Below are positions 1 to 64,000 of a DNA stretch of 64,000 nt, in pieces. Origin of the DNA: Pimelobacter simplex (lineage in GTDB: Bacteria; Actinomycetota; Actinomycetes; Propionibacteriales; Nocardioidaceae); the NCBI GenBank assembly GCA_016803235.1, contig JADCLI010000019.1:37114-101113 (forward strand). Direction: 5' to 3'. The position numbers and the translations under genes are program-made. Below the pieces are notes generated by a model that made no database searches, had not been told where the DNA came from, and worked only from the letters and a program-made list of their open reading frames with translations. Numbering within the stretch: the stretch's first letter is position 1; every line of letters begins with the position of its first letter.

Positions 1-137
1 AGCGACTCGGTGGTGCCGAGGTCGCTCTGGTCGAACCTGGTCTCGACCAGGCGCCACTCGTCGACGGGGAACCGGGTGCGGTCCAGCGGGTCCGCGGCCG
101 GGGGCGCCTTGTGGGACGGGCCCTCCGGCGCGTTCAT
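1..137 (-). CDS. Glycoside hydrolase family 65 disaccharide phosphorylase, N-terminal 45 residues only
   Basis: Only the 5' end lies in the window; the gene runs off the left edge. The start is the ATG at 137-135, which overlaps the TGA of the upstream HAD gene (ATGA), so the two are translationally coupled. Residues about 20-45 read DRTRFPVDEWRLVET followed by FDQSDLGTTESL, the opening of GH65 enzymes (trehalose, maltose, kojibiose or nigerose phosphorylases). These cytoplasmic enzymes split an alpha-linked glucose disaccharide with phosphate to give beta-glucose 1-phosphate. Pairing with a beta-phosphoglucomutase-type partner is the classic arrangement. The catalytic domain is outside the window, so the substrate cannot be assigned. 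Confidence 0.8.
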   Translation of the reverse strand, partial: MNAPEGPSHKAPPAADPLDRTRFPVDEWRLVETRFDQSDLGTTES

Positions 138-895
138 GCGCGTCCCTCCTCGTCGGGGACCAGGTCCGCGAGATCGGGTACGACGAGATCGGCCCCCGCC
201 CCGCGCAGGGCGTCCTCGCCCGCCCCGCGGTCGACGCCGATGACCAGCCCGAAGTCGCCGGCCCGGCCGGCGGCCACGCCGCTGACCGCGTCCTCCAGCA
301 CGACCGCCCGGTCGTTCGTGGCTCCGAGCTGGTGGGCGGCGTAGGCGAAGGTGTCGGGCGCCGGCTTGCCGGGCAGGTGCAGGTCCGCCGCGACCCCGCC
401 GTGCACCACCAGCGCGAAGTACTCGCTCAGGTCGGCCGCGGCGAGCACGTCGGGGGCGTTGCGCGACGACGACACGACGGCCATCGGGATGCCGCGGCGG
501 TGCAGCGCGAAGATCAGCTGGACCGAGCCGGCGTACGGCACGACGCCCTCGGCGGCGAGGATCGTCTCGAAGGCGTCGTTCTTGCTGTTGCCGAGCCCAC
601 ACACGGTCTGTGCTGTCGGCGGATCGTCGGGCGAGCCCTCGGGCAGCGTGATCCCGCGGGCGACCAGCACGGACCGGACGCCGTCGTAGCGCGGCTTCCC
701 GTCGACGTGGGCGAAGTAGTCCTGCTCGGTGTAGGGCGGGTAGGCCACCCCGTCCTCGGCCGACCTGCGGGTGAGGAAGGTGTTGAACATCGCGTCCCAC
801 GCGTGCATGTGCACCACGGCGGTCGGCGTCACCACCCCGTCGAGGTCGAACAGCACGGCTTTCCAGGCATCCCAGTCCACTTGTGTCCGAGGCAC
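134..895 (-). CDS. HAD-superfamily hydrolase, beta-phosphoglucomutase type
   Basis: 253 aa. HAD motif I is FDLDGVVT with D17 and D19 as nucleophile and acid/base. Motif II is the VVSSS run at about 140-144, motif III the lysine of GKPAPD (K177), and motif IV the VLEDAVSG segment (E201, D202). The cap domain lies between motifs I and II, as in beta-phosphoglucomutases. The likely job is conversion of beta-glucose 1-phosphate to glucose 6-phosphate, feeding from the GH65 phosphorylase that follows with a 4-nt overlap. The start is GTG at 895. A TAGCCT -10 hexamer at 907-902 ends six bases before it, so the mRNA is probably leaderless. A generic phosphatase role cannot be excluded from sequence alone. 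Confidence 0.85.
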   Translation of the reverse strand: MPRTQVDWDAWKAVLFDLDGVVTPTAVVHMHAWDAMFNTFLTRRSAEDGVAYPPYTEQDYFAHVDGKPRYDGVRSVLVARGITLPEGSPDDPPTAQTVCGLGNSKNDAFETILAAEGVVPYAGSVQLIFALHRRGIPMAVVSSSRNAPDVLAAADLSEYFALVVHGGVAADLHLPGKPAPDTFAYAAHQLGATNDRAVVLEDAVSGVAAGRAGDFGLVIGVDRGAGEDALRGAGADLVVPDLADLVPDEEGRA

Positions 896-901
896 CTCAA
901 C

Positions 902-907
902 AGGCTA
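902..907 (-). promoter_or_regulatory. -10 hexamer TAGCCT of a leaderless promoter
   Basis: TAGCCT ends 6 nt before the GTG start of the HAD gene. No good -35 is visible. Confidence 0.5.
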
Positions 908-916
908 GCCGTCCGC

Positions 917-1030
917 GTTCGTCGAGCAGGTCACGGCCGCGGAACGAGGCTGTGACCGTGTCGAGACGCGTCGCCGTGTCCCGACACGCGCCTCGCGGCT
1001 TCGCGCGCCCAGCCGCGGCGCTCCTCGACC
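917..1030. repeat. Probable decayed copy of the dispersed GTTCGTCGAG repeat
   Basis: It starts with GTTCGTCGAGCAG at 917-929, the left border of the better copies at 14527, 53011 and 60378. It has a 10-bp stem with one mismatch (GTGTCGAGAC at 958-967, GTCCCGACAC at 978-987) around a 10-nt loop. The 3' part is C/G-rich like the other copies but poorly matched. It lies in the gap between the HAD gene and the P450. Confidence 0.4.
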
Positions 1031-1159
1031 TCCCCGCCTGATCTGGTGCTCGGCCTCGTGCCTCGGCCCCCACCAAGCGGTGACCTCAGGGTCGGGTCAG
1101 GGGCGCGATCCGGGTCACACCGGATTCACGGAGCCGTCTCGTCTGGTGGAATACCGACC

Positions 1160-2512
1160 ATGCGCATCCCCCTCTTCGACTCGCTGCTCCGGCCGGTCCT
1201 GGACCCCGTGCTCGGTCCCGCCAAGCAGCGGATCGGCATCTGGCTGCTCAACCGGACCATGCGCAACGGCATCGACCTGCGCAAGCTGCGCTTCCTGCCC
1301 GACGCCTTCACGCTCCCGCTGCGCCGCGACGGGCTCGACCCGGTGCCGGAGCTCGCGAAGGTGCAGGCCGACGAGCCGGTCAAGAAGCTCGCCGACCTGT
1401 TCGGCAAGGGCGTGTGGCTGGTCAGCGGGTACGACGAGGCGCGCGAGGTGCTCGCCGGCGGCGCGGAGGTGTGGTCCAACGACCTCGGCCAGTTCGTGTC
1501 CCAGGAGGGACGCTCCGACGAGGAGCAGATCGGCGGTCTTGGGATGACCGACCCGCCGCTGCACACGACCCTGCGCCGCTACCTGACCCCCGAGTTCACG
1601 ATGCGCCGCCTCGCCCGCCTGCAGCCCGGCATCGAGGCGATCGTCAAGCAGCGGCTCGACGCGATGGCCGAGGCCGGCCGCGACGGACGCCCGGTCGACA
1701 TGGTCGAGGAGTTCGCGTTCGCCGTGCCCTTCGACGTCATCTGCGACCTGCTCGGGCTGCCGGTCGACGACCGCGCCCGCTTCCTCGAGCTCGGCGTCGC
1801 GCGCTTCGACCTCACCGAGGGTGGCGCCGGTGCGTTCGGCGCGGCCGCCCACACCCGCGAGTTCCTCATCAACGCCGTGCGCGAGCAGCGGTCGAACCCG
1901 GGCGACGGCCTGATCGGCGCGCTGCTGAAGGAGCACGGCGACGAGCTCGACGACGTGACCCTCGGCGGGATCGCCGACGGCGTCTTCCTCGGCGGCTACG
2001 AGACCTCCGCCTCGATGCTGGCGCTGGGCGCTTACCTGATCGCGACCACCCCCAAGGCCGGCGAGATGCTGCGCTCCGACGACGGCGAGCAGGTCAACAA
2101 GGTCGTCGAGGAGCTGCTGCGCCACCTGTGCGTCGTGCAGCTCGCGTTCCTGCGCTTCGCCAAGCAGGACGTCGTCGTGGGTGGGGTGCGGATCAAGGAG
2201 GGCGACGCGGTCGGCGTCTCCCTGCTCGCCGCCAACCGCGACCCGCGGCTCGCGCCGGGCCTCGACGACTTCGACCCGTCCCGCGAGCCCACCCGCCACC
2301 TCGCCTTCGGCTGGGGCATGCACCGCTGCGTCGGCGCCGAGCTGGCCCGGATGGAGCTGCGCACCGCGTTGCGGATGCTCGCCGAGCGGTTCCCCGACCT
2401 GGCCATGGCCGCCGACATCTCCGACCTCGAGTTCCGCAAGCTCTCGGCGGTCTACGGCGTCGAGGCGCTTCCCGTCCTCACCGGCGGCGACCGGGTGGCC
2501 GAGCCCGCGTGA
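1160..2512 (+). CDS. Cytochrome P450
   Basis: 450 aa from the ATG at 1160. The open frame extends upstream to 1046, but that part is non-conserved and the GGTGGA at 1145-1150 is a plausible ribosome site. The haem-binding loop is AFGWGMHRCVGAELA, with the thiolate C390. The I-helix carries GGYETSA in place of the common AG-E/D-T, and the K-helix E-x-x-R is in VEELLRHL. It is a soluble bacterial class I monooxygenase needing ferredoxin and ferredoxin reductase; neither is encoded nearby, so redox partners must come from elsewhere. Neighbours give no substrate. Upstream is the divergent sugar phosphorylase operon, downstream a haemoglobin with its own start signals. Confidence 0.92.
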   Translation: MRIPLFDSLLRPVLDPVLGPAKQRIGIWLLNRTMRNGIDLRKLRFLPDAFTLPLRRDGLDPVPELAKVQADEPVKKLADLFGKGVWLVSGYDEAREVLAGGAEVWSNDLGQFVSQEGRSDEEQIGGLGMTDPPLHTTLRRYLTPEFTMRRLARLQPGIEAIVKQRLDAMAEAGRDGRPVDMVEEFAFAVPFDVICDLLGLPVDDRARFLELGVARFDLTEGGAGAFGAAAHTREFLINAVREQRSNPGDGLIGALLKEHGDELDDVTLGGIADGVFLGGYETSASMLALGAYLIATTPKAGEMLRSDDGEQVNKVVEELLRHLCVVQLAFLRFAKQDVVVGGVRIKEGDAVGVSLLAANRDPRLAPGLDDFDPSREPTRHLAFGWGMHRCVGAELARMELRTALRMLAERFPDLAMAADISDLEFRKLSAVYGVEALPVLTGGDRVAEPA

Positions 2513-2533
2513 CCTGAGTAATCGATACTCAGG
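2513..2533. promoter_or_regulatory. 21-bp palindrome upstream of the truncated haemoglobin gene
   Basis: CCTGAGTA at 2513-2520 and TACTCAGG at 2526-2533 are perfect 8-bp arms around ATCGA. It begins immediately after the P450 stop and lies 20-40 bp upstream of the haemoglobin -10 (TAGCGT, 2554-2559), a position suited to an operator. It is short for a terminator and has no T-tract. The binding factor is unknown. Confidence 0.5.
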
Positions 2534-2553
2534 ACCACGACGGCTTGCGTCGC

Positions 2554-2559
2554 TAGCGT
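2554..2559 (+). promoter_or_regulatory. -10 hexamer TAGCGT of a leaderless promoter
   Basis: TAGCGT ends 6 nt before the haemoglobin ATG, and there is no Shine-Dalgarno sequence, consistent with transcription starting at or next to the start codon. Confidence 0.5.
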
Positions 2560-2565
2560 CGCCCC

Positions 2566-2952
2566 ATGAGCGCGTACGACGCCATCGGCGGAGCCGGTGC
2601 GGTGAAGGCCGCGGTGGCGGTCTTCTACCAGCGGGTGCTGGACGACCCCGACCTGCGGGCGTGGTTCGACGGGATCGACCTGGCGCGGCTCAAGGCGCAC
2701 CAGCGGGCGTTCCTGAGCCACGCGCTCGGCGGGCCGGAGCTGTTCGCCGGCCGTCCCCTCGCCGAGGCGCACGCCGGGCTGGCGATCACCGACGACGCCT
2801 TCGACGCGGTGACCGAGCACCTGGTCATGACCCTGCACGACCTCGGGGCCGACGCCGAGCACGTCGAGCGGGTGCGGGGCGCGCTGGAGGCGCGGCGTGG
2901 AGCGGTCGTCGACGGGGACCTCAGCGGCGCGCCAGCTCCTGCCGACCACTGA
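2566..2952 (+). CDS. Group I-type truncated haemoglobin
   Basis: 128 aa, normal for a 2-over-2 truncated globin. It opens with YDAIGG, the family's usual N-terminus. F20-Y21 is the B9-B10 position (the distal tyrosine that stabilises bound O2), F34 is the CD1 phenylalanine, and H69 in EAHAGLAI is the proximal haem ligand. Such proteins bind O2 and NO in the cytoplasm and often detoxify NO by dioxygenation. The start has a leaderless-type -10 and a 21-bp palindrome upstream, suggesting a dedicated regulator. The 3' end overlaps the convergent ATPase-LuxR gene by 32 nt, which may allow antisense interference. Confidence 0.9.
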   Translation: MSAYDAIGGAGAVKAAVAVFYQRVLDDPDLRAWFDGIDLARLKAHQRAFLSHALGGPELFAGRPLAEAHAGLAITDDAFDAVTEHLVMTLHDLGADAEHVERVRGALEARRGAVVDGDLSGAPAPADH

Positions 2953-5506
2953 TCCCGAGCTTGGTGTAGACCGACTGCAGGTGGTTGTCGACCGTCCGTG
3001 AGGACAGGAACAGCTGGGCCGCGATCTCCTTGCTGGTGGCGCCGGCGGCGGCCAGTGCGGCGATCTCCCGCTCGCGCGGCGTGAGCGGGCTGTCCGCGTC
3101 GCCGGCGCGGAGGATCGGCAGGTCGAGACCGTCGCAGCGGCGGACCAGGTCAGCGGCCCGGGCCCGGGCCGCGGCGGCGCTGCGGGCGCTCCCGAGGACG
3201 CGGGCGGCACCGGCCGCGGCCACGGCGGCGAGCCGCAGCCCGTCGCGCCCCTCCCAGCTCTCGCTGATCCGCAGCAGGCCGGCGTGGTCGCGGTCCGCCG
3301 CGGCCGCGGCGTGCTCGGCGAGCAGGCCGATGAAGCCGCTGTCGCACTCCGCCGCGAGCTGGGCCAGCGGGGCGAGGGCCGCGTCCGCCCGGCCGATCTC
3401 GAGGGCGACCTGCCAGGCCTGGGCGGCGAGCGTGCGGTTGCCGGCCGCGTGTGCCCGGGTCGCGGCGTCGGCGACGTGGCCCAGCGTGGCCTCGGTGCCG
3501 GACGCCATCCCCTCGGACCAGCCCCGGGCCAGGGCCAGCCAGGACCCGGGGACCAGCTCGGCGGAGACCTGCGCGAGGGTGGTCCGGGCCAGGTCGAGGT
3601 CGCCGGCCGCGCCCTGGACGGCGGTCAGGCTGAGTCGTGCCAGCACGGCCATCCCCGGCGGGCCGACCGACGTGGCGCCGCTGATGGTCTCGGTCAACCA
3701 GCGCTCGGCGGAGGCGAGGTGCCCGGCGTCCGCGGCGATCCGGCCGAGCAGGAACTCGATCGACCGGCTGAGGATCTCGTCGCCGTTGTCGGCGGCCTCG
3801 GTCAGCGCCTGGACCGCGGTGGTCCGGGCGGCGCCGTACCGGCCGGCGAGGTGCTGCACGGTCGCCAGCGCGAGCCGGGTCTCCGCGCGGCACAGGCCCA
3901 TGACCTTGCCGTCGGTCGCCTCCGCGAAGGCCACCGCCCGTTCGGCGGCCGTGGTCGCCTCCGCCTCGCGCCCCAGGCAGGCCAGGGGGACCGCCCGGGC
4001 CAGCCCGATCCGGGCCTGCTCCTGCTCGGAGTCGCCGAGCAGGGGAGCGATCCGGCCGACGACGGCCTCGGCCTCGCTCGACCGGCCCGCCGCGACGAGG
4101 GCAGCGGCCCGGGTCAGCTCCAGCGCCGGGTGGGGGCGGTCCGAGGTCTGCGCCACCCGGTCGAGCACGTCGAGCGCGGCGAGCGGGCCGCGGCCGGTGA
4201 GCTGGCCGACCGCGACCAGGCGGGCGATCCGCGCGCCCTGGTCGGGGTGGCGCTCCAGCAGGGCGAGCGCCTCGTCCGAGCGGCCGACCCGCAGCAACGA
4301 GTCGGCCTGGAGCAGCAGCAGCTCGGGGTCGGCGGGCGCGGTGCGCAGCCCGGCCTCGGTCAGCCGGATCACCGCGGCATGGTCGCCCATGCCGAGGGCG
4401 TACCGGGCGGCTGCGGTGATCACCGCCGGGTCGGCGCCGACACCCGCCTCGACCTGCCACATCGTGACGTGGAGGAGGTCGCTGTCGTCGGCCCGGCTCG
4501 CGAGGAGTGCGGCCTGCTCGGTGAGGATGTCCTCGACCCGCAGCCGGGACAGCGCCCCGGCGAGCGCCGTGCCGTAGACGGGCTGTGCCAGCCCGACCGT
4601 GCCGTCCTCGCCGATCCGGACCAGGCCGGCCGTCTCCAGGGCGGCCAGTGCCGGCCGGACGCCGTCACCGGGCAGCTGGTCGGGACGCAGGTCGCCGCAC
4701 ACGGCGAGCCGCTCGAGGGCGTCGCGGGCGGCCGCGCCGAGCGGGGCCACCCGGGCCAGCACGAGGTCGCGCAGGGTCGGCGTGCCGGCCGGGCCGCCGG
4801 CCAGCTGCCACACCCCCGTCGTCGAGGACAGGCTGCCGTCGGCGAGCGCGCCCAGCACCAGCTCGCGCAGGTACAGCGGGTTGCCGCCGCTGGCGGCGTG
4901 CAGCGTCGCCGCCGTGCGGTGCGCCACCGCGCCGCCGAGTGCGCCCTCGAGCACGTCCTGGGTCGTGCTCGCCGACAGCGGCTCGAGGTCGACGCGCACG
5001 TCGCGCCCCGCGCTCCAGGCCATCACCAGCGGATCGGGCAGCGGGTCGCCGTGCCGCAGCGCCGCCACCAGCCGGACCAGCCCGGCCGCCGCGAGCTGGG
5101 CGACGAGGAGCACCGACGCCGCGTCCAGCAGGGTGACGTCGTCGACGACCAGCACGATCGGCCGGCCGCCGGCCGCGGCGGTCAGCGCCGTGCTCGCCTC
5201 GGCGAACAGGCGGGCGGGGTCGAGCGGCGTGCCGTCGTACGGACTCAGGCCGGGGAGCTGCGCCGACAGCGCGCCCAGCGGCACGACGCCCAGGATCGCG
5301 CTGGCGCCGAGCTCGACGACGTGGTGGGCGCCGGCGGCCCGGGTCGCCACCTCCGCGAGGAGCCGGGACTTGCCCACCCCCGTGGGCCCGTGGACCGTGA
5401 CGATGCGAGCCGTCGTCGTGAGTGCGGCCAGAGAGGTGTCGAGCTCCCTGTCCCGCCCGAGCAACGGCCAGTGCCGCTCGGGGTGCGGCACGACCGTCGT
5501 CGACAT
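2921..5506 (-). CDS. Large ATPase-LuxR (LAL/MalT-like) transcriptional regulator
   Basis: 861 aa. An N-terminal STAND-type NTPase module has Walker A GPTGVGKS at 40-47 and a Walker B-like hydrophobic run ending in VVDDV near 120. A long Ala/Leu-rich helical region (about 370-780) resembles TPR repeats, and a C-terminal LuxR helix-turn-helix (LTPREREI then SSRTVDNHLQSVYTKLG) occupies the last 60 residues. These one-component regulators bind an inducer and ATP, oligomerise and activate transcription. The start has TAGACT at 5519-5514, seven bases upstream, so it is probably leaderless. Possible targets are its own surroundings: the P450, the haemoglobin or the ABC exporter. The sequence alone does not say which. 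Confidence 0.9.
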   Translation of the reverse strand: MSTTVVPHPERHWPLLGRDRELDTSLAALTTTARIVTVHGPTGVGKSRLLAEVATRAAGAHHVVELGASAILGVVPLGALSAQLPGLSPYDGTPLDPARLFAEASTALTAAAGGRPIVLVVDDVTLLDAASVLLVAQLAAAGLVRLVAALRHGDPLPDPLVMAWSAGRDVRVDLEPLSASTTQDVLEGALGGAVAHRTAATLHAASGGNPLYLRELVLGALADGSLSSTTGVWQLAGGPAGTPTLRDLVLARVAPLGAAARDALERLAVCGDLRPDQLPGDGVRPALAALETAGLVRIGEDGTVGLAQPVYGTALAGALSRLRVEDILTEQAALLASRADDSDLLHVTMWQVEAGVGADPAVITAAARYALGMGDHAAVIRLTEAGLRTAPADPELLLLQADSLLRVGRSDEALALLERHPDQGARIARLVAVGQLTGRGPLAALDVLDRVAQTSDRPHPALELTRAAALVAAGRSSEAEAVVGRIAPLLGDSEQEQARIGLARAVPLACLGREAEATTAAERAVAFAEATDGKVMGLCRAETRLALATVQHLAGRYGAARTTAVQALTEAADNGDEILSRSIEFLLGRIAADAGHLASAERWLTETISGATSVGPPGMAVLARLSLTAVQGAAGDLDLARTTLAQVSAELVPGSWLALARGWSEGMASGTEATLGHVADAATRAHAAGNRTLAAQAWQVALEIGRADAALAPLAQLAAECDSGFIGLLAEHAAAAADRDHAGLLRISESWEGRDGLRLAAVAAAGAARVLGSARSAAAARARAADLVRRCDGLDLPILRAGDADSPLTPREREIAALAAAGATSKEIAAQLFLSSRTVDNHLQSVYTKLGISGRQELARR

Positions 5507-5513
5507 GGCACGG

Positions 5514-5519
5514 AGTCTA
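5514..5519 (-). promoter_or_regulatory. -10 hexamer TAGACT of a leaderless promoter
   Basis: TAGACT ends 7 nt before the ATG of the ATPase-LuxR gene, with no ribosome-binding site between. Confidence 0.5.
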
Positions 5520-5783
5520 GGGCCGGGATCGGGCCCGTCCGCCCCGAATGGTGAGCAATCACCACCCCGGTCCCCCCCCGGCGGGCTTGGTGCCGACCGG
5601 TGGCTGCGCGAGGGCAGGGCCGATCCGCAGGCGGACCGGGGCCCGCTCCAGGTTGACGTCGCACGAGTCGGGGAAGAAGGTCGTGGGGTCGGCGGCTCGA
5701 CGGGGTGCGCCGACCCACCGCAGGACCCCTGCGCCGCGTTCGCCCATCGTGGGGATGGTGGACGCGGCGCAGGCCTGCGCGGG

Positions 5784-6584
5784 CTACTTGCTGGTGCTGA
5801 GCCGGTACTGCCGCACCGACAGCGGCGCGAACACCACGATGATCGCCACCACCCAGATCAGCGTGTAGGCGACGGGGTGCTGCAGCGACCAGGCGTCCGA
5901 GCCCGGCCCGACCCCGGTGTTGCCGAACAGGTCGCGGCTGGCCTGGGTGACCGCCGAGACCGGGTTCCACTCCACCACCGGCTTGAGGACCTTGTTGAAG
6001 GACTCGGTCGGCACGAACGCGTTGGAGATGAACGTCAGCGGCATGATCACCATGAACGAGGCGTTGTTGATCACCTCGACGCTGGGCACCATCAGGCCGA
6101 CCCAGGCCATCACCCAGCTGATCGCGTAGCCGAACACCAGCAGCAGCGCGAAGCCGGCGAGCGCGTCGAGGAAGCCCTCGCGGATCCGCCAGCCCACGAG
6201 CAGGCCCGTCAGCGCCATGATGACCAGCGACAGCACGTTGTAGACGACGTCGGAGGCGGTGCGGCCGACGAGCACGGCGGAGTTGGACATCGGCAGCGAG
6301 CGGAACCGGTCGATGATGCCCTTCTGCATGTCCTCGGCGAGGCCGGCCCCGGTGAAGGTCGCGCCGAACACGATGGTCTGGCCGAAGATGCCCGCGATCA
6401 GCCACTCGCGGTAGTTGACGCCGGGCGTCTCGATCGCGCCGCCGAACACGTAGGCGAACAGCAGGACGAACATGATCGGGCTGAGCAGGACGAAGACCAG
6501 GATCTCCGGCACCCGCACGATCTTGATCAGGTTGCGCTGGGCCACCACCCAGCCGTCGTTGAGGGCCTGGGCCATGGTGCTCAC
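5784..6584 (-). CDS. ABC-2 type transporter permease (daunorubicin-resistance type)
   Basis: 266 aa integral membrane protein with about six hydrophobic segments. It has the ABC-2 signature layout: a short cytoplasmic N-terminus, then a PEILVFVLLSPIMFVLLFAY helix, and a central GLAEDMQKGIIDRFRSLPM stretch typical of DrrB/NodJ-type permeases. It forms an exporter with the ATPase encoded just upstream; the ATPase TGA overlaps this ATG. The substrate is unknown, and drug or lipid-like molecules are usual for the family. The 277 bp between its stop and the next gene (5507-5783) hold no feature I can support. Confidence 0.9.
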   Translation of the reverse strand: MSTMAQALNDGWVVAQRNLIKIVRVPEILVFVLLSPIMFVLLFAYVFGGAIETPGVNYREWLIAGIFGQTIVFGATFTGAGLAEDMQKGIIDRFRSLPMSNSAVLVGRTASDVVYNVLSLVIMALTGLLVGWRIREGFLDALAGFALLLVFGYAISWVMAWVGLMVPSVEVINNASFMVIMPLTFISNAFVPTESFNKVLKPVVEWNPVSAVTQASRDLFGNTGVGPGSDAWSLQHPVAYTLIWVVAIIVVFAPLSVRQYRLSTSK

Positions 6585-7549
6585 TGCTCGGCTCCCGTCG
6601 TCTCGGTGCTCTCGTGTCCGGTCAGGCTGAGGAAGACGTCGTCCAGCGTCGGCCGGCGCAGCCCCACGTCGAGGACCTTGACCGCGTCGCGCTCGAATCC
6701 CTGCAGCACCCGCAGGAGGTCGGCAGCGGCCTCGTCGCCGACCGCGGCCGCGAGCTCGCGGCCGTTGCCGGAGACCTGGACCTCGCCGACCGCGAACTCG
6801 TTGAGCACCCGGCTCGCCGCGTCGGTGTCGGCGGCGCTGGTCAGCACCACCTCGATCCGCTGCCCCCCGGTCTGCGCCTTGAGCTCGTCGGCCGTGCCGT
6901 GGGCGATCTCTCGGCCGTGGTCGATGACCACGATGTCGTCGGCGAGCACGTCGGCCTCCTCGAGGTACTGCGTCGTGAGCAGCAGCGTCGCGCCGTCGGT
7001 CACGAGCTCACGGATCACGTCCCACATCAGCTGCCGGCTGCGCGGGTCGAGTCCGGTGGTCGGCTCGTCGAGCACGATCACCGGCGGCGCGGCGACCAGC
7101 GCACAGGCCAGATCGAGCCGCCGGCGCTGTCCTCCGGAGTAGGTCTTGGTCGGTCGGCTCGCGAACTCGGTGAGGTCGAAGCGCTCGAGCAGCTCCTCGG
7201 CGCGCACCCGCGCCCGCTGCCTGCCCAGGTGGTAGAGCCGGCCGATCATGACGAGGTTCTCGTACGCCGTGAGGTGCTCGTCGACGGCGGCGTACTGGCC
7301 CGACAGCCCGATCTTCGCCTTGGCCCCGGCGGGGTCGGCCAGCACGTCGATGCCGGCGACGCTCGCCGTACCGCCGTCGGGCCGGAGCAGCGTCGTGAGG
7401 CACCGCACCGCCGTCGTCTTGCCCGCTCCGTTGGGCCCGAGCAGCGCGAGCACCTTCCCCTCGGGCACGGTCAGGTCGAGACCGGCCAGGGCCTCGACGT
7501 CCTGGTAGCGCTTGACCAGTCCGGTCGCGCGGATCATCGGTTCGCTCAT
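6581..7549 (-). CDS. ABC transporter ATP-binding protein (daunorubicin-resistance type)
   Basis: 322 aa from the ATG at 7549 (MSEPMIRATGLVKRY). The open frame reaches 7612, but the extra 21 residues look non-conserved and the AGGGACG upstream of 7549 is a usable ribosome site. Walker A is GPNGAGKT, the signature YSGGQRRRLD, Walker B VIVLDEPTTGLDP, and the switch histidine lies just before the HGREIAHGT segment. The C-terminal extension ending in RRPTLDDVFLSLTG is the DrrA-type domain. It energises the permease encoded next, with which it overlaps by 4 nt. Confidence 0.93.
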   Translation of the reverse strand: MSEPMIRATGLVKRYQDVEALAGLDLTVPEGKVLALLGPNGAGKTTAVRCLTTLLRPDGGTASVAGIDVLADPAGAKAKIGLSGQYAAVDEHLTAYENLVMIGRLYHLGRQRARVRAEELLERFDLTEFASRPTKTYSGGQRRRLDLACALVAAPPVIVLDEPTTGLDPRSRQLMWDVIRELVTDGATLLLTTQYLEEADVLADDIVVIDHGREIAHGTADELKAQTGGQRIEVVLTSAADTDAASRVLNEFAVGEVQVSGNGRELAAAVGDEAAADLLRVLQGFERDAVKVLDVGLRRPTLDDVFLSLTGHESTETTGAEQ

Positions 7550-7628
7550 CGTCGTCCCTGCGTCTCCTCGTCGTGTCCCCAGGCCTTCGACACTAGGGAC
7601 CGGCACCGACATCGGAACTCATCGCGGT

Positions 7629-7684
7629 GAGGCAAGGCTCGGCATGGCGAGGCAAGGCTTCCTTTTCTGGAATGGTTCCAGAAA
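7629..7684. promoter_or_regulatory. Tandem GAGGCAAGGCT boxes and a 9-bp-arm palindrome in the dps promoter region
   Basis: GAGGCAAGGCT occurs at 7629-7639 and 7649-7659, exactly 20 bp apart (two helical turns on one face). It resembles the left half of a DtxR/IdeR iron box (TTAGGnnAGGCT). Next comes a perfect palindrome, TTTCTGGAA (7664-7672), TGG, TTCCAGAAA (7676-7684). The dps start is at 7732. Direct iron or redox control is an inference. Confidence 0.5.
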
Positions 7685-7731
7685 GCATGGCAAGGTGGAG
7701 TCACCGAACCCGATGAAGGGAGCACTACCCC

Positions 7732-8265
7732 GTGGCCACCACCGTGACCCGTCACCGCTCGACCCAGCACGTGTCCCACCCCGCCTTCCGCGCGGACGCG
7801 GCCCTCGCCGGCCACCTCCAGCGGGTCCTCGTCGACCTCAACGACCTCGCCCTCCAGGGCAAGCAGGCGCACTGGAACGCGGTCGGCCCGAACTTCCGCG
7901 ACCTGCACCTCCAGCTCGACGAGATCGTCGACGCCGCGCGCGAGTTCACCGACGCCGTCGCCGAGCGGATGCGTGCCCTGTACGTCGTCCCCGACGGCAC
8001 GTCCGCCCGCACCGCGGCCCAGTCCAGCCTCCCGGCCTTCCCGGGCGGCGAGGTCGCGACCGGTGACGCGATCGACGCGATCGTCGCCTCGATCTACGCC
8101 GTCACCGGCACCGTGCGCGAGGTGCACGACGCCGTCGACGCCGCCGACCCGACCACGGCCGACCTGCTGCACACGATCCTCGACCGGCTCGAGCAGCTCG
8201 CGTGGCTGACCGACGCCGAGCGGCGCGCGCCCGAGGGCTCCGTGCCGGAGGCGATCATCGCCTGA
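7732..8265 (+). CDS. dps: Dps family DNA-binding ferritin-like protein
   Basis: 177 aa from a GTG start, preceded by GAAGGGAG at a good distance. The inter-subunit ferroxidase ligands are all in place with exact Dps spacing: H47, H59, D63, D74 and E78. The core GKQAHWNAVGPNFRDLHLQLDE is the family hallmark (key positions H47 to D63). Dps forms a 12-mer that oxidises Fe2+ with H2O2, stores iron and protects DNA. An Arg/His-bearing N-terminal tail (residues 1-20) could contact DNA. The upstream region has two iron-box-like half sites and a palindrome. A long hairpin follows 15 bp after the stop. Confidence 0.93.
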   Translation: MATTVTRHRSTQHVSHPAFRADAALAGHLQRVLVDLNDLALQGKQAHWNAVGPNFRDLHLQLDEIVDAAREFTDAVAERMRALYVVPDGTSARTAAQSSLPAFPGGEVATGDAIDAIVASIYAVTGTVREVHDAVDAADPTTADLLHTILDRLEQLAWLTDAERRAPEGSVPEAIIA

Positions 8266-8280
8266 GCGTCCCCGCCCCCA

Positions 8281-8350
8281 TTCCGTTCGATCGACCGGTT
8301 CGAGGGGTTGTTGGACCAAGAAATCCCTCAAGCCGATCGATCGAACGGAA
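8281..8350. repeat. 70-nt hairpin, probable dps terminator
   Basis: Arms 8281-8310 and 8321-8350 match at 25 of 30 positions, the outer 14 (TTCCGTTCGATCGA) perfectly, around a 10-nt loop that is itself self-complementary (TTGG/CCAA). It lies between dps and the P450 operator. There is no T-tract, so it may be a terminator, an mRNA stabiliser or a small insertion. Confidence 0.6.
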
Positions 8351-8361
8351 CGAGGGACTGG

Positions 8362-8409
8362 ACAGATCAGCCGACATGTCTCACTCTTGGGACATGTCGG
8401 CTGAACTGT
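8362..8409. promoter_or_regulatory. Operator-like palindrome overlapping the P450 start
   Basis: Perfect 14-bp arms (TCAGCCGACATGTC at 8367-8380, GACATGTCGGCTGA at 8391-8404) extend to 19 bp with one mismatch (8362-8380 and 8391-8409) around TCACTCTTGG. Each arm holds the self-palindrome GACATGTC, 18 bp apart. It contains both candidate P450 start codons. The second gene of the operon is a TetR regulator, which probably binds here and represses its own operon. Confidence 0.7.
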
Positions 8410-9596
8410 TCCACGGCTACCGGCCGGGCGGCGGCGCAGCGTGGCGCGACCCGTGGGCGTCGTACGCCTGGCTGCGCGACCACGACCCGGTCCACCACGT
8501 GGTGCCGCCGCGGCGCCCGGACGCCGACTACTTCGTGCTGTCGCGCCACGCCGACGTGCTGGCGGCCGCGGTCGACGTGGCGACGTACTCCAGCACGCGT
8601 GGGCTCACCGTCGAGTACGACGAGCTCGAGCGGATCGGCCTGGTCGACAACCCGCCCTTCGTGATGACCGACCCGCCGGTGCACACGACCTTCCGCCGGC
8701 TGGTCGCGCGCGGCTTCACGCCGCGCCAGGTGCGCGAGCTCGAGCCGGTGGTGCGCGCGTTCGTCGCCGACCGCCTCGACGCGCTCCGGGCGGCCGGCGG
8801 CGGCGACGTGGTCGCCGAGCTGTTCAAGCCCCTGCCGAGCCTGGTCGTCGGCCACTACCTCGGCGTCCCGGTGGAGGACCAGCCGCGCTTCGACGACTGG
8901 AGTGGCGCGATCGTCGCAGCCAACGTCGCGGGTGAGGGGGCGCTCGCGGCGGCCGACGCCGCGAGCGCCACGACCGAGCTGATGACCTACTTCGCCGACC
9001 TCGTCGAGCGCCGGCGCCGCGACCCGGGGGAGGACACGGTCTCCCAGCTGGTGATGGCAGGGACCGACCTGCTGGAGATCCTCGCCTTCGTCTTCACCAT
9101 GGTCGCCGGCGGCAACGACACCTCCACCGGCGCGCTCGGCGGCGCGGCCCAGCTGCTGGCCGCGCATCCCGAGCAGCGCGCCCTCCTCGCCGGCTCGCCC
9201 GATCTGGTCCCCGACGCCGTCGAGGAGCTGCTCCGGCTGACCTCGCCGGTGCAGTGCCTGGCCCGCACGGCCACCCGTGACGTCGAGCTGCACGGCACCA
9301 CGATCCCGGCCGGGCGCAAGGTGCTGCTGCTGTACGCCGCCGGCAACCGCGACCCGCGCAGGTACGGCCTCGACGCCGACCTGCTCGACGTGCGCCGCCG
9401 TCCGAGCCAGGTGCTCAGCTTCAGCCAGGGCCACCACCACTGCCTGGGCGCGGCCGCCGCGCGGCTGCAGATCACCGTCGCGCTGGAGGAGCTGCTGGCC
9501 CGCATCCCCGACTTCGCCGTCGACGAGGACGCGGTCACCTGGGCCCCCGGGCCGTACGTCCGTCGCCCGCTCTCGGTGCCACTGGTGGTCTCGTGA
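8394..9596 (+). CDS. Cytochrome P450 (second in window)
   Basis: 400 aa from the ATG at 8394 (MSAELFHGY). An in-frame ATG at 8376 would add MSHSWD. Both lie inside the operator palindrome and neither has a clear ribosome site. The haem loop is SFSQGHHHCLGAAAARL with C350 as ligand, the I-helix motif is GGNDTS, and the K-helix has VEELLRL. It is a soluble monooxygenase needing external redox partners. The stop overlaps the GTG of the TetR gene, making a two-gene autoregulated cassette: the TetR ligand is likely to be the P450 substrate or a related molecule. Family-level similarity to the P450 at 1160 is modest. Confidence 0.93.
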   Translation: MSAELFHGYRPGGGAAWRDPWASYAWLRDHDPVHHVVPPRRPDADYFVLSRHADVLAAAVDVATYSSTRGLTVEYDELERIGLVDNPPFVMTDPPVHTTFRRLVARGFTPRQVRELEPVVRAFVADRLDALRAAGGGDVVAELFKPLPSLVVGHYLGVPVEDQPRFDDWSGAIVAANVAGEGALAAADAASATTELMTYFADLVERRRRDPGEDTVSQLVMAGTDLLEILAFVFTMVAGGNDTSTGALGGAAQLLAAHPEQRALLAGSPDLVPDAVEELLRLTSPVQCLARTATRDVELHGTTIPAGRKVLLLYAAGNRDPRRYGLDADLLDVRRRPSQVLSFSQGHHHCLGAAAARLQITVALEELLARIPDFAVDEDAVTWAPGPYVRRPLSVPLVVS

Positions 9597-10108
9597 GCTG
9601 GGTCGACCGTCGTACGCCCGCAGTGGAGCGGATCCTCGACGCCGCGGGCGAGCTCTTCGCCGAGCGCGGCGTCGACGCCGTGGCGATGGGGGAGATCGCC
9701 GGGGCCGCGGGCTGCTCGCGGGCCACGCTCTACCGCTACTTCCCGGACCGGCCGGCACTGCAGCTGGCCTTCGTGCAGCGTGAGGCCGTGCGGGTCGGTG
9801 GCCTGGTCGCCGCCGACGCGCCCACGACCGTGACCGAGGCCGTCCTCGCGGCCCTGCGCCACGTGCGGGCCGCGCCGACCCTCGCGGCCTGGTTCCGGGA
9901 GCCCGACGCCGGTCGTACGGCGGACCTCGCCCAGGGGTCCGAGGTCGTCGAGGCGCTCGGCCTCACCATGGCGCCCGACCCCGAGGCCGCCCGGTGGCTG
10001 GTGCGGGTGATCGTCTCGCTGCTGACGGTGCCCGGCGGCGACGCGGCCGAGGAGCGGCGCCTGGTCGAGCGGTTCGTGGCGCCGGTGATCGCCCTGAACG
10101 CCCCCTGA
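9593..10108 (+). CDS. TetR family transcriptional regulator
   Basis: 171 aa from GTG, which overlaps the P450 TGA (GTGA). The N-terminal helix-turn-helix spans about residues 12-55: the AVERILDAAGELFAERG helix, then IAGAAGCSRATLYRYFPDR as recognition region. The C-terminal ligand domain is short and Ala/Leu-rich. Translational coupling to the P450 and the 19-bp-arm palindrome at the operon start make an autoregulated local repressor the best reading. Confidence 0.9.
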   Translation: MSWVDRRTPAVERILDAAGELFAERGVDAVAMGEIAGAAGCSRATLYRYFPDRPALQLAFVQREAVRVGGLVAADAPTTVTEAVLAALRHVRAAPTLAAWFREPDAGRTADLAQGSEVVEALGLTMAPDPEAARWLVRVIVSLLTVPGGDAAEERRLVERFVAPVIALNAP

Positions 10109-10159
10109 GCCGTCCCTGGTCCTGCCCCGACCCTCCCCGCCGCGCGTCCCGTCGCCGCC

Positions 10160-10165
10160 TACGGT
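10160..10165 (+). promoter_or_regulatory. -10 hexamer TACGGT deciding the ABC1/UbiB start
   Basis: TACGGT ends 7 nt before the GTG at 10173. The alternative GTG at 10164 would lie within this hexamer, so 10173 is favoured. Confidence 0.45.
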
Positions 10166-10172
10166 GGGGCGC

Positions 10173-12134
10173 GTGGGAGCACTGGTCTGGGTGTACACCG
10201 TGGTCATGACCCTCGTCCTGGCCGCCGGCCTCGGCGCGGTGATCCGCCGCATCCTCGGTGCCCGGGTGGGCTGGCTGCGCACCCTCGTGGTGGCCTGGAT
10301 CGCCCTGCTGGTGGGGGTCCCGATCACGGGCAGGCTCGCCGTGGCGGCCGGGGTCGGCACCGAGACCGGGAGACTGACCACGTCCCAGGGCACGGCGGTC
10401 GCGTTCCTCCTCGTCAGCTGCCTGTGGGTCTTCGCGGCCGCTCTCGGCGTCGTGATGCTGCTCGAGGTGCTGGTCCCGTCGGGCACGGTGCCCGGGCCGC
10501 GCGAGGCCGTCGGCCGGTTCCGCGCCTGGCTGCGGCGCACCCGCCGCTACCTCCAGATCGGCCGCGCCGCCACCGGCTCCGGGCTCAGCGCCGTGCTGCG
10601 CGGCGGTCCCGGGTCGGCCGCCTTCGGGCCGGCCCTCGCGTCGGTGTTCAACAAGTCGGGCGTCACCTTCGTCAAGCTCGGACAGATCCTCGCCACCCGC
10701 GACGACCTGCTCCCCGCGGAGACCACGCGCGCGCTCGCGACGCTGCAGTCCGACGCCGACCCGGAGCCGTACGACGCCGTCGCCACCACCATCGGGGCCG
10801 ACCTCGGCGACGAGCCGGCCGCCCTGTTCGCGACCTTCGACACCGACCCGCTCGCCGCCGCCTCGGTGGCCCAGGTGCACACCGCGACGCTGCACGACGG
10901 CCGCGAGGTCGTGGTCAAGGTGCAGCGCAGCAGGGCCCGCCGGCAGGTCGAGGTCGACACCGACATCCTGGTCCGGCTGGCCCGGACCGCCGAGCAGCGC
11001 TGGCCGTGGGCCCGCGACATGGGGGTGTCACGGCTCGCCGCCGGTCTCGCCCAGTCGCTGCGCGAGGAGCTCGACTACCGGATCGAGGCGGGCAACACCG
11101 CCGCCGGTGCGGCCGCGCTGCGGGACCGGCCCGACATCGTGGTCCCGGCGGTGGACGCGGCGCTGAGCAGCCGCCGGGTGCTCGTGATGGACCGGCTGCA
11201 CGGCGTGCCCCTCTCGGCGGGGGAGGCCGCCGTCGCCGGGCTCTCCCGCGAGAGGCGGGTCGAGCTCGCCGACACCCTGATCGGCGCCCTGCTCGACACC
11301 GTCTTCGTCGCCGGCGTCTTCCACGCCGACCTGCACCCCGGCAACATCCTGGTCCTCGACGACGGCCGGGTCGGGCTGCTCGACTTCGGCGCCGTCGGGA
11401 TCCTCGACAGCGAGACCCGGCAGCTGCTCGCCCTGCTGCTGTTCGCGATCCTCAGCGACGACGCGGTCTCCGCCGTCGACGCGCTGATCCTGGCGTTCGA
11501 CGTGCCCGACGACCTCGACGTCCCGCTGCTGCGCCGCGAGCTCGGCCGCGAGATCGCCGCACTGCAGCTGCAGACCACGATCGGTGGCGACACGTTCACG
11601 CGGATCTTCGCCGTCCTGCGCCGCCACGGGATCGGCGTCCCCGGCGACGTGGCCGCCGCCTTCCGCACCCTGACCTCGGTCGAGGCCGCGATCACCCTGC
11701 TGGATCCGGGCAGCAGCCTGCTCCAGTCGGCACGCGCCCAGCTCCCCTCCCTGCTCCAGCGGCTCGCCGCGCCCAAGCGGGTCGCGGCCCAGGCGGTCAG
11801 CCAGGCGGGGGTCGTCGCCGCCATCGCCCGCCGGCTGCCCGAGCGCGTCGAGCACCTCACCAGTGCGCTGGGGGACGGCTCCTTCACCGTCCGCACCCGT
11901 GCCTTCGGCGACGCCGACGACCGGGCCTGGCTGCGCGACCAGGTCAACAACGGCCTGGCCGCGGCCTTCGGCATCACCGCGTGCATCCTCGCGGTCGTGC
12001 TCGCGCTCAACGGTGGTGGGCCCCAGCTGACCGAGGAGCTCTCGCTCTTCGGCCTGCTGGGACTCGCGTTGGGGTTCTGCGGAGTGACGCTGGCGCTGCG
12101 GGTGGTCGTGCGGCTGTTCCAGCGTCGGGAATAG
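10173..12134 (+). CDS. ABC1/AarF/UbiB atypical kinase-like membrane protein
   Basis: 653 aa. Three hydrophobic segments lie in the first 90 residues (VYTVVMTLVLAAGLGAVI, LVVAWIALLVGVPI, FLLVSCLWVFAAALGVVML), followed by the UbiB core and two C-terminal membrane helices. Core motifs are VKLGQILATRDDLLP (the KxGQ element), SVAQVHTATLHDGREVVVKVQ (the nucleotide-site region with its lysine), HADLHPGNI (catalytic loop) and LLDFGAVG (metal-binding DFG). UbiB-type proteins are ATPases that help isoprenoid-quinone or other lipid biosynthesis at the membrane. N-terminal membrane helices plus a C-terminal pair are seen in actinobacterial members. It converges on the sulfatase gene with an 11-nt gap and no evident terminator. 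Confidence 0.9.
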   Translation: MGALVWVYTVVMTLVLAAGLGAVIRRILGARVGWLRTLVVAWIALLVGVPITGRLAVAAGVGTETGRLTTSQGTAVAFLLVSCLWVFAAALGVVMLLEVLVPSGTVPGPREAVGRFRAWLRRTRRYLQIGRAATGSGLSAVLRGGPGSAAFGPALASVFNKSGVTFVKLGQILATRDDLLPAETTRALATLQSDADPEPYDAVATTIGADLGDEPAALFATFDTDPLAAASVAQVHTATLHDGREVVVKVQRSRARRQVEVDTDILVRLARTAEQRWPWARDMGVSRLAAGLAQSLREELDYRIEAGNTAAGAAALRDRPDIVVPAVDAALSSRRVLVMDRLHGVPLSAGEAAVAGLSRERRVELADTLIGALLDTVFVAGVFHADLHPGNILVLDDGRVGLLDFGAVGILDSETRQLLALLLFAILSDDAVSAVDALILAFDVPDDLDVPLLRRELGREIAALQLQTTIGGDTFTRIFAVLRRHGIGVPGDVAAAFRTLTSVEAAITLLDPGSSLLQSARAQLPSLLQRLAAPKRVAAQAVSQAGVVAAIARRLPERVEHLTSALGDGSFTVRTRAFGDADDRAWLRDQVNNGLAAAFGITACILAVVLALNGGGPQLTEELSLFGLLGLALGFCGVTLALRVVVRLFQRRE

Positions 12135-12145
12135 CCCGGGAGCGG

Positions 12146-14485
12146 CTACTGGGCGACCAGCACCGCCTGCACCTGGTCCTCCAGCGGCGGGGTGAGCGCG
12201 TCGGCGCCGGTGACGATCTCGACGCGCTGGATCACCCCGGTGAACCGGTAGCCGTCGCGGGTGCCGTAGTCGTCGGTGACCGGCGTGCCGCGGTCGACGC
12301 CGACGTCGAGGGTCTGGTCCATCGAGAACATGCCGGCCAGCGAGCGCTCCAGCCGGCCTCGTCCCACCTCGGAGCCGTCCAGCACGAGGGTCACGTCGGC
12401 GCCCTTGCCGAGGCCGCCGCCGTCGTACGCGAACCGCAGCTCGGCGACGTGCTCGCCCTCGCTCAGGGGCATCGACGACCGCACGTGGGTCCAGTCCACG
12501 GCCGCGTAGCTGTAGGCCCAGGTGAGGACGCCCTCCTTGACGTAGAGCGACCAGCCGCCGAAGTAGCCGCCCTGCGCGACCAGCACCCCGCGCGCGCCCG
12601 GGCCGCCCGTGAACACCGCCCGGACCAGGTGCGAGGCGTTGCGGACGACGGGTACGGCGTCGTCGCGCAGGCGTCCCGAGGCCGGCCCGAGCACGATCGA
12701 CTCCGGGGGAGCGGGGCGGCTGCCGGCGGAGCGGGCGAAGACCAGCTTGTCGTCCATCGGCAGCACGTGGTTGCGTCGCGCCTCGGCCAGGAACAGCTCC
12801 TGCAGCGCGGCCAGCCGCTCCGGCTCCGCGTCGGCCAGGTCGACGGCCTGGGTCCAGTCGGTGGTGGTGTCGTACAGCTCCCAGCGGTCGTCCTCGAAGC
12901 GCGGCGTCTCCTCGAACCGCGGGTGCCACGGGGCCTTGTGGGCGGCCACCGCGGTCCAGCCCTGGTGGTAGATCCCGCGGTTGCCGAACATCTCGAAGTA
13001 CTGCGTGGTGTGCCGCTCGGCCGCGTCCGGGGCGTCGAAGGAGTAGGCGAAGGAGACGCCGTCGAGAGGCGCCTGCTCCACGCCGTCGATGGTCTCCGGC
13101 ACCGGCACACCGGCCACCTCCAGCAGCGTCGGCAGGACGTCGTTGACGTGGTGCCACTGGTGCCGCACCTCGCCGCGCGCGCGGATGCCGGCCGGCCAGT
13201 GCACGACCAGGCCGTTGCGGGTGCCGCCGTAGTGCGAGGCGACCTGCTTGGTCCACTGGTACGGCGTGTCCATCGCCACCGCCCAGCCCGCGGGGTAGTG
13301 GGGGTAGGTGTCCGGTCCGCCCAGCTCGCCCGGCCGCTCGGCGATGAACCGGGCGATCCGCTCGGGGTCCTCGTCGATCCCGTTGAAGTGCAGGCCCTCG
13401 TTGAGGGTGCCGGCGTCGCCGCCCTCGGCGGAGGCGCCGTTGTCGCCGAGGATGTAGAGCACGATCGTGTTGTCCAGCTCGCCACGCTCGCGGAGCGCCT
13501 CGACCACCCGCCCCACCTGGGCGTCGGTGTGCTCCGCGAACGCGGCGTAGAGCTCCATCAGGTGCTGCCCGGTCTCCCGCTCGAGGTCGGAGACCTCGTC
13601 CCAGTGCGGGACGCCGGGCGTCCAGGGAGCCAGCTCCGCGTCCGGCGGTACGACGCCGAGCTGCTTCTGCCGCTCGAGGGTGAGCTCGCGCTGGCGGTCC
13701 CAGCCGTGCGCGAACTCCCCGCGGTAGCGGTCCCGCCACTGCGCCGGCACCTGGAACGGCGCGTGGGTGGCGCCGAAGGCCAGGTAGCAGAACCACGGCT
13801 TGTCCGGCGCGTGTCGGCGCACGTCGCCGGTCCAGGCGATCGCGCGGTCGGCCAGGTCCTCCGAGAGGTGGTAGCCCTCGGCGGCGGTGCGGGGCGGGTC
13901 GACGAAGGTGGTGCCGTCGACCAGGGTCGGTTCGAACTGGCTGGCCTCGCCGCCGAGGAAGCCGTAGAACCGGTCGAAACCCTCGCCGGTCGGCCATCGG
14001 TCGAACGGCCCGGCGGCGGTCTGCTCCCACGGCGGGGTCTGGTGCCACTTGCCGAAGGCGCCCGTGCTGTAGCCGTTCCCGCGCAGGATCTGGGCGAGGG
14101 TGCCGGCGCTGCGGGGCCGCTGACCGTCGTACCCGGGGGCACCGGTGGAGATCTCCATGACCGTGCCGACGCCGACGGCGTGGTGGTTGCGACCGGTCAT
14201 CAGCGCCGCCCGGGTGGGGGAGCACAGCGCGGTGGTGTGGAAGCGCGTGTAGCGCAGGCCCTCGTCCGCGAGCTCCTCGGCGACCGGCGTCCGGCACGGG
14301 CCGCCGAAGACGGACGGCGCTCCGAAGCCCATGTCGTCGAGGAGGACGACGAGGACGTTCGGCGCGCCCTCCGGGGCGTCGAGGCGCTCGCGCAGGGGGA
14401 GCGGTGCGACCTGGTCGCGGGCGTCGAGCTCGGCGTCGAAGGACGCGCGGTCGCGGTGGAAGGGCAGGTGGGTGCGGTCGGTCAT
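12146..14485 (-). CDS. Type I arylsulfatase
   Basis: 779 aa. The sulfatase signature CSPTRAALMTGRN places the formylglycine precursor at C88, with P90 and R92 completing C-x-P-x-R. Metal ligands D50 and D51 are in VLLDDMGFG, and a second metal motif is ILGDNGAS. Length and the C-terminal beta-rich domain (about 600-779) fit the long PRK13759/AtsA-type arylsulfatases. No signal peptide is visible, so it should hydrolyse sulfate esters in the cytoplasm after import. C88 needs conversion to formylglycine, and the enzyme that does this is encoded directly upstream on the same strand. The substrate class is inferred from context. Confidence 0.93.
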   Translation of the reverse strand: MTDRTHLPFHRDRASFDAELDARDQVAPLPLRERLDAPEGAPNVLVVLLDDMGFGAPSVFGGPCRTPVAEELADEGLRYTRFHTTALCSPTRAALMTGRNHHAVGVGTVMEISTGAPGYDGQRPRSAGTLAQILRGNGYSTGAFGKWHQTPPWEQTAAGPFDRWPTGEGFDRFYGFLGGEASQFEPTLVDGTTFVDPPRTAAEGYHLSEDLADRAIAWTGDVRRHAPDKPWFCYLAFGATHAPFQVPAQWRDRYRGEFAHGWDRQRELTLERQKQLGVVPPDAELAPWTPGVPHWDEVSDLERETGQHLMELYAAFAEHTDAQVGRVVEALRERGELDNTIVLYILGDNGASAEGGDAGTLNEGLHFNGIDEDPERIARFIAERPGELGGPDTYPHYPAGWAVAMDTPYQWTKQVASHYGGTRNGLVVHWPAGIRARGEVRHQWHHVNDVLPTLLEVAGVPVPETIDGVEQAPLDGVSFAYSFDAPDAAERHTTQYFEMFGNRGIYHQGWTAVAAHKAPWHPRFEETPRFEDDRWELYDTTTDWTQAVDLADAEPERLAALQELFLAEARRNHVLPMDDKLVFARSAGSRPAPPESIVLGPASGRLRDDAVPVVRNASHLVRAVFTGGPGARGVLVAQGGYFGGWSLYVKEGVLTWAYSYAAVDWTHVRSSMPLSEGEHVAELRFAYDGGGLGKGADVTLVLDGSEVGRGRLERSLAGMFSMDQTLDVGVDRGTPVTDDYGTRDGYRFTGVIQRVEIVTGADALTPPLEDQVQAVLVAQ

Positions 14486-14526
14486 GGGGTTTTCCGTTCT
14501 GTTGGTGAGGTCATCGAGCAGCCCCA

Positions 14527-14627
14527 GAGTTCGTCGAGTGGGAGCGAGCGCCAGCGAGCGACGTATCGAGACGTCTCAGCTGCGTCTCGATACGCCCTCG
14601 GCCAGCGCCTCGGGCTGCTCGACGAGC
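14527..14627. repeat. Dispersed REP-like repeat, copy 1
   Basis: Contains GAGTTCGTCGAG at 14527-14538, GAGCGAGCGCCAGCGAGCGA, and a perfect 12-bp stem CGTATCGAGACG (14562-14573) / CGTCTCGATACG (14583-14594) with a 9-nt loop. It lies between the sulfatase and FGE genes, and its right half encodes the last residues of FGE (14576-14627). Other copies are at 53011 and 60378. Confidence 0.75.
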
Positions 14628-15580
14628 TCGACGGGGAGGGAATTGCCGCACCGGAAGCCGATGTTCGCGGACGCCGAGTCCGGGGTGTTGCCGGTGCGGG
14701 CGGCGACCCGGTAGCGGTTGCAGTAGGAGTCGTGGCACAGGTAGGAGCCGCCGCGCATGACGCGGTGGGTGCCGTGAGCGGGGCCGCGCGGGTCCTCGCC
14801 CGGGGAGGTCGCGTAGTAGCTCGGGTCGAACCAGTCGGCGCACCACTCCCAGACGTTGCCGACGGTCTGGAAGAGCCCGTACCCGTTGGGCCGGTAGGAC
14901 TTCGCCGGCGCGGTGGTGAGGTGGCCGTCGTCGAGGCTGTTGGCGACCGGGAAGTCGCCCTGCCAGACGTTGAGCCGCCAGGCGCCCCCGTCGTGCAGCT
15001 CGTCGCCCCAGGGGAACCGGCGGCCCTCCAGCCCACCGCGGGCGGCGTGCTCCCACTCGGCCTCGGTCAGCAGCCGCTTGCCGGCCCACCGGCAGTAGGC
15101 CTGCGCGTCGTTCCACGTCACGTGCACGACCGGGTGGTGCGGCAGGTCGCCGATCGAGGAGAGCGGACCGGCGGGGTGGCGCCAGTCGGCGCCCTTGACC
15201 GCGACCCACCACGGCGTGGTGTCGAGCCGGTGCAGCACGTCGGCCCGGGAGGCCTCGACGGCGAGGTGGAAGACCGCCGAGACGCCGAGCTGCTCGGCCT
15301 CGGTGACGTGGCCGGTCGCCTTCACGAACCGGGCGAACGCCACGTTGGTCACGGCCGTCTCGTCGACGAGGTACGGCGCCAGCCGCACCTCGTGCACCGG
15401 GCCCTCGCCGTCGCCGGGTGCGCCGTCGCCGAAGGGGTCCCCCATGGCGAAGGTGCCGCCCGGCACCGCCTTCTGGCCACGGGTCTCGCGGCCCTCGGCG
15501 GTCGGCCGGTACGGTGCGACCGGTCCGATCGCGAGCAGGTCGCCCTGGGCGACGCTGCCCGCGCAGCAGGCTCCGCTCAC
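14576..15580 (-). CDS. Formylglycine-generating enzyme (sulfatase-modifying factor)
   Basis: 334 aa from a GTG overlapping the upstream ATPase stop (GTGA). It has the complete FGE-sulfatase fold: a PGGTFAMGD start, the core NVWEWCADWF, then MRGGSYLCHDSYCNRYR. C282 and C287 match the copper-binding catalytic pair of aerobic FGE, so this is an active-type oxidase rather than a mere structural homologue. It converts the cysteine of C-x-P-x-R in sulfatases to formylglycine using O2; the obvious client is the downstream arylsulfatase. The final residues (VEQPEALAEGVSRRS) are encoded by a dispersed repeat and lie beyond the conserved FRCGN end of the domain, so they are probably an acquired tail. 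Confidence 0.95.
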   Translation of the reverse strand: MSGACCAGSVAQGDLLAIGPVAPYRPTAEGRETRGQKAVPGGTFAMGDPFGDGAPGDGEGPVHEVRLAPYLVDETAVTNVAFARFVKATGHVTEAEQLGVSAVFHLAVEASRADVLHRLDTTPWWVAVKGADWRHPAGPLSSIGDLPHHPVVHVTWNDAQAYCRWAGKRLLTEAEWEHAARGGLEGRRFPWGDELHDGGAWRLNVWQGDFPVANSLDDGHLTTAPAKSYRPNGYGLFQTVGNVWEWCADWFDPSYYATSPGEDPRGPAHGTHRVMRGGSYLCHDSYCNRYRVAARTGNTPDSASANIGFRCGNSLPVELVEQPEALAEGVSRRS

Positions 15581-17241
15581 GACGCCAGCTCGCGCACCCG
15601 GCGCCCGCCGCGGCGGGCCGGGTCGGGCACGGGGACGGCATCGAGCAGCCGGCGCGTGTAGTCCGCCTCGGGCTGCGCGAACACCCGGCCCACCGGGCCG
15701 GACTCGACCAGCTGGCCGGCGCGCAGCACGGCCACCCGGTCGGCCACCTGGTGCACGACCGCCAGGTCGTGGCTGATGAACAGGCAGGCGAACCCGAGCC
15801 GCTCCTGCAGGTCCCGGAAGAGCTCGAGCACCCGCGCCTGCACCGACACGTCCAGTGCACTGGTCGGCTCGTCGGCCACCAGCAGCGCGGGCTCCAGGGC
15901 CAGGGCACGGGCCAGGGCGATCCGCTGCCGCTGGCCGCCGGAGAGCTCGCGGGGCCGGCGCTCGGCGTACGACGCCGGCAGCTGGACCGCCTCGAGGAGC
16001 TCGGCCACGCGCGCGTCCCGCTCGGCAGGGGTGCCGACGCGATGGATGTCGAGCGGCTCGCGGATGCTCGCGCCCACGGCGTAGCGCGGGTCCAGCGAGG
16101 CCTCCGGGTCCTGGTGCACGAACGCCAGGCCGCGGCGCAGGTGCCGGCGCTCCGCGCGCGGCGCCGCGAGGACGTCCTCACCGCGCAGCAGCACCTGTCC
16201 CTCGGCGAGCGGGACCAGGCCCGCGGCCAGCCGGCCGAGCGTGGTCTTGCCGGAGCCCGACTCGCCCACGAGCCCGACCACCTCGCAGGACGCGACGGCG
16301 AGCGAGACGTCCGTGATCGCGGGGAAGGCCCGGCCGCGGCGGCTCGAGCCGTAGCGCACGTGGACGCCACGGAACTCGACGGCCGGCAGCTCCTGCGCCG
16401 CCGGGGCCGCCGCCGGGGCCGCCGTGGGCTCGACGACGCTGTCGAGCTCGGGCAGCCGCAACACCGAGGCGAGCAGCGTCCTCGTGTACGGCTCACGCGG
16501 CTGGGCGAACAGCGCCCGGGTCTCGCCCTCCTCGACGACGTTGCCTGCCTGCAGCACGACGACCCGGTCGGCGATCTCCGCGACCACGCCCATGTTGTGG
16601 GTGATCAGCACGATCGCGGTGCCGGTGCGCTCGCGGATCCGGTCGAGCAGGCGCAGGATCTCGGCCTGAACGGTCACGTCGAGCGCGGTGGTGGGCTCGT
16701 CGGCGAGCAGCACGTCGGGCTGGTTGGCGAGGGCGAGTGCGAGGACCACACGCTGCTTCTGCCCGCCCGAGAGCTGGTGCGGGTACGACGCCAGGCGGCG
16801 CTCCGGCTCGGGGATCTCGACCGCGCGCAGCAGCTCGACCGCCCGCTCGGTGGCGGCCTTCCGCGACGTCGTGCCGTGCGCGCGCAGTGCCTCGCGCAGC
16901 TGCCAGCCGATGGTGCGGACCGGGTTGAGCGCGGTCTGCGGCTCCTGGAACACCATCGCGATCCGGGCCCCGCGGATCCGGTTGAGGTCCGCCTCGGGGA
17001 GGCCGAGGATCTCCTCGCCGTCGTACCGGATCGATCCGGTGGCCCTGGCTCCCGGCGGCAGCAGGCCGAGGACCGCGCGGGCGGTCATCGACTTGCCCGA
17101 CCCGGACTCGCCCACCAGGGCGAGGATCTCGCCGCGGCGCAGGCTCACCGACACGTCCTCGACCGCGGGCCGGGGGTGGGTGAAGGAGATGGCGAGGTGC
17201 TCGATCGTGAGCACCTCCTCGGTGGAGTGGAGATCAAGCAC
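15577..17241 (-). CDS. Dual-domain ABC transporter ATPase, peptide/nickel type (DppD-DppF fusion)
   Basis: 554 aa with two complete nucleotide-binding domains. Each has Walker A GESGSGK(S/T), a family signature (LSGGQKQRV; LSGGQRQRI) and Walker B LLADEPT(T/S)ALDV. The join at about 270-285 is Ala/Pro-rich. Fused DppD-DppF ATPases are common in actinobacteria and drive importers with two Dpp-type permeases and one SBP_bac_5 binding protein, all encoded upstream. The GTG start overlaps the permease stop by 8 nt. In this locus the cargo is likely a sulfate ester or other organosulfur compound, an inference from the linked sulfatase, FGE and dioxygenase. Confidence 0.93.
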   Translation of the reverse strand: MLDLHSTEEVLTIEHLAISFTHPRPAVEDVSVSLRRGEILALVGESGSGKSMTARAVLGLLPPGARATGSIRYDGEEILGLPEADLNRIRGARIAMVFQEPQTALNPVRTIGWQLREALRAHGTTSRKAATERAVELLRAVEIPEPERRLASYPHQLSGGQKQRVVLALALANQPDVLLADEPTTALDVTVQAEILRLLDRIRERTGTAIVLITHNMGVVAEIADRVVVLQAGNVVEEGETRALFAQPREPYTRTLLASVLRLPELDSVVEPTAAPAAAPAAQELPAVEFRGVHVRYGSSRRGRAFPAITDVSLAVASCEVVGLVGESGSGKTTLGRLAAGLVPLAEGQVLLRGEDVLAAPRAERRHLRRGLAFVHQDPEASLDPRYAVGASIREPLDIHRVGTPAERDARVAELLEAVQLPASYAERRPRELSGGQRQRIALARALALEPALLVADEPTSALDVSVQARVLELFRDLQERLGFACLFISHDLAVVHQVADRVAVLRAGQLVESGPVGRVFAQPEADYTRRLLDAVPVPDPARRGGRRVRELAS

Positions 17242-18124
17242 GACGGGCCTCCGAGAGGGACTGGGAGATGAGCAGGAGCCCGAGGACCAGCGCGACCACG
17301 ACGGCCAGCGGACCCACGGCGAAGAACGGGGCCTCGTGCAGCAGCCGGACGCCGTCCTTGATGAGCGAGCCGAGCGAGGGGTCCGGAGGCCGCACGCCCA
17401 GGCCGAGGAAGCTCATCGCACCCTCGATGAACACCGCCACCGACATGGACACGGCGAGCTGGACGGTGAGCGGCTCCAGCGAGTTGGGCAGCACGTGCTT
17501 GCGCAGCACCCAGACCGGCCCGGCGCCGACGACCTGCGACGCCTCGACGAACGGCATCTCGCGCACCGTCCGCACGGCGGTGCGCACCAGCCGCCCGAAC
17601 ACCGGGATCTCCAGCGCGACGATGACGATGCCCACCGTCAGCAGGCCGGGTCCGAGGAACGCGGTCAGCAGGATGCCGAGGATCAGGGCCGGGAAGGCGA
17701 GCAACAGGTCGAACACCCGCTGCGCGACCACGTCCGTGACCGACCACCAGCTGGTGACCAGCCCGAGCAGCACCCCGAGCACCGCACCCACCGGCACCGC
17801 CGCGAAGACGACGACCAGGTCGGCCCGGATTCCGTGGAGCGTGCGGGACAGGATGTCCCGGTTCAGCTCGTCGGTGCCGAGCCAGTGCCCGGCACCCGGC
17901 CCCACCAGGTTGGCGCCCTTGACCTGCTCGGTCGGGCCGTACGGCGCCAGCAGGGGAGCGAGCAGGCCGAGCAGCACCACCGCACCGACCAGCACCACGC
18001 CGACCAGGCCGCGGCCGTGGCGCAGCGCGTGCAGCAGGCCGGGCCGCCGGGCAGGGGCGGGGTCGCCGGGCACCGGCCCGACCGGGACGGGGACGAGTGG
18101 TTCGGCGACGGCGATGTCGGCCAT
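17234..18124 (-). CDS. ABC transporter permease, DppC type
   Basis: 296 aa from the ATG at 18124, which shares one base with the upstream permease stop (TGATG). The N-terminus is cytoplasmic and followed by VVLVGAVVLLGLLAPLLAPYG. HWLGTDELNRDILSRTLHGIR is the OppC_N-to-permease junction conserved in DppC proteins (key residues LGTDxxxRD). Five further membrane helices carry the EAA-like loop MPFVEASQVVGAGPVWVLRKH. It pairs with the DppB-type permease to form the translocation channel. The open frame runs upstream to 18718 only as an out-of-phase shadow of that permease. Confidence 0.92.
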   Translation of the reverse strand: MADIAVAEPLVPVPVGPVPGDPAPARRPGLLHALRHGRGLVGVVLVGAVVLLGLLAPLLAPYGPTEQVKGANLVGPGAGHWLGTDELNRDILSRTLHGIRADLVVVFAAVPVGAVLGVLLGLVTSWWSVTDVVAQRVFDLLLAFPALILGILLTAFLGPGLLTVGIVIVALEIPVFGRLVRTAVRTVREMPFVEASQVVGAGPVWVLRKHVLPNSLEPLTVQLAVSMSVAVFIEGAMSFLGLGVRPPDPSLGSLIKDGVRLLHEAPFFAVGPLAVVVALVLGLLLISQSLSEARRA

Positions 18125-19083
18125 CAGGAGACTCCGTTCAGCCGGACGCGCGGGTCGAGCCACGCGTGGACGAGGTCGCTGGCGAGCTGGGTGAGCACGA
18201 AGACGACGACCGAGAGCAGCAGCAGGACCTGCACGACGGGGTAGTCGCGCGCCGAGATCCCCTGCTCGATGAGCCGGCCCAGTCCGGGCCAGGCGAAGAC
18301 CGCCTCGACCAGGATCGCCCCGCCGAGCAGGGTGCCGAACTGGATGCCCAGCACCGTGACCGACGACGGCAGCGCGTTGCGCAGCGCCTGGGTGAGCACG
18401 ATCCTGCGCCGCGGGATGCCGAGCGCGCGGGCCGTGGTGACGTAGGGCTGCTGCAGCTGGGTGCGCAGCGCCTCGGTCAGGAACCGGGTCAGCGCCGCCC
18501 ACGCCGGGAGGGCGAGGGCCAGACCCGGCAGCAGGAGGTACTGGAAGGCGATGTCCGGGTGGGAGAAGAACCCACCCGGCGGCGTACCTCCGGCCGGCAG
18601 GACCGGGAAGCGCACCGCGAACACCAGCACCAGCACCAGCGCCGTCGCGAAGGTCGGCACCGCCACCGCGGCCGTGTTGAGGGCCGACAGCAGCGAGTTC
18701 AGCCACCGCTTGTCCCACACGACCGCGACGGTGCTGGTGAGCACCGCACCGGCCGAGGCCAGCACGAGTGCGAACAGCGTGAGCACCACGGTGTTGAGTG
18801 CGCCGTCCGCGATCAGGTCGCCGACGTCGCCCCCGAGCTTGTACGACGGACCGAGGTCGAGCCTCGCGAGGTCGCCCAGCCAGTGCAGGTACTGGCTCCA
18901 GAAGGGCCGGTCCAGCCCGAGCTCCGCGCGGATGGCCGCGCGGGACTCGGGCGTGGCGTCCGGCCCGGCGAGCACCGAGACCGGGTCGCCGGGCACCAGC
19001 CGGATCAGGGCGAAGATCCCGATCGAGGCCAGCACCATCACCAGCAGGGCCGAGCCCAGTCTGCTGAGGAGGTAACGGATCAT
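18124..19083 (-). CDS. ABC transporter permease, DppB type
   Basis: 319 aa, about six membrane helices. The MIRYLLSRLGSALLVM start and LIRLVPGDPVSVLAG segment are the usual DppB opening. The ELGLDRPFWSQYLHWLGDL loop is typical of the periplasmic region, and the EAA-type loop includes VTTARALGIPRRRIVLTQALRNAL. It is encoded 10 nt after the binding-protein stop and overlaps the DppC start by one base, so the importer is one transcription unit. Confidence 0.93.
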   Translation of the reverse strand: MIRYLLSRLGSALLVMVLASIGIFALIRLVPGDPVSVLAGPDATPESRAAIRAELGLDRPFWSQYLHWLGDLARLDLGPSYKLGGDVGDLIADGALNTVVLTLFALVLASAGAVLTSTVAVVWDKRWLNSLLSALNTAAVAVPTFATALVLVLVFAVRFPVLPAGGTPPGGFFSHPDIAFQYLLLPGLALALPAWAALTRFLTEALRTQLQQPYVTTARALGIPRRRIVLTQALRNALPSSVTVLGIQFGTLLGGAILVEAVFAWPGLGRLIEQGISARDYPVVQVLLLLSVVVFVLTQLASDLVHAWLDPRVRLNGVS

Positions 19084-19093
19084 CGCGATCGAC

Positions 19094-20692
19094 TCACTTG
19101 GTCAGGTACGTGTCGTAGAACAGCGGCTCGCCGCGCTTCGACTCGCCGATGTCGTGGACCTGGGTGCTGCTCGCGTCCTGCGGCAGGGTGATCGCGATCT
19201 CCAGCAGGAAGGAGCCCTTCAGCAGCTGCTCGTTGAGGGCGGTGTAGTCGCTCGGGTCGACGTCGCCGGCCCGCTGCTTCCAGACCTTCTCCGCGGCCGC
19301 CTTGTAGTCGGCGTCCACGTACAGCGAGGCGTTGTGATCGGCGTTGAAGGGGTACGCCGAGACCGCGAGCGTCGACGGCGTGTAGTGCGCGTAGCCGTGG
19401 CTGAGGATCCACAGGCCTTCGAACTTCGCGCCGATCAGCTGCTGGATCACCTGCGCCTGCTCCTGCGGGTCGAGCTCGACCTCGATGCCGACCTTCGCCA
19501 GGTCCGCCTGCACGATCTGCGCGATGCCGCCGTAGATCGGGTTCTCCGCCGGGTAGGTCAGCGGGAGCTTCGGGATCTCGACGCCGTCGGCCTTCGCCTC
19601 GTCGACGAGGGCCTTGGCCTGGTCGAGGTCGTAGTCGTAGGTGGCGTTGGACTTCTCGTCGTACGCCGGCGAGTAGCTCGGCCACGGCAGGCTGATCGGC
19701 ACGCCGGCACCGCGCAGCACCTCGTCGACGACGCGCTCGCGGTCGAGCGCGTACGCGATCGCCTGGCGCACTCGAACGTCGGACAGCGCCGGGTTGGTCA
19801 CGTTCGTGCCGACGTACACCTGGCCCTCCGCGCCGTCCCACTGGTTGACGTGGAACGCCTCGTCCTTGCCGAGGCTCTCGAAGTCGCGGTACGACGCACC
19901 GAGGATGAGGTCGAGCTGGTGGGCGCGCAGCTGGGCCACCTGCGCCTGCGGGTCCGGGATGACGCTGACGTCGATGCCGTCGAGGGACGGCTTGCCGCGC
20001 CAGTAGTCGTCGTTGCGGGTGAAGCTGATCGTGGCGCCGGGGCTCCAGCTCTCGAACTCGAACGCCCCGGTGCCGACGAACGCCTTGCCCTCCCGGAGCT
20101 GGTCGATCGACTCGGAGTCGATGATCGGAAGCATGTCGAGCAGGTCGAACACGTTGCTCAGCGGGTGCGCGAAGGTCAGCGTGATCGCGTGCTCGTCGCT
20201 GGTGTCGAAGCCGGTGATCGCGGCAGCGGTGCGCTGCAGCTGTACGGTCCACACCGGGTCGGCCCAGGTCCTGATGCTGAACTCGACGTCCTTGCTCGTG
20301 AACGGGCGACCGGAGTGGAACGTCACGTCGTCACGCAGCTGCAGCGTCAGCTGGGTGCCGTCCTGCGACAGCTCCCACGACGTCGCCAGCGACGGCTGCG
20401 GCTCGAGCTCGTCGAGCGGGTAGTCGATCAGCGAGTCGTAGACGCTGCCGATCAGCAGGTTGATGGAGTCGCTGGAGTTCGTGAAGATCCGCGCCGGGAT
20501 GATGTCGTTGAGGGCGCCGACGCGCAGCGTGCCGCCCTCCTGGCGCTCACCGGAGCTCGACTTCAGCTCGTCGACGGCCGACGAGCAGGCAGTCGCCGCC
20601 AGCAGCGTGGTCGCGGCGAGCAGCGCGGCCGCCAGGCGTCGGACTCGGCGGCGGGGGCGTCGGCGCGGATGGGCGGGGGCAGAGCTGGACAC
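19094..20692 (-). CDS. Substrate-binding lipoprotein of the ABC importer (SBP_bac_5)
   Basis: 532 aa from GTG. An Arg-rich N-terminus and a hydrophobic segment end in the lipobox LAATAC with lipidated C36, so the protein is anchored outside the membrane. The mature part follows the SBP_bac_5 pattern: GGTLRVGALNDI, then SLIDYPL and LATSWELSQDGTQLTLQLRDDVTFHSG (the family's W-x-x-S-x-D-G-x-x-x-x-x-x-L block). It captures the ligand and delivers it to the DppBC-type permeases. The family binds peptides, nickel chelates, glycosides and others; here an organosulfur ligand is inferred from neighbours. Confidence 0.93.
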   Translation of the reverse strand: MSSSAPAHPRRRPRRRVRRLAAALLAATTLLAATACSSAVDELKSSSGERQEGGTLRVGALNDIIPARIFTNSSDSINLLIGSVYDSLIDYPLDELEPQPSLATSWELSQDGTQLTLQLRDDVTFHSGRPFTSKDVEFSIRTWADPVWTVQLQRTAAAITGFDTSDEHAITLTFAHPLSNVFDLLDMLPIIDSESIDQLREGKAFVGTGAFEFESWSPGATISFTRNDDYWRGKPSLDGIDVSVIPDPQAQVAQLRAHQLDLILGASYRDFESLGKDEAFHVNQWDGAEGQVYVGTNVTNPALSDVRVRQAIAYALDRERVVDEVLRGAGVPISLPWPSYSPAYDEKSNATYDYDLDQAKALVDEAKADGVEIPKLPLTYPAENPIYGGIAQIVQADLAKVGIEVELDPQEQAQVIQQLIGAKFEGLWILSHGYAHYTPSTLAVSAYPFNADHNASLYVDADYKAAAEKVWKQRAGDVDPSDYTALNEQLLKGSFLLEIAITLPQDASSTQVHDIGESKRGEPLFYDTYLTK

Positions 20693-20740
20693 AGGTGTTC
20701 CTTTCGCAGGGTGCGGGAGGTCCGAGAGGGGTGAGGGTGG

Positions 20741-21826
20741 TCAGGCGCCGGGTCGACACGCGCCGTCCGCCTCGACACCGGTGAGCTCGACACAGGCGAG
20801 CGGGTCGTCGAGGACGGGACCGAGGGCGACGGTGCAGGCGCTGATCGCCTGGATGTCGCTGCCGAAGCGGGTGAACGACACGGGGACCCGGTGGTCGAGG
20901 GCGGTGTGCTCCTCGTAGGCCGTGACGATGACGTCGAGCAGGCCGGGGTCACCGGTGAAGGCCTGGCCGACCAGGACCACCTGGTCGGGGGAGAGCATGT
21001 CGCGCACCGAGCCGGCCATCGCGCCGAGGGCACCGGCCCGCTCCACGGCAGGCAGTACGTCGACCGCCACCGCCAGGCAGCCGGAGCGGCCGCAGGTGCA
21101 CGGGACGTCCGCACCGGTGGGGAAGTGGGTGAGGCTGGCGGCCCGGGTGACGTCGGTCTGCACGCCGCGGTCGACCGCGACCGACCAGCCGAAGGTGTCG
21201 CGGGCGTACAGGTAGAGCGTGAGACCACCGGTGCTGCCGCGTCCCTGGCGCCGGTGCAGGAACTCGGCCGCCGCCACAGCGGAGATGTGGTCGCCGGTGC
21301 GCACCGGGAGACCGGTGAGCTCGTGCAGCTCGGTCTCGCGCTCGCTCGGGACCAGGCCGATCTCCCGCCAGGGCGCGACCAGACCGGCCGCGAGCGGCAC
21401 CCGGCCGGGGTGGGAGCCGAGCAGCGTCGCGGCCTCGCGGCTGAGCTGCTCGAGGTCGGGCTCGGCTCCGAGCGGGCGGCGTACGGTCGTCGAGGCGAGG
21501 ACGCGTCCGGTGAGGTCGCCGAGCGCGACGGTGGCGATCCGGCGCCCGACGTGGACGCCGATGGTGACGTAGTGGTCGGCGTCGATCTCGACGGGGACGC
21601 CGGGCCGGCCGGTCGCGCCGGGCCGGGCCAGGTCGGGTCGCTCGCGGAGCAGGCCGCGCTCGACGAGCAGGGCGGCGGTGCGCCCGACGGTGGCGATGCT
21701 CAGGCCGGTGGCGGCGGCGATCTCGTCGCGCGAGGCGCGGCCCGCGGTGCGGACCTGCTCGAGGACCTGGGTCGGCGTGGAGCTGAACCGGCCGCGGGAC
21801 ACGGTGATGATCGGTGAGCGTGTCAT
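20741..21826 (-). CDS. ROK family transcriptional regulator
   Basis: 361 aa. An N-terminal winged helix (about 15-65: TQVLEQVRTAGRASRDEIAAATGLSIATVGR) precedes a ROK sugar-kinase-like domain. The ROK zinc motif is VPCTCGRSGCLAV. The ATP-binding DxGxT motif is not recognisable (IGVHVGRRIATV), so it probably senses a ligand without phosphorylating it. A good AGGAGG lies upstream of the ATG. It is the first gene on the minus strand of the importer/sulfatase locus and faces the TauD-type dioxygenase across a 224-bp divergent region that holds a small palindrome. It is the likely regulator of both sides. Confidence 0.9.
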   Translation of the reverse strand: MTRSPIITVSRGRFSSTPTQVLEQVRTAGRASRDEIAAATGLSIATVGRTAALLVERGLLRERPDLARPGATGRPGVPVEIDADHYVTIGVHVGRRIATVALGDLTGRVLASTTVRRPLGAEPDLEQLSREAATLLGSHPGRVPLAAGLVAPWREIGLVPSERETELHELTGLPVRTGDHISAVAAAEFLHRRQGRGSTGGLTLYLYARDTFGWSVAVDRGVQTDVTRAASLTHFPTGADVPCTCGRSGCLAVAVDVLPAVERAGALGAMAGSVRDMLSPDQVVLVGQAFTGDPGLLDVIVTAYEEHTALDHRVPVSFTRFGSDIQAISACTVALGPVLDDPLACVELTGVEADGACRPGA

Positions 21827-21868
21827 GCCGTGCCTCCTGTCCCGGTCGCCGATCTGGAATGTCTATCA

Positions 21869-21890
21869 ATCTACTCGACAAACTGTAGAT
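21869..21890. promoter_or_regulatory. Inverted repeat in the ROK/dioxygenase divergent promoter region
   Basis: ATCTAC (21869-21874) and GTAGAT (21885-21890) are 6-bp arms separated by 10 bp in an AT-rich patch unlike its surroundings. It lies 43 bp upstream of the ROK start and 160 bp upstream of the dioxygenase start. Candidate ROK operator; inference only. Confidence 0.4.
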
Positions 21891-22050
21891 CACGACGGAG
21901 GGTGCCGTGCAACCGTGTCCCGGGATCCGGGCGGGTTCGGCTCACGGTGAGCGAAAGCCTTGTCCGACGCGGGTTTCCTCCCCACCGTTGGGCCTCGTTC
22001 GATCCCTGGTGACCCCCAGGGAGTTCCCCAGCGACCCGAAGGACGCCCTC

Positions 22051-22989
22051 ATGACCATCAGCCTCGACCGCGAGACCGCCGCTCCCACGACCATCACGGT
22101 GAGCAAGCTGGGCAGCCGGATCGGCGCCCGCATCGACGGCGTCCGCCTCGGTGGCGACCTCGCTCCGGAGACCGTCGCCGACATCCGGGCGGCGATCAAC
22201 GAGCACAAGGTCGTCTTCTTCCGCGGCCAGGACCACCTCGACGACGACGGGCAGATCGCGTTCGGTGAGCTGCTCGGCCCGCTCACCACCGCCCACCCGA
22301 CCGTCAACACGGGCAGCGCCCGCGTGCTCGCCCTCAAGGCCACCCAGGGCATGGCCGCCAACTCCTGGCACACCGACGTGACCTTCGTGGACCGGGTGCC
22401 GGCGTTCTCGGTCCTGCGCGGTGTCACCATCCCGGCGTACGGCGGCAGCACGGTCTGGGCCAACACGGTGACCGCGTACGAGACGCTCCCGCCCCAGCTC
22501 AAGGCGCTCGTCGACGACCTGTGGGCCGTGCACACCAACGACTACGACTACGCCAACCACTACACCGAGGAGGGGGAGGCGAACACCCAGTTCAGCCGCG
22601 CCGAGTTCGCCTCGACGGTCTACCAGACCGAGCACCCGGTGGTCCGGGTCCACCCGGAGACCGGCGAGCGGTCGCTGCTGCTGGGCCACTTCGTGAAGAA
22701 CTTCGTCGGCTTCAACTCCAAGGAGTCCTCGACCCTCTTCAACCTGCTGCAGGACCGTGTCACCAAGCTCGAGAACACCGTCCGCTGGACGTGGGAGCAG
22801 GGCGACGTCGCGATCTGGGACAACCGCGCCACCCAGCACTACGCCACCGCCGACTTCGACACCCAGCTGCGCGAGGTACGCCGGATCACCGTGCAGGGCC
22901 CCGTCCCGGTCTCGATCGACGGCCGCGAGAGCCGGGTGCTGCAGGGCTCGGCCGACGTCTACAACCGGCTCGACGAGCTCATCCGCTGA
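22051..22989 (+). CDS. TauD/TfdA-type alpha-ketoglutarate-dependent dioxygenase
   Basis: 312 aa from the ATG at 22051, with GAAGGA upstream. The facial triad is the H107-x-D109 of WHTDVTF and H263 in ATQHYAT. The arginines of [10 protein letters not shown] provide the alpha-ketoglutarate site. Conserved fold elements include VVFFRGQ and [10 protein letters not shown]. TauD-family enzymes hydroxylate taurine, alkylsulfonates or alkyl sulfate esters (AtsK) and so release sulfite or sulfate. Divergence from a sulfatase/FGE/ABC importer locus supports an alkylsulfatase-like or sulfonate-scavenging role. The open frame extends to 21907, but the start at 22051 matches the family and has the ribosome site. 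Confidence 0.93.
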
Positions 22990-23013
22990 GTGCCACGCGT
23001 CGGCGGCCGGGCG

Positions 23014-23019
23014 TAGCGT
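23014..23019 (+). promoter_or_regulatory. -10 hexamer TAGCGT of a leaderless promoter
   Basis: TAGCGT ends 7 nt before the DinB-like ATG, identical in sequence to the hexamer of the truncated haemoglobin. Confidence 0.45.
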
Positions 23020-23026
23020 CGGTGGC

Positions 23027-23530
23027 ATGACTCCTGCCGACCTGCTGACCGACGCCTTCTCCCGTGTCCTCGGCGTCGTCGAGTCCGTCCTCGACGGCGC
23101 CGACGACGCCCTCCTCGTGCAGCGCCCGGGTCCGGACGCCAACAGCATCGCCTGGCTGGTCTGGCACCTGACCCGGGTGCAGGACGACCACGTGGCCCAC
23201 GTCGCCGGCACCGGCCAGGTCTGGACCGACGACGGGTACGCCGACCGGTTCGCCCTGCCGCTCGACCCGCGCGACATCGGCTACGGCCACACCAGCGAGC
23301 AGGTCGGGTCGGTCGTCGCGCCGGCCGGGCTGCTGCTCGACTACTACCGCGCCACCCACGCCCGCACGCTCGGCTACGTGGCAGCGCTGAGCGGCGACGA
23401 CCTCGACCGGGTCGTCGACACCCGCTGGGACCCGCCGGTCACCCTGGGCGTCCGGCTGGTCAGCGTGCTCGACGACTGCGCGCAGCACGCCGGGCAGGCG
23501 GCGTACGTGAAGGGGCTGCTGCAGGGCTAG
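23027..23530 (+). CDS. DinB-like / DUF664 four-helix-bundle protein
   Basis: 167 aa. The pattern of a mycothiol/bacillithiol-dependent-enzyme-type metal fold is visible. A first histidine lies in AWLVWHLTRVQDDHV (with a second histidine nearby), and the C-terminal HAGQ of DDCAQHAGQAAYVKG is the characteristic H-x-x-Q/R metal-binding end. These proteins are usually metal-dependent thiol transferases or proteins of unknown function; the reaction is not predictable here. Its TAG stop is the same CTAG that provides the stop of the convergent nitronate monooxygenase gene. Confidence 0.85.
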   Translation: MTPADLLTDAFSRVLGVVESVLDGADDALLVQRPGPDANSIAWLVWHLTRVQDDHVAHVAGTGQVWTDDGYADRFALPLDPRDIGYGHTSEQVGSVVAPAGLLLDYYRATHARTLGYVAALSGDDLDRVVDTRWDPPVTLGVRLVSVLDDCAQHAGQAAYVKGLLQG

Positions 23531-24561
23531 AGCGCCGCAGCCAGCTCCCGCACGATCTCCCCGGCCGACCGCTCCTCGGCGCTGCGCCAGCCCGTGCCGG
23601 CCCACAGGTGCAGCCGGTGCGGATCGCCCCTCAGCGCGGCGGTCCGGCGCAGGTCGCGGGTCAGGTGGTGCAGCTCCGGGTACCCGTACGGCGCCCCGGC
23701 GCCGTGCCGCTCGGCGAACCCGTTGCGCAGTGCCCGCGCGGGCCGACCGGTGAAGGCATGGGTGACGGCGGTCGTGGTGAAGGCGGGATCGGTGAGCGCG
23801 GCGCGGTGGGTGGGCGTCGTACCGGCCTCGGTGGCGCGGAGCAGCAGCGTGCCGACGGCGACCGCCTCGGCGCCGGCTGCGACGAGGTCGCGTACGTCGA
23901 CCGGCCCGGACACCCCGCCGGCCGCGACGAGCGGCAGCCGGGTCACCGCTGCCACGGCGCGGACCACGTCGGCGGTGGCGGCGTCGGTGATCGTGCGTCG
24001 CGGGTCGAAGGTGCCGTTGTGCCCGCCGGCGGCAGGACCCTGCACGACCAGGCCGTCGACGCCGGCGTCCTCGGCGGCACGGGCCTCCTCGGGCGTGGTC
24101 ACCGTCGCCAGCACCCGCGAGCCGGCGGCCTGCAGGGCCGCGATGTCGGCGCGGTCGGGGAGGCCGAAGGTCAGCGACACCACCGGCACCGGGTGCGCCA
24201 CGAGCAGCGCGACCTTCTCCCGCCACGCGTCGTCGTCGTGGCGCGGCTCGGCGGGGAGCTCGGCGCCGAGGGCATCGGCCTCGGGCCGGATCGCCTCCCG
24301 GTAGGCCCGGTAGGCCTCCGGCGGGATCTCCCCGGACTGGGGCACGAACAGGTTCACCCCGAAGGACGGCCCGGCCGCGTGCGCCGCGGCGAGCCGGTCG
24401 GCGAACGTCTCGGCCGACAGGTAGCCGGCCGGCAGGAACGCGAACCCACCGGCGGCGCTCACCGCCGCGGCGAGCGCGGGCGTCGACGGTCCGCCCGCCA
24501 TGGGCGCGGCCGCGAGCGGGAGGTCGGACTGGAGGAGGGGCGCCGCCGTCACGCCACCCAT
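23527..24561 (-). CDS. Nitronate monooxygenase family flavoprotein
   Basis: 344 aa from the ATG at 24561. An alpha/beta-barrel with FMN-site elements: PMAGGPSTPALAAAVSAAGG at the N-terminus, GLVVQGPAAGGHNGT (phosphate loop, with the catalytic-region histidine), PLVAAGGVS and AVAVGTLLLR. It matches class II nitronate monooxygenases (2-nitropropane dioxygenase type), which oxidise propionate-3-nitronate and similar toxins using FMN and O2. The long open frame upstream of 24561 is antisense to the MFS gene and should not be used as the start. Only 54 bp separate it from the divergent MFS gene. Confidence 0.9.
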   Translation of the reverse strand: MGGVTAAPLLQSDLPLAAAPMAGGPSTPALAAAVSAAGGFAFLPAGYLSAETFADRLAAAHAAGPSFGVNLFVPQSGEIPPEAYRAYREAIRPEADALGAELPAEPRHDDDAWREKVALLVAHPVPVVSLTFGLPDRADIAALQAAGSRVLATVTTPEEARAAEDAGVDGLVVQGPAAGGHNGTFDPRRTITDAATADVVRAVAAVTRLPLVAAGGVSGPVDVRDLVAAGAEAVAVGTLLLRATEAGTTPTHRAALTDPAFTTTAVTHAFTGRPARALRNGFAERHGAGAPYGYPELHHLTRDLRRTAALRGDPHRLHLWAGTGWRSAEERSAGEIVRELAAAL

Positions 24562-24615
24562 CGTGCCGCACCCACCCACGGGCCACCGGTGGCCGTGCCC
24601 GAGAATGGCCCGGAC

Positions 24616-25812
24616 ATGACCGAGCGACCTGTGGACCCGCGCGCCCGCGTCGTCCTGGTCACGCTGTGCGTCACGGTGACCGTCGCGTACGGCGTCCTGT
24701 ACTACTCGTTCACCGTCCTCGCCCCCGGCATCAGCGACGACACCGGCTGGTCGACGCCGGCCGTGACGACGGTCTTCTCGGCGGGCACCCTGGTGGGCGC
24801 GCTCGTCGGCATCCTGACCGGCCGGGTGATCCAGCGCCGGGGGCCGCGGCTCGTGATGACGGCCGGCAGCCTGGTCGGCGCGCTCGCGGCGCTCGTCATC
24901 GCCGCGGCGCCCAACCTGCCGGTGTTCACGCTGGGGTGGCTGCTCGCGGGCGCGGCGGGTGCCGGCACCTTCTACCCGCCGGCGTTCGCCGCCCTCACCC
25001 GGTGGTACGGCGACCAACGGGTGCGCGCCATCACGACCCTGACCCTGGCCGCGGCCTTCTCCTCGACGATCTTCGCCCCGCTGATCGCCTTCCTCGACGC
25101 GGAGTGGGGCTGGCGGACGGCGTACGTCGTGCTCGGCGCGATCATGCTCGTCCTCACTGCACCCGCGCACGCGGTGGTGCTGCGCCTGCCCTGGCAGCCG
25201 GCTGCGGCCGAGCACGGCACCCACGAGCGCTCGCGCAGCGACCGGGAGGTCATCGCCAGTCGCACCTTCGTGCTGGTCGCGGTCTCCGGCGCCCTGACCA
25301 CCCTGGTCATGTTCGCCTCGCTCGTCCACCTGGTGCCGCTGCTCCTCGACCGCGGGATGAGCGTCCAGCTCGCCGCGTGGGCGCTCGGGCTCAGTGGCGC
25401 CGGCCAGGTCGTCGGCCGGTTGCTGTACGCCGCCCTCGAGCGCCGGCTCTCGCCGAACCCGCGGGCGGCCCTGGTCATGGTGCTGCTCGCGGCGATGGTC
25501 CTGGCGCTCGGCGTCGTGCCGGGACCGGTGCCGCTGCTGATCGCGATCGCGGTGCTGGCCGGAGCCGCCCGCGGCCTGTTCACCCTCGTCGGGGCGACCG
25601 TGGTCGGCGACCACTGGGGGCCGGAGCGGTACGCCGCCCTCAACGGTGTCTACAACGCGCCCGTGGGCGTGGCCGCGGCCCTGGCTCCCGCCGTCGGTGC
25701 CGCACTGATCGCCTGGACCGGCAGTGTCACCGGGCTCTTCCTCGTCCTGGCCGCGCTGGGGGTGCTCGGTGCCGGGCTCGCCGCGGTCGCCGGAACCCCC
25801 GACCGCGGGTAG
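24616..25812 (+). CDS. MFS transporter
   Basis: 398 aa with about twelve membrane helices in two halves. Early residues TLCVTVTVAYGVLYYSFTVL form helix 1, LTGRVIQRRGPRLVM is the MFS loop 2-3 motif, and helices 7-12 follow the cytoplasmic loop QPAAAEHGTHERSRSDRE. The layout resembles oxalate/formate antiporter-like or YfkF-type carriers. The direction of transport and substrate are unknown. The start is the ATG at 24616; the frame upstream is antisense to nitronate monooxygenase. A hairpin follows its stop. Confidence 0.9.
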   Translation: MTERPVDPRARVVLVTLCVTVTVAYGVLYYSFTVLAPGISDDTGWSTPAVTTVFSAGTLVGALVGILTGRVIQRRGPRLVMTAGSLVGALAALVIAAAPNLPVFTLGWLLAGAAGAGTFYPPAFAALTRWYGDQRVRAITTLTLAAAFSSTIFAPLIAFLDAEWGWRTAYVVLGAIMLVLTAPAHAVVLRLPWQPAAAEHGTHERSRSDREVIASRTFVLVAVSGALTTLVMFASLVHLVPLLLDRGMSVQLAAWALGLSGAGQVVGRLLYAALERRLSPNPRAALVMVLLAAMVLALGVVPGPVPLLIAIAVLAGAARGLFTLVGATVVGDHWGPERYAALNGVYNAPVGVAAALAPAVGAALIAWTGSVTGLFLVLAALGVLGAGLAAVAGTPDRG

Positions 25813-25825
25813 CGGCGCTCGCGGT

Positions 25826-25850
25826 GCCTCGGCCTGCGGACCGCCGAGGC
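25826..25850 (+). terminator. Hairpin after the MFS gene
   Basis: GCCTCGGC (25826-25833) and GCCGAGGC (25843-25850) form a perfect 8-bp GC stem with a 9-nt loop, 14 bp after the stop. No T-tract follows. Confidence 0.5.
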
Positions 25851-25870
25851 GCGGGGTTGGAGGAACGCTG

Positions 25871-25954
25871 ATGTTTATCGACGCGTACGATGTGACCGCG
25901 TTCACTCGGCCGGCCCGGTGCCGGTTTGCGAGAGGCATTGCCAGATCCGGTTGA
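25871..25954 (+). CDS. Short open frame with a duplicated leader (27 codons), possibly a gene remnant
   Basis: The ATG at 25871 has a strong TTGGAGGAACG ribosome site. The 20-odd bases around its start, GAGGAAC-N3-GATGTTTATCG, match the start region of the secreted protein gene at 38487 (GAGGAAC-N3-GATGTTTATCG). After MFI the two proteins diverge, and this one stops at 25954 (MFIDAYDV opening, Arg-rich middle, no signal peptide). It could be a leader peptide or the decayed 5' end of a paralogue of the DUF6801-like proteins that flank the Mce operon. Translation is unproven. Confidence 0.4.
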   Translation: MFIDAYDVTAFTRPARCRFARGIARSG

Positions 25955-25988
25955 CAGATCGGTAAACAGTGCTGTTTCTTATACCCGC
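25951..25988 (+). promoter_or_regulatory. Mce operon promoter/operator: AAACAG-TG-CTGTTT with TATACC
   Basis: The perfect palindrome AAACAGTGCTGTTT (25964-25977) is followed by TATACC (25980-25985) and CGCGAG. TTGACA lies at 25951-25956, but 23 bp from TATACC is too long for an ordinary -35/-10 pair. The same arrangement is found on the minus strand before the paralogue at 38487. Candidate site of the TetR regulator at 38670. Confidence 0.6.
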
Positions 25989-26035
25989 GAGTAGTCGTAC
26001 TCGCCAGTAGCAGATCCTTGGGAGGGGATGAGCGC

Positions 26036-27121
26036 GTGGTGGTTCGTGCTGTGCGACCGAAGCTGGTCCGGCGGGTCCCGGTGGTCGTCGGCGTGGCGGC
26101 CCTCGCGCTGCTCGGCGCTCCGCTCCCGACGGCCGGCGCCGACCTCGGTCCCGACCAGGAGATCAGCGTCAGCGGCGTCGAGTACGCCTGCAAGGCCAAG
26201 AACTCCGTGATCGATGCGACGGTCGGCGGTCCGCAGAAGTTCGTCGTCAACGCGCGCTCCACCGTGCCCTCCAGCTTCGACGGCGGCGAGACCATCCCCA
26301 CCCTGCCCGCCTCGCTGGACCTGGTCATGCCCGTCGCGCTCATGGACAAGATCCGGATCCTGCCGACCAACGGCCCCACCGGCAAGGTCGAGCGCCTCGG
26401 CGGCAGCGCGACCTCGGATGTCCTGCTCGAGGGCGTGGCGAGCGGCGGCGCGAAGCAGACCGTCCAGCGGCCGGTGCAGGACCTGGCGGCTCCCATGCAG
26501 GCCGTCCCGGCGACGGGGTCGATGACGATCGCCGACGTCAACGGGAGCGTCGGCTCCTTCACCGCGCCGAGCATCGGCGGCGACGGGCTGGTCTACGTCT
26601 CGCTGCCGTTCTACTTCCAGATCCACGCCAAGCTCGACCCGCCCGTCCTGGGCTCGATCGCCGAGACCGACCTCGACTGCTACCGGCTGTCGGACACCGC
26701 TGCGCAGCGGGTGATCGGGACGATCGAGGTCGGCGCCGGCTGCAGCACCAGCGCCTGCCCGCTGCCCGCGGTCGACCGCTCGACGGAGCCGACCTGGGTC
26801 CAGCGGGTCCGGGGTGGCGGCACCGGCAACCCCGGCAACCCGGGCAACCCGGGCAACCCGGGCACACCCACGGACCCGGGCACGCCCAGCCCGGGCGGCG
26901 CCGGCGTCGATCCCGGCGGCCAGACGCCCGTGGACGACGAGGACGACCCGGCCGGCTGGGGCCACGACAAGGCCGACGGTGGCGCCGACGAGGTCGTGGT
27001 GACCCGCGCCCTCGCCGACACCGGCTCGCCGGTCGGCGGCTGGGTCTTCGGCCTGCTCGCGGTGGCCGTGGTCGCCCGGATCGCGGTGGCCGTACGCCGG
27101 CGCGCCCCGCTGCGACGGTGA
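26036..27121 (+). CDS. Secreted DUF6801-like protein with LADTG class E sorting signal, first gene of the Mce operon
   Basis: 361 aa from GTG at 26036, with GGGAGGGG upstream. It has a signal peptide (about 1-36), then a beta-rich domain (about 42-225) with a cysteine pair C52/C214. The NARSTVPSSFDGGETI segment matches QAQSTIPSTVHAGQTI in the paralogue at 37489-38487; the pattern fits DUF6801-type domains from memory. Next come C235/C240, a Pro-Gly-Asn repeat linker (about 264-300), an acidic stretch, LADTG at 326-330 (27011-27025), a hydrophobic helix and an RRRAPLRR tail. This is a textbook wall-anchoring signal of the LAxTG type read by class E sortases, one of which is encoded at 36763-37416. 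Its stop overlaps the first YrbE start, so it is made together with the Mce transporter. Confidence 0.8.
   Translation: MVVRAVRPKLVRRVPVVVGVAALALLGAPLPTAGADLGPDQEISVSGVEYACKAKNSVIDATVGGPQKFVVNARSTVPSSFDGGETIPTLPASLDLVMPVALMDKIRILPTNGPTGKVERLGGSATSDVLLEGVASGGAKQTVQRPVQDLAAPMQAVPATGSMTIADVNGSVGSFTAPSIGGDGLVYVSLPFYFQIHAKLDPPVLGSIAETDLDCYRLSDTAAQRVIGTIEVGAGCSTSACPLPAVDRSTEPTWVQRVRGGGTGNPGNPGNPGNPGTPTDPGTPSPGGAGVDPGGQTPVDDEDDPAGWGHDKADGGADEVVVTRALADTGSPVGGWVFGLLAVAVVARIAVAVRRRAPLRR
26818..26862 (+). repeat. 9-bp tandem repeats encoding the PGN linker
   Basis: About four to five copies of GGCAACCCG encode Gly-Asn-Pro repeats in the wall-spanning linker of the LADTG protein. Coding microsatellite, likely length-variable. 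Confidence 0.7.
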
Positions 27122-27897
27122 GCACGCTCGCCGCCGCAGGACGACCCTTCACTGCTGCCGGTCGCCTCTTCGCCTTCGGTGCCGACTCCTTCCTGGCGGT
27201 GTTCCGCGGACCCCTGCAGGTGCGCGAGTTCGTCCAGCAGGCCTGGTTCCTCGCGTCGGTCACGATCATCCCGACGGCCCTGGTGGCGATCCCGTTCGGC
27301 GCGGTGATCGCCCTGCAGGCCGGGAGCCTGATCCAGCAGTTCGGCGCGCAGTCCTTCACCGGGTCGGCCGCCGTCCTCGCGATCGTGCGGGAGGCGGGTC
27401 CGATCGCGACCGCCCTCCTCGTCGCCGGAGCCGGCGGCTCCGCCATCGCGGCCGACCTCGGTGCCCGCAAGATCCGCGAAGAGCTCGACGCCATGATGGT
27501 GATGGGCATCGACCCGGTGCAACGCCTCGTCGTGCCGCGGGTGCTGGCCAGCATGCTGGTCGCCGTCTTCCTCAACGGCCTGGTCAGCTTCGTCGGCGTC
27601 CTGGGCGGCTACTTCTTCAACGTGATCCTCCAGGGCGGCACGCCCGGCGCCTACCTGGCCAGCTTCACCGCCCTCGCCCAGCTGCCCGACCTGTGGCAGG
27701 GCATGGCCAAGGCATTGGTGTTCGGCCTGATCGCCGGCGTGGTCGCCGCCTTCAAGGGCATGAACGCCGGCGGTGGTCCGCGTGGCGTCGGCCAGGCCGT
27801 CAACGAGACCGTCGTGATCACGTTCCTGCTGCTCTTCGTGGCCAACTTCGTGATGACCACGCTCTATTTCCAGATCATCCCGGCGAAGGCGTTGTGA
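27118..27897 (+). CDS. yrbEA: YrbE/MlaE-type ABC permease A of the Mce transporter
   Basis: 259 aa from GTG overlapping the previous TGA (GTGA). An MlaE permease with about five to six hydrophobic segments and the family's cytoplasmic loop REELDAMMVMGIDPVQRLVVPR, the coupling helix to the MceG/MlaF ATPase. It forms a heteromeric inner-membrane channel with the second YrbE protein and passes lipid or steroid cargo collected by the Mce proteins. No MceG ATPase gene is in the window, as is usual, since one ATPase often serves several mce operons. Confidence 0.95.
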   Translation: MSTLAAAGRPFTAAGRLFAFGADSFLAVFRGPLQVREFVQQAWFLASVTIIPTALVAIPFGAVIALQAGSLIQQFGAQSFTGSAAVLAIVREAGPIATALLVAGAGGSAIAADLGARKIREELDAMMVMGIDPVQRLVVPRVLASMLVAVFLNGLVSFVGVLGGYFFNVILQGGTPGAYLASFTALAQLPDLWQGMAKALVFGLIAGVVAAFKGMNAGGGPRGVGQAVNETVVITFLLLFVANFVMTTLYFQIIPAKAL

Positions 27898-28724
27898 TGG
27901 CGACCCTCGACTCCCTGCGCCGACGCTCCACCGGCCTCGTCGACGAGCTCGGCAGCCAGCTGGTCTTCTACGCACGCGCCATCTCGTGGCTGCCGGGCAC
28001 CCTGGTCCGCTATCCGCGGCAGACCTTCCACCTGCTCGGCGAGGTCGCCTTCGGCCAGGGGGCGCTGGCCGTCATCGGCGGCACCGTCGGCGTGGTCGTC
28101 GCGATGGCCTTCTTCACCGGCACCGAGGTCGGCCTGCAGGGCTACACCGCGCTCAACCAGCTCGGCACCGGTGCCTTCGCCGGCTTCTTCTCGGCCTACT
28201 TCAACACCCGCGAGATCGCGCCGCTCGTGACCGGCATCGCGCTCGCCGCCACCGTCGGGTGCGGGTTCACCGCGCAGCTCGGCGCCATGCGCATCTCCGA
28301 GGAGGTCGACGCCCTCGAGGTGATGGCGATCCGCTCGCTGCCGTACCTCGTCGGGACCCGGGTGATCGCCGGCCTGATCGCGGTGATCCCGCTCTACGTC
28401 GCGGGTCTGCTCTCGTCGTACGCCGCCACGCGGCTGACCGTGACCCTGGCCTACGGACAGAGCAGCGGCACCTACGACCACTACTTCACCCTGTTCCTGC
28501 CACCGGCCGACATCGCGTGGTCGTTCGTCAAGGTGCTGGTCTTCGCCGTCGTGGTGATCCTGGTGCACTGCTACTACGGCTACACCGCCACCGGCGGACC
28601 GGTCGGGGTCGGCATCGCGGTGGGCCGCGCCGTACGGACCTCGATCGTGGCGATCAACGTCATCGACCTGCTGCTCTCGATGGCCATCTGGGGGACCACC
28701 ACCACCGTCAGGCTGGCCGGCTGA
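27897..28724 (+). CDS. yrbEB: YrbE/MlaE-type ABC permease B of the Mce transporter
   Basis: 275 aa from the ATG at 27897 (TGATG overlap of one base). It has an amphipathic N-terminus, five to six membrane helices, and the coupling loop SEEVDALEVMAIRSLPYLVGTR corresponding to the EExDAxxxMGI motif of partner A. It ends in a helix before the TVRLAG tail. The partner of YrbEA. The long frame upstream of 27897 is a shadow of that gene. Confidence 0.95.
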   Translation: MATLDSLRRRSTGLVDELGSQLVFYARAISWLPGTLVRYPRQTFHLLGEVAFGQGALAVIGGTVGVVVAMAFFTGTEVGLQGYTALNQLGTGAFAGFFSAYFNTREIAPLVTGIALAATVGCGFTAQLGAMRISEEVDALEVMAIRSLPYLVGTRVIAGLIAVIPLYVAGLLSSYAATRLTVTLAYGQSSGTYDHYFTLFLPPADIAWSFVKVLVFAVVVILVHCYYGYTATGGPVGVGIAVGRAVRTSIVAINVIDLLLSMAIWGTTTTVRLAG

Positions 28725-29971
28725 TGGCCCGCGTCGCGCTGCACCAGCGCACCGGCGTGGTGCGCACCTGCGGCATCGTCTTCCTCGCCCTCATCCTGGC
28801 GGTCCTCTGGCTGACCCACGCGGTGTTCACCAAGAGGTTCAGCGACGACGTGCCGGTGACCGTCGTGAGCGAGCGGGTCGGGCTCGCGCTGAGCAAGAAC
28901 GCCGACGTCAAGCTCCGTGGCGTGATCGTCGGCCGGGTCGAGACGATCGCGGTCGACGGCGGGGCCGCCGAGATCGACCTGCGACTCGACCCCGACCTCG
29001 CCACCACCATCCCGGCGCAGGTCGAGGCGTTCATCGTGCCGAAGACCCTGTTCGGGGAGAAGTACGTCGACCTGCGCCCGGTCGCCGGCTCGGGCGGCCG
29101 AGCCATCGCCGCCGGCGCCCGGATCCGGCAGGGCACGATCCCGGCCGAGGTCGAGCGGCTCCTCGACGACGCCTACCCGCTGCTCACCGCGGTCGAGCCG
29201 GCGCAGCTCTCGGCCACGCTCACCGCACTCTCCGAGGCGCTCGACGGACAGGGCGACGACCTGGGCGCCTCGCTCGACGAGCTCGAGGACTACCTCGTGA
29301 AGCTCGAGCCGCTCAGCGACGAGCTCGTCGACGACATCGTGGCGCTCGGTGAGGTCTCCGAGACCTACGGCGACGCGATGCCCGAGATCGGCGACCTGCT
29401 CGCCGACGCGGTGGTCACCGGCGACACCGTCGTCGCGAAGGAGCAGCAGATCGCGAAGCTCTTCGCCGGGGTCGACGAGCTGGCCGACACCACGGACGCC
29501 TTCCTCGACGAGCACGGCGACGAGGTGATCACCCTCGCCCACGAGTCGCAGGCGACCCTCGACCTGCTGGCCCGGTACGCGCCGACGCTGAGCTGCGTGC
29601 TGACCGGCATCAAGGGCCTGATGCCGCGTCTCGACGAGGCCTTCCGCGACCAGCGCGCCCATGTCTCGATCGAGTTCGGCCCACGCCTCGCGACCGGCTA
29701 CGCCGCCGGGGAGGACCCGACGTACCCAGCGGTCGGCAGCGCGCCGGGTCCGAGCTGCCGGACCCTGCCGAACCCGCCGTACGACGGCGCCACGCCCGCG
29801 CCGGGAGCGCCGGCCGACGTCCTGGCCCTCTTCGGCATCGCCGACCACCGCCGGAGCATGGTCACCGAGCTGGTCGCCGGCGCGGCGGGCGTGGACCCCC
29901 GCCAGGTCCCGGACCTGGCCACCGACGTCGTCGCCCCCGCCCTGCAGGGCGCGGAGGTGAGCGTCCGGTGA
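28724..29971 (+). CDS. mceA: MceA-type lipid-transport protein
   Basis: 415 aa from the ATG at 28724, one-base overlap with yrbEB. One N-terminal membrane helix (CGIVFLALILAVLWLTHAVF), then the MlaD/Mce domain (about 38-120) with VKLRGVIVGRVETI and FGEKYVDL hallmarks. The long helical region (about 150-300) is rich in LSDELVDDIV-type heptads that build the transport tunnel in Mce assemblies. The C-terminus is Pro/Gly-rich. MceA is usually the first of six subunits forming the hexameric ring and needle that moves hydrophobic molecules across the envelope. Confidence 0.95.
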   Translation: MARVALHQRTGVVRTCGIVFLALILAVLWLTHAVFTKRFSDDVPVTVVSERVGLALSKNADVKLRGVIVGRVETIAVDGGAAEIDLRLDPDLATTIPAQVEAFIVPKTLFGEKYVDLRPVAGSGGRAIAAGARIRQGTIPAEVERLLDDAYPLLTAVEPAQLSATLTALSEALDGQGDDLGASLDELEDYLVKLEPLSDELVDDIVALGEVSETYGDAMPEIGDLLADAVVTGDTVVAKEQQIAKLFAGVDELADTTDAFLDEHGDEVITLAHESQATLDLLARYAPTLSCVLTGIKGLMPRLDEAFRDQRAHVSIEFGPRLATGYAAGEDPTYPAVGSAPGPSCRTLPNPPYDGATPAPGAPADVLALFGIADHRRSMVTELVAGAAGVDPRQVPDLATDVVAPALQGAEVSVR

Positions 29972-31047
29972 AGCGCTGGGACCGGACCAGCGTCGGGGCG
30001 CTGGTCAAGCTGCTGAGCTTCCTCGTCGCGACCGCCCTGATGACGACCGCCATCGCGATGGTCATCGGCAACGCGTCCTTCGACGAGCGCACCGAGTACC
30101 AGGCCGTGTTCTCCGACGCCACCAGCCTGGTGACCGGCGACGACGTCCGGATCGCGGGGGTCCGCGTCGGCCGCGTCACCGACGTCGATGTGCGCGGCGG
30201 CACCGAGGCCGTGGTCGGCTTCTCCGTGGACTCCTCGGTCACCCTCACCGACGCCACCGTCGCCGCCCTGCGCTATCGCAACATGGTCGGGCAGCGCTAC
30301 CTGGCCCTGAGCCCGGGTCTCGAGGGCCGCGGACGGCCGCTACGTGCGGGCGGGACGATCCCGATCGCGCGCACGACGCCCGCGCTCGACCTCACGGCGC
30401 TGTTCGCCGGGTTCAAGCCGCTGTTCCGGGCCCTCGACCCGGAGCAGACCAACCAGCTCGCCTTCGAGCTGATCCAGGTCTTCCAGGGGGAGAGCGGGAC
30501 CGTGACCTCCCTGCTCGACCGGACCGCGTCGCTGACGGGCACCCTCGCCGATCGCGACCGGCTGATCGGTGACCTGATCGGCAACCTCACCGCCGTCCTC
30601 ACCACCTTCAACGACCGGGACACCGAGCTGGCCGACACCATCTCCACCCTGCAACAGCTGATCGCCGGCCTCTCCGAGGACCGGGGGCAGCTGCTCGGCG
30701 GACTCGACCCGATCGCGGACCTCGCCGACTCGACGGCCCACCTCCTCGGCGACATCCGGGAGCCGCTGGCCGCGGACCTCGCCGGGCTCGCCGCGCTGAG
30801 CGCCAGCCTGGACACGCCCTCGGCGCGGACCCGTCTCGACCAGACCGTGAAGGTGCTGCCCATCAAGCTCGACCGGCTCACCAGTGCCATGGCGTACGGC
30901 TCCTTCTTCAACTTCTACGTCTGCGAGATCGGCGTGCGCGGGTCACTGCCGGCACTGCCGACGGTCCAGGGCTGGCAACAGCGCCGCGACTTCTTCACCA
31001 CGACGCGCGTGAAGGTCCAGGGAGAGGGTGTGGAGCGATGCCGATGA
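29968..31047 (+). CDS. mceB: MceB-type lipid-transport protein
   Basis: 359 aa from GTG (GTGA overlap with mceA). An N-terminal helix LLSFLVATALMTTAIAMVIG anchors an MCE domain starting YQAVFSDATSLVTGDDVRIAGVRVG, with the downstream YRNMVGQRYLALSPG element. The rest is helical (YrbE-type needle helices). The ending FFNFYVCEIGVRGSLPALP is a conserved MceB C-terminal feature. Second subunit of the six-part Mce complex. Confidence 0.95.
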   Translation: MKRWDRTSVGALVKLLSFLVATALMTTAIAMVIGNASFDERTEYQAVFSDATSLVTGDDVRIAGVRVGRVTDVDVRGGTEAVVGFSVDSSVTLTDATVAALRYRNMVGQRYLALSPGLEGRGRPLRAGGTIPIARTTPALDLTALFAGFKPLFRALDPEQTNQLAFELIQVFQGESGTVTSLLDRTASLTGTLADRDRLIGDLIGNLTAVLTTFNDRDTELADTISTLQQLIAGLSEDRGQLLGGLDPIADLADSTAHLLGDIREPLAADLAGLAALSASLDTPSARTRLDQTVKVLPIKLDRLTSAMAYGSFFNFYVCEIGVRGSLPALPTVQGWQQRRDFFTTTRVKVQGEGVERCR

Positions 31048-32015
31048 AGCCGGTCCGCGACCGCAACCCCACCGTCGTCGGCGTCGTCGGCGTCGCGATC
31101 CTGGTCCTCGCCCTGGGCCTCGCCCTCAGCGCCAAGCACCTCCCGGTGATCGGCGACGGCGCGACCTACCGCGCTCAGTTCACCGAGGTCGGGGGCCTGA
31201 AGAAGGGCGACGACGTCCGGATGGCCGGCGTGCGGGTCGGCAAGGTCACCGGGCTCGACCTCGACGGCGCCACCGTCACGGTGTCGTTCACGATGAGCAG
31301 CAGTGCCGACCAGCTCCGCGCCGACACCGAGGCCTCGATCCGGATCAAGACCCTGCTGGGGACGATGTACGTCGCCCTCGAGCCGAAGGGCAAGGGACGT
31401 CTCGACGCCGACGACACCATCCCGACCTCGCGGACCACGCCGCCGTACGACGTCGTGGCCGCGTTCTCGGACCTGGCGACGACCACCCAGCAGATCGACA
31501 CCGACCAGCTCGCGCACGCGATGGACGTGCTGGCCGACGCCAGCGAGGACACCCCCGAGGGCTTCCGTGGCACCGTCGACGGCATCACCCGCCTCTCGCA
31601 GAACCTCGTCAAGCGGGACGAGCAGATCGACGCCCTGCTGAAGAACCTCTCCGGGGTCGCCGACACCCTCGATGCGCGCAAGGGCGAGCTCGCCCGGCTG
31701 TTCCGCGACGGCGGCACGCTGTTCGCGGCGCTGACGGCGCGGCGCGATGCCGTGCACGACCTGCTCGTCGCCGTCCGCGAGCTGAGCACGCAGCTGCGCG
31801 GCCTGGTCCGCGACACCCGAGCGACACTGAAGCCGACCCTGACCCATCTCGACAGCGTGCTCGACGTGCTCGAGGCCAACGAGAAGAACATCGATGCCGC
31901 CCTGGCGAAGCTGCCCACGTTCTACGACGGCGTGAACAGCGCCACCGGCAACGGCCCCTGGATCGACGGCTTCATCTACAACCTGATGAGCATGCTGGGG
32001 GTGCCTGGACTGTGA
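31038..32015 (+). CDS. mceC: MceC-type lipid-transport protein
   Basis: 325 aa from the ATG at 31038, overlapping mceB by 10 nt. One membrane helix (VVGVVGVAILVLALGLALSA), MCE domain with YRAQFTEVGGLKKGDDVRMAG and LLGTMYVALEPKG, then a long helical segment. The short C-terminus NGPWIDGFIYNLMSML is typical for MceC. Third subunit of the complex. Confidence 0.95.
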   Translation: MPMKPVRDRNPTVVGVVGVAILVLALGLALSAKHLPVIGDGATYRAQFTEVGGLKKGDDVRMAGVRVGKVTGLDLDGATVTVSFTMSSSADQLRADTEASIRIKTLLGTMYVALEPKGKGRLDADDTIPTSRTTPPYDVVAAFSDLATTTQQIDTDQLAHAMDVLADASEDTPEGFRGTVDGITRLSQNLVKRDEQIDALLKNLSGVADTLDARKGELARLFRDGGTLFAALTARRDAVHDLLVAVRELSTQLRGLVRDTRATLKPTLTHLDSVLDVLEANEKNIDAALAKLPTFYDGVNSATGNGPWIDGFIYNLMSMLGVPGL

Positions 32016-33217
32016 GTGCCGTCGAGTCACACGGTGGTCGGGGAGGCCGGATCCGTCCCCGAGCGGTCATCGGCGTCGTCGCCCTGTTCGCGGTCGTGGT
32101 GACCGTCGCCCTCGCGGGGGCGGGCGTGATCAGGCTGTGGCCCGGCCAACGCGAGCAGCAGCTGACCGTCGACTTCAGCCGCACGGTGTCGCTCTACCCG
32201 GGCTCGAACGTGCGGATCCTCGGCGTCACCGTCGGGACCGTCGACTCCGTCACGCCGATGGGGACGAAGGTGCGGGTCCGGCTGTCCTGGGACGCCCGCT
32301 ATCCCGTCCCCGAGGACGTGCACGCCATCATCGTCTCGCCGGCGATCGTCGGCGACCGGTTCGTCCAGCTGACCCCCGCCTACGAGGGCGGCAGGAAGCT
32401 GGCGGACGGTGCCCACCTCGACCAGGCACGCACCGAGGTCCCTGTCGAGCTGGACGAGACCTATGCGGCCCTCGACCAGCTCGCGACCGCGCTGGGCCCG
32501 GACGGCGCGAACCGCGACGGCGCCCTGGCCCGGCTGGTGAGCAACGGGGCGCGCAACCTCGACGGCCAGGGTGCCGAGCTGAACCAGTCCATCACTGCGC
32601 TCTCCGAGCTCAGCAGCACCTTCGCCGACAACAAGGACGAGTTCTTCGAGGCGATCACCGAGCTCGCCGGCTTCGTGCAGATGCTCGACGCCAACGACGC
32701 CGCCGTCCGCGAGTTCAACACGAGCCTGTCCGCCGTGTCCCAGGTGCTCGCCGGCGAGCGCGACGACCTCACGGCCGCGCTGTCCTCGCTGGCCGGATCG
32801 CTCGGCGAGGTCGAGCGGTACGTCGCCCAGAACCGGACGTCCCTCAAGGGCACCGTCAAGGGCCTGTCGAAGGTGGCCGAGACACTGGCCCGCAACAAGG
32901 AGCACCTCGCTGAGGTGCTGGTCGGCGGACCGGACGCGATCACGCACCTCGTGTCCGCCTACAACCCGGCCACCGGCACCCTGGAGACCCGCGGCCTGCT
33001 GAAGTCGCCGACCAGCGACGACTTCTCCCTGCTCACCCAACCGGCGGTGGTCGCGGCGTACTGCGGTCTCGCGGCAGAGCAGAACCCCGACCAGGCCGAC
33101 GCCTGCTACGCCGTCGGGAGCGTCCTCCAGCAGCTGGCCGCCGGCGCCTCCGGTGCGTCCTCGTCGCGGACCGCCGAGGCCGGTGGCCTCGACGCGCTCA
33201 TGGGAGTCGCCCCGTGA
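32012..33217 (+). CDS. mceD: MceD-type lipid-transport protein
   Basis: 401 aa from GTG at 32012 (GTGA overlap). The N-terminal cytoplasmic stretch is followed by a helix (VIGVVALFAVVVTVALAGAGVI), an MCE domain (LTVDFSRTVSLYPGSNVRILG, VGDRFVQLTPAY) and helical repeats. The C-terminal LLTQPAVVAAYCGLAAEQNP region includes cysteines at conserved MceD positions. Fourth subunit. Confidence 0.95.
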   Translation: MSAVESHGGRGGRIRPRAVIGVVALFAVVVTVALAGAGVIRLWPGQREQQLTVDFSRTVSLYPGSNVRILGVTVGTVDSVTPMGTKVRVRLSWDARYPVPEDVHAIIVSPAIVGDRFVQLTPAYEGGRKLADGAHLDQARTEVPVELDETYAALDQLATALGPDGANRDGALARLVSNGARNLDGQGAELNQSITALSELSSTFADNKDEFFEAITELAGFVQMLDANDAAVREFNTSLSAVSQVLAGERDDLTAALSSLAGSLGEVERYVAQNRTSLKGTVKGLSKVAETLARNKEHLAEVLVGGPDAITHLVSAYNPATGTLETRGLLKSPTSDDFSLLTQPAVVAAYCGLAAEQNPDQADACYAVGSVLQQLAAGASGASSSRTAEAGGLDALMGVAP

Positions 33218-34317
33218 CCGGCGTCCGGGCGCGGGTCGCCGTACCGGCCGCCGCCCTATGCCTCAGCGTGGCCCTGGCCGGCTGCTCCGGGTCCGTGGGC
33301 GACGTCCCGCTGCCCGGCGGCGCCGACGTCGGCGACCGGCCGTACTCCGTCACGGTCGACTTCGAGAACGTGCTCGACCTGGTCCCGCAGAGTGCGGTCA
33401 AGGTGAACGACGTGTCGGTGGGCCGGGTCACCGACATCTCCTTGGAGGGCTGGCACGCCCGGGTGCGGCTGCTGATCAACGGCGACGTGACGCTGCCCGA
33501 CGACGCGACCGCGAGCATCCGGCAGACCAGCATCCTCGGGGAGAAGTTCGTCTCCCTCGCGCCGCCGGACGGCGGTGGCTCCGGGCGGCTCGGCGACGGC
33601 GATGCGATCCCGATCGCCAACACCGGCCAGAACCCGGAGATCGAGCAGGTGCTCGGCGCGCTCTCGATGGTGCTCAACGGCGGCTCGGTGGCCAAGCTCT
33701 CCGCGATCACCCGCGAGCTCAACGACACCATCGAGGGCCGCGAGAGCGACCTGCGCATCCTGCTGCGCCGCCTCGACACGATCGTCGGCACCGCCGACGA
33801 CTCCAAGCGGGACCTGGTCAAGGCCCTGCGCCAGGTCGACCGCCTCGCGAGCGCCACCCGCAGCCAGACCACGGCGATCGAGTCCGCCCTGGACCGGCTC
33901 CCGGCGGCGCTGCGGGTCCTCGACTCCCAGCGCGACGACCTGGTCGCGATGATCTCCTCCCTCACCTCCCTCAGCGACGTCGCGACGGAGGTGATCGACA
34001 AGTCCCACGCGGCCACGGTCCGCGACCTGAGGCGACTGGCTCCGATCGTGGCCCAGCTGGCCCGCAGCGGGGACGCGCTGGTCGACGCCCTGCGCGTGCT
34101 GCCGACCTTCCCGTTCCCCGACGCGGTGGTGGGCAACACCCCCGAGCAGGCGGCACAGGCCGCGACCGGCGACTACCTCAACACCGTCATGGACTTCAAC
34201 ACCGACGTCGGCAGGACGCTCGCGGCGATGACCCCGGCGGAGCGGGACGCGATGATCGCCTGGCTGCAGTCCCAGGACGGCGTGGCCTCGGTCGTGGCGG
34301 GGAGTGCGGTCCAGTGA
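33214..34317 (+). CDS. mceE: MceE-type lipoprotein
   Basis: 367 aa from GTG (overlap with mceD). The signal sequence ends in the lipobox LALAGC, lipidated C24, which is the known special feature of the fifth Mce protein (LprK-like). MCE domain: YSVTVDFENVLDLVPQSAV and ILGEKFVSLAPP. The helical region runs to about 300. Lipidation should anchor this subunit to the outer leaflet of the membrane. Confidence 0.95.
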   Translation: MTGVRARVAVPAAALCLSVALAGCSGSVGDVPLPGGADVGDRPYSVTVDFENVLDLVPQSAVKVNDVSVGRVTDISLEGWHARVRLLINGDVTLPDDATASIRQTSILGEKFVSLAPPDGGGSGRLGDGDAIPIANTGQNPEIEQVLGALSMVLNGGSVAKLSAITRELNDTIEGRESDLRILLRRLDTIVGTADDSKRDLVKALRQVDRLASATRSQTTAIESALDRLPAALRVLDSQRDDLVAMISSLTSLSDVATEVIDKSHAATVRDLRRLAPIVAQLARSGDALVDALRVLPTFPFPDAVVGNTPEQAAQAATGDYLNTVMDFNTDVGRTLAAMTPAERDAMIAWLQSQDGVASVVAGSAVQ

Positions 34318-35507
34318 GGCTCACCCTGCGTACCCAGCTCGTGGCGCTGCTGGTGATCGCCGTCGCCGGCTCCACCTGGATCGGCGCCCGGTACGCCGAC
34401 CTGGGCCGGCTCCTCGGCCGGGGCGGCTACACCGTGACCGTGCACCTCGCGGACTCGGGCGGCATCTTCGCCGGCGCCGACGCGACGTACCGCGGCGTCA
34501 GCGTGGGCCGGGTGCGGACCATGACGCTCACCGCCGGCGGTGTGGACGCCCAGGTGGAGATCGAGCGCTCGGCGCGGATCCCCTCCGACACGATCGCCGT
34601 CGTCGCCAACAAGTCAGCGGTCGGCGAGCAGTACCTCGACCTCCAGCCGCGCAGCGACGGCGGGCCGTTCCTGCGCGACGGCTCCGAGATCGCCCGCAGC
34701 GCGACGAGGATCCCGGTGCGCACCGACGCGCTGCTCACCAACCTGGACACCCTGGTCGCCTCGGTCTCCACCGACGACCTGCGTACGGTGGTCGACGAGC
34801 TCGGCGTCGCGTTCGCCGGCACCGGCCCGCAGCTGCGGCAGCTGATCGAGTCGTCCTCGGAGGTCATCGCCACCGCACAGGAGAACTACGACGTCACCGC
34901 GCAGCTGATCCGGGACTCCCGGGTCGCGCTCCAGGCCCAGGTCGACCACGGCGACAACATCACCACGTTCGTGCACAACCTCGCCCTGCTCTCGGAGGCG
35001 ATCCGCGCCGCGGACCCCGACCTGCGACAGGTGATCGACAAGGGCGCGTCGGCCGCCCGCACGCTCGAAGCCGTGATCGCGGAGAACGCCAAGCCGCTCG
35101 GTCGCCTGGTGGAGAGAATGGTGACGACCAACCGCGTGGTGCGCGCGCACCTGCCCGGCATCCAGGGCGTGCTCGTGCTGGCGCCCTACGGGCTCGAGGG
35201 GGCGTACTCGATCCTCGCCAAGGACCCCGTGACCGGGAAGTACGCCGCCCGCTTCAGTCTCTCGATGCAGCCGGCTCCGGACGTCTGCACCAATGGGACG
35301 CCGGTCCGCCCGCCGTTCGACACCTCCCCGGGCTCCCCGGAACGGGCGGCGAAGGTGGGCGGGTGCACGTCGCCGCGGATCGTGGCGACCTACGACGAGA
35401 CGACCAAACGGCTGCTGCCGGGGGTGGGAGTCCCCGAGACGGCGGCGAAGGACGAAGGAGGTGAGTCGTGGCGGTCACTGGTGGTCGGGGCGGCGGTGCG
35501 GGAGTGA
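34314..35507 (+). CDS. mceF: MceF-type lipid-transport protein
   Basis: 397 aa from GTG at 34314 (GTGA overlap with mceE). One membrane helix (TQLVALLVIAVAGSTWIGARY), MCE domain (YTVTVHLADSGGIFAGADATYRG and SAVGEQYLDLQPRS), then long helices. A Pro-rich tail contains VCTNGTPVRPP and CTSPRIV cysteines. Sixth and last Mce ring subunit. The next gene starts 40 nt inside its 3' end. Confidence 0.95.
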   Translation: MRLTLRTQLVALLVIAVAGSTWIGARYADLGRLLGRGGYTVTVHLADSGGIFAGADATYRGVSVGRVRTMTLTAGGVDAQVEIERSARIPSDTIAVVANKSAVGEQYLDLQPRSDGGPFLRDGSEIARSATRIPVRTDALLTNLDTLVASVSTDDLRTVVDELGVAFAGTGPQLRQLIESSSEVIATAQENYDVTAQLIRDSRVALQAQVDHGDNITTFVHNLALLSEAIRAADPDLRQVIDKGASAARTLEAVIAENAKPLGRLVERMVTTNRVVRAHLPGIQGVLVLAPYGLEGAYSILAKDPVTGKYAARFSLSMQPAPDVCTNGTPVRPPFDTSPGSPERAAKVGGCTSPRIVATYDETTKRLLPGVGVPETAAKDEGGESWRSLVVGAAVRE

Positions 35508-36034
35508 GCGGACCGACCGAGCGATGGGCTGCCGCGCGGCCCGTGGCGCTGGTCCTGGTCGCGGTCCTCCTCGCCGGCGTCGCCCTCGGCGTCCGGGCGC
35601 TGGTGCGTCCGGTGTCCGCTCAGCAGGAGCACGCCGACGCACGCGCGGACGCGGTCGCCGCGGCATCGCGGTTCGCGACGAGCGTCAACACCTACGACGT
35701 CACGGACGTGCCGGCGTACACCGACCGGGTGTCCGCGCTGCTCACCGAGCCGTTCGCCGAGCAGTTCCGGGCCTCCACGGACGGCCTGCTCGCCGCGTAC
35801 GCCGAGACCGGCCTGAAGAGCCGGGGGAAGGTGCGCCAGGCGGCCGTGGACAGCATCGACTCCGACTCCGCACAGGTCCTGGTCGCCGTCGACGCGGAGA
35901 CGACGCCCGCGGGGCTGCTGACCAACCCGCCGCGGCTGCGGTGGGAGGTCTCCCTGGTGCGGGAGAAGGGCGCCTGGCTGGTCGACGACTTCCGGGCCGT
36001 CGAGGCGGCGACAGGCAAGGGGGATGAGAAGTGA
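35468..36034 (+). CDS. Mce-associated membrane protein
   Basis: 188 aa from GTG at 35468, which has a near-perfect ribosome site (AAGGAGGTGA, 35455-35464) inside mceF. A second in-frame GTG at 35504 is less likely. One N-terminal helix (VALVLVAVLLAGVALGVRALV), then an extracytoplasmic domain with helical start (HADARADAVAAASRFAT) and a SnoaL/NTF2-like ending (WEVSLVREKGAWLVDDFRAV). Mce-associated (Mas/Mam) proteins of this type are thought to stabilise Mce complexes. Confidence 0.88.
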   Translation: MAVTGGRGGGAGVSGPTERWAAARPVALVLVAVLLAGVALGVRALVRPVSAQQEHADARADAVAAASRFATSVNTYDVTDVPAYTDRVSALLTEPFAEQFRASTDGLLAAYAETGLKSRGKVRQAAVDSIDSDSAQVLVAVDAETTPAGLLTNPPRLRWEVSLVREKGAWLVDDFRAVEAATGKGDEK

Positions 36035-36711
36035 GCATCCGGCAGCCGCGACGATCCGCCGCCGCCCCCCGCCGCCGGCCCCGCGTGGCGGGCCAGGGCG
36101 CCGCCGTACGGCCGGGGGACCTCCCGCCCGAGGAGCGGCCGGCCGCGGCGGAGGACGAGACCGCCCCCGTCGAGCGGGCCGAGGACACCGGACGCGGCCG
36201 CGCGCGCGTGCCGCGGCGCAGCTGGCGTTGGCTGGCGCCGCTGCTGGTGGCCAGCGTGGCCGGCGCGGCCTTCGGCGCGGTGGCCACGATGCAGCGTGCC
36301 GACCGCGACGCGAGGGCCACTGCCCAGGTCGCGGCGCAGGACGCGGCGGCCTCGGCGGCCGCGAGCGCCGCCGAGGACGTCCTCAGCTATGCGCACGACA
36401 CGGTCGCCGACGACCTCGCCGCCGCCCAGGAGCGGATGACGCCGGCGTTCGCCGAGGAGTTCGCGGAGGTGGTCCCGACCGTGACCTCGCTGGCCGAGCA
36501 GCGGCAGCTGGTCGTGACCGCGACGGTGCGCAACGTCGCCGTCGTCGACTGCGGCGAGGAGTGCTCGTCCTCGACGGTGCGGGTGCTCCTCTTCGTCGAC
36601 CAGGAGCGGACCGGGGACGGCAGGACCCTGGACCCGATCGAGATCCGCACGGTGCTGACCATGACCCGCTCGAAGGGCGAGTGGCTGGTCAGCGACTCGG
36701 TCTCCCTCTGA
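36031..36711 (+). CDS. Second Mce-associated membrane protein
   Basis: 226 aa from GTG (overlaps the preceding TGA). A 65-residue Arg/Pro/Glu-rich cytoplasmic N-terminus, one helix (WLAPLLVASVAGAAFGAVATM), an Ala-rich coiled stretch, and a compact extracytoplasmic domain with a cysteine pair (VDCGEECSS) and the ending VLTMTRSKGEWLVSDSVSL that parallels the C-terminus of the preceding protein. Last gene of the operon; a terminator hairpin follows. Confidence 0.88.
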   Translation: MSIRQPRRSAAAPRRRPRVAGQGAAVRPGDLPPEERPAAAEDETAPVERAEDTGRGRARVPRRSWRWLAPLLVASVAGAAFGAVATMQRADRDARATAQVAAQDAAASAAASAAEDVLSYAHDTVADDLAAAQERMTPAFAEEFAEVVPTVTSLAEQRQLVVTATVRNVAVVDCGEECSSSTVRVLLFVDQERTGDGRTLDPIEIRTVLTMTRSKGEWLVSDSVSL

Positions 36712-36715
36712 CCTC

Positions 36716-36769
36716 CCTCTGGTCCCGGCCGAGCGTTCTTCCTCCCCCTCCCACGGCCGGGATCAGAGG
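36716..36769. terminator. Bidirectional terminator between the Mce operon and the sortase gene
   Basis: CCTCTGGTCCCGGCCG (36716-36731) pairs with CGGCCGGGATCAGAGG (36754-36769), 16 bp with one mismatch and a C/T-rich loop. It includes the last codons of the convergent sortase gene. Confidence 0.7.
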
Positions 36770-37416
36770 TGAGCGCTCGAGACCAGGTGTCCGTGCACGA
36801 TCGAGCGGTCCTCGGTGGTGGTCAGGTCCGCACAGGTCACCAGCGTGATCAGCGCGCGCTCGGGGACTGCCCTGGGGCGACCCGGCACCGGGCGGATCAC
36901 GCTGGTGTCGCTCGCGGGGACCTCGATGTCGGTGCCGCCGTCGTCGAGCACGTAGGTGTACACGTGGGTGCGGGTCTCCACCGTCACCTCGTCGCCGGCC
37001 CGGAGGGAGGGGAAGTCGGCGAAGGGTTGTCCGCGGGTGACCCGGTGACCGGCGACGGCGAAGTTGCCGATCTGGCCGGGGCGGGCCGTGTCGGAGAAGT
37101 GCCCGACCCCCGAGGCCAGGTCGTCCTCGCCGACGCCCTGGATGACCGGCACCTCGAAGTCGCTGCCGAAGCGGGGGATCCGCAGCACGGCGAAGCCCTC
37201 GCCCAGCCGGAGCGGGTCGGTCGTCGCGTCGCCCCTGCGATCACCCCACTCGTCCTGGAGGGCTCCGACGACGTCGCGCTGGCGCTGCTCCGCGGCGACG
37301 TTGGTCCCCCACAGCTGCCAGCCGAGCCAGGCGACCAGGGCGACGATGAGCAGGCTCAGCAGGGACGGCAGGATCCGTCCCCGCGTGCGCCGGGAGGTCG
37401 GGATGCGATCGGACAT
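36763..37416 (-). CDS. Class E-type sortase
   Basis: 217 aa with an N-terminal membrane helix (about 14-33) and the sortase beta-barrel. The catalytic triad is H124 in VAGHR, C195 in the TLVTC motif, and R204 in TTEDRSIVHGH. No C-terminal membrane helix, as in class E/D housekeeping sortases of actinobacteria. Class E enzymes cleave LAxTG rather than LPxTG and attach proteins to peptidoglycan cross-links. The only protein I find in this window with such a signal is the first Mce-operon product (LADTG, 326-330). Its promoter is separate, as a strong terminator lies upstream (37441-37472). Confidence 0.9.
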   Translation of the reverse strand: MSDRIPTSRRTRGRILPSLLSLLIVALVAWLGWQLWGTNVAAEQRQRDVVGALQDEWGDRRGDATTDPLRLGEGFAVLRIPRFGSDFEVPVIQGVGEDDLASGVGHFSDTARPGQIGNFAVAGHRVTRGQPFADFPSLRAGDEVTVETRTHVYTYVLDDGGTDIEVPASDTSVIRPVPGRPRAVPERALITLVTCADLTTTEDRSIVHGHLVSSAHL

Positions 37417-37440
37417 GGCCTCGTGGGGGAAATGGCGAAA

Positions 37441-37472
37441 CCCGGCGGGGCGTCGTGCGACGCCCCGCCGGG
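37441..37472 (-). terminator. Strong intrinsic terminator after the secreted paralogue
   Basis: CCCGGCGGGGCGTCG (37441-37455) and CGACGCCCCGCCGGG (37458-37472) form a perfect 15-bp stem with a TG loop. Read on the minus strand it is followed by GTTTCGCC. It separates the DUF6801-like gene from the sortase gene. Confidence 0.85.
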
Positions 37473-37488
37473 GTCTCGGTCCAGCGGA

Positions 37489-38487
37489 CTACTTGACGAC
37501 CTTGACCTTGACGGTCGTGGTCGCACCGAGGGAGTTGGCGTCTCCGGCGTAGGTGACGGTCAGCTTGTGCTTGCCCGCCTTCTTGAACTTCTTGAGCTTG
37601 ATCGTGGCCGCGCCGTTGGCGACGGTGCCGGTGCCCACCGTCTTGCCCTTGAGGGTGACCGTGACCGCGCCGGTGGCAGCGGCGTCCGAGGCGACCTGGA
37701 CGGTCAGCTTCGGGGCCTTCTTCTTGGCCTGGACCTTCTTCGGCTTGAGCTTCGCCGACGTGATCGTCGCAGGCGCCTTGGTCACGGTGACCGGGCTGCC
37801 GAGCAGGGTGTCGTCTGCCTGGTCGAGGACGCACGTCATGTCGGTCTTGACGTTCTGATAGTCCGGGACGCCGGAGCCGTCGTCGAGCCATCCGCCCTTG
37901 ATCAGCGCACCGGCCGTGAACTTCTGCGGCATGTGCAGGCTGAGCTTCTTGCCGGTGGCGTTCGCCGGGATCTTGACGGCCCGGACCGTGCCCGCGGTCG
38001 GGATCACCCACGGCGCCGGCGGGGTCCAGACGTCGGGTGCAGCGACGGGGATCGGCGCGTCCTTGACGCTGAGCCCGTCGATCGGCACCCAGGCGGGCGC
38101 GGCGCCGTCGAGGGAGACACCCAGGGTGGAGTCGGTCGAGGAGCCGTCGACCGCGTTGGCGACGTGGGTGAGCGCCTTGTTGGCCAGCCACAGGTTGTCC
38201 GACATGTGCAGCGTGATCTTCGTGGGCGTCGGCGCGATGGTCTGTCCCGCGTGGACGGTCGACGGGATGGTCGACTGGGCCTGGACCTCGACCGGGTGGT
38301 TGCCCAGGCTTGCCGAGTCGGTGCCGATGGTGACGATCGGCTCGCAGTCGTAGGTGAACGTCTTGTCGATCGTGATCACGCTGTTCGCGGCCTGCGCCGG
38401 GGCGCCGAAGGACGCGACGGTCAGCGCGGCCGAGGCCAGTCCGCCCGCGGTGAGCGCGGCGAGCCGGCGGGGTGAAGCGATAAACAT
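37489..38487 (-). CDS. Secreted DUF6801-like protein with C-terminal Ig-like domain, paralogue of the Mce-operon LADTG protein
   Basis: 332 aa from the ATG at 38487 (GAGAGGAAC ribosome site). A TTG one codon earlier is less likely. Signal peptide 1-33 ending AQA. The first domain (about 36-225) has a cysteine pair C48/C219, matching C52/C214 of the protein at 26036, and QAQSTIPSTVHAGQTI aligns with NARSTVPSSFDGGETI there. A Lys-rich linker (KLKPKKVQAKKK) leads to a bacterial Ig-like repeat domain ending LTVTYAGDANSLGATTTVKVKV. No sorting signal or membrane anchor: it should be released or bound non-covalently, in contrast with its sortase-linked paralogue. The Lys-rich linker could bind cell-wall polyanions. 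Confidence 0.8.
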   Translation of the reverse strand: MFIASPRRLAALTAGGLASAALTVASFGAPAQAANSVITIDKTFTYDCEPIVTIGTDSASLGNHPVEVQAQSTIPSTVHAGQTIAPTPTKITLHMSDNLWLANKALTHVANAVDGSSTDSTLGVSLDGAAPAWVPIDGLSVKDAPIPVAAPDVWTPPAPWVIPTAGTVRAVKIPANATGKKLSLHMPQKFTAGALIKGGWLDDGSGVPDYQNVKTDMTCVLDQADDTLLGSPVTVTKAPATITSAKLKPKKVQAKKKAPKLTVQVASDAAATGAVTVTLKGKTVGTGTVANGAATIKLKKFKKAGKHKLTVTYAGDANSLGATTTVKVKVVK

Positions 38488-38490
38488 CAA

Positions 38491-38669
38491 TGTTCCTCTC
38501 GGGGGTATAAACGTTGCTGTTTCTCGGAAGTGTTGCAGGTCACCCAGGCTGCGGCAAGATCAACAAGGCATCTCGTAAACAGGAGTTGCACCGAGCGTTG
38601 CGACGAGCCGTGTCCACCATCAGGACCAACGTCCCGAGACGCGGGCGCCGCCGTTCGTAGAATCGCCGC
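38491..38669. promoter_or_regulatory. Divergent control region with AAACAG elements
   Basis: Minus strand: AAACAGCAACGTTT (38522-38509) followed at once by TATACC (38509-38504) and CCCGAG, the same layout as the Mce operon promoter. Plus strand: GTAAACAG at 38575-38582 as a further half site. The TetR start has TAGAAT at 38658-38663. The 179 bp are AT-richer than neighbouring genes. Confidence 0.6.
38658..38663 (+). promoter_or_regulatory. -10 hexamer TAGAAT of a leaderless promoter
   Basis: TAGAAT ends 6 nt before the TetR ATG at 38670, with no ribosome-binding site. Confidence 0.5.
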
Positions 38670-39296
38670 ATGGGGGCCGACCATCTGCCGTCCGGACGAC
38701 ACGGCCTGACGCCGGAGCAGGTCCGCGAGGACCAGCGCCGCCGGCTGCTGTCGGCGACGGCGATCTGCATGGCGGAGCGCGGCTACACCGACACCTCGGT
38801 GGCCGACATCATCGAGCGGGCGGGAGTGTCCCGCAAGACCTTCTACGAGCTCTTCGCGGACAAGGCCGACGCCTTCTCGGCGGCCTACGAGACCGGCGTC
38901 GCGGGACTGATGCACGACGTCGGCGAGGCGATCGGTCCCGACGGCACCTGGCACGAGCGCGTGGTCCGGGGCCTGACCGCCCTCGCCGAGTCCGTGGCGC
39001 GCAGCCCGGCCTTCGCCACCCTCTGCATCATGGAGGTGTGGGCGGCCGGTGACGCAGCCCGCCGCCGCCACTTCGAGGTGGTGGCCGGGTTCCGCACCTT
39101 CCTCGACGAGCTCTCCGACGAGGTCAGCGAGCAGCTGTTCAGCGGCATCGTGGGTGCGCTGTCGACCATGCTCTACCACGAGATCGACGAGGGGCGCGTC
39201 GAGCAGCTCACCGAGATCGTGCCCGACATGGTGGCCTTCGTCGAGCCTCCTCTGGAGGCGGTCCGCGCGCGGAAGGGCGGGCGGTCCGGGTCCTGA
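38670..39296 (+). CDS. TetR family regulator, probable controller of the Mce/sortase locus
   Basis: 208 aa. The helix-turn-helix (about 20-66) has RRRLLSATAICMAERGYTDTSVADIIERAG and the recognition segment VSRKTFYELFADK. The larger C-terminal domain (TetR_C type) is helical, with room for a hydrophobic ligand. It is divergent from the DUF6801-like gene, with AAACAG-type sites in between and a perfect AAACAGTGCTGTTT palindrome at the Mce operon promoter 12.7 kb away. I infer that it represses both units until a lipid or steroid ligand binds. It ends exactly where a 26-bp hairpin begins. Confidence 0.88.
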   Translation: MGADHLPSGRHGLTPEQVREDQRRRLLSATAICMAERGYTDTSVADIIERAGVSRKTFYELFADKADAFSAAYETGVAGLMHDVGEAIGPDGTWHERVVRGLTALAESVARSPAFATLCIMEVWAAGDAARRRHFEVVAGFRTFLDELSDEVSEQLFSGIVGALSTMLYHEIDEGRVEQLTEIVPDMVAFVEPPLEAVRARKGGRSGS

Positions 39297-39359
39297 CGTC
39301 GCACCTGACGAATGGGCTGTGATCCAGGCGAATTCACAGCCCATTCGTCAGGTGCGACG
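39297..39359. terminator. Perfect 26-bp hairpin between convergent genes
   Basis: Arms 39297-39322 and 39334-39359 (outer CGTCGCACCTGACGAA, inner TGGGCTGTGA) are perfectly complementary around an 11-nt loop. It starts one base after the TetR stop, and its right arm contains the MFS stop codon (39348-39350). No T-tract; it works in both directions by symmetry. Confidence 0.7.
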
Positions 39360-40649
39360 CCCAGGGCCGACCCCCGCAGCAGCCACGCGGTAGCGCACGA
39401 ACGACGGCACGGCGAGTGCCGCCACGACCACCAGGACGACGACCAGCACGCCGCCGCCGGCAGCCGCGGTCGCCGTACCCACCATCGCGGCGCTCGCGCC
39501 GTGGGCGACGTCCGCGATCCGCGGGCCGCCGGCGACGACCACGACGAAGATGCCCTGCAGCCGGCCACGGACCTCGTCGGCGGCCGCGGTCTGCAGCATC
39601 GAGGTGCGGAAGGCCGCCGAGGCCATGTCGGCCGCGCCGCCGACGACGAGCATGAGGACGGCCACCACCAGCCAGCCGTGCGCCGCGCCGGGCGTCGCGT
39701 CCGCGCCGAGGACGGCCAGGCCGAAGCCGACCATCGCCAGGCCCCACACGACGATGCACCAGACCACGGCCCTGCCCTGGGCCGAGACCCGCGAGACCCA
39801 ACCCGAGAAGACGCCGCCCAGCACCGCTCCGGCCGGGATGCCGGCGAACAGCAGCGCGAAGGCGAGGCCGCCCTCGTCGGGGCCGAGGAAGCTCTGGTGC
39901 GCTATCTCCGGGAACAGCGCGCGCGGCATGCCGAAGACCATCGCGATGATGTCGACGAGGAAGGACATCATCAGCACCGGCTGGCCGCGCAGGTAGGCGA
40001 TGCCCTCGATCACCGAGCGCAGTCCCGGCGTCCCCGTGCTGACGCCCTCGATCGGCAGGGCGGGCAGTCGGATCACCGCCCACAGGGTGGCGAGCAGCGA
40101 GACCGCGTCGCCGGCGTACAGCCAGGCGAAGCCGGTGAACGGGATCAGGACGCCCGCGATCAGCGGACCGCCGATCGCGCCGGCCTGCATCACCGTCATG
40201 TTGAGGGAGTTGGCGGCCGGCAGCACGTCGTCGTCGAGCAGCCGCGGCAGCACCGCCGACCGGGTCGGCTGGTTGACCGCGAAGAAGGCCTGCTGCACCG
40301 AGAACAGCCCGAGCAGCACCCACACATTGCTCATCCCGAACGCCGCCTGCAGCCAGAACAGCGCCGCGGTGCCGATCAGCCCGCAGGTCGTGACGAGCAG
40401 CATCGTGCGCCGGTCGAAGTGGTCGGCGAGCGCGCCGCCCCACAGGCCGAACACCACGAGCGGCACCAGGCCGAAGACACCGGTCAGGCCGACGTACGCC
40501 GACGAGCCGGTGTCCGCGTAGATCTGGGCCGGGACCGCGACGACCGTCAGCTGGGCACCGACGACCGTGATGATGTTCGCCGACCACAGCCGCCGGAAGT
40601 GCGGGTTCCGCAGCGGCCGGGTGTCGGCCAGCATCCCGCGCACTCCCAC
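39348..40649 (-). CDS. MFS transporter, enterobactin-exporter (EntS)-like
   Basis: 433 aa with twelve predicted helices. It opens with a LRNPHFRRLWSANIITVVGAQL block, and the loop GGALADHFDRRTMLL is the conserved D-x-x-x-R motif of MFS exporters. QPTRSAVLPRLL and the periplasmic LPALPIEGVSTG loop place it with MFS_3/EntS-like carriers that export siderophores or drugs. The GTG at 40649 has TAGCCT ending six bases upstream, supporting this start and a leaderless mRNA. Substrate not predictable. Confidence 0.9.
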   Translation of the reverse strand: MGVRGMLADTRPLRNPHFRRLWSANIITVVGAQLTVVAVPAQIYADTGSSAYVGLTGVFGLVPLVVFGLWGGALADHFDRRTMLLVTTCGLIGTAALFWLQAAFGMSNVWVLLGLFSVQQAFFAVNQPTRSAVLPRLLDDDVLPAANSLNMTVMQAGAIGGPLIAGVLIPFTGFAWLYAGDAVSLLATLWAVIRLPALPIEGVSTGTPGLRSVIEGIAYLRGQPVLMMSFLVDIIAMVFGMPRALFPEIAHQSFLGPDEGGLAFALLFAGIPAGAVLGGVFSGWVSRVSAQGRAVVWCIVVWGLAMVGFGLAVLGADATPGAAHGWLVVAVLMLVVGGAADMASAAFRTSMLQTAAADEVRGRLQGIFVVVVAGGPRIADVAHGASAAMVGTATAAAGGGVLVVVLVVVAALAVPSFVRYRVAAAGVGPGRRT

Positions 40650-40655
40650 CCCGAC

Positions 40656-40661
40656 AGGCTA
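40656..40661 (-). promoter_or_regulatory. -10 hexamer TAGCCT of a leaderless promoter
   Basis: TAGCCT ends 6 nt before the GTG of the MFS gene. Confidence 0.5.
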
Positions 40662-40715
40662 GGGACCGCCGGCGTCGCGCGATGAATCGGCCCCGCTGCG
40701 ACGGTCGACACGTGC

Positions 40716-41015
40716 ATGACCACACCTCAGCACGGCGGCATCGGGCCGCTCGACATCACCTTCACCGAGACCCTGCGCGAGACCGACGCCAAGGGCGGCT
40801 GGACCTACGTCGTCTGGCCCGAGTCGGTCGACCGGTTCGGCACCCGTGGCCGGGTCAAGGTACGCGGCACCGTCGACGGCACCCCGTTCGAGACCTCGTT
40901 CATGGCGCTCGGCGACGGCACCCACAAGCTGCCCGTCGCCAACGCCCTGCGCGTCGAGTCGGGCAAGCGGGCCGGCGACACCGTCGAGGTGCACCTGACC
41001 GAGCGGCTGGCCTGA
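40716..41015 (+). CDS. DUF1905 domain protein
   Basis: 99 aa. It matches the DUF1905 pattern: a beta-rich core starting [20 protein letters not shown], then [31 protein letters not shown] and [12 protein letters not shown] at the end. DUF1905 proteins are small, cytoplasmic and of unknown function, often followed by YdeI/OmpD-associated domains. Here the domain stands alone. No clear ribosome site precedes the ATG; CACGTG lies just upstream. Confidence 0.82.
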
Positions 41016-41136
41016 GGCCCGTACCCGCGCCGAAAAGTTCCGTGCAAGGCTGTCGTACCGCGCATCCCCCGTTCGTGGAGGGGGTGGGAGGCGGTCATCG
41101 GGGCCGCCCCGCACCGACCGAGACCAGGAGATCCCC

Positions 41137-41487
41137 ATGACCCAGTACCTGTTGGCCGTGCACGGCAACGAGGCGGACTACGCCGAGATCACCCCCGAGC
41201 AGATGCAGCAGATGTTCGCGGACACCGAGCGGTTCAACCAGCAGCTCCAGGCCGACGGGGTCTGGGTGTTCGCAGGCGGCCTCGAGACCGTCGCGTCCGC
41301 GTCCGTCGTCGACGGCACCGGCGACGCGCCGGTCGTCACCGACGGCCCCTACCTGGAGACCAAGGAGCACATCGGCGGCTTCTGGATCATCGACGTGCCC
41401 GACCACGACGCCGCGATGAGGTACGCCGCCGCGGGCTCGAAGGCGTGCCAGGGCAAGGTCGAGGTCCGCCCCTTCCAGGCCGAATGA
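41137..41487 (+). CDS. YCII-related (DGPF) protein
   Basis: 116 aa. YCII fold markers: MTQYLLAVHGNE at the N-terminus and a central VTDGPYLETKEHIGGFWIIDVPD, which is the DGPF/DGPY motif. It is preceded by GACCAGGAG and overlaps the following sigma-factor start (ATGA). DGPF proteins encoded with ECF42 sigma factors are a recurring actinobacterial pair, and expression of the DGPF gene usually depends on the sigma factor. Its enzymatic role is unknown. Confidence 0.92.
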   Translation: MTQYLLAVHGNEADYAEITPEQMQQMFADTERFNQQLQADGVWVFAGGLETVASASVVDGTGDAPVVTDGPYLETKEHIGGFWIIDVPDHDAAMRYAAAGSKACQGKVEVRPFQAE

Positions 41488-42701
41488 GCCAGGACGCCCG
41501 TGCGGCCGTCGAACGGATCTTCCGCGACGAGTACGGCCGGCTGATCGCCTCCCTGGTCCGCCGCTTCGGCGACATCGACCTCGCCGAGGACGCGGCCGGC
41601 GAGGCGCTGGTCAGGGCGCTCGAGAAGTGGCCGGAGGACGGTGTTCCGCCCAACCCCGGCGCGTGGCTCACCACCACCGCCGGCAACCGGGCGATCGACC
41701 GGATCCGCCGCGAGAAGAACCGGACGAGCAAGCACGAGGCCGCCGTCATGATCGAGGACGACACACCCCACGAGCCGACCGGCGTCATCGAGGACGACCG
41801 GCTCCGGCTGATCTTCACCTGCTGCCACCCCTCGCTCGCACCGGAGGCACGGATCGCGCTCACCCTGCGCCTGCTCGGCGGCCTCACCGTCGCCGAGATC
41901 GCCAGCGCCTTCCTCGTCCAGGAGACGACGATGGCGCAGCGGATCACCCGCGCCAAGGGCAAGATCAAGGGCGCCAACATCCCGTACCGGGTGCCCGAGG
42001 CCGAGGACCTGCCGGTGCGGGTCGGCGCCGTGCTCGCCGTGCTCCTGCTGATCTTCAACGAGGGCTACCTCTCCTCCGGAGACGGCGACCCGGTCCGCGA
42101 GGAGCTGACCGGCGAGGCGATCCGGCTGGCCCGGATCCTCCACGAGCTGCTGCCCGCCGACCTGGAGGTCACCGGGCTGCTGGCGATGCTGCTGCTGACC
42201 GAGGCGCGTCGTACCGCACGGGTGCGGGGAGGTGAGCTCGTCCCCCTCGAGGAGCAGGACCGCGGCGGCTGGGACCGGGCCCTCATCGCCGAGGGCCACG
42301 ACCTGGTGCGGCAGTGCCTGGCCGCCAACCGGCCCGGCCGCTACCAGATCCTGGCCGCGGTCAACGCCGTCCACACCGATGCGCCCACCGCGGCCGCGAC
42401 CGACTGGTCCCAGGTGGTGGCGCTCTACGACCAGCTCGTGCGTCTCGACCCGTCGCCGATCGTCGCGCTCAACCGCGCGGTCGCCGTCGCCGAGCTCGAC
42501 GGCCCGGAGGTCGCGCTCGCGATCGTCGAGCGGCTTCCGCTCGAGGGCTACCACGCCTGGCACGCCACCCGGGCCGAGCTGCTGCGCCGGCTGGGCCGCA
42601 GCGCCGCCGCCCGGGAGCAGTACGACGCCGCGCTGGCCGTGTGCGACAACCAGGCCGAGCGCGCGTTCCTGCTCAGGAAGCAGGGGCAGCTGGCCGGCTG
42701 A
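41484..42701 (+). CDS. ECF42-type RNA polymerase sigma factor with C-terminal TPR-like extension
   Basis: 405 aa from the ATG at 41484. Sigma region 2 has IFRDEYGRLIASLVRRFGDIDLAEDAAGEALVRAL and the AWLTTTAGNRAIDRIRRE -10-recognition part. Region 4 has LTLRLLGGLTVAEIASAFLVQETTMAQRITRAKGKI. The roughly 200-residue C-terminal extension is the helical, TPR-like domain that marks the ECF42 group and is needed for activity in studied members. No anti-sigma factor is encoded, as usual in this group. It is coupled to the DGPF gene, its probable target. Confidence 0.92.
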   Translation: MSQDARAAVERIFRDEYGRLIASLVRRFGDIDLAEDAAGEALVRALEKWPEDGVPPNPGAWLTTTAGNRAIDRIRREKNRTSKHEAAVMIEDDTPHEPTGVIEDDRLRLIFTCCHPSLAPEARIALTLRLLGGLTVAEIASAFLVQETTMAQRITRAKGKIKGANIPYRVPEAEDLPVRVGAVLAVLLLIFNEGYLSSGDGDPVREELTGEAIRLARILHELLPADLEVTGLLAMLLLTEARRTARVRGGELVPLEEQDRGGWDRALIAEGHDLVRQCLAANRPGRYQILAAVNAVHTDAPTAAATDWSQVVALYDQLVRLDPSPIVALNRAVAVAELDGPEVALAIVERLPLEGYHAWHATRAELLRRLGRSAAAREQYDAALAVCDNQAERAFLLRKQGQLAG

Positions 42702-43692
42702 CGGTCCGTTCACGAGGCGGCAGCCACAGCACGAACCGCGTGGTGGCCGAGGTCGGGTCGAGAGACAGGTGGCCGCCGCACACCTCGGCCAGCTCGGCCG
42801 CCACGGCCAGGCCGATCCCCTCGGAGCCGGCGGCCCCGGTGCTGACCCCGCGACGGAACACCTCGGGTCCCGGCCGTGCCGTGCCCTCGTCGCCGACGAC
42901 GATCTCGAGGTGGGTGTCGGCGTCGCGTACCTCGAGGGTGATCGTGCCCCGGCCGTGCTTGCACGCGTTGTCGACGAGCACGTCGAGGACCTGCTCCAAC
43001 GGCCCGAGCGGGACCCGTGTGCGGGACCGTCGCCCCACCTGCGACACGACGAGCTCGCGCGACTCCGCGGCCAGCCGCCGCGCCCAGCGGGCCCTGCTCG
43101 CCCGGACCACGGCGACGAGGTCGACCACCTGCTGGGCCTCGATCCGCCGGCCCCGGGCCAGGTCGAGCAGCTCGTCGATCGAGCCGCTGAGCCGGTCCAG
43201 CTCACCGAGGCCACGCTCCAGCTCGGTGGCGACGGCCGGGTCCGTCTCCGGCCACATGCTCAGGTCCTCGAGGTTGAGGCGGAGCGCGGTGATCGGCGTG
43301 CGCAGCTGGTGGGAGGCGTTCGCGGCGAACTCGCGCTCGCGCCGCACCAGCCCGTCGAGCTGGGTGGCCGCGTCGCGCAGGGAGGTGCCGATCGCGTCCG
43401 CCTCCGGGACGGCGTACGACGGCACGTCGAGGTCGAACCGGCCGTGCCCCAGCTCGCGGGAGAACCGCGCGAGGTCCTGGAAGGGCCGCGAGAGCCGCCG
43501 TGCGATCAGGGCGCCCAGCACGGCGGACGCGACGGCGAGCGCCACGCCGAGGAGGACCAGCGGCAGCAGGGCGTCGCGGATGCTGGCGCCGATCGAGTCG
43601 CCGGACACGCTGAGCCGCAGGGTGCTGCCGGCGATCGCACCGGCGGCCGACAGGGTGGCGAGCGGGACGAGGATCTTGCTGGACATACGCAT
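42673..43692 (-). CDS. Orphan sensor histidine kinase
   Basis: 339 aa from the ATG at 43692 (AGGAGA upstream). The frame extends 46 codons further but is not plausible. There are two membrane helices (about 7-26 and 42-66) with only about 15 residues between them, so little external sensor. A HAMP-like linker follows RRLSRPFQDLA. H-box is FAANASHQLRTPITALR with phospho-acceptor H128, N-box VDNACKHG, G-box GSEGIGLAV. No response regulator lies beside it. The 3' end overlaps the ECF42 gene by 29 nt (convergent). Confidence 0.88.
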   Translation of the reverse strand: MRMSSKILVPLATLSAAGAIAGSTLRLSVSGDSIGASIRDALLPLVLLGVALAVASAVLGALIARRLSRPFQDLARFSRELGHGRFDLDVPSYAVPEADAIGTSLRDAATQLDGLVRREREFAANASHQLRTPITALRLNLEDLSMWPETDPAVATELERGLGELDRLSGSIDELLDLARGRRIEAQQVVDLVAVVRASRARWARRLAAESRELVVSQVGRRSRTRVPLGPLEQVLDVLVDNACKHGRGTITLEVRDADTHLEIVVGDEGTARPGPEVFRRGVSTGAAGSEGIGLAVAAELAEVCGGHLSLDPTSATTRFVLWLPPRERTVSRPAAPAS

Positions 43693-43841
43693 GGTGGCGG
43701 CTCTCCTGTGGGGTCGTGCTCGTCGTGAGCAGCGGCGGTGGTGATGACAGGAACTCTGCTCGGCGGCGATCCACAGCCGGTCCACACGAAGCCCGCGGGA
43801 CCTCCCCGATATCGCCACAGGTCGCCACACCGGGGCACTCG

Positions 43842-43847
43842 TACGCT
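43842..43847 (+). promoter_or_regulatory. -10 hexamer TACGCT of a leaderless promoter
   Basis: TACGCT ends 6 nt before the ATG of the M3 peptidase gene. Confidence 0.45.
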
Positions 43848-43853
43848 TGCGCC

Positions 43854-45794
43854 ATGACGACGGCTCCCCTCGCCCTGCCCCCGTCCGCCGCCGACTGGCC
43901 CGCCTGGTTCCGGGCGCGCACGCAGGCGGAGCTGGCGCGGGCGAGCGAGCTGGTCGACGCGCTGCGGGCCGACCCGCCCACCGACCCGGTCGCCGTGCTG
44001 CGTCAGTGGGACCGGGCCGCCGGCCACCTCGGCAATGCCGCGGCCGCCGGCTCGCTGTTCGGCAACGTGCACCCCTCCGACGAGGTCCGCGACCTCGCCG
44101 ACGCCGCCGAGCAGGAGGCGCAGCGGATCGGCACCGCCTGGGGCCTGGACCGCGCGCTGTACGACGTGTTCGCCGCCATCGACGACAGCGCCGTCGCCCA
44201 CGACCCCCTGGCGGCGCGGCTGCTCACCAAGGTGCGCGACGACTTCCGCCGCTCGGGCGTCGACAAGGACGAGGCCACCCGGGCCCGGATCGCGGAGGTT
44301 CGGGAGCGGATCACCGAGCTCGACCAGGAGTTCAGCCGGGTCATCCGTGACGACGTCCGCACCGTGCGGGTCACGCCGCAGCAGCTCGCCGGCCTGCCCG
44401 ACGACTGGCTGTCCGCCCACCCGGTCGACGCGGAGGGCATGGTCACCGTGACCACCGACTACCCCGACTCGGTGCCGGTGCGGATGTTCGCCCGCGACCA
44501 GGACGTCCGTCGGGAGGTGACCATCGCCTTCCTCGACCGCGGCTGGCCGGCCACCGAGCCGCTGCTGACCGAGTTGTTCGCGCTGCGTCACGAGCTCGCC
44601 ACGACCGTCGGGTACGCCGACTGGCCGTCGTACGACGCCGACGTGAAGATGATCGGCGACGGGCCGGCGATCCCCGCCTTCATCGAGCGGATCGTCGAGG
44701 CGGCCGAGGAGCCGATGCGCCGCGACCTGGCCCAGCTCCTCGAGCGCTACCGCCGCGACCACCCCGACGCGACCGAGGTCCCCGGCTTCGACTACAACCA
44801 CTACGCCGAGCTGGTCCGCGCCGAGAAGTACGACGTCGACTCCCAGCGCGTGCGCACCTACTTCGACTTCGCCAAGGTGCGTGCCGGGCTGCTGGAGGTC
44901 ACCGGCCGGCTGTTCGGGCTGCGCTACGAGCAGGCCGACGTACCCGTGTGGCACGAGGACGTGACGGCGTACGACGTCCTCCGCGAGGGCGAGAGCGACG
45001 AGATCGGCCGGATCTATCTCGACCTGCACCCGCGCGAGGGCAAGTACAAGCACGCCGCGCAGTTCACCCTCGCCGACGGCGTCGCGGGCGAGCAGCTGCC
45101 CGAGGGCGTGCTGGTCTGCAACTTCTCGCGAGGACTGATGGAGCACGACCACGTGGTCACGCTGTTCCACGAGTTCGGCCACCTGCTGCACCACGTGCTC
45201 GGCGGCCACGGCGACTGGTACCGCTACGCGGGCGTCGCCACCGAGTGGGACTTCGTCGAGGCCCCCAGCCAGATGCTCGAGGAGTGGGCCTGGCACGCCG
45301 ACGTGCTGCGCACCTTCGCCACCGACGCCGCCGGTGAGCCGATCCCCGCCGACCTGGTGGCCGCGATGCGCGCCGCCGACGACTACGGCAAGGGCATCTA
45401 CGCCCGGACCCAGATGTTCTACGCCGCCATGTCGTACTGGTTCCACGCCGACCGGGTCCACGGCGACGACGCCCCCGACCTGACGTCGCGGATGGTCGAG
45501 CTGCAGGCGCGGTACGCCGCCCTGCCGTACCTCCCCGGCACCCACATGTTCGCCAGCTTCGGTCACCTCGGCGGCTACAGCTCGGGCTACTACACCTACA
45601 TGTGGTCGCTGGTCATCGCGAAGGACATGTGGAGCGCCTTCGACGAGGCGGACCCGTTCGCCCCCGAGGTCGCCCAGCGCTACCGCGACCGGGTGCTCGT
45701 CCCCGGTGGCGCCGGCGACGCCGCCGACCTGGTCGCCGACTTCCTCGGCCGGCCGTCGTCGTTCGACGCGTACGCCGCCTGGCTGGCCCGCTGA
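43854..45794 (+). CDS. M3 family metallo-oligopeptidase
   Basis: 646 aa. The zinc motif HEFGH is at 439-443, with the third ligand E469 in DFVEAPSQMLEEW, about 25 residues on as in the M3 family. N-terminal helical domain, then the channel-forming thimet-oligopeptidase fold (YIDLHPREGKYKHAAQF-like block, PLGTHMFASFGHLGGYSSGYYTY near the end with substrate-binding tyrosines). No signal peptide; it degrades short peptides in the cytoplasm. The start is supported by TACGCT six bases upstream. Divergent from the histidine kinase, with 161 bp between starts. Confidence 0.95.
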   Translation: MTTAPLALPPSAADWPAWFRARTQAELARASELVDALRADPPTDPVAVLRQWDRAAGHLGNAAAAGSLFGNVHPSDEVRDLADAAEQEAQRIGTAWGLDRALYDVFAAIDDSAVAHDPLAARLLTKVRDDFRRSGVDKDEATRARIAEVRERITELDQEFSRVIRDDVRTVRVTPQQLAGLPDDWLSAHPVDAEGMVTVTTDYPDSVPVRMFARDQDVRREVTIAFLDRGWPATEPLLTELFALRHELATTVGYADWPSYDADVKMIGDGPAIPAFIERIVEAAEEPMRRDLAQLLERYRRDHPDATEVPGFDYNHYAELVRAEKYDVDSQRVRTYFDFAKVRAGLLEVTGRLFGLRYEQADVPVWHEDVTAYDVLREGESDEIGRIYLDLHPREGKYKHAAQFTLADGVAGEQLPEGVLVCNFSRGLMEHDHVVTLFHEFGHLLHHVLGGHGDWYRYAGVATEWDFVEAPSQMLEEWAWHADVLRTFATDAAGEPIPADLVAAMRAADDYGKGIYARTQMFYAAMSYWFHADRVHGDDAPDLTSRMVELQARYAALPYLPGTHMFASFGHLGGYSSGYYTYMWSLVIAKDMWSAFDEADPFAPEVAQRYRDRVLVPGGAGDAADLVADFLGRPSSFDAYAAWLAR

Positions 45795-45800
45795 GCGGAG

Positions 45801-46014
45801 CTCCGCTTGTAACTAAGTGTTACAGCACGAAAGTGCGTGCAACAGCGCCCGGGTAGTAGCCACAACGCCAAGGTGGATGGCGGTCCGGTGCAGGGAGTTG
45901 CTGAGATCGTCGGGTGGCCGCCATGGAGGGGGTTCCTCTCGTCCACCTCGGTGCTGTGGCTACTACCCGGGCGCTGTTGCACCGGAAAGCGCGCCGTAAC
46001 ACGTAGTTACAAGC
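45801..46014. repeat. 214-bp inverted-repeat element (75-nt arms)
   Basis: Left arm 45801-45875 and right arm 45940-46014 match at 62 of 75 positions. The outer 13 (CCGCTTGTAACTA) and an inner block of 27 (from GTGCAACAGCG through GTAGTAGCCACA) are perfect. The centre, 64 nt, has a further ATGGCGG/CCGCCAT pair. Mismatches cluster in one 14-nt stretch where the left arm forms its own GCAC-GAAA-GTGC hairpin. No coding potential I can support. It fills the 356-bp gap between the M3 peptidase stop and the PadR gene. Candidate MITE-like element or structured RNA. Confidence 0.75.
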
Positions 46015-46056
46015 GGCTGCCGCACCCTTGCGCACCGGCGAAAGTCGACGTACGGT

Positions 46057-46103
46057 TGCGATATATCGCGATACGGACACGAACTGTTCGCGCGATATCT
46101 CGA
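46057..46103. promoter_or_regulatory. PadR-type operator cluster
   Basis: Overlapping palindromes CGATATATCG (46057-46066) and TATCGCGATA (46062-46071), and a third GCGATATC-type site at 46089-46096. AT-rich TATCGCGATA motifs before PadR genes are typical autoregulatory operators. About 50-90 bp upstream of the PadR ATG. Confidence 0.6.
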
Positions 46104-46150
46104 CCTGAACCGGGGCTCACGAGGCCCCCGCAACCGAAGGAGGTCCCCTC

Positions 46151-46963
46151 ATGGGACACCACGAGAACTCACGTCCGTACGACGACCGCGACCCCTGGGG
46201 TCGCTCCGAGCCCCGGGGCTTCCAGCGCCGCAACCGCGGCGGCGGCCCCGGCCCCTGGGGCGGTGCCTGGGCCGGCTGGGAGTGGGGCGAGCCCGGCCGT
46301 GGCCGGGGCCGCCACGGAGGTCCGGGCTTCGGCCCGGGTGGTCCCGGCGTCCCGCCGCCGTGGCTCGCCGGCCTGTTCGGCATGGGTCGCCCCGAGCCCG
46401 GCCGGGGGCCGCGGGTACGCCGCGGCGACGTCCGCGCGGCCATCCTCGACGTGCTCCGCGACGCCAACCAGCGCGAGGAGTCGCCGAACGGCTACCAGGT
46501 GATCCAGGCGATCACCGAGCGCAGCGGCGGGGTGTGGAAGCCGAGCCCCGGCTCGGTCTACCCGACCGTCCAGCAGCTCCAGGACGAGGACCTGGTCGAG
46601 ATCGACGAGGCCCGAGGCCGCCGCGCCATGCGGCTGACCGGTGCCGGTGCGGCCTGGTGCGAGGAGCACGCCGACGAGCTCGCCGCCGTCTGGGCGCCCT
46701 TCGACCGCTCGCGGGAGAAGGCCCAGGCCGGGTCCGCCGACCAGGGCCACGCCGACCTCAAGGCCGAGATCGGCCAGGTCATGGGCGCGGTCTGGCAGAT
46801 CGTCACCGCCGGCTCCGACACCCAGCGCCGCGCCGCGGTCGACGTCCTCGTCGAGGCCCGCCGCAGCCTCTACGGCATCCTCGCCGACGGGCCCACCCGC
46901 GACACCGACCCCGAGGACCCCGAGGACCCCGAGGGCTCCGACCCGGCACAAACTGGCTCCTGA
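46151..46963 (+). CDS. PadR family transcriptional regulator with low-complexity N-terminus
   Basis: 270 aa from ATG with a strong AAGGAGGT site. Residues 1-90 are Gly/Arg/Pro/Trp-rich and probably disordered. The PadR winged helix (about 95-175) has VRAAILDVLRDANQREESPNGYQVIQAI, then SPGSVYPTVQQLQDEDLVE and a wing. A helical dimerisation region follows, and the C-terminus is DPEDPEDPEG-like acidic repeats. The Gly/Arg-rich head is common in actinobacterial PadR proteins. Three palindromic sites upstream suggest autoregulation. No exporter gene lies beside it, unlike many PadR loci. Confidence 0.9.
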   Translation: MGHHENSRPYDDRDPWGRSEPRGFQRRNRGGGPGPWGGAWAGWEWGEPGRGRGRHGGPGFGPGGPGVPPPWLAGLFGMGRPEPGRGPRVRRGDVRAAILDVLRDANQREESPNGYQVIQAITERSGGVWKPSPGSVYPTVQQLQDEDLVEIDEARGRRAMRLTGAGAAWCEEHADELAAVWAPFDRSREKAQAGSADQGHADLKAEIGQVMGAVWQIVTAGSDTQRRAAVDVLVEARRSLYGILADGPTRDTDPEDPEDPEGSDPAQTGS

Positions 46964-47084
46964 TTCGCACCGACCCGGCACAAGACCGGCCGGAAAACGA
47001 CGCCGACCCGGCAGAAGGTGGCCTGACGAAGAGCCACTCTCTGCCGGGTCGGCCCGTTTCTCGGGCTACTTCGTGCCGGGTCGG
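46938..47084. repeat. Five copies of CCGACCCGGCA in direct and inverted order, with terminator hairpins
   Basis: Direct at 46938-46948, 46970-46980 and 47003-47013; inverted (TGCCGGGTCGG) at 47042-47052 and 47074-47084, spaced 32-39 bp. Copies 3 and 4 make a 21-bp stem with two mismatches (47002-47022 / 47033-47053, 10-nt loop). Copies 2 and 5 make an outer stem. It serves as a bidirectional terminator for the convergent PadR and aminotransferase genes. The first copy is inside the PadR 3' end. Confidence 0.7.
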
Positions 47085-47090
47085 CGGACC

Positions 47091-48472
47091 TCAGGAGCCC
47101 AGGCAGTACTCGTCCGCCACGGAGAGCGCCTCGTCGAGGATGTCGAGCCCCTCGAGCAGCTCCTCGCGCGACGTGGTGCACGGCGGCGCGACGTGGGTGC
47201 GGTTGAAGTGGACGAACGGCCACAGGCCGCGCTCCTTGCACGCGGCGGTGAACCGGGCCATCGGCTCGGCGTCCGGGCCGGCGGCGTTGAACGGCACCAG
47301 CGGCTCGCGGGTCCCGCGGTCGCGGACCAGCTCGATCGCCCAGAACATCCCCAGCCCGCGGACCTCGCCCACCGACGGGTGCTTGGCGGCCAGCTCCGCG
47401 AGCCGAGGACCGATCACGTCGGTGCCCATCGCCCGGACGTGGTCGAGGACGCCGTCCGACATCACCTTGATCGACGCGACCGCGGCCGCGCAGGCCAGCG
47501 GGTGGCCGGAGTAGGTGAGGCCGCCGGGGTAGGCCCGCTCGCGGAAGGTGTCGAAGATGGACTCCGAGATCACGACGCCGCCGAGCGGCACGTAGCCGGA
47601 GTTCACACCCTTCGCGAACGTGATCAGGTCCGGTACGACGCCCCAGTGGTCGATCGCGAACCACTCGCCGCACCGGCCGAATCCCGCCATCACCTCGTCG
47701 GCGATGAGCACGATCCCGTGCCGGTCGCACAGCTCGCGCACGCCGGCCAGGTAGCCCGGCGGCGGCACCAGGATGCCGTTCGTTCCGACGACCGTCTCGA
47801 GGATGATCGCGGCGATGGTCGAGGGACCCTCGACCATGATCGTGTCGGCGAGGTGCTGCAGCGCGCGCACGCCCTCCTCCTGCTCGGAGCCCGAGTGGAA
47901 GGCCGAACGGTAGGGGTAGGGCCCCCAGAAGTGCACCGAGCCGGGGATCGACGGCTCCGACGGCCAGCGGCGCGGGTCGCCGGTCAGCGCGATCGCACCG
48001 GCGGTGGCGCCGTGGTAGCTGCGGTAGGTCGAGAGCACCTTGTGCTTGCCGGTGTGCAGTCGCGCCATCCGGATGGCGTTCTCGTTGGCCTCGGCGCCGC
48101 CGTTGGTGAAGAAGACGTGGTTGAGGTCGCCCGGGGCGCGCTCGGCGATCAGCCGAGCCGCCTCGCCGCGCACGTCGTTGGCGAACGCCGGCTGCACCAT
48201 GCACAGGCGCGCGGCCTGCTCCTGGATCGCCGCCACCAGGGCGGAGTGCTGGTAGCCGAGGTTGAGGTTAACCAGCTGCGAGGAGAAGTCGAGGTACTTC
48301 TTGCCCTCGTAGTCCCAGAACCGCGATCCCTCGCCGCCGGCGACGGGCAACGGGCTGATCTTGTCCTGGGCCGACCACGAGTGGAAGACGTGGGCGCGGT
48401 CGTCGGCGACGACCGTCGCCGCGAGCGAGTCGGCCGGCGAGTTGGTGGTGGAGTCGAGGAGGGTCATCGCGG

Positions 48473-48476
<4 letters not shown>
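47091..48476 (-). CDS. Class III PLP-dependent aminotransferase
   Basis: 461 aa from GTG at 48476 (overlaps the dehydrogenase TGA); ATG at 48467 is an alternative. Class III markers: FTNGGAEANENAIRMAR (cofactor phosphate loop), LIADEVMAGFGR with D260 to the pyridine nitrogen, and TFAKGVNSG with Schiff-base K289. These enzymes transfer omega-amino groups from beta-alanine, GABA, 3-aminoisobutyrate or taurine to pyruvate or 2-oxoglutarate. The operon partner, a methylmalonate-semialdehyde dehydrogenase, makes beta-alanine or 3-aminoisobutyrate the best substrates. Both would give semialdehydes that the dehydrogenase oxidises to acyl-CoA. Confidence 0.93.
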
Positions 48477-49960
<1,484 letters not shown>

Positions 49961-49966
49961 GGCCCG

Positions 49967-49972
49967 ACGGTA
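49967..49972 (-). promoter_or_regulatory. -10 hexamer TACCGT of a leaderless promoter
   Basis: TACCGT ends 6 nt before the mmsA ATG. This region (49961-50049) is shared with the divergent PucR gene. Confidence 0.5.
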
Positions 49973-50049
49973 GGGCGGCACGGCACGCGGTGAGTAGCAT
50001 CAACCTGTCGCAGGATCGTCCGTCGACGTTACAGATTGGAAGGCCGCCG

Positions 50050-51624
50050 ATGCTGCCCACGCTGGCCGAGGTGCTGGCCCTCCCGGAGGTCCAGCGCGGC
50101 GACCCGGCGGTGCTCGCCGGAGCGGGCCGCCTGCACCGGGCGATCCGCTGGGTGCACGTCGCCGAGCTGGCCGACATCGCGCCCCTCCTCCAGGGCGACG
50201 AGCTGCTGCTCAACACCGGCATCCTGCTGCCGTCGACCGACCGCGGGCTGCGTGAGTACGTCGCCGGCCTGGCCGAGGTCGGTCTCGCCGGCCTCGCGAT
50301 CGAGCTCGGCCGGCGCTACACCGACCGGCTGCCGGACGCCCTCGTGGAGGCCGCCGAGGAGCACGACCTGACGCTGATCGCCTTCCGCCGGGAGACCTCG
50401 TTCGTCGCGGTCACCCAGGCGGTCCACCAGATCGTCGTCAACGCGCAGATGACCGAGCTGCAGGCCTCCGAGGAGGCGCACCGCGCCTTCACCCGGCTCA
50501 CCCTGGGCCGCGCCCGGCCGCAGCAGGTCGTCGACCTGGTGGCCGAGATGGCCGACCGGCCGGTGGTCTTCGAGAACCTGGTCCACCACGTCATCGCCTA
50601 CAACACCGCTGGGCGCGACCACGACGCCGTCATCGGTGACTGGGAGCGGCGCTCCCGCAGCGCCCGGATGCTCGGTCCGGACGGCAGGGGCGCCGTCGAC
50701 GTGGGTCCCGAGCCGGGCCGGTTCGGCCGCCTCGTGCTGCTCACCGACGGCACCGACGAGCAGGTCACGCCCCGGCAGCGGATGCTCCTCGAGCGCGGCG
50801 CGACCGCCCTCGCCATGGGCCGGCTGATCGACCGCGACGCCCAGAACCTCGAGCTCCAGGCCCACCGCACCCTGCTGACCGAGCTCGCCGCCGGTGTCGA
50901 CGTCCCCCACCTCGCCGCGCGGCTGACCTCGCTCGGGCTGCGCTGGAAGGGCCGCCACGTCACCGGGATGGTGGTCCGGCTGGCCGGGCCGGGCGACGCC
51001 GACGAGCTGCGCGGGGTGGCCTCGGACCTGCTCGACGAGCTGCGGGTACGCCGCACCAGCGGGCTGGTGGGCCCGGTCGACGACGAGCGCGTGGTCGCCC
51101 TGCTCGCCCACCCCCCGGGCGCCGCCGACACCGTCACCGACCGGGTCGTGGAGCGCCTGGCCCGCACCGGCGCCCGCTTGGTCGTCGGCGTCGGGTCGGC
51201 CGTCGACGACGTGGCGGGCTCCGGCGGCAGCGTGCGCGAGGCGCTCGTCGTCGCCGACTCCGCCGCCCCCACCGACCCGCCCCGCGCGGTGCGGCTCTAC
51301 GACCTGCGCCTGCGCGGACTGCTCCACCTGCTGCGCCACGACCCTCGTGTCCAGCAGTACGTCGAGCGCGAGCTCGGCACCCTCCTCGCCCACGACGCGC
51401 GGACCGGCGAGCAGCTCACCACCACGCTCGCGGCGTACTGCCGCACCGGCGGCAACAAGGTCCGCACCGCCGAGCTCTGCCACATCTCGCGTCCCGCGCT
51501 GTACGCCCGGCTGCAGCGGATCGGCCACGTCGTCGACATCGACCTGGCCGACCCGGAGAACGTCCTCGCCCTCCACGTGGCGCTGCTCGCCCGCGAGGTG
51601 ATGGGTCAGCCGACCCCCAAGTAG
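50050..51624 (+). CDS. PucR family transcriptional regulator
   Basis: 524 aa from the ATG at 50050 (GGAAGG upstream). The N-terminal PucR domain (about 1-125: MLPTLAEVLALPEVQRGDP, LLLNTGILLP), a middle region, and a C-terminal PucR-type helix-turn-helix (LTTTLAAYCRTGGNKVRTAELCHISRPALYARLQRI). PucR proteins sense purine- or amino-acid-catabolism intermediates and usually activate nearby catabolic operons. Divergent position from mmsA and the aminotransferase, 89 bp between starts, points to control of that operon by a beta-amino acid or GABA-like inducer. Confidence 0.93.
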   Translation: MLPTLAEVLALPEVQRGDPAVLAGAGRLHRAIRWVHVAELADIAPLLQGDELLLNTGILLPSTDRGLREYVAGLAEVGLAGLAIELGRRYTDRLPDALVEAAEEHDLTLIAFRRETSFVAVTQAVHQIVVNAQMTELQASEEAHRAFTRLTLGRARPQQVVDLVAEMADRPVVFENLVHHVIAYNTAGRDHDAVIGDWERRSRSARMLGPDGRGAVDVGPEPGRFGRLVLLTDGTDEQVTPRQRMLLERGATALAMGRLIDRDAQNLELQAHRTLLTELAAGVDVPHLAARLTSLGLRWKGRHVTGMVVRLAGPGDADELRGVASDLLDELRVRRTSGLVGPVDDERVVALLAHPPGAADTVTDRVVERLARTGARLVVGVGSAVDDVAGSGGSVREALVVADSAAPTDPPRAVRLYDLRLRGLLHLLRHDPRVQQYVERELGTLLAHDARTGEQLTTTLAAYCRTGGNKVRTAELCHISRPALYARLQRIGHVVDIDLADPENVLALHVALLAREVMGQPTPK

Positions 51625-51682
51625 TCGGCGCTCACCGAGGGACGCACGACGAGCCGGTCCGGCTGGGGCGCGCGTGATCTTT

Positions 51683-51688
51683 TACAGT
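51683..51688 (+). promoter_or_regulatory. -10 hexamer TACAGT deciding the start at 51695
   Basis: TACAGT ends 6 nt before GTG 51695. The alternative GTG at 51674 lies upstream of this hexamer. Confidence 0.45.
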
Positions 51689-51694
51689 TCAGGC

Positions 51695-53038
51695 GTGAGT
51701 CCGCGACGCGCACCCGTCCTGCTCGCCGGTGCGACCTGTCTCGCCTGGCTGGCACTGACGACGGGGTACGGCGCCGCGGCGGCCGGCTCCGAGGTCGACC
51801 TGGGCGGCGAGCCGCTGCCGGGCAAGGCCAGCACCAGCCCCGAGACCCCGACGGCACTGGCCCCGGGCCTGTGGCGGACCAGCCTGGGGCCGAGCTTCCC
51901 GCAGTACTTCAGCTACGAGCGCCGGATCAACGGCAGCCGGGTCCACATCGGCGTCCTCGGCGCACCCCAGGGCGACAGCAGCGACGGCATCCGGGTCCTC
52001 GCGGGCGTCGCCACCGAGGGATCGAGCGATCTCACGAGCTGCGGCGAGGAGTACGACTCCGCGGACACCGGCATCCCGCACGCCGTCCTCGGGGCCCGGG
52101 TCGTCGTCGGCGGCGAGGACGGCAGCACGGGCGAGGCCTGCCGCGACGCGGGCACGGTCCAGATCGAGGTCAACCGGGGCTACGGCTCGCCCACGACCGA
52201 CCTGCCCTACGTCATCAAGGTCGTCGAGGAGGCCCCGTCGTCGGGGCCCGGGGACGCCGAGCCCGACGACGCGCCGGCGTACGACCGCCCGGACGCCGGG
52301 AAGGCCGAGTCCCTCGAGGGCACGGCCTCCTTCGACACCGCTCCGGAGCTCGACGCCCAGGACGGCCCGGTGACGGTCAGCACGACGATCACCGAGGGCA
52401 CCGAGCAGCTGTGGCGGCTCCCGCTGACCTGGGGCGACCTGCCGGTGGTGCGGGTCGACGTCCCCGCCGCGAAGGGGAAGGACGAGGACACCTTCGCCTA
52501 CAGCGGACCCAACCTCACCCTCCACCTGATCGACCCGCTGCGCGGGCGGCTGGTGCACGCCGACCCCGCCGCCGAGGACTCCTCGACCGGCAGCTACCTG
52601 GCCGAGGCGGAGGACCGCGACCCGACCGTGCTGGTCGGCTCCGGCTTCCCCGTGCGCCAGGTCGACGAGCGGCTGCCCGGCGACTACTGGGTCTCGCTCG
52701 CGGTGTCCCCCGCACCCGAGGGCCGCAAGCCGGTCGACGTCCCGGTCACGGTGACCGTCGCGGTCGACCACGAGACGGGCGGCGCCCCGACGTACGACGG
52801 CGTCGTGGTCTCGCAGGACAAGGAGAACAGCCTGGAGGGCTACTCCCCGGAGCGGCCCTTCCTCGTCGGCGAGAACACCTTCGCGGCCGTCGCCTCCGGG
52901 AGCCCGATCGGTGACGACGGCTGGTTCACGACCCGGCACTGGGCCGGTGTCGGACTGGCCGCGGCGAGCGTGGCCTGCCTCGGCGCCGGGCTGCTCCGCC
53001 TGCGCGCGGCGAGTTCGTCGAGCAGGCCGAGGCGCTAG
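51695..53038 (+). CDS. Secreted protein of unknown function with C-terminal membrane anchor
   Basis: 447 aa from GTG at 51695. Signal peptide with APVLLAGATCLAWLALTTGYGAAAA. The long extracytoplasmic part is Asp/Glu- and Pro-rich with a cysteine pair (TSCGEEYDS and GEACRDAG), ending in a hydrophobic anchor (WAGVGLAAASVACLGAGLLRL). No enzyme motif I can name; the overall look is like wall/membrane-associated actinobacterial proteins with jelly-roll-like beta segments (TTITEGTEQLWRLPLTWGDLPVVRVDV). The last eleven or so residues (RAASSSSRPRR) are encoded by the left end of a dispersed repeat, so the present stop is a product of that insertion. Confidence 0.75.
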   Translation: MSPRRAPVLLAGATCLAWLALTTGYGAAAAGSEVDLGGEPLPGKASTSPETPTALAPGLWRTSLGPSFPQYFSYERRINGSRVHIGVLGAPQGDSSDGIRVLAGVATEGSSDLTSCGEEYDSADTGIPHAVLGARVVVGGEDGSTGEACRDAGTVQIEVNRGYGSPTTDLPYVIKVVEEAPSSGPGDAEPDDAPAYDRPDAGKAESLEGTASFDTAPELDAQDGPVTVSTTITEGTEQLWRLPLTWGDLPVVRVDVPAAKGKDEDTFAYSGPNLTLHLIDPLRGRLVHADPAAEDSSTGSYLAEAEDRDPTVLVGSGFPVRQVDERLPGDYWVSLAVSPAPEGRKPVDVPVTVTVAVDHETGGAPTYDGVVVSQDKENSLEGYSPERPFLVGENTFAAVASGSPIGDDGWFTTRHWAGVGLAAASVACLGAGLLRLRAASSSSRPRR

Positions 53039-53112
53039 CTGTAGCCGCCGTATCGAGACGCACCCGAGGCGTCTCGATACGCCGCTCGCTGGCGCTCGCG
53101 GCTACTCGACGA
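53011..53112. repeat. Dispersed REP-like repeat, copy 2
   Basis: GAGTTCGTCGAG at 53011-53022, stem CGTATCGAGACG (53049-53060) / CGTCTCGATACG (53070-53081) with a 9-nt loop, then GCTCGCTGGCGCTCGC. Same 12-9-12 geometry as copies 1 and 3. The 5' part is translated as the tail of the secreted protein, and the rest sits between convergent genes where it can act as terminator. Confidence 0.75.
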
Positions 53113-53123
53113 TCTCCTGCCAC

Positions 53124-54197
53124 TCAGCCGAGCAGGAGCAGCAGCGCCACCACGAGCCCGACCACGCCGACCCCGAGCAGCACGAACGCGTCGACGGGAC
53201 GCTTGCGGGCGACCGGCGCGCCGTACCGCGTCGCGGGCGCGGTCGGTGGGGGCGGCGGAGGCGGCAGCACCGAGGTCCCGAGCGCGGCGGTCGGCGGCGG
53301 GTACGGCGCGGTCGGGTGGCTCGGCGTCGGCTCGGTCCGCACCTCCGGCTCGGCCGGGTACTCGTCGACCACCTCGACGCCGTCCGCCAGTGCCGGGTCG
53401 TCCCAGCGGGCGACCAGGCCGCGCAGGGCGGGGTGGGCGAGCAGCTCGGTGGCGGAGGGTCGCTGCGCGGCGTCGTACGCCGTGGCGGCGGCGACCACCT
53501 CGAGCACCGCGTCGTGCTCGGGCCGGCCGGTGCGCAGCGCGCCGACGTCGATCGGACCCGGCTCGCCGTCGGCCGCCGGGCGGCGACCGGTGAGCATCTC
53601 GAGCACGACGACCCCGAGCGCGTAGATGTCGGCGCTGGGGTGGGGGTCGGCGCCGCGGTACTGCTCGGGCGGCATGTAGCCCGGGGTCCCGATCACCATC
53701 GCGACGTGGGTCAGCCGGGGCTCGTCGCTGGGGACGGCGATGCCGAAGTCGGTGAGCCGCAGGTGCGGGCGGTGCCGGCCGGTGGGCTCGAGCAGCAGGT
53801 TGCCGGGCTTGATGTCGCGGTGCACGATCCCCGCGAGGTGCACGGCCTCCAGTGCCTGCAGGGTCTGGTCGGTGAGCACGGCGATCCAGCGCGGCGGCAG
53901 CGTCCCGCCGTGGCGCTTCATCAGCCCGGACACCGACCCGCCGCGCACCAGGGGCATCGTGAACAGCACCCGGTCGTCGACACCTGCCCAGGACTGGGGC
54001 GTCACGACGTGGGTGTGGTCGATCCGCACCGACTGCTCGCGCACGAACCGCAGCAGCATTGCCGCGTCGGCCTGCCGCAGCATCTTCGCGGCCTTGACCT
54101 CGCCGGCGGTCCGGTCGAGGACCCGCCACACCGTGCCCATGCCGCCCGCGGCGATCGGGTCCAGCAGCTCGTAGCGCCCCGCGAACACCTCGCCCAT
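53124..54197 (-). CDS. Serine/threonine protein kinase with C-terminal membrane helix
   Basis: 357 aa from the ATG at 54197, with TAGGGT ending seven bases upstream. The glycine loop is AAGGMGTVW (17-24), lysine of the VKAAK strand at 35/38, catalytic HRDIKPGN with D128, DFG at 150-152, and GTPGYMPPEQ as P+1 region. A Pro-rich juxtamembrane stretch with a PPPPPPP run leads to a helix (FVLLGVGVVGLVVALLLLLG) at the extreme C-terminus with essentially no external domain, so it has no PASTA-type sensor. A Hanks-type kinase. The frame is open further upstream because a GNAT-like fragment reads into it without a stop. Confidence 0.92.
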   Translation of the reverse strand: MGEVFAGRYELLDPIAAGGMGTVWRVLDRTAGEVKAAKMLRQADAAMLLRFVREQSVRIDHTHVVTPQSWAGVDDRVLFTMPLVRGGSVSGLMKRHGGTLPPRWIAVLTDQTLQALEAVHLAGIVHRDIKPGNLLLEPTGRHRPHLRLTDFGIAVPSDEPRLTHVAMVIGTPGYMPPEQYRGADPHPSADIYALGVVVLEMLTGRRPAADGEPGPIDVGALRTGRPEHDAVLEVVAAATAYDAAQRPSATELLAHPALRGLVARWDDPALADGVEVVDEYPAEPEVRTEPTPSHPTAPYPPPTAALGTSVLPPPPPPPTAPATRYGAPVARKRPVDAFVLLGVGVVGLVVALLLLLG

Positions 54198-54204
54198 GTC
54201 GGCG

Positions 54205-54210
54205 ACCCTA
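54205..54210 (-). promoter_or_regulatory. -10 hexamer TAGGGT of a leaderless promoter
   Basis: TAGGGT ends 7 nt before the kinase ATG at 54197, inside the GNAT remnant. Confidence 0.45.
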
Positions 54211-54332
54211 TCCGGCGCCCCGGCCGCCGGTCGGTCCAGCCGGACCGCGCGGTGCACCCAGGTCGCCTCGACCCGCATCCCGACCTTCTCGTAGAGGCCC
54301 AGCGCGCCGGTCCTCGCCGAGGTGCTCGGCGT
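54211..54332 (-). pseudogene. C-terminal remnant of a GNAT acetyltransferase
   Basis: The minus-strand frame reads STSARTGALGLYEKVGMRV and then EATWVHRAVRLDRP. The A-L-x-L-Y-E-x-V-G-M segment is the standard end of GNAT N-acetyltransferases. The 5' part is missing (TAA in frame at 54368-54366) and the frame continues into the kinase without a stop. It probably represents a truncated neighbour gene whose end now carries the kinase promoter. Confidence 0.6.
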
Positions 54333-54386
54333 GGGCCACGACCCGCCCGGGTGTCGGCACCCCTGTTACTGGACAGGATCGCAGCC

Positions 54387-55406
54387 ATGATCCGCACCAG
54401 CGCTCGCCTCGTCGCCGCGATCCTCGTCGCAGCAGCCGCCACCGGCTGCTCCCAGGTCACCGGTGGCGACGCGCGGCACGCCCGGGTCGGGGACGTGTTC
54501 GAGCTCAACGCGGAGGCGGAGGGCCGGCCGCTGACCGTGCAGCTGCCGAACCTGCGCTACGAGCTGGTCGCCAGCCGGCCCCTGGCGAGGGCCCGCCACC
54601 AGGTCGGCGAGTACGACGACGGCTGGTCCGCCGAGCCGGCGCCGGGGGCGGAGTTCCTCGAGATCGGCTACCGCCCCGCGAAGACCGAGGGCGACGCCTG
54701 GGCGCTGTGGCGGCCCAGCCCGCGCGGCGACCTGCCGGACCCGGTCCTCACCGTGGTGGCCGACGGCGAGCGGATCGTGCTCGACAACGACCTGAGGTTC
54801 GACTGGTTGGTCGCGGTCCCGGCCGACGCCGACGAGCTCGCGCTGGAGGCCGAGTTCGACGGTCGCACGCTGCGCACCGACCTCCACGCGGTGGACAGCG
54901 GCATCGACGTCTTCGAGGGGACGCCGCCGCGACGCACGAGCGTGCCCTGCCCGGAGCAGCCGCGGACCGAGCTGCGCGGGGGCGTGGAGTTCAACGGCAC
55001 CGAGTGCGGTGTCACCGCCCTCACGGCCGTGCCCTGGCACGTGGCGGTGGGGTGGGCGGCCCCCGGCCGGGCGTGGCTGGTCGCCCAGGTGCGGATCGGG
55101 ATCAACACCTACTTCAGCGCAGGCGAGGCGGGGGACGCCGACTACGAGATCGGGTACGGCGAGCCGGTCTACCGCCTCGATGGTGCCCTGCCGCACGTCG
55201 TCCTGGACGAGGACGGCGTGGAGCTCGCGAGCCGGCCCGACGACATGACGGTGGACGACGTGCGCACCGTGGTCTTCGACGTCCCCGCGGATGCCACCGA
55301 CGGCACTCTCGAGCTGGCGATGGACTACACGGGCACTCCCGAGGACGGCGAGGGCCAGCGGGTGCGGTTCCGGCTGCGCCGGTCGCTCCCGCTGGCCCTT
55401 CGCTGA
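54387..55406 (+). CDS. Lipoprotein of unknown function
   Basis: 339 aa from the ATG at 54387. Signal sequence RLVAAILVAAAATGC gives a lipobox with lipidated cysteine at about residue 21. The mature part is beta-rich with many Asp/Glu; PVLTVVADGERIVLDNDL and LELAMDYTGTPEDGEGQRVRFRL look like jelly-roll strands, and a cysteine pair occurs in the middle (VPCPEQPR and GTECGV). I recognise no family. The start at 54387 is a clear signal peptide; the long frame upstream is unrelated sequence. Confidence 0.75.
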   Translation: MIRTSARLVAAILVAAAATGCSQVTGGDARHARVGDVFELNAEAEGRPLTVQLPNLRYELVASRPLARARHQVGEYDDGWSAEPAPGAEFLEIGYRPAKTEGDAWALWRPSPRGDLPDPVLTVVADGERIVLDNDLRFDWLVAVPADADELALEAEFDGRTLRTDLHAVDSGIDVFEGTPPRRTSVPCPEQPRTELRGGVEFNGTECGVTALTAVPWHVAVGWAAPGRAWLVAQVRIGINTYFSAGEAGDADYEIGYGEPVYRLDGALPHVVLDEDGVELASRPDDMTVDDVRTVVFDVPADATDGTLELAMDYTGTPEDGEGQRVRFRLRRSLPLALR

Positions 55407-55446
55407 GGCTGGGCCCAGCCGACCCGGATCGGCCGGCCGAGCGGCG

Positions 55447-56001
55447 TCAGGCGTTCTTGATGGCGGAGATGTCGAACTCGAGCTTGATCTTCTCCGAGAC
55501 CAGCACGCCGCCGGTCTCGAGCGCGGCGTTCCAGGTCAGGCCCCAGTCCTTGCGGTTGACGGTGACCGAGCCCTCGAACCCGACGCGGATGTTGCCGAAG
55601 GGGTCCTTCGCGGAGCCGTTCTCCTCGAACTCGATGGTGACCGGCTTCGTGACGTCCTTGATGGTCAGGTCGCCGGTGATGGTCCAGTCCTGGCCGTCGC
55701 GGGTCACGTCGGTGGAGACGAACTTCCACTCGGGGAACGCGGCGGTGTCGAAGAAGTCGGGGGAGGTGAGGTGGCCGTCGCGGTCGGCGGAGCCGGTGGA
55801 GACGCTGGCCGGGTTGATGGTCACGGTGACCGAGGAGGCGGCGGGGTTCGCGGTGTCGATGTGCGCGGTCGCGGACCAGTCGGTGAACTGGCCGCGGACC
55901 TTGGTGACCACGGCGTGGCGGGCCACGAAGCCGAGGCGGCTGTGGGCGACGTCGAGGGTGTAGTCGCCGGTGATGTCGGTGAGGGCGGTGGACTCGCTCA
56001 T
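55447..56001 (-). CDS. YceI-family lipid-binding lipocalin-like protein
   Basis: 184 aa from the ATG at 56001 with AGGAG upstream. YceI pattern: GDYTLDVAHSRLGFVARHAVVTKVRGQF at the N-terminus, VSTGSADRDGHLTSPDFFDTAAFPEWKFVST in the middle, and FEGSVTVNRKDWGLTWNAALETGGVLVSEKIKLEFDI at the end. The eight-stranded barrel binds isoprenoid or other amphiphilic molecules. No signal peptide is evident in this copy, so it is probably cytoplasmic, as in many actinobacteria. The open frame reaches 56340 but crosses the small gene at 56196-56333. Confidence 0.92.
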   Translation of the reverse strand: MSESTALTDITGDYTLDVAHSRLGFVARHAVVTKVRGQFTDWSATAHIDTANPAASSVTVTINPASVSTGSADRDGHLTSPDFFDTAAFPEWKFVSTDVTRDGQDWTITGDLTIKDVTKPVTIEFEENGSAKDPFGNIRVGFEGSVTVNRKDWGLTWNAALETGGVLVSEKIKLEFDISAIKNA

Positions 56002-56144
56002 GGTGCTGGACTCCTGTGGTGGCGGTTTGTTTGAACTTTCAAGGACCGTAACCAATGGTGACACGGCAACCATCCCGGGACAAGGGGTGACGCGGGTCAC
56101 GCGGATGGCCGGTGGGTGAAGGCCCGGTGCTACCCGGGAATGCC

Positions 56145-56179
56145 GGAAGCCACCCCCCGGCGTGCGGGGAGTGGCTTCC
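56145..56179 (-). terminator. Hairpin after the 45-codon gene
   Basis: GGAAGCCACCCCC (56145-56157) and GGGGAGTGGCTTCC (56166-56179) pair with one bulge around 8 nt. It lies 16 bp after the small gene's stop on the minus strand. Confidence 0.65.
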
Positions 56180-56195
56180 AGAAGACGGGTGCGGC

Positions 56196-56333
56196 TCAGG
56201 CTGCGTGCGGGTGAGCGGCCGCGGGCGGGCCGACCTCGACCCAGACGGCCTCCATCCGGGTGCGTCCGTCCGGTGCGGTCACGGGCAGCCAACGCATCTC
56301 GAGATGCGTCTCGGTCATCGTGGTGTCGGTCAT
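56196..56333 (-). CDS. Small protein gene, 45 codons
   Basis: ATG at 56333 with a perfect AGGAGGTGA ribosome site 4 nt away, stop at 56196, and a GC-rich hairpin right after. The 45-residue product begins MTDTTMTETHLEMRWLPV, continues with APDGRTRMEAVWVEVG and ends in an Ala/His/Pro tail. There is no signal peptide, membrane helix or cysteine. Amino-acid use and codon positions fit a real gene (G/C third positions). Function unknown; it is likely cytoplasmic, with a short beta hairpin. Confidence 0.7.
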   Translation of the reverse strand: MTDTTMTETHLEMRWLPVTAPDGRTRMEAVWVEVGPPAAAHPHAA

Positions 56334-56531
56334 GGGTCACCTCCTGTTCACCTTGTGTTCACCAAGATAGCACGTCCTCCACCTGGCGGGTGCCGGGGTC
56401 GCCGATTCCGGCACCGGTCCTCCACTCCGCCGGGCTGAAGACCCGGAAGAGAGGGGTCTGTGCTCCACCATGCGCTGGCCGGGGCCCCGGGACGCTGAAT
56501 GGCCCGGATCTGCCCGATTTCGGGCAGGAAC

Positions 56532-56561
56532 TTGAGAACGCCGACCCCTCGGGTGCAGGCT
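56532..56561 (+). promoter_or_regulatory. Promoter TTGAGA-N18-CAGGCT for the small gene upstream of glmS
   Basis: -35 TTGAGA (56532-56537) and -10 CAGGCT (56556-56561), 18-bp spacer. The -10 ends 6 nt before GTG 56568, supporting that start and a leaderless mRNA. Confidence 0.55.
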
Positions 56562-56567
56562 CACCGG

Positions 56568-56831
56568 GTGCACGTCGACCCCCGGCTCCTCCAGCACGTC
56601 CAGGACAGCACCGGCCTGGGCCCGGCGGAGGCGGCTCGCCTGGTCCAGGACGTCCTCGCCTTCCACGACGAGACGGTCGAGGGCTGGGTGCGACGGCGGC
56701 ACGCGGAGCTGAAGCTCCACGGCGCGCGCAACGACGAGATCTTCGCCCGGCTGCGCGAGGAGCTGCGGACCACGGTCGTCGCGGCGCCGGACCTGACCGA
56801 GCGCCAGCTCCGCCGGGTCATCTACGGCTAG
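56568..56831 (+). CDS. Small protein of unknown function upstream of glmS
   Basis: 87 aa from GTG at 56568, chosen because a TTGAGA/CAGGCT promoter ends six bases before it. Mostly helical: VDPRLLQHVQDSTGLGPAEAARLVQDVLAFHDETVEGWVRRRHAEL, then NDEIFARLREELRTTVVAAPDLTERQLRRVIYG. The composition and helix pattern resemble nucleic-acid or protein-binding three-helix proteins, but no family is recognised. It is 32 nt upstream of glmS and in the same direction, so it is probably cotranscribed and may affect amino-sugar synthesis. Confidence 0.7.
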   Translation: MHVDPRLLQHVQDSTGLGPAEAARLVQDVLAFHDETVEGWVRRRHAELKLHGARNDEIFARLREELRTTVVAAPDLTERQLRRVIYG

Positions 56832-56863
56832 ACGGACAGACGAAAAGACACGAGGAGACGGAC

Positions 56864-58702
56864 ATGTGCGGGATCGTCGGCTACATCGGGACCCAGCAGG
56901 CGGCGCCGCTGCTGCTGGAGGGGCTGACCCGGCTCGAGCACCGCGGGTACGACTCCGCGGGCGTCGCCGTCCTCGGTGGCAGCGGGCTCAAGGTCGCCAA
57001 GCGGGCCGGCCGGGTCCGCGACCTCGCCGACGGGCTGCCGAAGCGGTTCGGCGGAAAGATCGGCATCGGGCACACCCGCTGGGCGACCCACGGTCCCGCC
57101 AACGACGTCAACGCCCACCCCCACACCGACGAGCTCTCCCGGGTCGCGGTGGTCCACAACGGCATCATCGACAACGCGGCCGCGCTGCGGGCCGAGTTGG
57201 CCGACGACGGCCTGGTCCTGACCTCCGACACCGACACCGAGGTGCTCGCCCACCTCGTCGCCCGCTCCAGCGCCAAGACCCTCGAGCAGCGCATCGCCGA
57301 GGCGCTCGGTCGGGTCGAGGGCACCTACGGCATCGCGGTCGCCCACGCCGACTTCCCGGACCGGCTCGTCGTCGCCCGCAACGGCAGCCCGCTGATCATC
57401 GGCGTCGGCGACCACGAGATGCACGTCGCCTCCGACCTCGCCGCACTTGTCCGCTACACGACCACCGTCGCCCACCTCGACGACGGCGAGATGGCCACGA
57501 TCACCGCCGCCGGCTTCTCGACGTACCGGATCGAGGCCACCGGCCTGGCCGCCACCGACCGCCGCGCCAAGGAGGTCGACATCGACCCCGAGGCGTACGA
57601 CGCCGGCGAGCACGACTCGTTCATGCACAAGGAGCTGCTCGAGCAGCCGGCCCGCGCCGAGGCTGTGCTGCGCGGCCGGCTCGACGAGCGGTTCGGCACC
57701 GGTCACCTCGGTGGCCTCAACCTCGACGCCCGGGAGCTGCGTGCGTTCCGGCGAGTCAAGGTCCTCGGCTGCGGATCGGCGTACTACGTCGGCCAGATGG
57801 GTGCCTCGCTGCTCGAGGAGCTGGCCCGGATCCCCGCGGACGCCGAGGCGGCGAGCGAGTTCCGCTACCGCAACCCGATCGTCGAGCCGGACACGCTGTA
57901 CGTCGCGGTGAGCCAGTCCGGAGAGACCATCGACACCTTGCTGGCCGTGCAGGAGGTCCAGCGCAAGGGCGGCCGGGTGATCGGGCTGGTGAACGTGGTC
58001 GGCTCCGCGATCGCGCGCCAGGTCGACGGTGGCATCTACCTGCACTCCGGCCCCGAGGTCGCGGTCGCGTCGACCAAGGCGCTGACCAACATGTTCCTCG
58101 CGTTCGGCATGCTCGCCGTCCAGCTCGGCCGGGTCCGCGACCTCTCGATCGCCGACGGCAAGCGACTGATCACCGGCCTCACCCGGATCCCCGAGCAGAT
58201 CGACCAGGTGCTGGCCACCGAGGCCGACCTGGCCCTGGTCGCCAAGCGGCTCGCCGAGGCCGAGAGCCTGTTCTTCGTGGGCCGGGTGCGTGGCTTCCCC
58301 GTCGCCCGGGAGGGCGCGCAGAAGTTCAAGGAGATCACCTACCGGCACGCCGAGGCGTACCAGACCAGCGAGCTCAAGCACGGCCCGCTCGCCCTGATCT
58401 CGCCCGAGGTCCCGACCGTCGCGATCGTCCCCGACGACGAGCTCGTCGAGCGCAACGTGGCGGCCCTCCACGAGATCGCCGCCCGGGGTGGCCCGCTCGT
58501 CGTGGTCACCCATGACAGCGTCGACCTCGGCGACCTCGAGAGCCTGGTCGTGGGCCGGATCGACGTACCCCGCAACGAGCGCGAGCTCGACCCGATCCTG
58601 CTGACGATCCCGCTGCAGGTGCTGGCCTACCACGCAGCCCTGGAGCTGGGCCACGACATCGACAAGCCGCGCAACCTCGCCAAGTCCGTCACCGTGGAGT
58701 GA
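56864..58702 (+). CDS. glmS: Glutamine-fructose-6-phosphate aminotransferase (isomerising)
   Basis: 612 aa from the ATG at 56864 (GAGGAG site). The MCGIVGYIG opening exposes the nucleophile Cys2 after Met removal. The glutaminase domain includes HRGYDSAGVAV, HTRWATHG and VVHNGIIDN. Two SIS domains follow with GCGSAYYVGQMG and SQSGETIDTL, and the conserved end is DKPRNLAKSVTVE. It makes glucosamine-6-phosphate from fructose-6-phosphate and glutamine, the first step to UDP-GlcNAc for peptidoglycan and mycothiol. No glmS ribozyme-like leader is visible. Confidence 0.97.
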   Translation: MCGIVGYIGTQQAAPLLLEGLTRLEHRGYDSAGVAVLGGSGLKVAKRAGRVRDLADGLPKRFGGKIGIGHTRWATHGPANDVNAHPHTDELSRVAVVHNGIIDNAAALRAELADDGLVLTSDTDTEVLAHLVARSSAKTLEQRIAEALGRVEGTYGIAVAHADFPDRLVVARNGSPLIIGVGDHEMHVASDLAALVRYTTTVAHLDDGEMATITAAGFSTYRIEATGLAATDRRAKEVDIDPEAYDAGEHDSFMHKELLEQPARAEAVLRGRLDERFGTGHLGGLNLDARELRAFRRVKVLGCGSAYYVGQMGASLLEELARIPADAEAASEFRYRNPIVEPDTLYVAVSQSGETIDTLLAVQEVQRKGGRVIGLVNVVGSAIARQVDGGIYLHSGPEVAVASTKALTNMFLAFGMLAVQLGRVRDLSIADGKRLITGLTRIPEQIDQVLATEADLALVAKRLAEAESLFFVGRVRGFPVAREGAQKFKEITYRHAEAYQTSELKHGPLALISPEVPTVAIVPDDELVERNVAALHEIAARGGPLVVVTHDSVDLGDLESLVVGRIDVPRNERELDPILLTIPLQVLAYHAALELGHDIDKPRNLAKSVTVE

Positions 58703-58707
58703 CCACC

Positions 58708-58713
58708 TAGTGT
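58708..58713 (+). promoter_or_regulatory. -10 hexamer TAGTGT of a leaderless promoter
   Basis: TAGTGT ends 6 nt before the ATG at 58720, right after the glmS stop. Confidence 0.45.
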
Positions 58714-58719
58714 GAAGGC

Positions 58720-60369
58720 ATGGTTCCGGGCCCAGCTGCCAGGCGTTTCCCGTGGGGCCGGCGCCGGTCGCGCGACCAGCGGGCGGACGACGCCGTCGTC
58801 GGCCTGGTCGCCGGAGTCCTCGCCGGCCGCGCGGAGGCGCTGGTGGTCGTGCTCGGCGCGGGGGAGGACCTGACCGCACGGCTCCGGGCGGCCGGGCCAC
58901 GCTGGCAGGTGCTCCACTCCGACGCGACGCCGGCCGAGCGGCTGGTGGACCTCGCGCTGGCAGGGCGTGCCGACGTCATCGTCGACGTGTCCGACGGCGA
59001 GCAGCGGCTGCGCCGCTTCCACGCCACCTTCTTCCACCTCGCCGCCGGAGGTGCGTACGTCGTCGCCGGCGCCGCCGGCGAGCTCGGCCCCGCCCCCGGG
59101 CCGCTCGGCGCGTTCCTCGCCGAGTGCTGGGCCAGCGACCCGAAGCCGCTGCGCGCCGGCAAGCGCTCGCTCCCCGAGAGCCGCCGGATCGCGGTCCGCA
59201 TGCACGTCACCTGCCGTGCGGAGGACGGTCAGCTGGTCCTCAGCCACGACCTCCCCGACGTCCGGGTGAAGCTCGACGAGCCCCAGACCAACAGCTATCT
59301 CGCCCGAGCGGGCGGTCCGCACCGGGTGCTGTCGGTGCTGGAGGCGGGCACGCCGCCCGATGCCCGGGTGATCACCGAGGGGCCGGAGCAGCGCGAGCCG
59401 GCCATGGACCGACCGGTCTCCGGGGCCGCGATCTCGCTGCGCGACTACCGTGACGTGGTCGTCGACGTCGAGCAGACCGTGATGACCGATCGCGTCGTGC
59501 TGGCCGACAGCTTCCGGCACCACCAGTGGCAGCGGCTGGTCACCCGGCGGATCGCGGACGTGGCGCCGCGCTTCGGCGTACCCGTGACGCCCGTGCCCGC
59601 GGACCTCCCGCGGCTCGAGGGCACCTACCTCCACCTCGACAACGAGTTCCGCGGGCACTTCGGCCACCTGATGACCGAGGTGGTCTCCCGGATGTGGAGC
59701 TGGCCGGCCGCGCTGGACGTCGACCCCGACGTCCGCGTCCTCGTCGGCGCCGCGCGCAAGCGCCCGGAGATCGCGCCGTGGGAGTACGACTTCTACGAGG
59801 CCTGCGGCATCCCGCGCGAGCGGATCATCCGGATCGACGGGCAGGTCCGGGTCGAACGCCTGCTGTCCGGGACGCCGATGTTCAGCAACCCCAACTACGT
59901 GCACCCGCGGATCGTCGAGACCTGGGACCGAATCGGCGACACCCTGGCCGCCGGGGCCGACGACCGCCCCCGCCCCGCGCGGATCTTCGTCGGCCGCCGG
60001 ATCCGCAAGCGGGCCTGCACCAACGCCGGCGAGGTCGAGACCCTGTTCCGGGACCACGGCTTCGAGGTCGTCCACCCCGAGGACCACCCGCTCGGCGAGC
60101 AGGTGGCGATGTTCCGCGCTGCCCACGTGGTCGCCGGGTACGCCGGCAGCGGGATGTTCACCACGGCCTTCGTCCCTCACCCGCAGCGGCTCATCCTGCT
60201 CGGCTCCGCGGCCTACACGCCCCGCAACGAGGTGCTGATCGCCGCGGTCCGGCGGCACCGGATCGACTCGGTCGTCAGCCTGCCGGACGAGGACGACGTG
60301 CAGTCCCCGTTCCGGGTCGACCTGGAGCGGGAGGGGCCGTACCTGCGCTCGGTCCTGGCCTCGCTGTGA
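58720..60369 (+). CDS. Glycosyltransferase family 61 (DUF563) protein
   Basis: 549 aa. The C-terminal 280 residues follow DUF563/GT61: LDNEFRGHFGHLMTEVVSRMW (donor-site region with two His), GRRIRKRACTNAGEVETLFRDHGFEVVHPED and VAGYAGSGMFTTAFVPH. The N-terminal 200 residues, with a Rossmann-like pattern (VVVLGAGEDLTARLRA, then DVIVDVSDGEQRLRRFHATFFHLAAGGAYVV), resemble a methyltransferase-like or polysaccharide-processing domain. GT61 enzymes transfer pentoses or GlcNAc to glycans. Near glmS it may use GlcNAc-derived donors. No signal peptide. Confidence 0.82.
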   Translation: MVPGPAARRFPWGRRRSRDQRADDAVVGLVAGVLAGRAEALVVVLGAGEDLTARLRAAGPRWQVLHSDATPAERLVDLALAGRADVIVDVSDGEQRLRRFHATFFHLAAGGAYVVAGAAGELGPAPGPLGAFLAECWASDPKPLRAGKRSLPESRRIAVRMHVTCRAEDGQLVLSHDLPDVRVKLDEPQTNSYLARAGGPHRVLSVLEAGTPPDARVITEGPEQREPAMDRPVSGAAISLRDYRDVVVDVEQTVMTDRVVLADSFRHHQWQRLVTRRIADVAPRFGVPVTPVPADLPRLEGTYLHLDNEFRGHFGHLMTEVVSRMWSWPAALDVDPDVRVLVGAARKRPEIAPWEYDFYEACGIPRERIIRIDGQVRVERLLSGTPMFSNPNYVHPRIVETWDRIGDTLAAGADDRPRPARIFVGRRIRKRACTNAGEVETLFRDHGFEVVHPEDHPLGEQVAMFRAAHVVAGYAGSGMFTTAFVPHPQRLILLGSAAYTPRNEVLIAAVRRHRIDSVVSLPDEDDVQSPFRVDLEREGPYLRSVLASL

Positions 60370-60377
60370 GCTCGACC

Positions 60378-60445
60378 GAGTTCGTCGAGGAGGAGCGAGC
60401 GCCAGCGAGCGACGTATCGAGACGCCTCACCGACGTCTGCCTACG
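60378..60445. repeat. Dispersed REP-like repeat, copy 3
   Basis: GAGTTCGTCGAG at 60378-60389, GAGCGAGCGCCAGCGAGCGA, stem CGTATCGAGACG (60413-60424) / CGTCTGCCTACG (60434-60445, three mismatches), 9-nt loop. It lies between the convergent GT61 and EEP genes. Confidence 0.7.
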
Positions 60446-60450
60446 CCCGG

Positions 60451-61977
60451 TCAGGGGATGGCGACCGTGACCCGGACCGGGGCGTGGTCCGACAGCAGGC
60501 TGGTCCAGCGCCCGTTGGCGTAGGGCTCCTCGGTCTGCCACGACGTCACCCGGGCGCCCGGCGGGACGAACACGCGGTCGATGTGCCCACCCCAGCGCGG
60601 GAAGATCCGCGGCACCGGGGACCACTCGGTGAACGAGTTGAGGTACGGCAGCGCGTTGTAGGCCTCGGCGACGTCGTACGCGTCGTCGTACCCGAAGGCG
60701 TTGAGGAACTCCCGCGCCCCGTCCCAGCCGCTGCCGCGGTCGGAGTTGAAGTCGCCGGCGAGGACGATGGGCAGGCCGCCCGCGGCACCGGACACGGCGC
60801 CCCAGAAGGCGGCGGCCTGGTTGGCGCGGGTCTGGTCGGAGGCCTGCGACGGCGGGGCGAGGTGGAGCGAGGCCAGCACCAGCTGACGGTTGGTCGCGGT
60901 GTCGGTGACCCTCACCCAGCAACCGCCGTGGGTGTAGCCGGTGAAGCGGAGGCCGCCCGCGCTGCCCGGTTCGACGGTGAACTTCGAGGACTTGACGATC
61001 AGCGACTGGTTGCGGGCTCCCCCGAGGACCGGATCGCCCGGGTAGCCGTCGCTGACCCGGCAGCCGAGGTCGTACCCGGGAGTGTCCTCGAGGTCGTTGA
61101 TCGCCGGCGCCGACTCCTGGAGGGCGACCGCGTCGGGAGCGACGGCCGCGATCCGTGCCTTGGCCGCCGCCGCCCGGTCACCCCAGGGGTGCTGCCCGGA
61201 GCAGTTGTCACCGCTGCCGCTGCAGACGTTCCACGTCATCATGTTGACGGCGAGGTTGCCGCCGGTCGCCCGGCTGGTGGGCGCGGTGTGCTTGCACCCG
61301 GCGGTGCCGAACGCCCCGACCCCGCGGGGACCGGACGGACGGACCTGGAAGCAGTAGGTGCGGCTCGGGTCGAGGCCCCCGATGGTCACGCTCGCCACGC
61401 CGGAGCCGGCGCCGGGCACGGTGACGCGCTTGGTGTTCTTGGCGCCCTGGATCGGGTTCTCGTTGCCGAGGTAGTCGAAGTCGTACGACGTCGCGCCGGG
61501 GACCTCGTTCCAGCGGAAGGTCAGCGCCACCGTCGCCCCCTGGATCTGCTGGCGGTCGACCCACACCGGCTGCACCTGGGCGAGCTGCGCCGTCGTACGG
61601 CACCGGGTCTTCGACCACTTGCCCTTGCGCTTGCCGTTGTAGGCGCGCACCTTCACGCAGTAGTCGGTGCCCTGCGCGAGCCCCTTGATCGTCATCGAGG
61701 TCTTGCGGGTGCGGTCGGTGTGCGCCTTGCCGCCGGGAGTCCGCCACTTGACCTTGTACGACGTCGCCCGCGCCGCGCGCTTCCACTTCACCTTGAACGA
61801 GGCGGTCGTGCCGTCGACTCGCGGCTTCGCGAGCTTGACGCCCTTCACCCGCGCCGGCTTGGGGGCGGCGGTCGCGGGCTCCGCGAACCCGGCGACGAGA
61901 CCGGAGGTGCACAGCAGGACGGCGATCGTCGCGAGCAGCAGCTGCCGCGCACGGCGGGGCGGGGTGTCGGGCCTCAT
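60451..61977 (-). CDS. Secreted endonuclease/exonuclease/phosphatase-fold protein with two Fn3 domains
   Basis: 508 aa, ATG at 61977 with GAAAGAGC upstream. Signal peptide about 1-38 (LLLATIAVLLCTSGLVAG, cleavage near ATAA). Two fibronectin type III modules follow (about 40-128 and 135-230), both with the W-x-x ... YxVxx pattern (VKWKRAARATSYKVKWRTPGG; FRWNEVPGATSYDFDY). The EEP domain starts at about 240 with MMTWNV, QESAPAI (metal-binding E), GDFNSD and the ending LSDHAPVRVTV, which carry the Asp/His catalytic set. Substrate could be DNA, sphingomyelin or an inositol phosphate; a nuclease or phosphodiesterase is most likely. Confidence 0.88.
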   Translation of the reverse strand: MRPDTPPRRARQLLLATIAVLLCTSGLVAGFAEPATAAPKPARVKGVKLAKPRVDGTTASFKVKWKRAARATSYKVKWRTPGGKAHTDRTRKTSMTIKGLAQGTDYCVKVRAYNGKRKGKWSKTRCRTTAQLAQVQPVWVDRQQIQGATVALTFRWNEVPGATSYDFDYLGNENPIQGAKNTKRVTVPGAGSGVASVTIGGLDPSRTYCFQVRPSGPRGVGAFGTAGCKHTAPTSRATGGNLAVNMMTWNVCSGSGDNCSGQHPWGDRAAAAKARIAAVAPDAVALQESAPAINDLEDTPGYDLGCRVSDGYPGDPVLGGARNQSLIVKSSKFTVEPGSAGGLRFTGYTHGGCWVRVTDTATNRQLVLASLHLAPPSQASDQTRANQAAAFWGAVSGAAGGLPIVLAGDFNSDRGSGWDGAREFLNAFGYDDAYDVAEAYNALPYLNSFTEWSPVPRIFPRWGGHIDRVFVPPGARVTSWQTEEPYANGRWTSLLSDHAPVRVTVAIP

Positions 61978-62136
61978 GGAGCTCTTTCTCGTCGCGGAGC
62001 ATGACCGGGTGCCGAGGGTGACAGCGGTCGCGGACCTTCCGGCATTACAGGCTGTCCTTACCAGATCGTGCCGGATTCAATCCGCCGTGACCCAGCGCAC
62101 CGCGACGAGGATCACGCCTCGCGCGCTTGACGGCAC

Positions 62137-62142
62137 TAGTCT
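62137..62142 (+). promoter_or_regulatory. -10 hexamer TAGTCT of a leaderless promoter
   Basis: TAGTCT ends 6 nt before GTG 62149 of the DEAD-box helicase. Confidence 0.5.
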
Positions 62143-62148
62143 TGACGG

Positions 62149-63888
62149 GTGAGTGACCTTCCCAGTGACGCCGCGGACCAGCCCGCCACCTTCGCCGACC
62201 TCGGTCTCGGTGACCGCATCCTGAAGGCTCTCAAGGACATCGGCTACGAGTCGCCGTCCGCGATCCAGGCCGAGACCATCCCGCACCTGCTCGAGGGACG
62301 CGACGTGATGGGCCTGGCGCAGACCGGCACCGGCAAGACCGCCGCGTTCGCGCTGCCCATCCTCGACCAGCTCGACCTGTCGCAGAAGACGCCGCAGGCG
62401 CTGGTCCTCGCCCCGACCCGCGAGCTGGCGCTCCAGGTGTGCGAGGCGTTCGAGAAGTACGCCGCCAACCTGCGCGGCGTCCACGTGCTCCCCGTCTACG
62501 GCGGCCAGGGCTACGGCGTCCAGCTGTCGGCGCTGCGTCGCGGCGTCCACATCGTCGTCGGCACGCCCGGCCGGATCATGGACCACCTCGAGAAGGGCAC
62601 GCTCGACCTCACCGAGCTGCGCTTCCTGGTCCTCGACGAGGCCGACGAGATGCTCAACATGGGATTCGCCGAGGACGTCGAGACGATCCTCGCCGACACC
62701 CCCGACGACAAGCAGGTCGCGCTGTTCTCGGCGACCATGCCCAAGCAGATCCGGTCCCTGTCGCAGACCTACCTCAAGGACCCGGTCGAGATCGCGATCG
62801 AGCGCAAGACCCGGACCGCCGAGAACATCAAGCAGCGCTACCTGATGGTCAGCTACCCGCAGAAGGTCGACGCGCTGACCCGGATCCTCGAGGTCGAGAA
62901 CTTCGAGGGCGCGATCGTCTTCGTGCGCACCAAGAACGAGACCGAGACGCTGGCCGAGAAGCTGCGCGCCCGCGGCTACAGCGCCGCCGCGATCAACGGC
63001 GACATCGTGCAGGCGCAGCGCGAGCGCACCGTCAACCAGCTCAAGGACGGCAAGCTCGACATCCTGGTCGCCACCGACGTCGCGGCCCGCGGCATCGACG
63101 TGCCCCGGATCAGCCACGTCTTCAACTACGACATCCCCACCGACACCGAGGCCTACGTGCACCGGATCGGCCGCACCGGCCGCGCGGGCCGCAGCGGTGA
63201 CGCGATCTCGTTCATCACCCCGCGCGAGCGCTACCTGCTCAAGCACATCGAGAAGGCCACCCGCTCCACGCTCGAGCAGATGCAGCTCCCGAGCGTCGAC
63301 GCGATCAACGTCTCGCGCCTGAGCCGCTTCGACGACCAGATCACCGCCGCCCTCGAGTCGCCGAGCATCGACTTCTTCCGCGACGTCGTCGGCCACTACA
63401 TCCGTGAGCACGACGTGCCCGAGGTGGACGTCGCCGCGGCGCTCGCCATCGCCTTGCAGGGCGACACCCCGCTGCTGCTCGAGGAGGAGCCGGAGCCCGA
63501 GCGCCGGCCGCGCCGCGAGCACGACGACCGGGGCGACCGTGGCGACCGCGGCGACCGCCGGGGTGGCGACCGGGACCGTGGCGAGCGTGGCGGCCGGGAC
63601 CGTGCGCCCCGCTCGGGCGGCAGCTTCCAGTCCTACAAGATCCAGGTCGGCAAGCGGCACCGCGTCGAGCCGCGCCAGATCGTCGGAGCGCTCGCCAACG
63701 AGGGTGGCCTCGACCGTCGCGACTTCGGCAAGATCACGATCCGCCCCGACTACTCGATCGTCGAGCTTCCCGCGCGGCTGACCGACGACCAGTGGGAGCG
63801 GCTCAAGAGCACCCGGATCAGCGGCAAGCTGATCGAGCTGGCCAAGGACTACGGCCCGCCGAACCGCTCGCGCAAGCCTCGCGACTGA
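62149..63888 (+). CDS. deaD: DEAD-box ATP-dependent RNA helicase (DeaD/CsdA type)
   Basis: 579 aa from GTG with TAGTCT six bases before. All core motifs: TFADLGLGDRILKALKDIGYESPSAIQ (Q motif), AQTGTGKT (57-64), PTRELA, DEAD (163-166), SAT, and HRIGRTGRAGR. The C-terminal half has a DDRGDRGDRGDRRGG-like Arg/Gly/Asp linker (about 465-490) and a DbpA-type RNA-binding domain (YKIQVGKRHRVEPRQIVGALANEGGL, FGKITIRPDYSIVELP). It remodels rRNA and mRNA structures, important in ribosome assembly and cold. Confidence 0.96.
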   Translation: MSDLPSDAADQPATFADLGLGDRILKALKDIGYESPSAIQAETIPHLLEGRDVMGLAQTGTGKTAAFALPILDQLDLSQKTPQALVLAPTRELALQVCEAFEKYAANLRGVHVLPVYGGQGYGVQLSALRRGVHIVVGTPGRIMDHLEKGTLDLTELRFLVLDEADEMLNMGFAEDVETILADTPDDKQVALFSATMPKQIRSLSQTYLKDPVEIAIERKTRTAENIKQRYLMVSYPQKVDALTRILEVENFEGAIVFVRTKNETETLAEKLRARGYSAAAINGDIVQAQRERTVNQLKDGKLDILVATDVAARGIDVPRISHVFNYDIPTDTEAYVHRIGRTGRAGRSGDAISFITPRERYLLKHIEKATRSTLEQMQLPSVDAINVSRLSRFDDQITAALESPSIDFFRDVVGHYIREHDVPEVDVAAALAIALQGDTPLLLEEEPEPERRPRREHDDRGDRGDRGDRRGGDRDRGERGGRDRAPRSGGSFQSYKIQVGKRHRVEPRQIVGALANEGGLDRRDFGKITIRPDYSIVELPARLTDDQWERLKSTRISGKLIELAKDYGPPNRSRKPRD

Positions 63889-63941
63889 CCTAGTTGTTCT
63901 GACCACGGACGTTAGGTACGGCGGGTCGGCTGGACCATGAC

Positions 63942-64000
63942 GAAGACCTCCGGGTGAGGTGTGGAGCTACCACGCACCCACACTCACCACGGAGGTCTTC
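63942..64000. repeat. Inverted repeat at the right edge
   Basis: GAAGACCTCCG (63942-63952) pairs with CGGAGGTCTTC (63990-64000). The stem continues inward with GGTGAG/CTCACC and GTGTGG/CCACAC with small bulges, about 24 bp in all, around a short loop. It may be a terminator or the end of a mobile element that lies mostly beyond the window; no transposase is visible here. Confidence 0.5.

Follow-up and report, generated by a model that had tools for sequence, protein, structure and literature searches.

An Mce operon of Pimelobacter simplex and related actinobacteria is accompanied by a predicted wall-anchored DUF6801 protein and a class E sortase

In a 64,000-nt stretch of DNA from Pimelobacter simplex (GCA_016803235.1, contig JADCLI010000019.1, forward-strand positions 37,114 to 101,113; hereafter the window), positions 26036-36711 form a single Mce operon whose first gene encodes a secreted DUF6801 protein with an LADTG motif, followed 3' by genes for a class E sortase, a second DUF6801 protein (DUF2) and a TetR-type regulator. 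All these parts were found where a preliminary description of this DNA had placed them. Comparison with other genomes supports the view that the DUF6801 anchor protein, the Mce operon and the sortase constitute one conserved unit. Mce transporters and class E sortases are themselves known; for a unit with an anchored DUF6801 protein and its own class E sortase around an Mce operon, the literature search found no description, in agreement with the previous statement that no described Mce system with a dedicated sortase substrate was known to its author. Our confidence is evenly balanced on the reading that the cluster is an Mce lipid importer with a dedicated wall-fixed DUF6801 protein for lipid capture and hand-over; ligand binding, hand-over, direction of import and nature of the cargo are conjectured.

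The first operon gene (26036..27121, plus strand) encodes DUF1, a protein of 361 aa that scores 68.5 bits against the DUF6801 profile (PF20611; curated cut-off 26) and continues with a PGN/PGT-repeat linker, LADTG from residue 326, a hydrophobic stretch corresponding to a membrane helix and a basic tail (RRRAPLRR). The signal peptide and the PGN linker were assessed by eye, and genes were called across the window by GC3 alone. By its signal peptide, L[PA]xTG motif, helix and basic tail, DUF1 is a predicted sortase substrate. The L[PA]xTG motif, helix and Arg-rich tail occur in 15/15 first-gene orthologues (signal peptide and helix by eye), and a long Gly/Pro/Asp-rich linker separates domain and anchor in 13 aligned proteins, also judged by eye. 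The LADTG sorting signal described previously holds for DUF1 and, as L[PA]xTG, for its orthologues, 12 of the 15 anchors carrying LPATG instead of LAxTG.

The structure of the DUF6801 domain of DUF1 was predicted with a pLDDT of 94.8. Its best fold match is 3lso, a "putative membrane anchored protein" of Corynebacterium on which the literature search returned nothing relevant, and the fold comparison gave zero matches to a known ligand-binding fold. The idea that 3lso is an HtaA haem-binding protein was dropped because a search of solved structures with the HtaA domain of a relative retrieved solved HtaA domains, never 3lso. Searches of the PDB for sequence relatives of the DUF6801 profiles produced five chance-level matches in one case (E 0.21 or worse) and none in another; NCBIfam had no match for either DUF1 or DUF2, and no paper on DUF6801 was found in the literature search.

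The sortase gene (36763..37416, minus strand) is convergent to the Mce operon. Its product scores 195.1 bits against NF033747 (cut-off 160) and contains the H124, C195 and R204 pointed out in the preliminary description; by this score and the catalytic His, Cys and Arg it is a predicted class E enzyme, which would cleave DUF1 and fix it to the wall. The 15 sortases of such loci form a group of their own in an unrooted tree (UFBoot 95), apart from 33 other class E-like sortases taken from DUF6801-bearing genomes only, some of which score under the NF033747 cut-off. The position of SrtE1 Tyr229 (beta3/beta4 loop, proposed reader of Ala at P3) was located by counting back from His251 and by alignment to 5cuw; unlike SrtE1, all 15 locus enzymes have Phe there. 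Phe as a sign of enzyme-substrate pairing was discarded, as it is also present in 16 of the 33 other sortases, and Tyr229 does not define the class in these genomes because just 3/33 of those sortases have Tyr. The source genome encodes a second class E sortase.

The remaining operon genes, all on the plus strand, resemble known actinobacterial Mce transporters (mycobacterial Mce1/Mce4, Actinomycetales) in having two YrbE, six Mce and two Mas-like genes, arranged as is usual, to which the window adds the sortase-anchored DUF6801 first gene and its own class E sortase. The reading frame of the permease YrbEA (27118..27897; MlaE family; PF02405, 235.7 bits) shares 4 bases with that of DUF1 (27118-27121), and a second permease, YrbEB (27897..28724; PF02405, 214.5 bits), follows. 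MceA (28724..29971) matches PF11887 and PF02470, its nearest solved relative by sequence being 8fed_A (111.5 bits). MceB (29968..31047; 201.5 bits), MceC (31038..32015; 212 bits), MceD (32012..33217; 215.9 bits) and MceE (33214..34317; 210.5 bits) exceed the TIGR00996 cut-off of 140.5 bits. The start of MceF (34314..35507) was taken from the reading frame, which overlaps MceE, and tblastn matches were obtained in all 12 Mumia/Aeromicrobium loci. Mce-associated proteins 1 (35468..36034; start uncertain, overlapping MceF; 25.2 bits against NF051431, under the cut-off of 37) and 2 (36031..36711; no family match) are conserved in position. With its two YrbE/MlaE permeases ahead of six MCE-domain proteins, of which MceF was recognised from its frame and tblastn, the operon encodes a transporter of the actinobacterial type, predicted to move lipids.

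The window operon contains no MceG ATPase. According to the accessible part of PMC1810536, which has no mention of sortase, LPXTG or TetR, MceG/Mkl is encoded apart from the operon in mycobacteria and just upstream of yrbEA in other genera. In 8/8 of the Mumia/Aeromicrobium loci inspected (of 12) the mceG gene lies between the anchor gene and yrbEA. Elsewhere in the source genome, an MceG relative 81% identical to that of Mumia (G000:C8:74354-75277) precedes another mce operon, and a cognate MceG/Mkl ATPase is predicted to be available to the window operon from that locus.

The complete arrangement (DUF6801 anchor, YrbE-Mce, Mas, convergent class E sortase) is present in 15 genomes, of which 6 belong to Mumia, 6 to Aeromicrobium and 3 to Nocardioides. 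The DUF6801-yrbE linkage, which the preliminary description had suggested looking for, is kept in relatives, namely in 13 of 120 genomes of the family (13/33 of those with any DUF6801) and in two further Nocardioides records. Gene order is identical in 12 of 12 Mumia/Aeromicrobium (g18/g16) sample genomes having any DUF6801, a count restricted to genomes with a DUF6801 match and so leaving aside one g16 genome, G016. In each genome the profile searches scored a subset of the candidates (up to 11, 5, or up to 9, depending on the search), which makes absences soft, and a contig pattern scan for further loci with two narrow patterns yielded 7 loci. The 15 unit-type Mce operons separate from 7 other Mce operons in an unrooted tree (UFBoot 100), and the whole unit is retained at 44-63% MceA-F identity. 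Its chromosomal setting differs among the three genera: in Mumia it precedes rpoB in 3/3 loci checked, with rplL on the opposite side in 2 of them, and in Aeromicrobium an ECF-type transporter and a MaoC-like gene adjoin it in 2/2 loci checked. By comparison of sequences, a partnership of the anchor protein with the Mce transporter is well supported.

Outside the unit, DUF6801 proteins were sampled at 29 loci, each genome contributing its best match and the DUF2 of the window (L020) being left aside; 4 loci end before the stop codon and were excluded. The L[PA]xTG signal occurs in 4 of the 25 proteins counted, all 4 adjoining the unit in Aeromicrobium, and in 0/20 of those sampled away from it, among them L029, which has a helix and a basic tail. 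Genus g24 belongs to another family; in 3/3 of its DUF6801-bearing genomes a DUF6801 gene is located next to MceG, at 2-3 kb from yrbE, with neither anchor nor sortase. One g8 Mce operon also has a gene for an unanchored DUF6801 protein at its 3' end; NCBIfam had no match for this protein or for one g24 protein. Mce-linked DUF6801 proteins comprise at least two subfamilies, in two families; in this test the "other" profile includes five of the nine tested sequences, and independence from both profiles is limited to L044 and the three g24 proteins. Numerous DUF6801 proteins are unlinked to Mce, and the domain is also present in YrbE-less genomes. It is conceivable, though we lean against it, that DUF6801 serves actinobacterial Mce transporters in general as an extracellular partner, a hitherto unseen outer component bringing lipids through the wall to the needle in free (g24, g8) and sortase-fixed (Nocardioides, Mumia, Aeromicrobium) forms. 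If so, this would explain how Mce needles are supplied with cargo where an outer membrane is lacking.

The TetR-type regulator (38670..39296, plus strand) is divergent from DUF2 and scores 45.4 bits against PF00440 (TetR_N; cut-off 24), with no NCBIfam TetR model over cut-off. Ahead of the Mce operon lie operator-like site B (25862..25879, minus strand; GATAAACATCAGCGTTCC) and site A, a near-perfect palindrome (25961..25978, plus strand; GGTAAACAGTGCTGTTTC); at DUF2, site B is at the start codon and partly coding (38479..38496, plus strand; GATAAACATCAATGTTCC) and site A stands ahead of the gene (38506..38523, plus strand; TATAAACGTTGCTGTTTC). These sites, newly found here, amount to 4 in the window vs 0.16 expected and are confined to the front of the two DUF6801 genes, occurring nowhere else in 5.36 Mb. 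All 4 are kept in both Nocardioides relatives, where the regulator is 81 and 91% identical, and the DNA block conserved among the three Nocardioides begins at site B (25860/25861). An MFS transporter gene convergent to tetR (39348..40649, minus strand; PF05977, 105.9 bits) is likewise kept with the cluster in the three Nocardioides (92 and 96%). In the Mumia/Aeromicrobium loci (L032-L043) no operator-like site was found with up to 1 mismatch, nor did tblastn detect TetR or MFS relatives within 20 kb; TetR and MFS are part of the Nocardioides version only. The TetR switch proposed previously gains weight from sites located exactly at the two DUF6801 promoters, but is limited to that version; there the regulator would bind the four palindromic sites.

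In the proposed mechanism DUF1 would be secreted, cut at L[PA]xTG by the class E sortase and linked to peptidoglycan, so that a Gly/Pro-rich tether would hold the DUF6801 beta domain within the wall or at its surface, over the Mce needle standing on the membrane. A lipid, fatty acid or steroid, or another hydrophobic ligand of this kind, would be captured by the domain and handed to the Mce hexamer for import by YrbEA/YrbEB, driven by an MceG ATPase from another mce locus; in Nocardioides the local TetR would probably switch the Mce operon and the basic DUF2, with the sortase behind it, jointly upon cargo. In Gram-positive haem uptake (Isd/NEAT, HtaA), beta domains anchored to the wall or the membrane bind a hydrophobic ligand and deliver it to an importer in the membrane, and the proposed DUF6801-Mce relay may be likened to these receptor-to-ABC importer relays. 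To our knowledge, the genera carrying the unit lack an outer membrane, and lipid must therefore cross the wall to the needle by another way, for which a wall-fixed first product of the Mce operon with its own sortase group is a concrete candidate.

LucB and Mas are likewise accessory partners of the Mce complex. In its accessible sections, PMC9882608 names no wall-anchored Mce subunit and reports LucB, a membrane protein, solely from double-membraned genera, whereas DUF6801 is predicted to be an extracellular beta domain. Class E sortases have been paired with substrates in Streptomyces (SrtE1/SrtE2 and chaplins; PMC5148588) and Actinoplanes (SrtE with SspA, CwpA and CwpB; PMC13251363). The present pair resembles these in its NF033747-type enzyme and in the make-up of its substrate (signal peptide, L[PA]xTG, helix, basic tail), but flanks a transporter operon, while the substrates there, as far as the available portions of both papers go, are morphogenesis proteins. 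If the proposed role is true, it would give DUF6801 a first functional context, and class E sortases, linked to morphogenesis in those two papers, would gain a role in lipid uptake. Conservation across related genera points to an unstudied outer part of Mce transporters, testable in environmental bacteria.

The conserved unit, the long Gly/Pro/Asp-rich linker and the lack of a match to a known ligand-binding fold would equally suit a positional tether, in which the anchored DUF6801 would bind the distal needle end and hold it at the wall but would bind no cargo, the sortase still being dedicated. This appears unlikely, as a tether would be senseless for the unanchored proteins at Mce operons of another family and at the g8 operon, and DUF6801 exists in genomes without YrbE. 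We regard as quite improbable that the wall protein merely travels with the operon, as a co-controlled adhesin or envelope protein processed by any class E sortase and with no part in transport. The many DUF6801 proteins unlinked to Mce, the second class E sortase of the source genome and the frequency of Phe at the Tyr229 position, which leaves no visible pairing signature, would agree with it; retention of the whole unit at the MceA-F divergence given above and in different chromosomal settings, the presence of at least two DUF6801 subfamilies at Mce operons in two families and the operator-like sites common to both DUF6801 genes argue against it. Least credence is given to an outward system, in which Mce/YrbE exports a lipid that the anchored DUF6801 receives or places in a wall layer. 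Sequence does not tell direction, MlaE/MlaD-type parts suit both, and the location of the Mumia cluster among core genes would fit a housekeeping envelope role; however, mycobacterial Mce1 and Mce4 import fatty acids and cholesterol (PMC9947336, PMC9882608, in the parts accessible), and the local regulator of Nocardioides would fit the uptake of a substrate that is met only occasionally.

DUF2 (37489..38490, minus strand) is predicted to be secreted and combines DUF6801 (PF20611, 98.3 bits; cut-off 26) with a Big_3_5 Ig-like domain (PF16640, 41.4 bits) in a basic tail domain, without an anchor. In the tree of DUF6801 domains it groups with a widespread subfamily (96), the DUF1 group being separated at 100, which rules out a recent duplication of DUF1. 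Alignment A2 holds 37 sequences, five weak ones (L025, L026, L028, L029, L030) of 42 stretches having been dropped; L012, L027 and the N. daeguensis DUF1 are outside these 42, and alignment A3 holds 25 sequences. An unanchored DUF6801 protein is present as described, but because its Ig-like tail (C-terminal 99 aa, pI 10.7) is strongly basic, DUF2 may be retained in the wall rather than diffuse as a shuttle. At the Mumia/Aeromicrobium loci a distant counterpart is found in Aeromicrobium only, as an anchored tandem-DUF6801 protein.

Defence-family profiles gave zero matches, and no sigma-70-like promoter was detected within 25700-40700 by a scan with a model that was not designed for this phylum. 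A strong G+C hairpin followed by TTTCG (37438..37474, minus strand) is located between the DUF2 and sortase genes, in an 82-base stretch that folds at -44.5 kcal/mol. It is absent from the output of the terminator scan, whose rules demand a stronger T run, and is a candidate terminator or attenuator.

In the window genome of Pimelobacter simplex (5.36 Mb, 82 contigs), a DUF6801 protein (DUF1), YrbEA, YrbEB, MceA-F and two Mce-associated (Mas) proteins are encoded in one tight operon (26036-36711), in which the DUF1 gene and yrbEA overlap by 4 bases. A class E sortase gene (36763-37416) is convergent to the Mce operon, and upstream of it, on its strand, is the gene for DUF2 (37489-38490), a second protein of the DUF6801 family that also has a Big_3_5 domain. 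This gene is followed by a TetR gene (38670-39296) divergent from DUF2 and, beyond it, by an MFS gene (39348-40649). The preliminary description of this locus, including the LADTG motif and the sortase residues H124/C195/R204, proved exact by family profiles and a residue check. The same cluster is also present in Nocardioides sp. SLBN-35 and N. daeguensis. Upstream of it, positions 12146-22989 encode a sulfatase, a sulfatase-modifying enzyme, an ABC transporter of the peptide type and a TauD-family dioxygenase, a cluster for the use of sulfate esters that is probably unrelated to the Mce unit; when 10 kb upstream of the unit was compared in the two relatives, only the TauD part (21547-22998) recurred, in SLBN-35.

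Of 120 genomes of the family, 33 gave a match to DUF6801 (PF20611), window genome counted; 30 of these 33 gave a YrbE match in a profile search and 24 a class E sortase above the cut-off. Linkage of DUF6801 to yrbE is kept in related genomes: in 13 of the 33 the distance from a DUF6801 match to a YrbE match downstream of it on the same strand was 0.5-1.6 kb, and at all 13 loci an above-cut-off class E sortase match followed on the other strand after roughly 9-10 kb. These are the window genome and all DUF6801-bearing genomes of Mumia (6/6) and Aeromicrobium (6/6). The remaining 20 showed no such DUF6801-YrbE-sortase linkage, 3 of them having no YrbE match and one (G026) a below-cut-off DUF6801 match after a mce operon. 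By rough arithmetic (no more than 8 DUF6801 places, 2 operons, 3.1 Mb; one side and strand counted) the chance of a random DUF6801-YrbE linkage would be less than 0.01 per genome; since the genomes are kin, persistence of the unit is better evidence than this figure. Gene order was the same in the 12 Mumia and Aeromicrobium loci searched by tblastn with the window proteins, and identity to the window was 80-87% for YrbEA, 75-80% for YrbEB, 44-63% for MceA-F, 53-59% for the sortase and 34-47% for the DUF6801 protein. The unit is rare in Nocardioides: among the candidates scored, 2 of 196 genomes had a match over the full length, and SLBN-35 is a further carrier. Among the candidates scored with the A1 profile in 396 genomes of the phylum, the window genome was the sole match.

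The sorting signal was likewise retained, as all 12 first-gene proteins of Mumia and Aeromicrobium carry LPATG near the C-terminus, followed by a helix and Arg residues, and the three Nocardioides DUF1 proteins have the LADTG ending. For contrast, 29 further DUF6801 loci were taken, one per genome, with a visible stop in 25. LAxTG plus tail was observed in 4 of these 25 proteins, all of them Aeromicrobium tandem-DUF6801 proteins encoded 3-4 kb upstream of the Mce unit, and a fifth such protein (locus L007, genome G043) bears LAAAG, possibly a degenerate sorting signal. None of the other 20 carried a sorting signal, nor did DUF2, though it lies beside the cluster; on these counts, wall signals go with the Mce unit among the sampled DUF6801 proteins. 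In one Aeromicrobium locus (L041:469-5967) the protein encoded 3-4 kb upstream of the Mce cluster has tandem DUF6801 domains, PT repeats and an LAxTG anchor, and its gene adjoins an ECF-type transporter (PF09819 permease; ATPase nearest to ECF models, under their cut-offs). The DUF6801 part of this protein was also found in the other five Aeromicrobium loci; DUF6801 may have more than one importer as partner. A third DUF6801 protein of the window genome (C39:11972-12415; L031:6676-7575) has a Big_3_5 domain and no anchor, and lies among genes that we take to be histidine-biosynthesis-like.

A phylogeny of eight YrbE/Mce proteins, concatenated for each of 22 operons, split the 15 anchor-bearing operons from the 7 others, which include the window genome's own rpoB-linked operon, at UFBoot 100. 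The 15 locus sortases were separated from 33 other class E-like sortases at 95, and the domain tree set the DUF1 group apart at 100, with DUF2 placed elsewhere. The chromosomal settings differ: in Mumia the unit precedes rpoB at each of three loci checked, two of which also have rplL at its opposite end (gene names confirmed in L032); in both Aeromicrobium loci checked the unit is in a different place, next to genes for an ECF-type transporter and a MaoC-like protein. Mce operons adjacent to rpoB without an anchored protein or sortase were observed in two other genera (g5, L049; g8, L045) and in the window genome (L068).

An ATPase gene is located between DUF6801 and yrbEA in the eight Mumia and Aeromicrobium loci inspected of the 12; for one such ATPase the closest NCBIfam model was MlaF, with a score under its cut-off. 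This gene is absent from the window operon, and a relative that shares 81% identity with the Mumia ATPase is encoded before another mce operon of the same genome; in the two Nocardioides relatives the ATPase is likewise encoded away from the unit. The window genome gave 14 YrbE matches in 7 pairs and so apparently has seven mce operons, the one on contig C8 with MceG before and rpoB after it.

Beyond the family, PF20611 was detected in 6 of the 396 phylum genomes (candidates scored), comprising the window genome, three genomes of one genus of another family (g24) and two carriers without linkage, one with no YrbE match and the other with 20, none near DUF6801. At least five other g24 genomes were searched without a PF20611 match. 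In the three g24 carriers (L111, L112 and L113, from G394, G458 and G532) the DUF6801 gene is 2-3 kb from yrbE, in the order DUF6801-MceG-YrbEA-YrbEB-MceA-F in L111 and L112 and divergent from MceG in L113. The proteins, about 520-530 aa, apparently secreted and above the PF20611 cut-off, match the family over their N-terminal part only and have no sorting signal, and no sortase was found in these 18-20 kb loci by tblastn with the window sortase and a motif scan. L111 and L113 encode an additional neighbour protein (363 and 344 aa) with no Pfam match. In G026, of genus g8, a small, apparently secreted protein (L044:15088-15825) is encoded directly 3' of the second Mas gene of the rpoB-linked mce operon; it scored 36.5 bits with the DUF1-subfamily profile vs 19.5 with the other profile and 21.4 with PF20611, below the cut-off. 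The protein is closest to the DUF1 subfamily and has no anchor. The other g8 genome (L045) showed no comparable frame at the corresponding position.

Sequence and comparative evidence supports fixation of DUF1 to the wall by the class E sortase and a partnership between DUF1 and the Mce system. Linked through a Gly/Pro-rich tether, the DUF6801 domain would then stand above the Mce needle, and it is conjectured that it takes up a hydrophobic compound and hands it on to the needle. DUF1 might instead be a tether with no role in cargo, which we regard as unlikely, or a mere bystander of the Mce operon, a reading somewhat less likely still. In the cargo-binding model, DUF2, whose DUF6801 domain is acidic and whose tail domain has a pI of 10.7, is probably retained by charge in the anionic wall as a second binder. 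DUF6801 was named in no paper found in our literature search, outside which lay preprint servers and most subscription journals; this search gave no paper joining mce, sortase and YrbE, nor one joining Mumia, Aeromicrobium and sortase. Among papers on "mammalian cell entry" and sortase, none describes such a system in its title or the start of its abstract, and sortase, LPXTG and TetR are all without a hit in a 2007 survey of Actinomycetales mce operons (PMC1810536).

Concerning control, a pattern modelled on the only clear palindrome in front of the operon had four matches in the 64 kb, where 0.16 were expected; DUF1 and DUF2 are each preceded by two of them. The four-site consensus matched the genome at these four places and no others (reversed control, 0), which shows only the locality of the sites because the consensus was built from them. 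All four are present in both Nocardioides relatives; the three Nocardioides share about 50 identical bases immediately ahead of DUF2 but differ further up, and the conserved DNA block starts at 25860/25861, at the first site. The adjacent TetR is probably the regulator that acts at these predicted sites. The sortase gene is 3' of DUF2 on the same strand; between the two is a strong hairpin whose T run is weak, so part of the sortase transcription may start at the DUF2 promoter.
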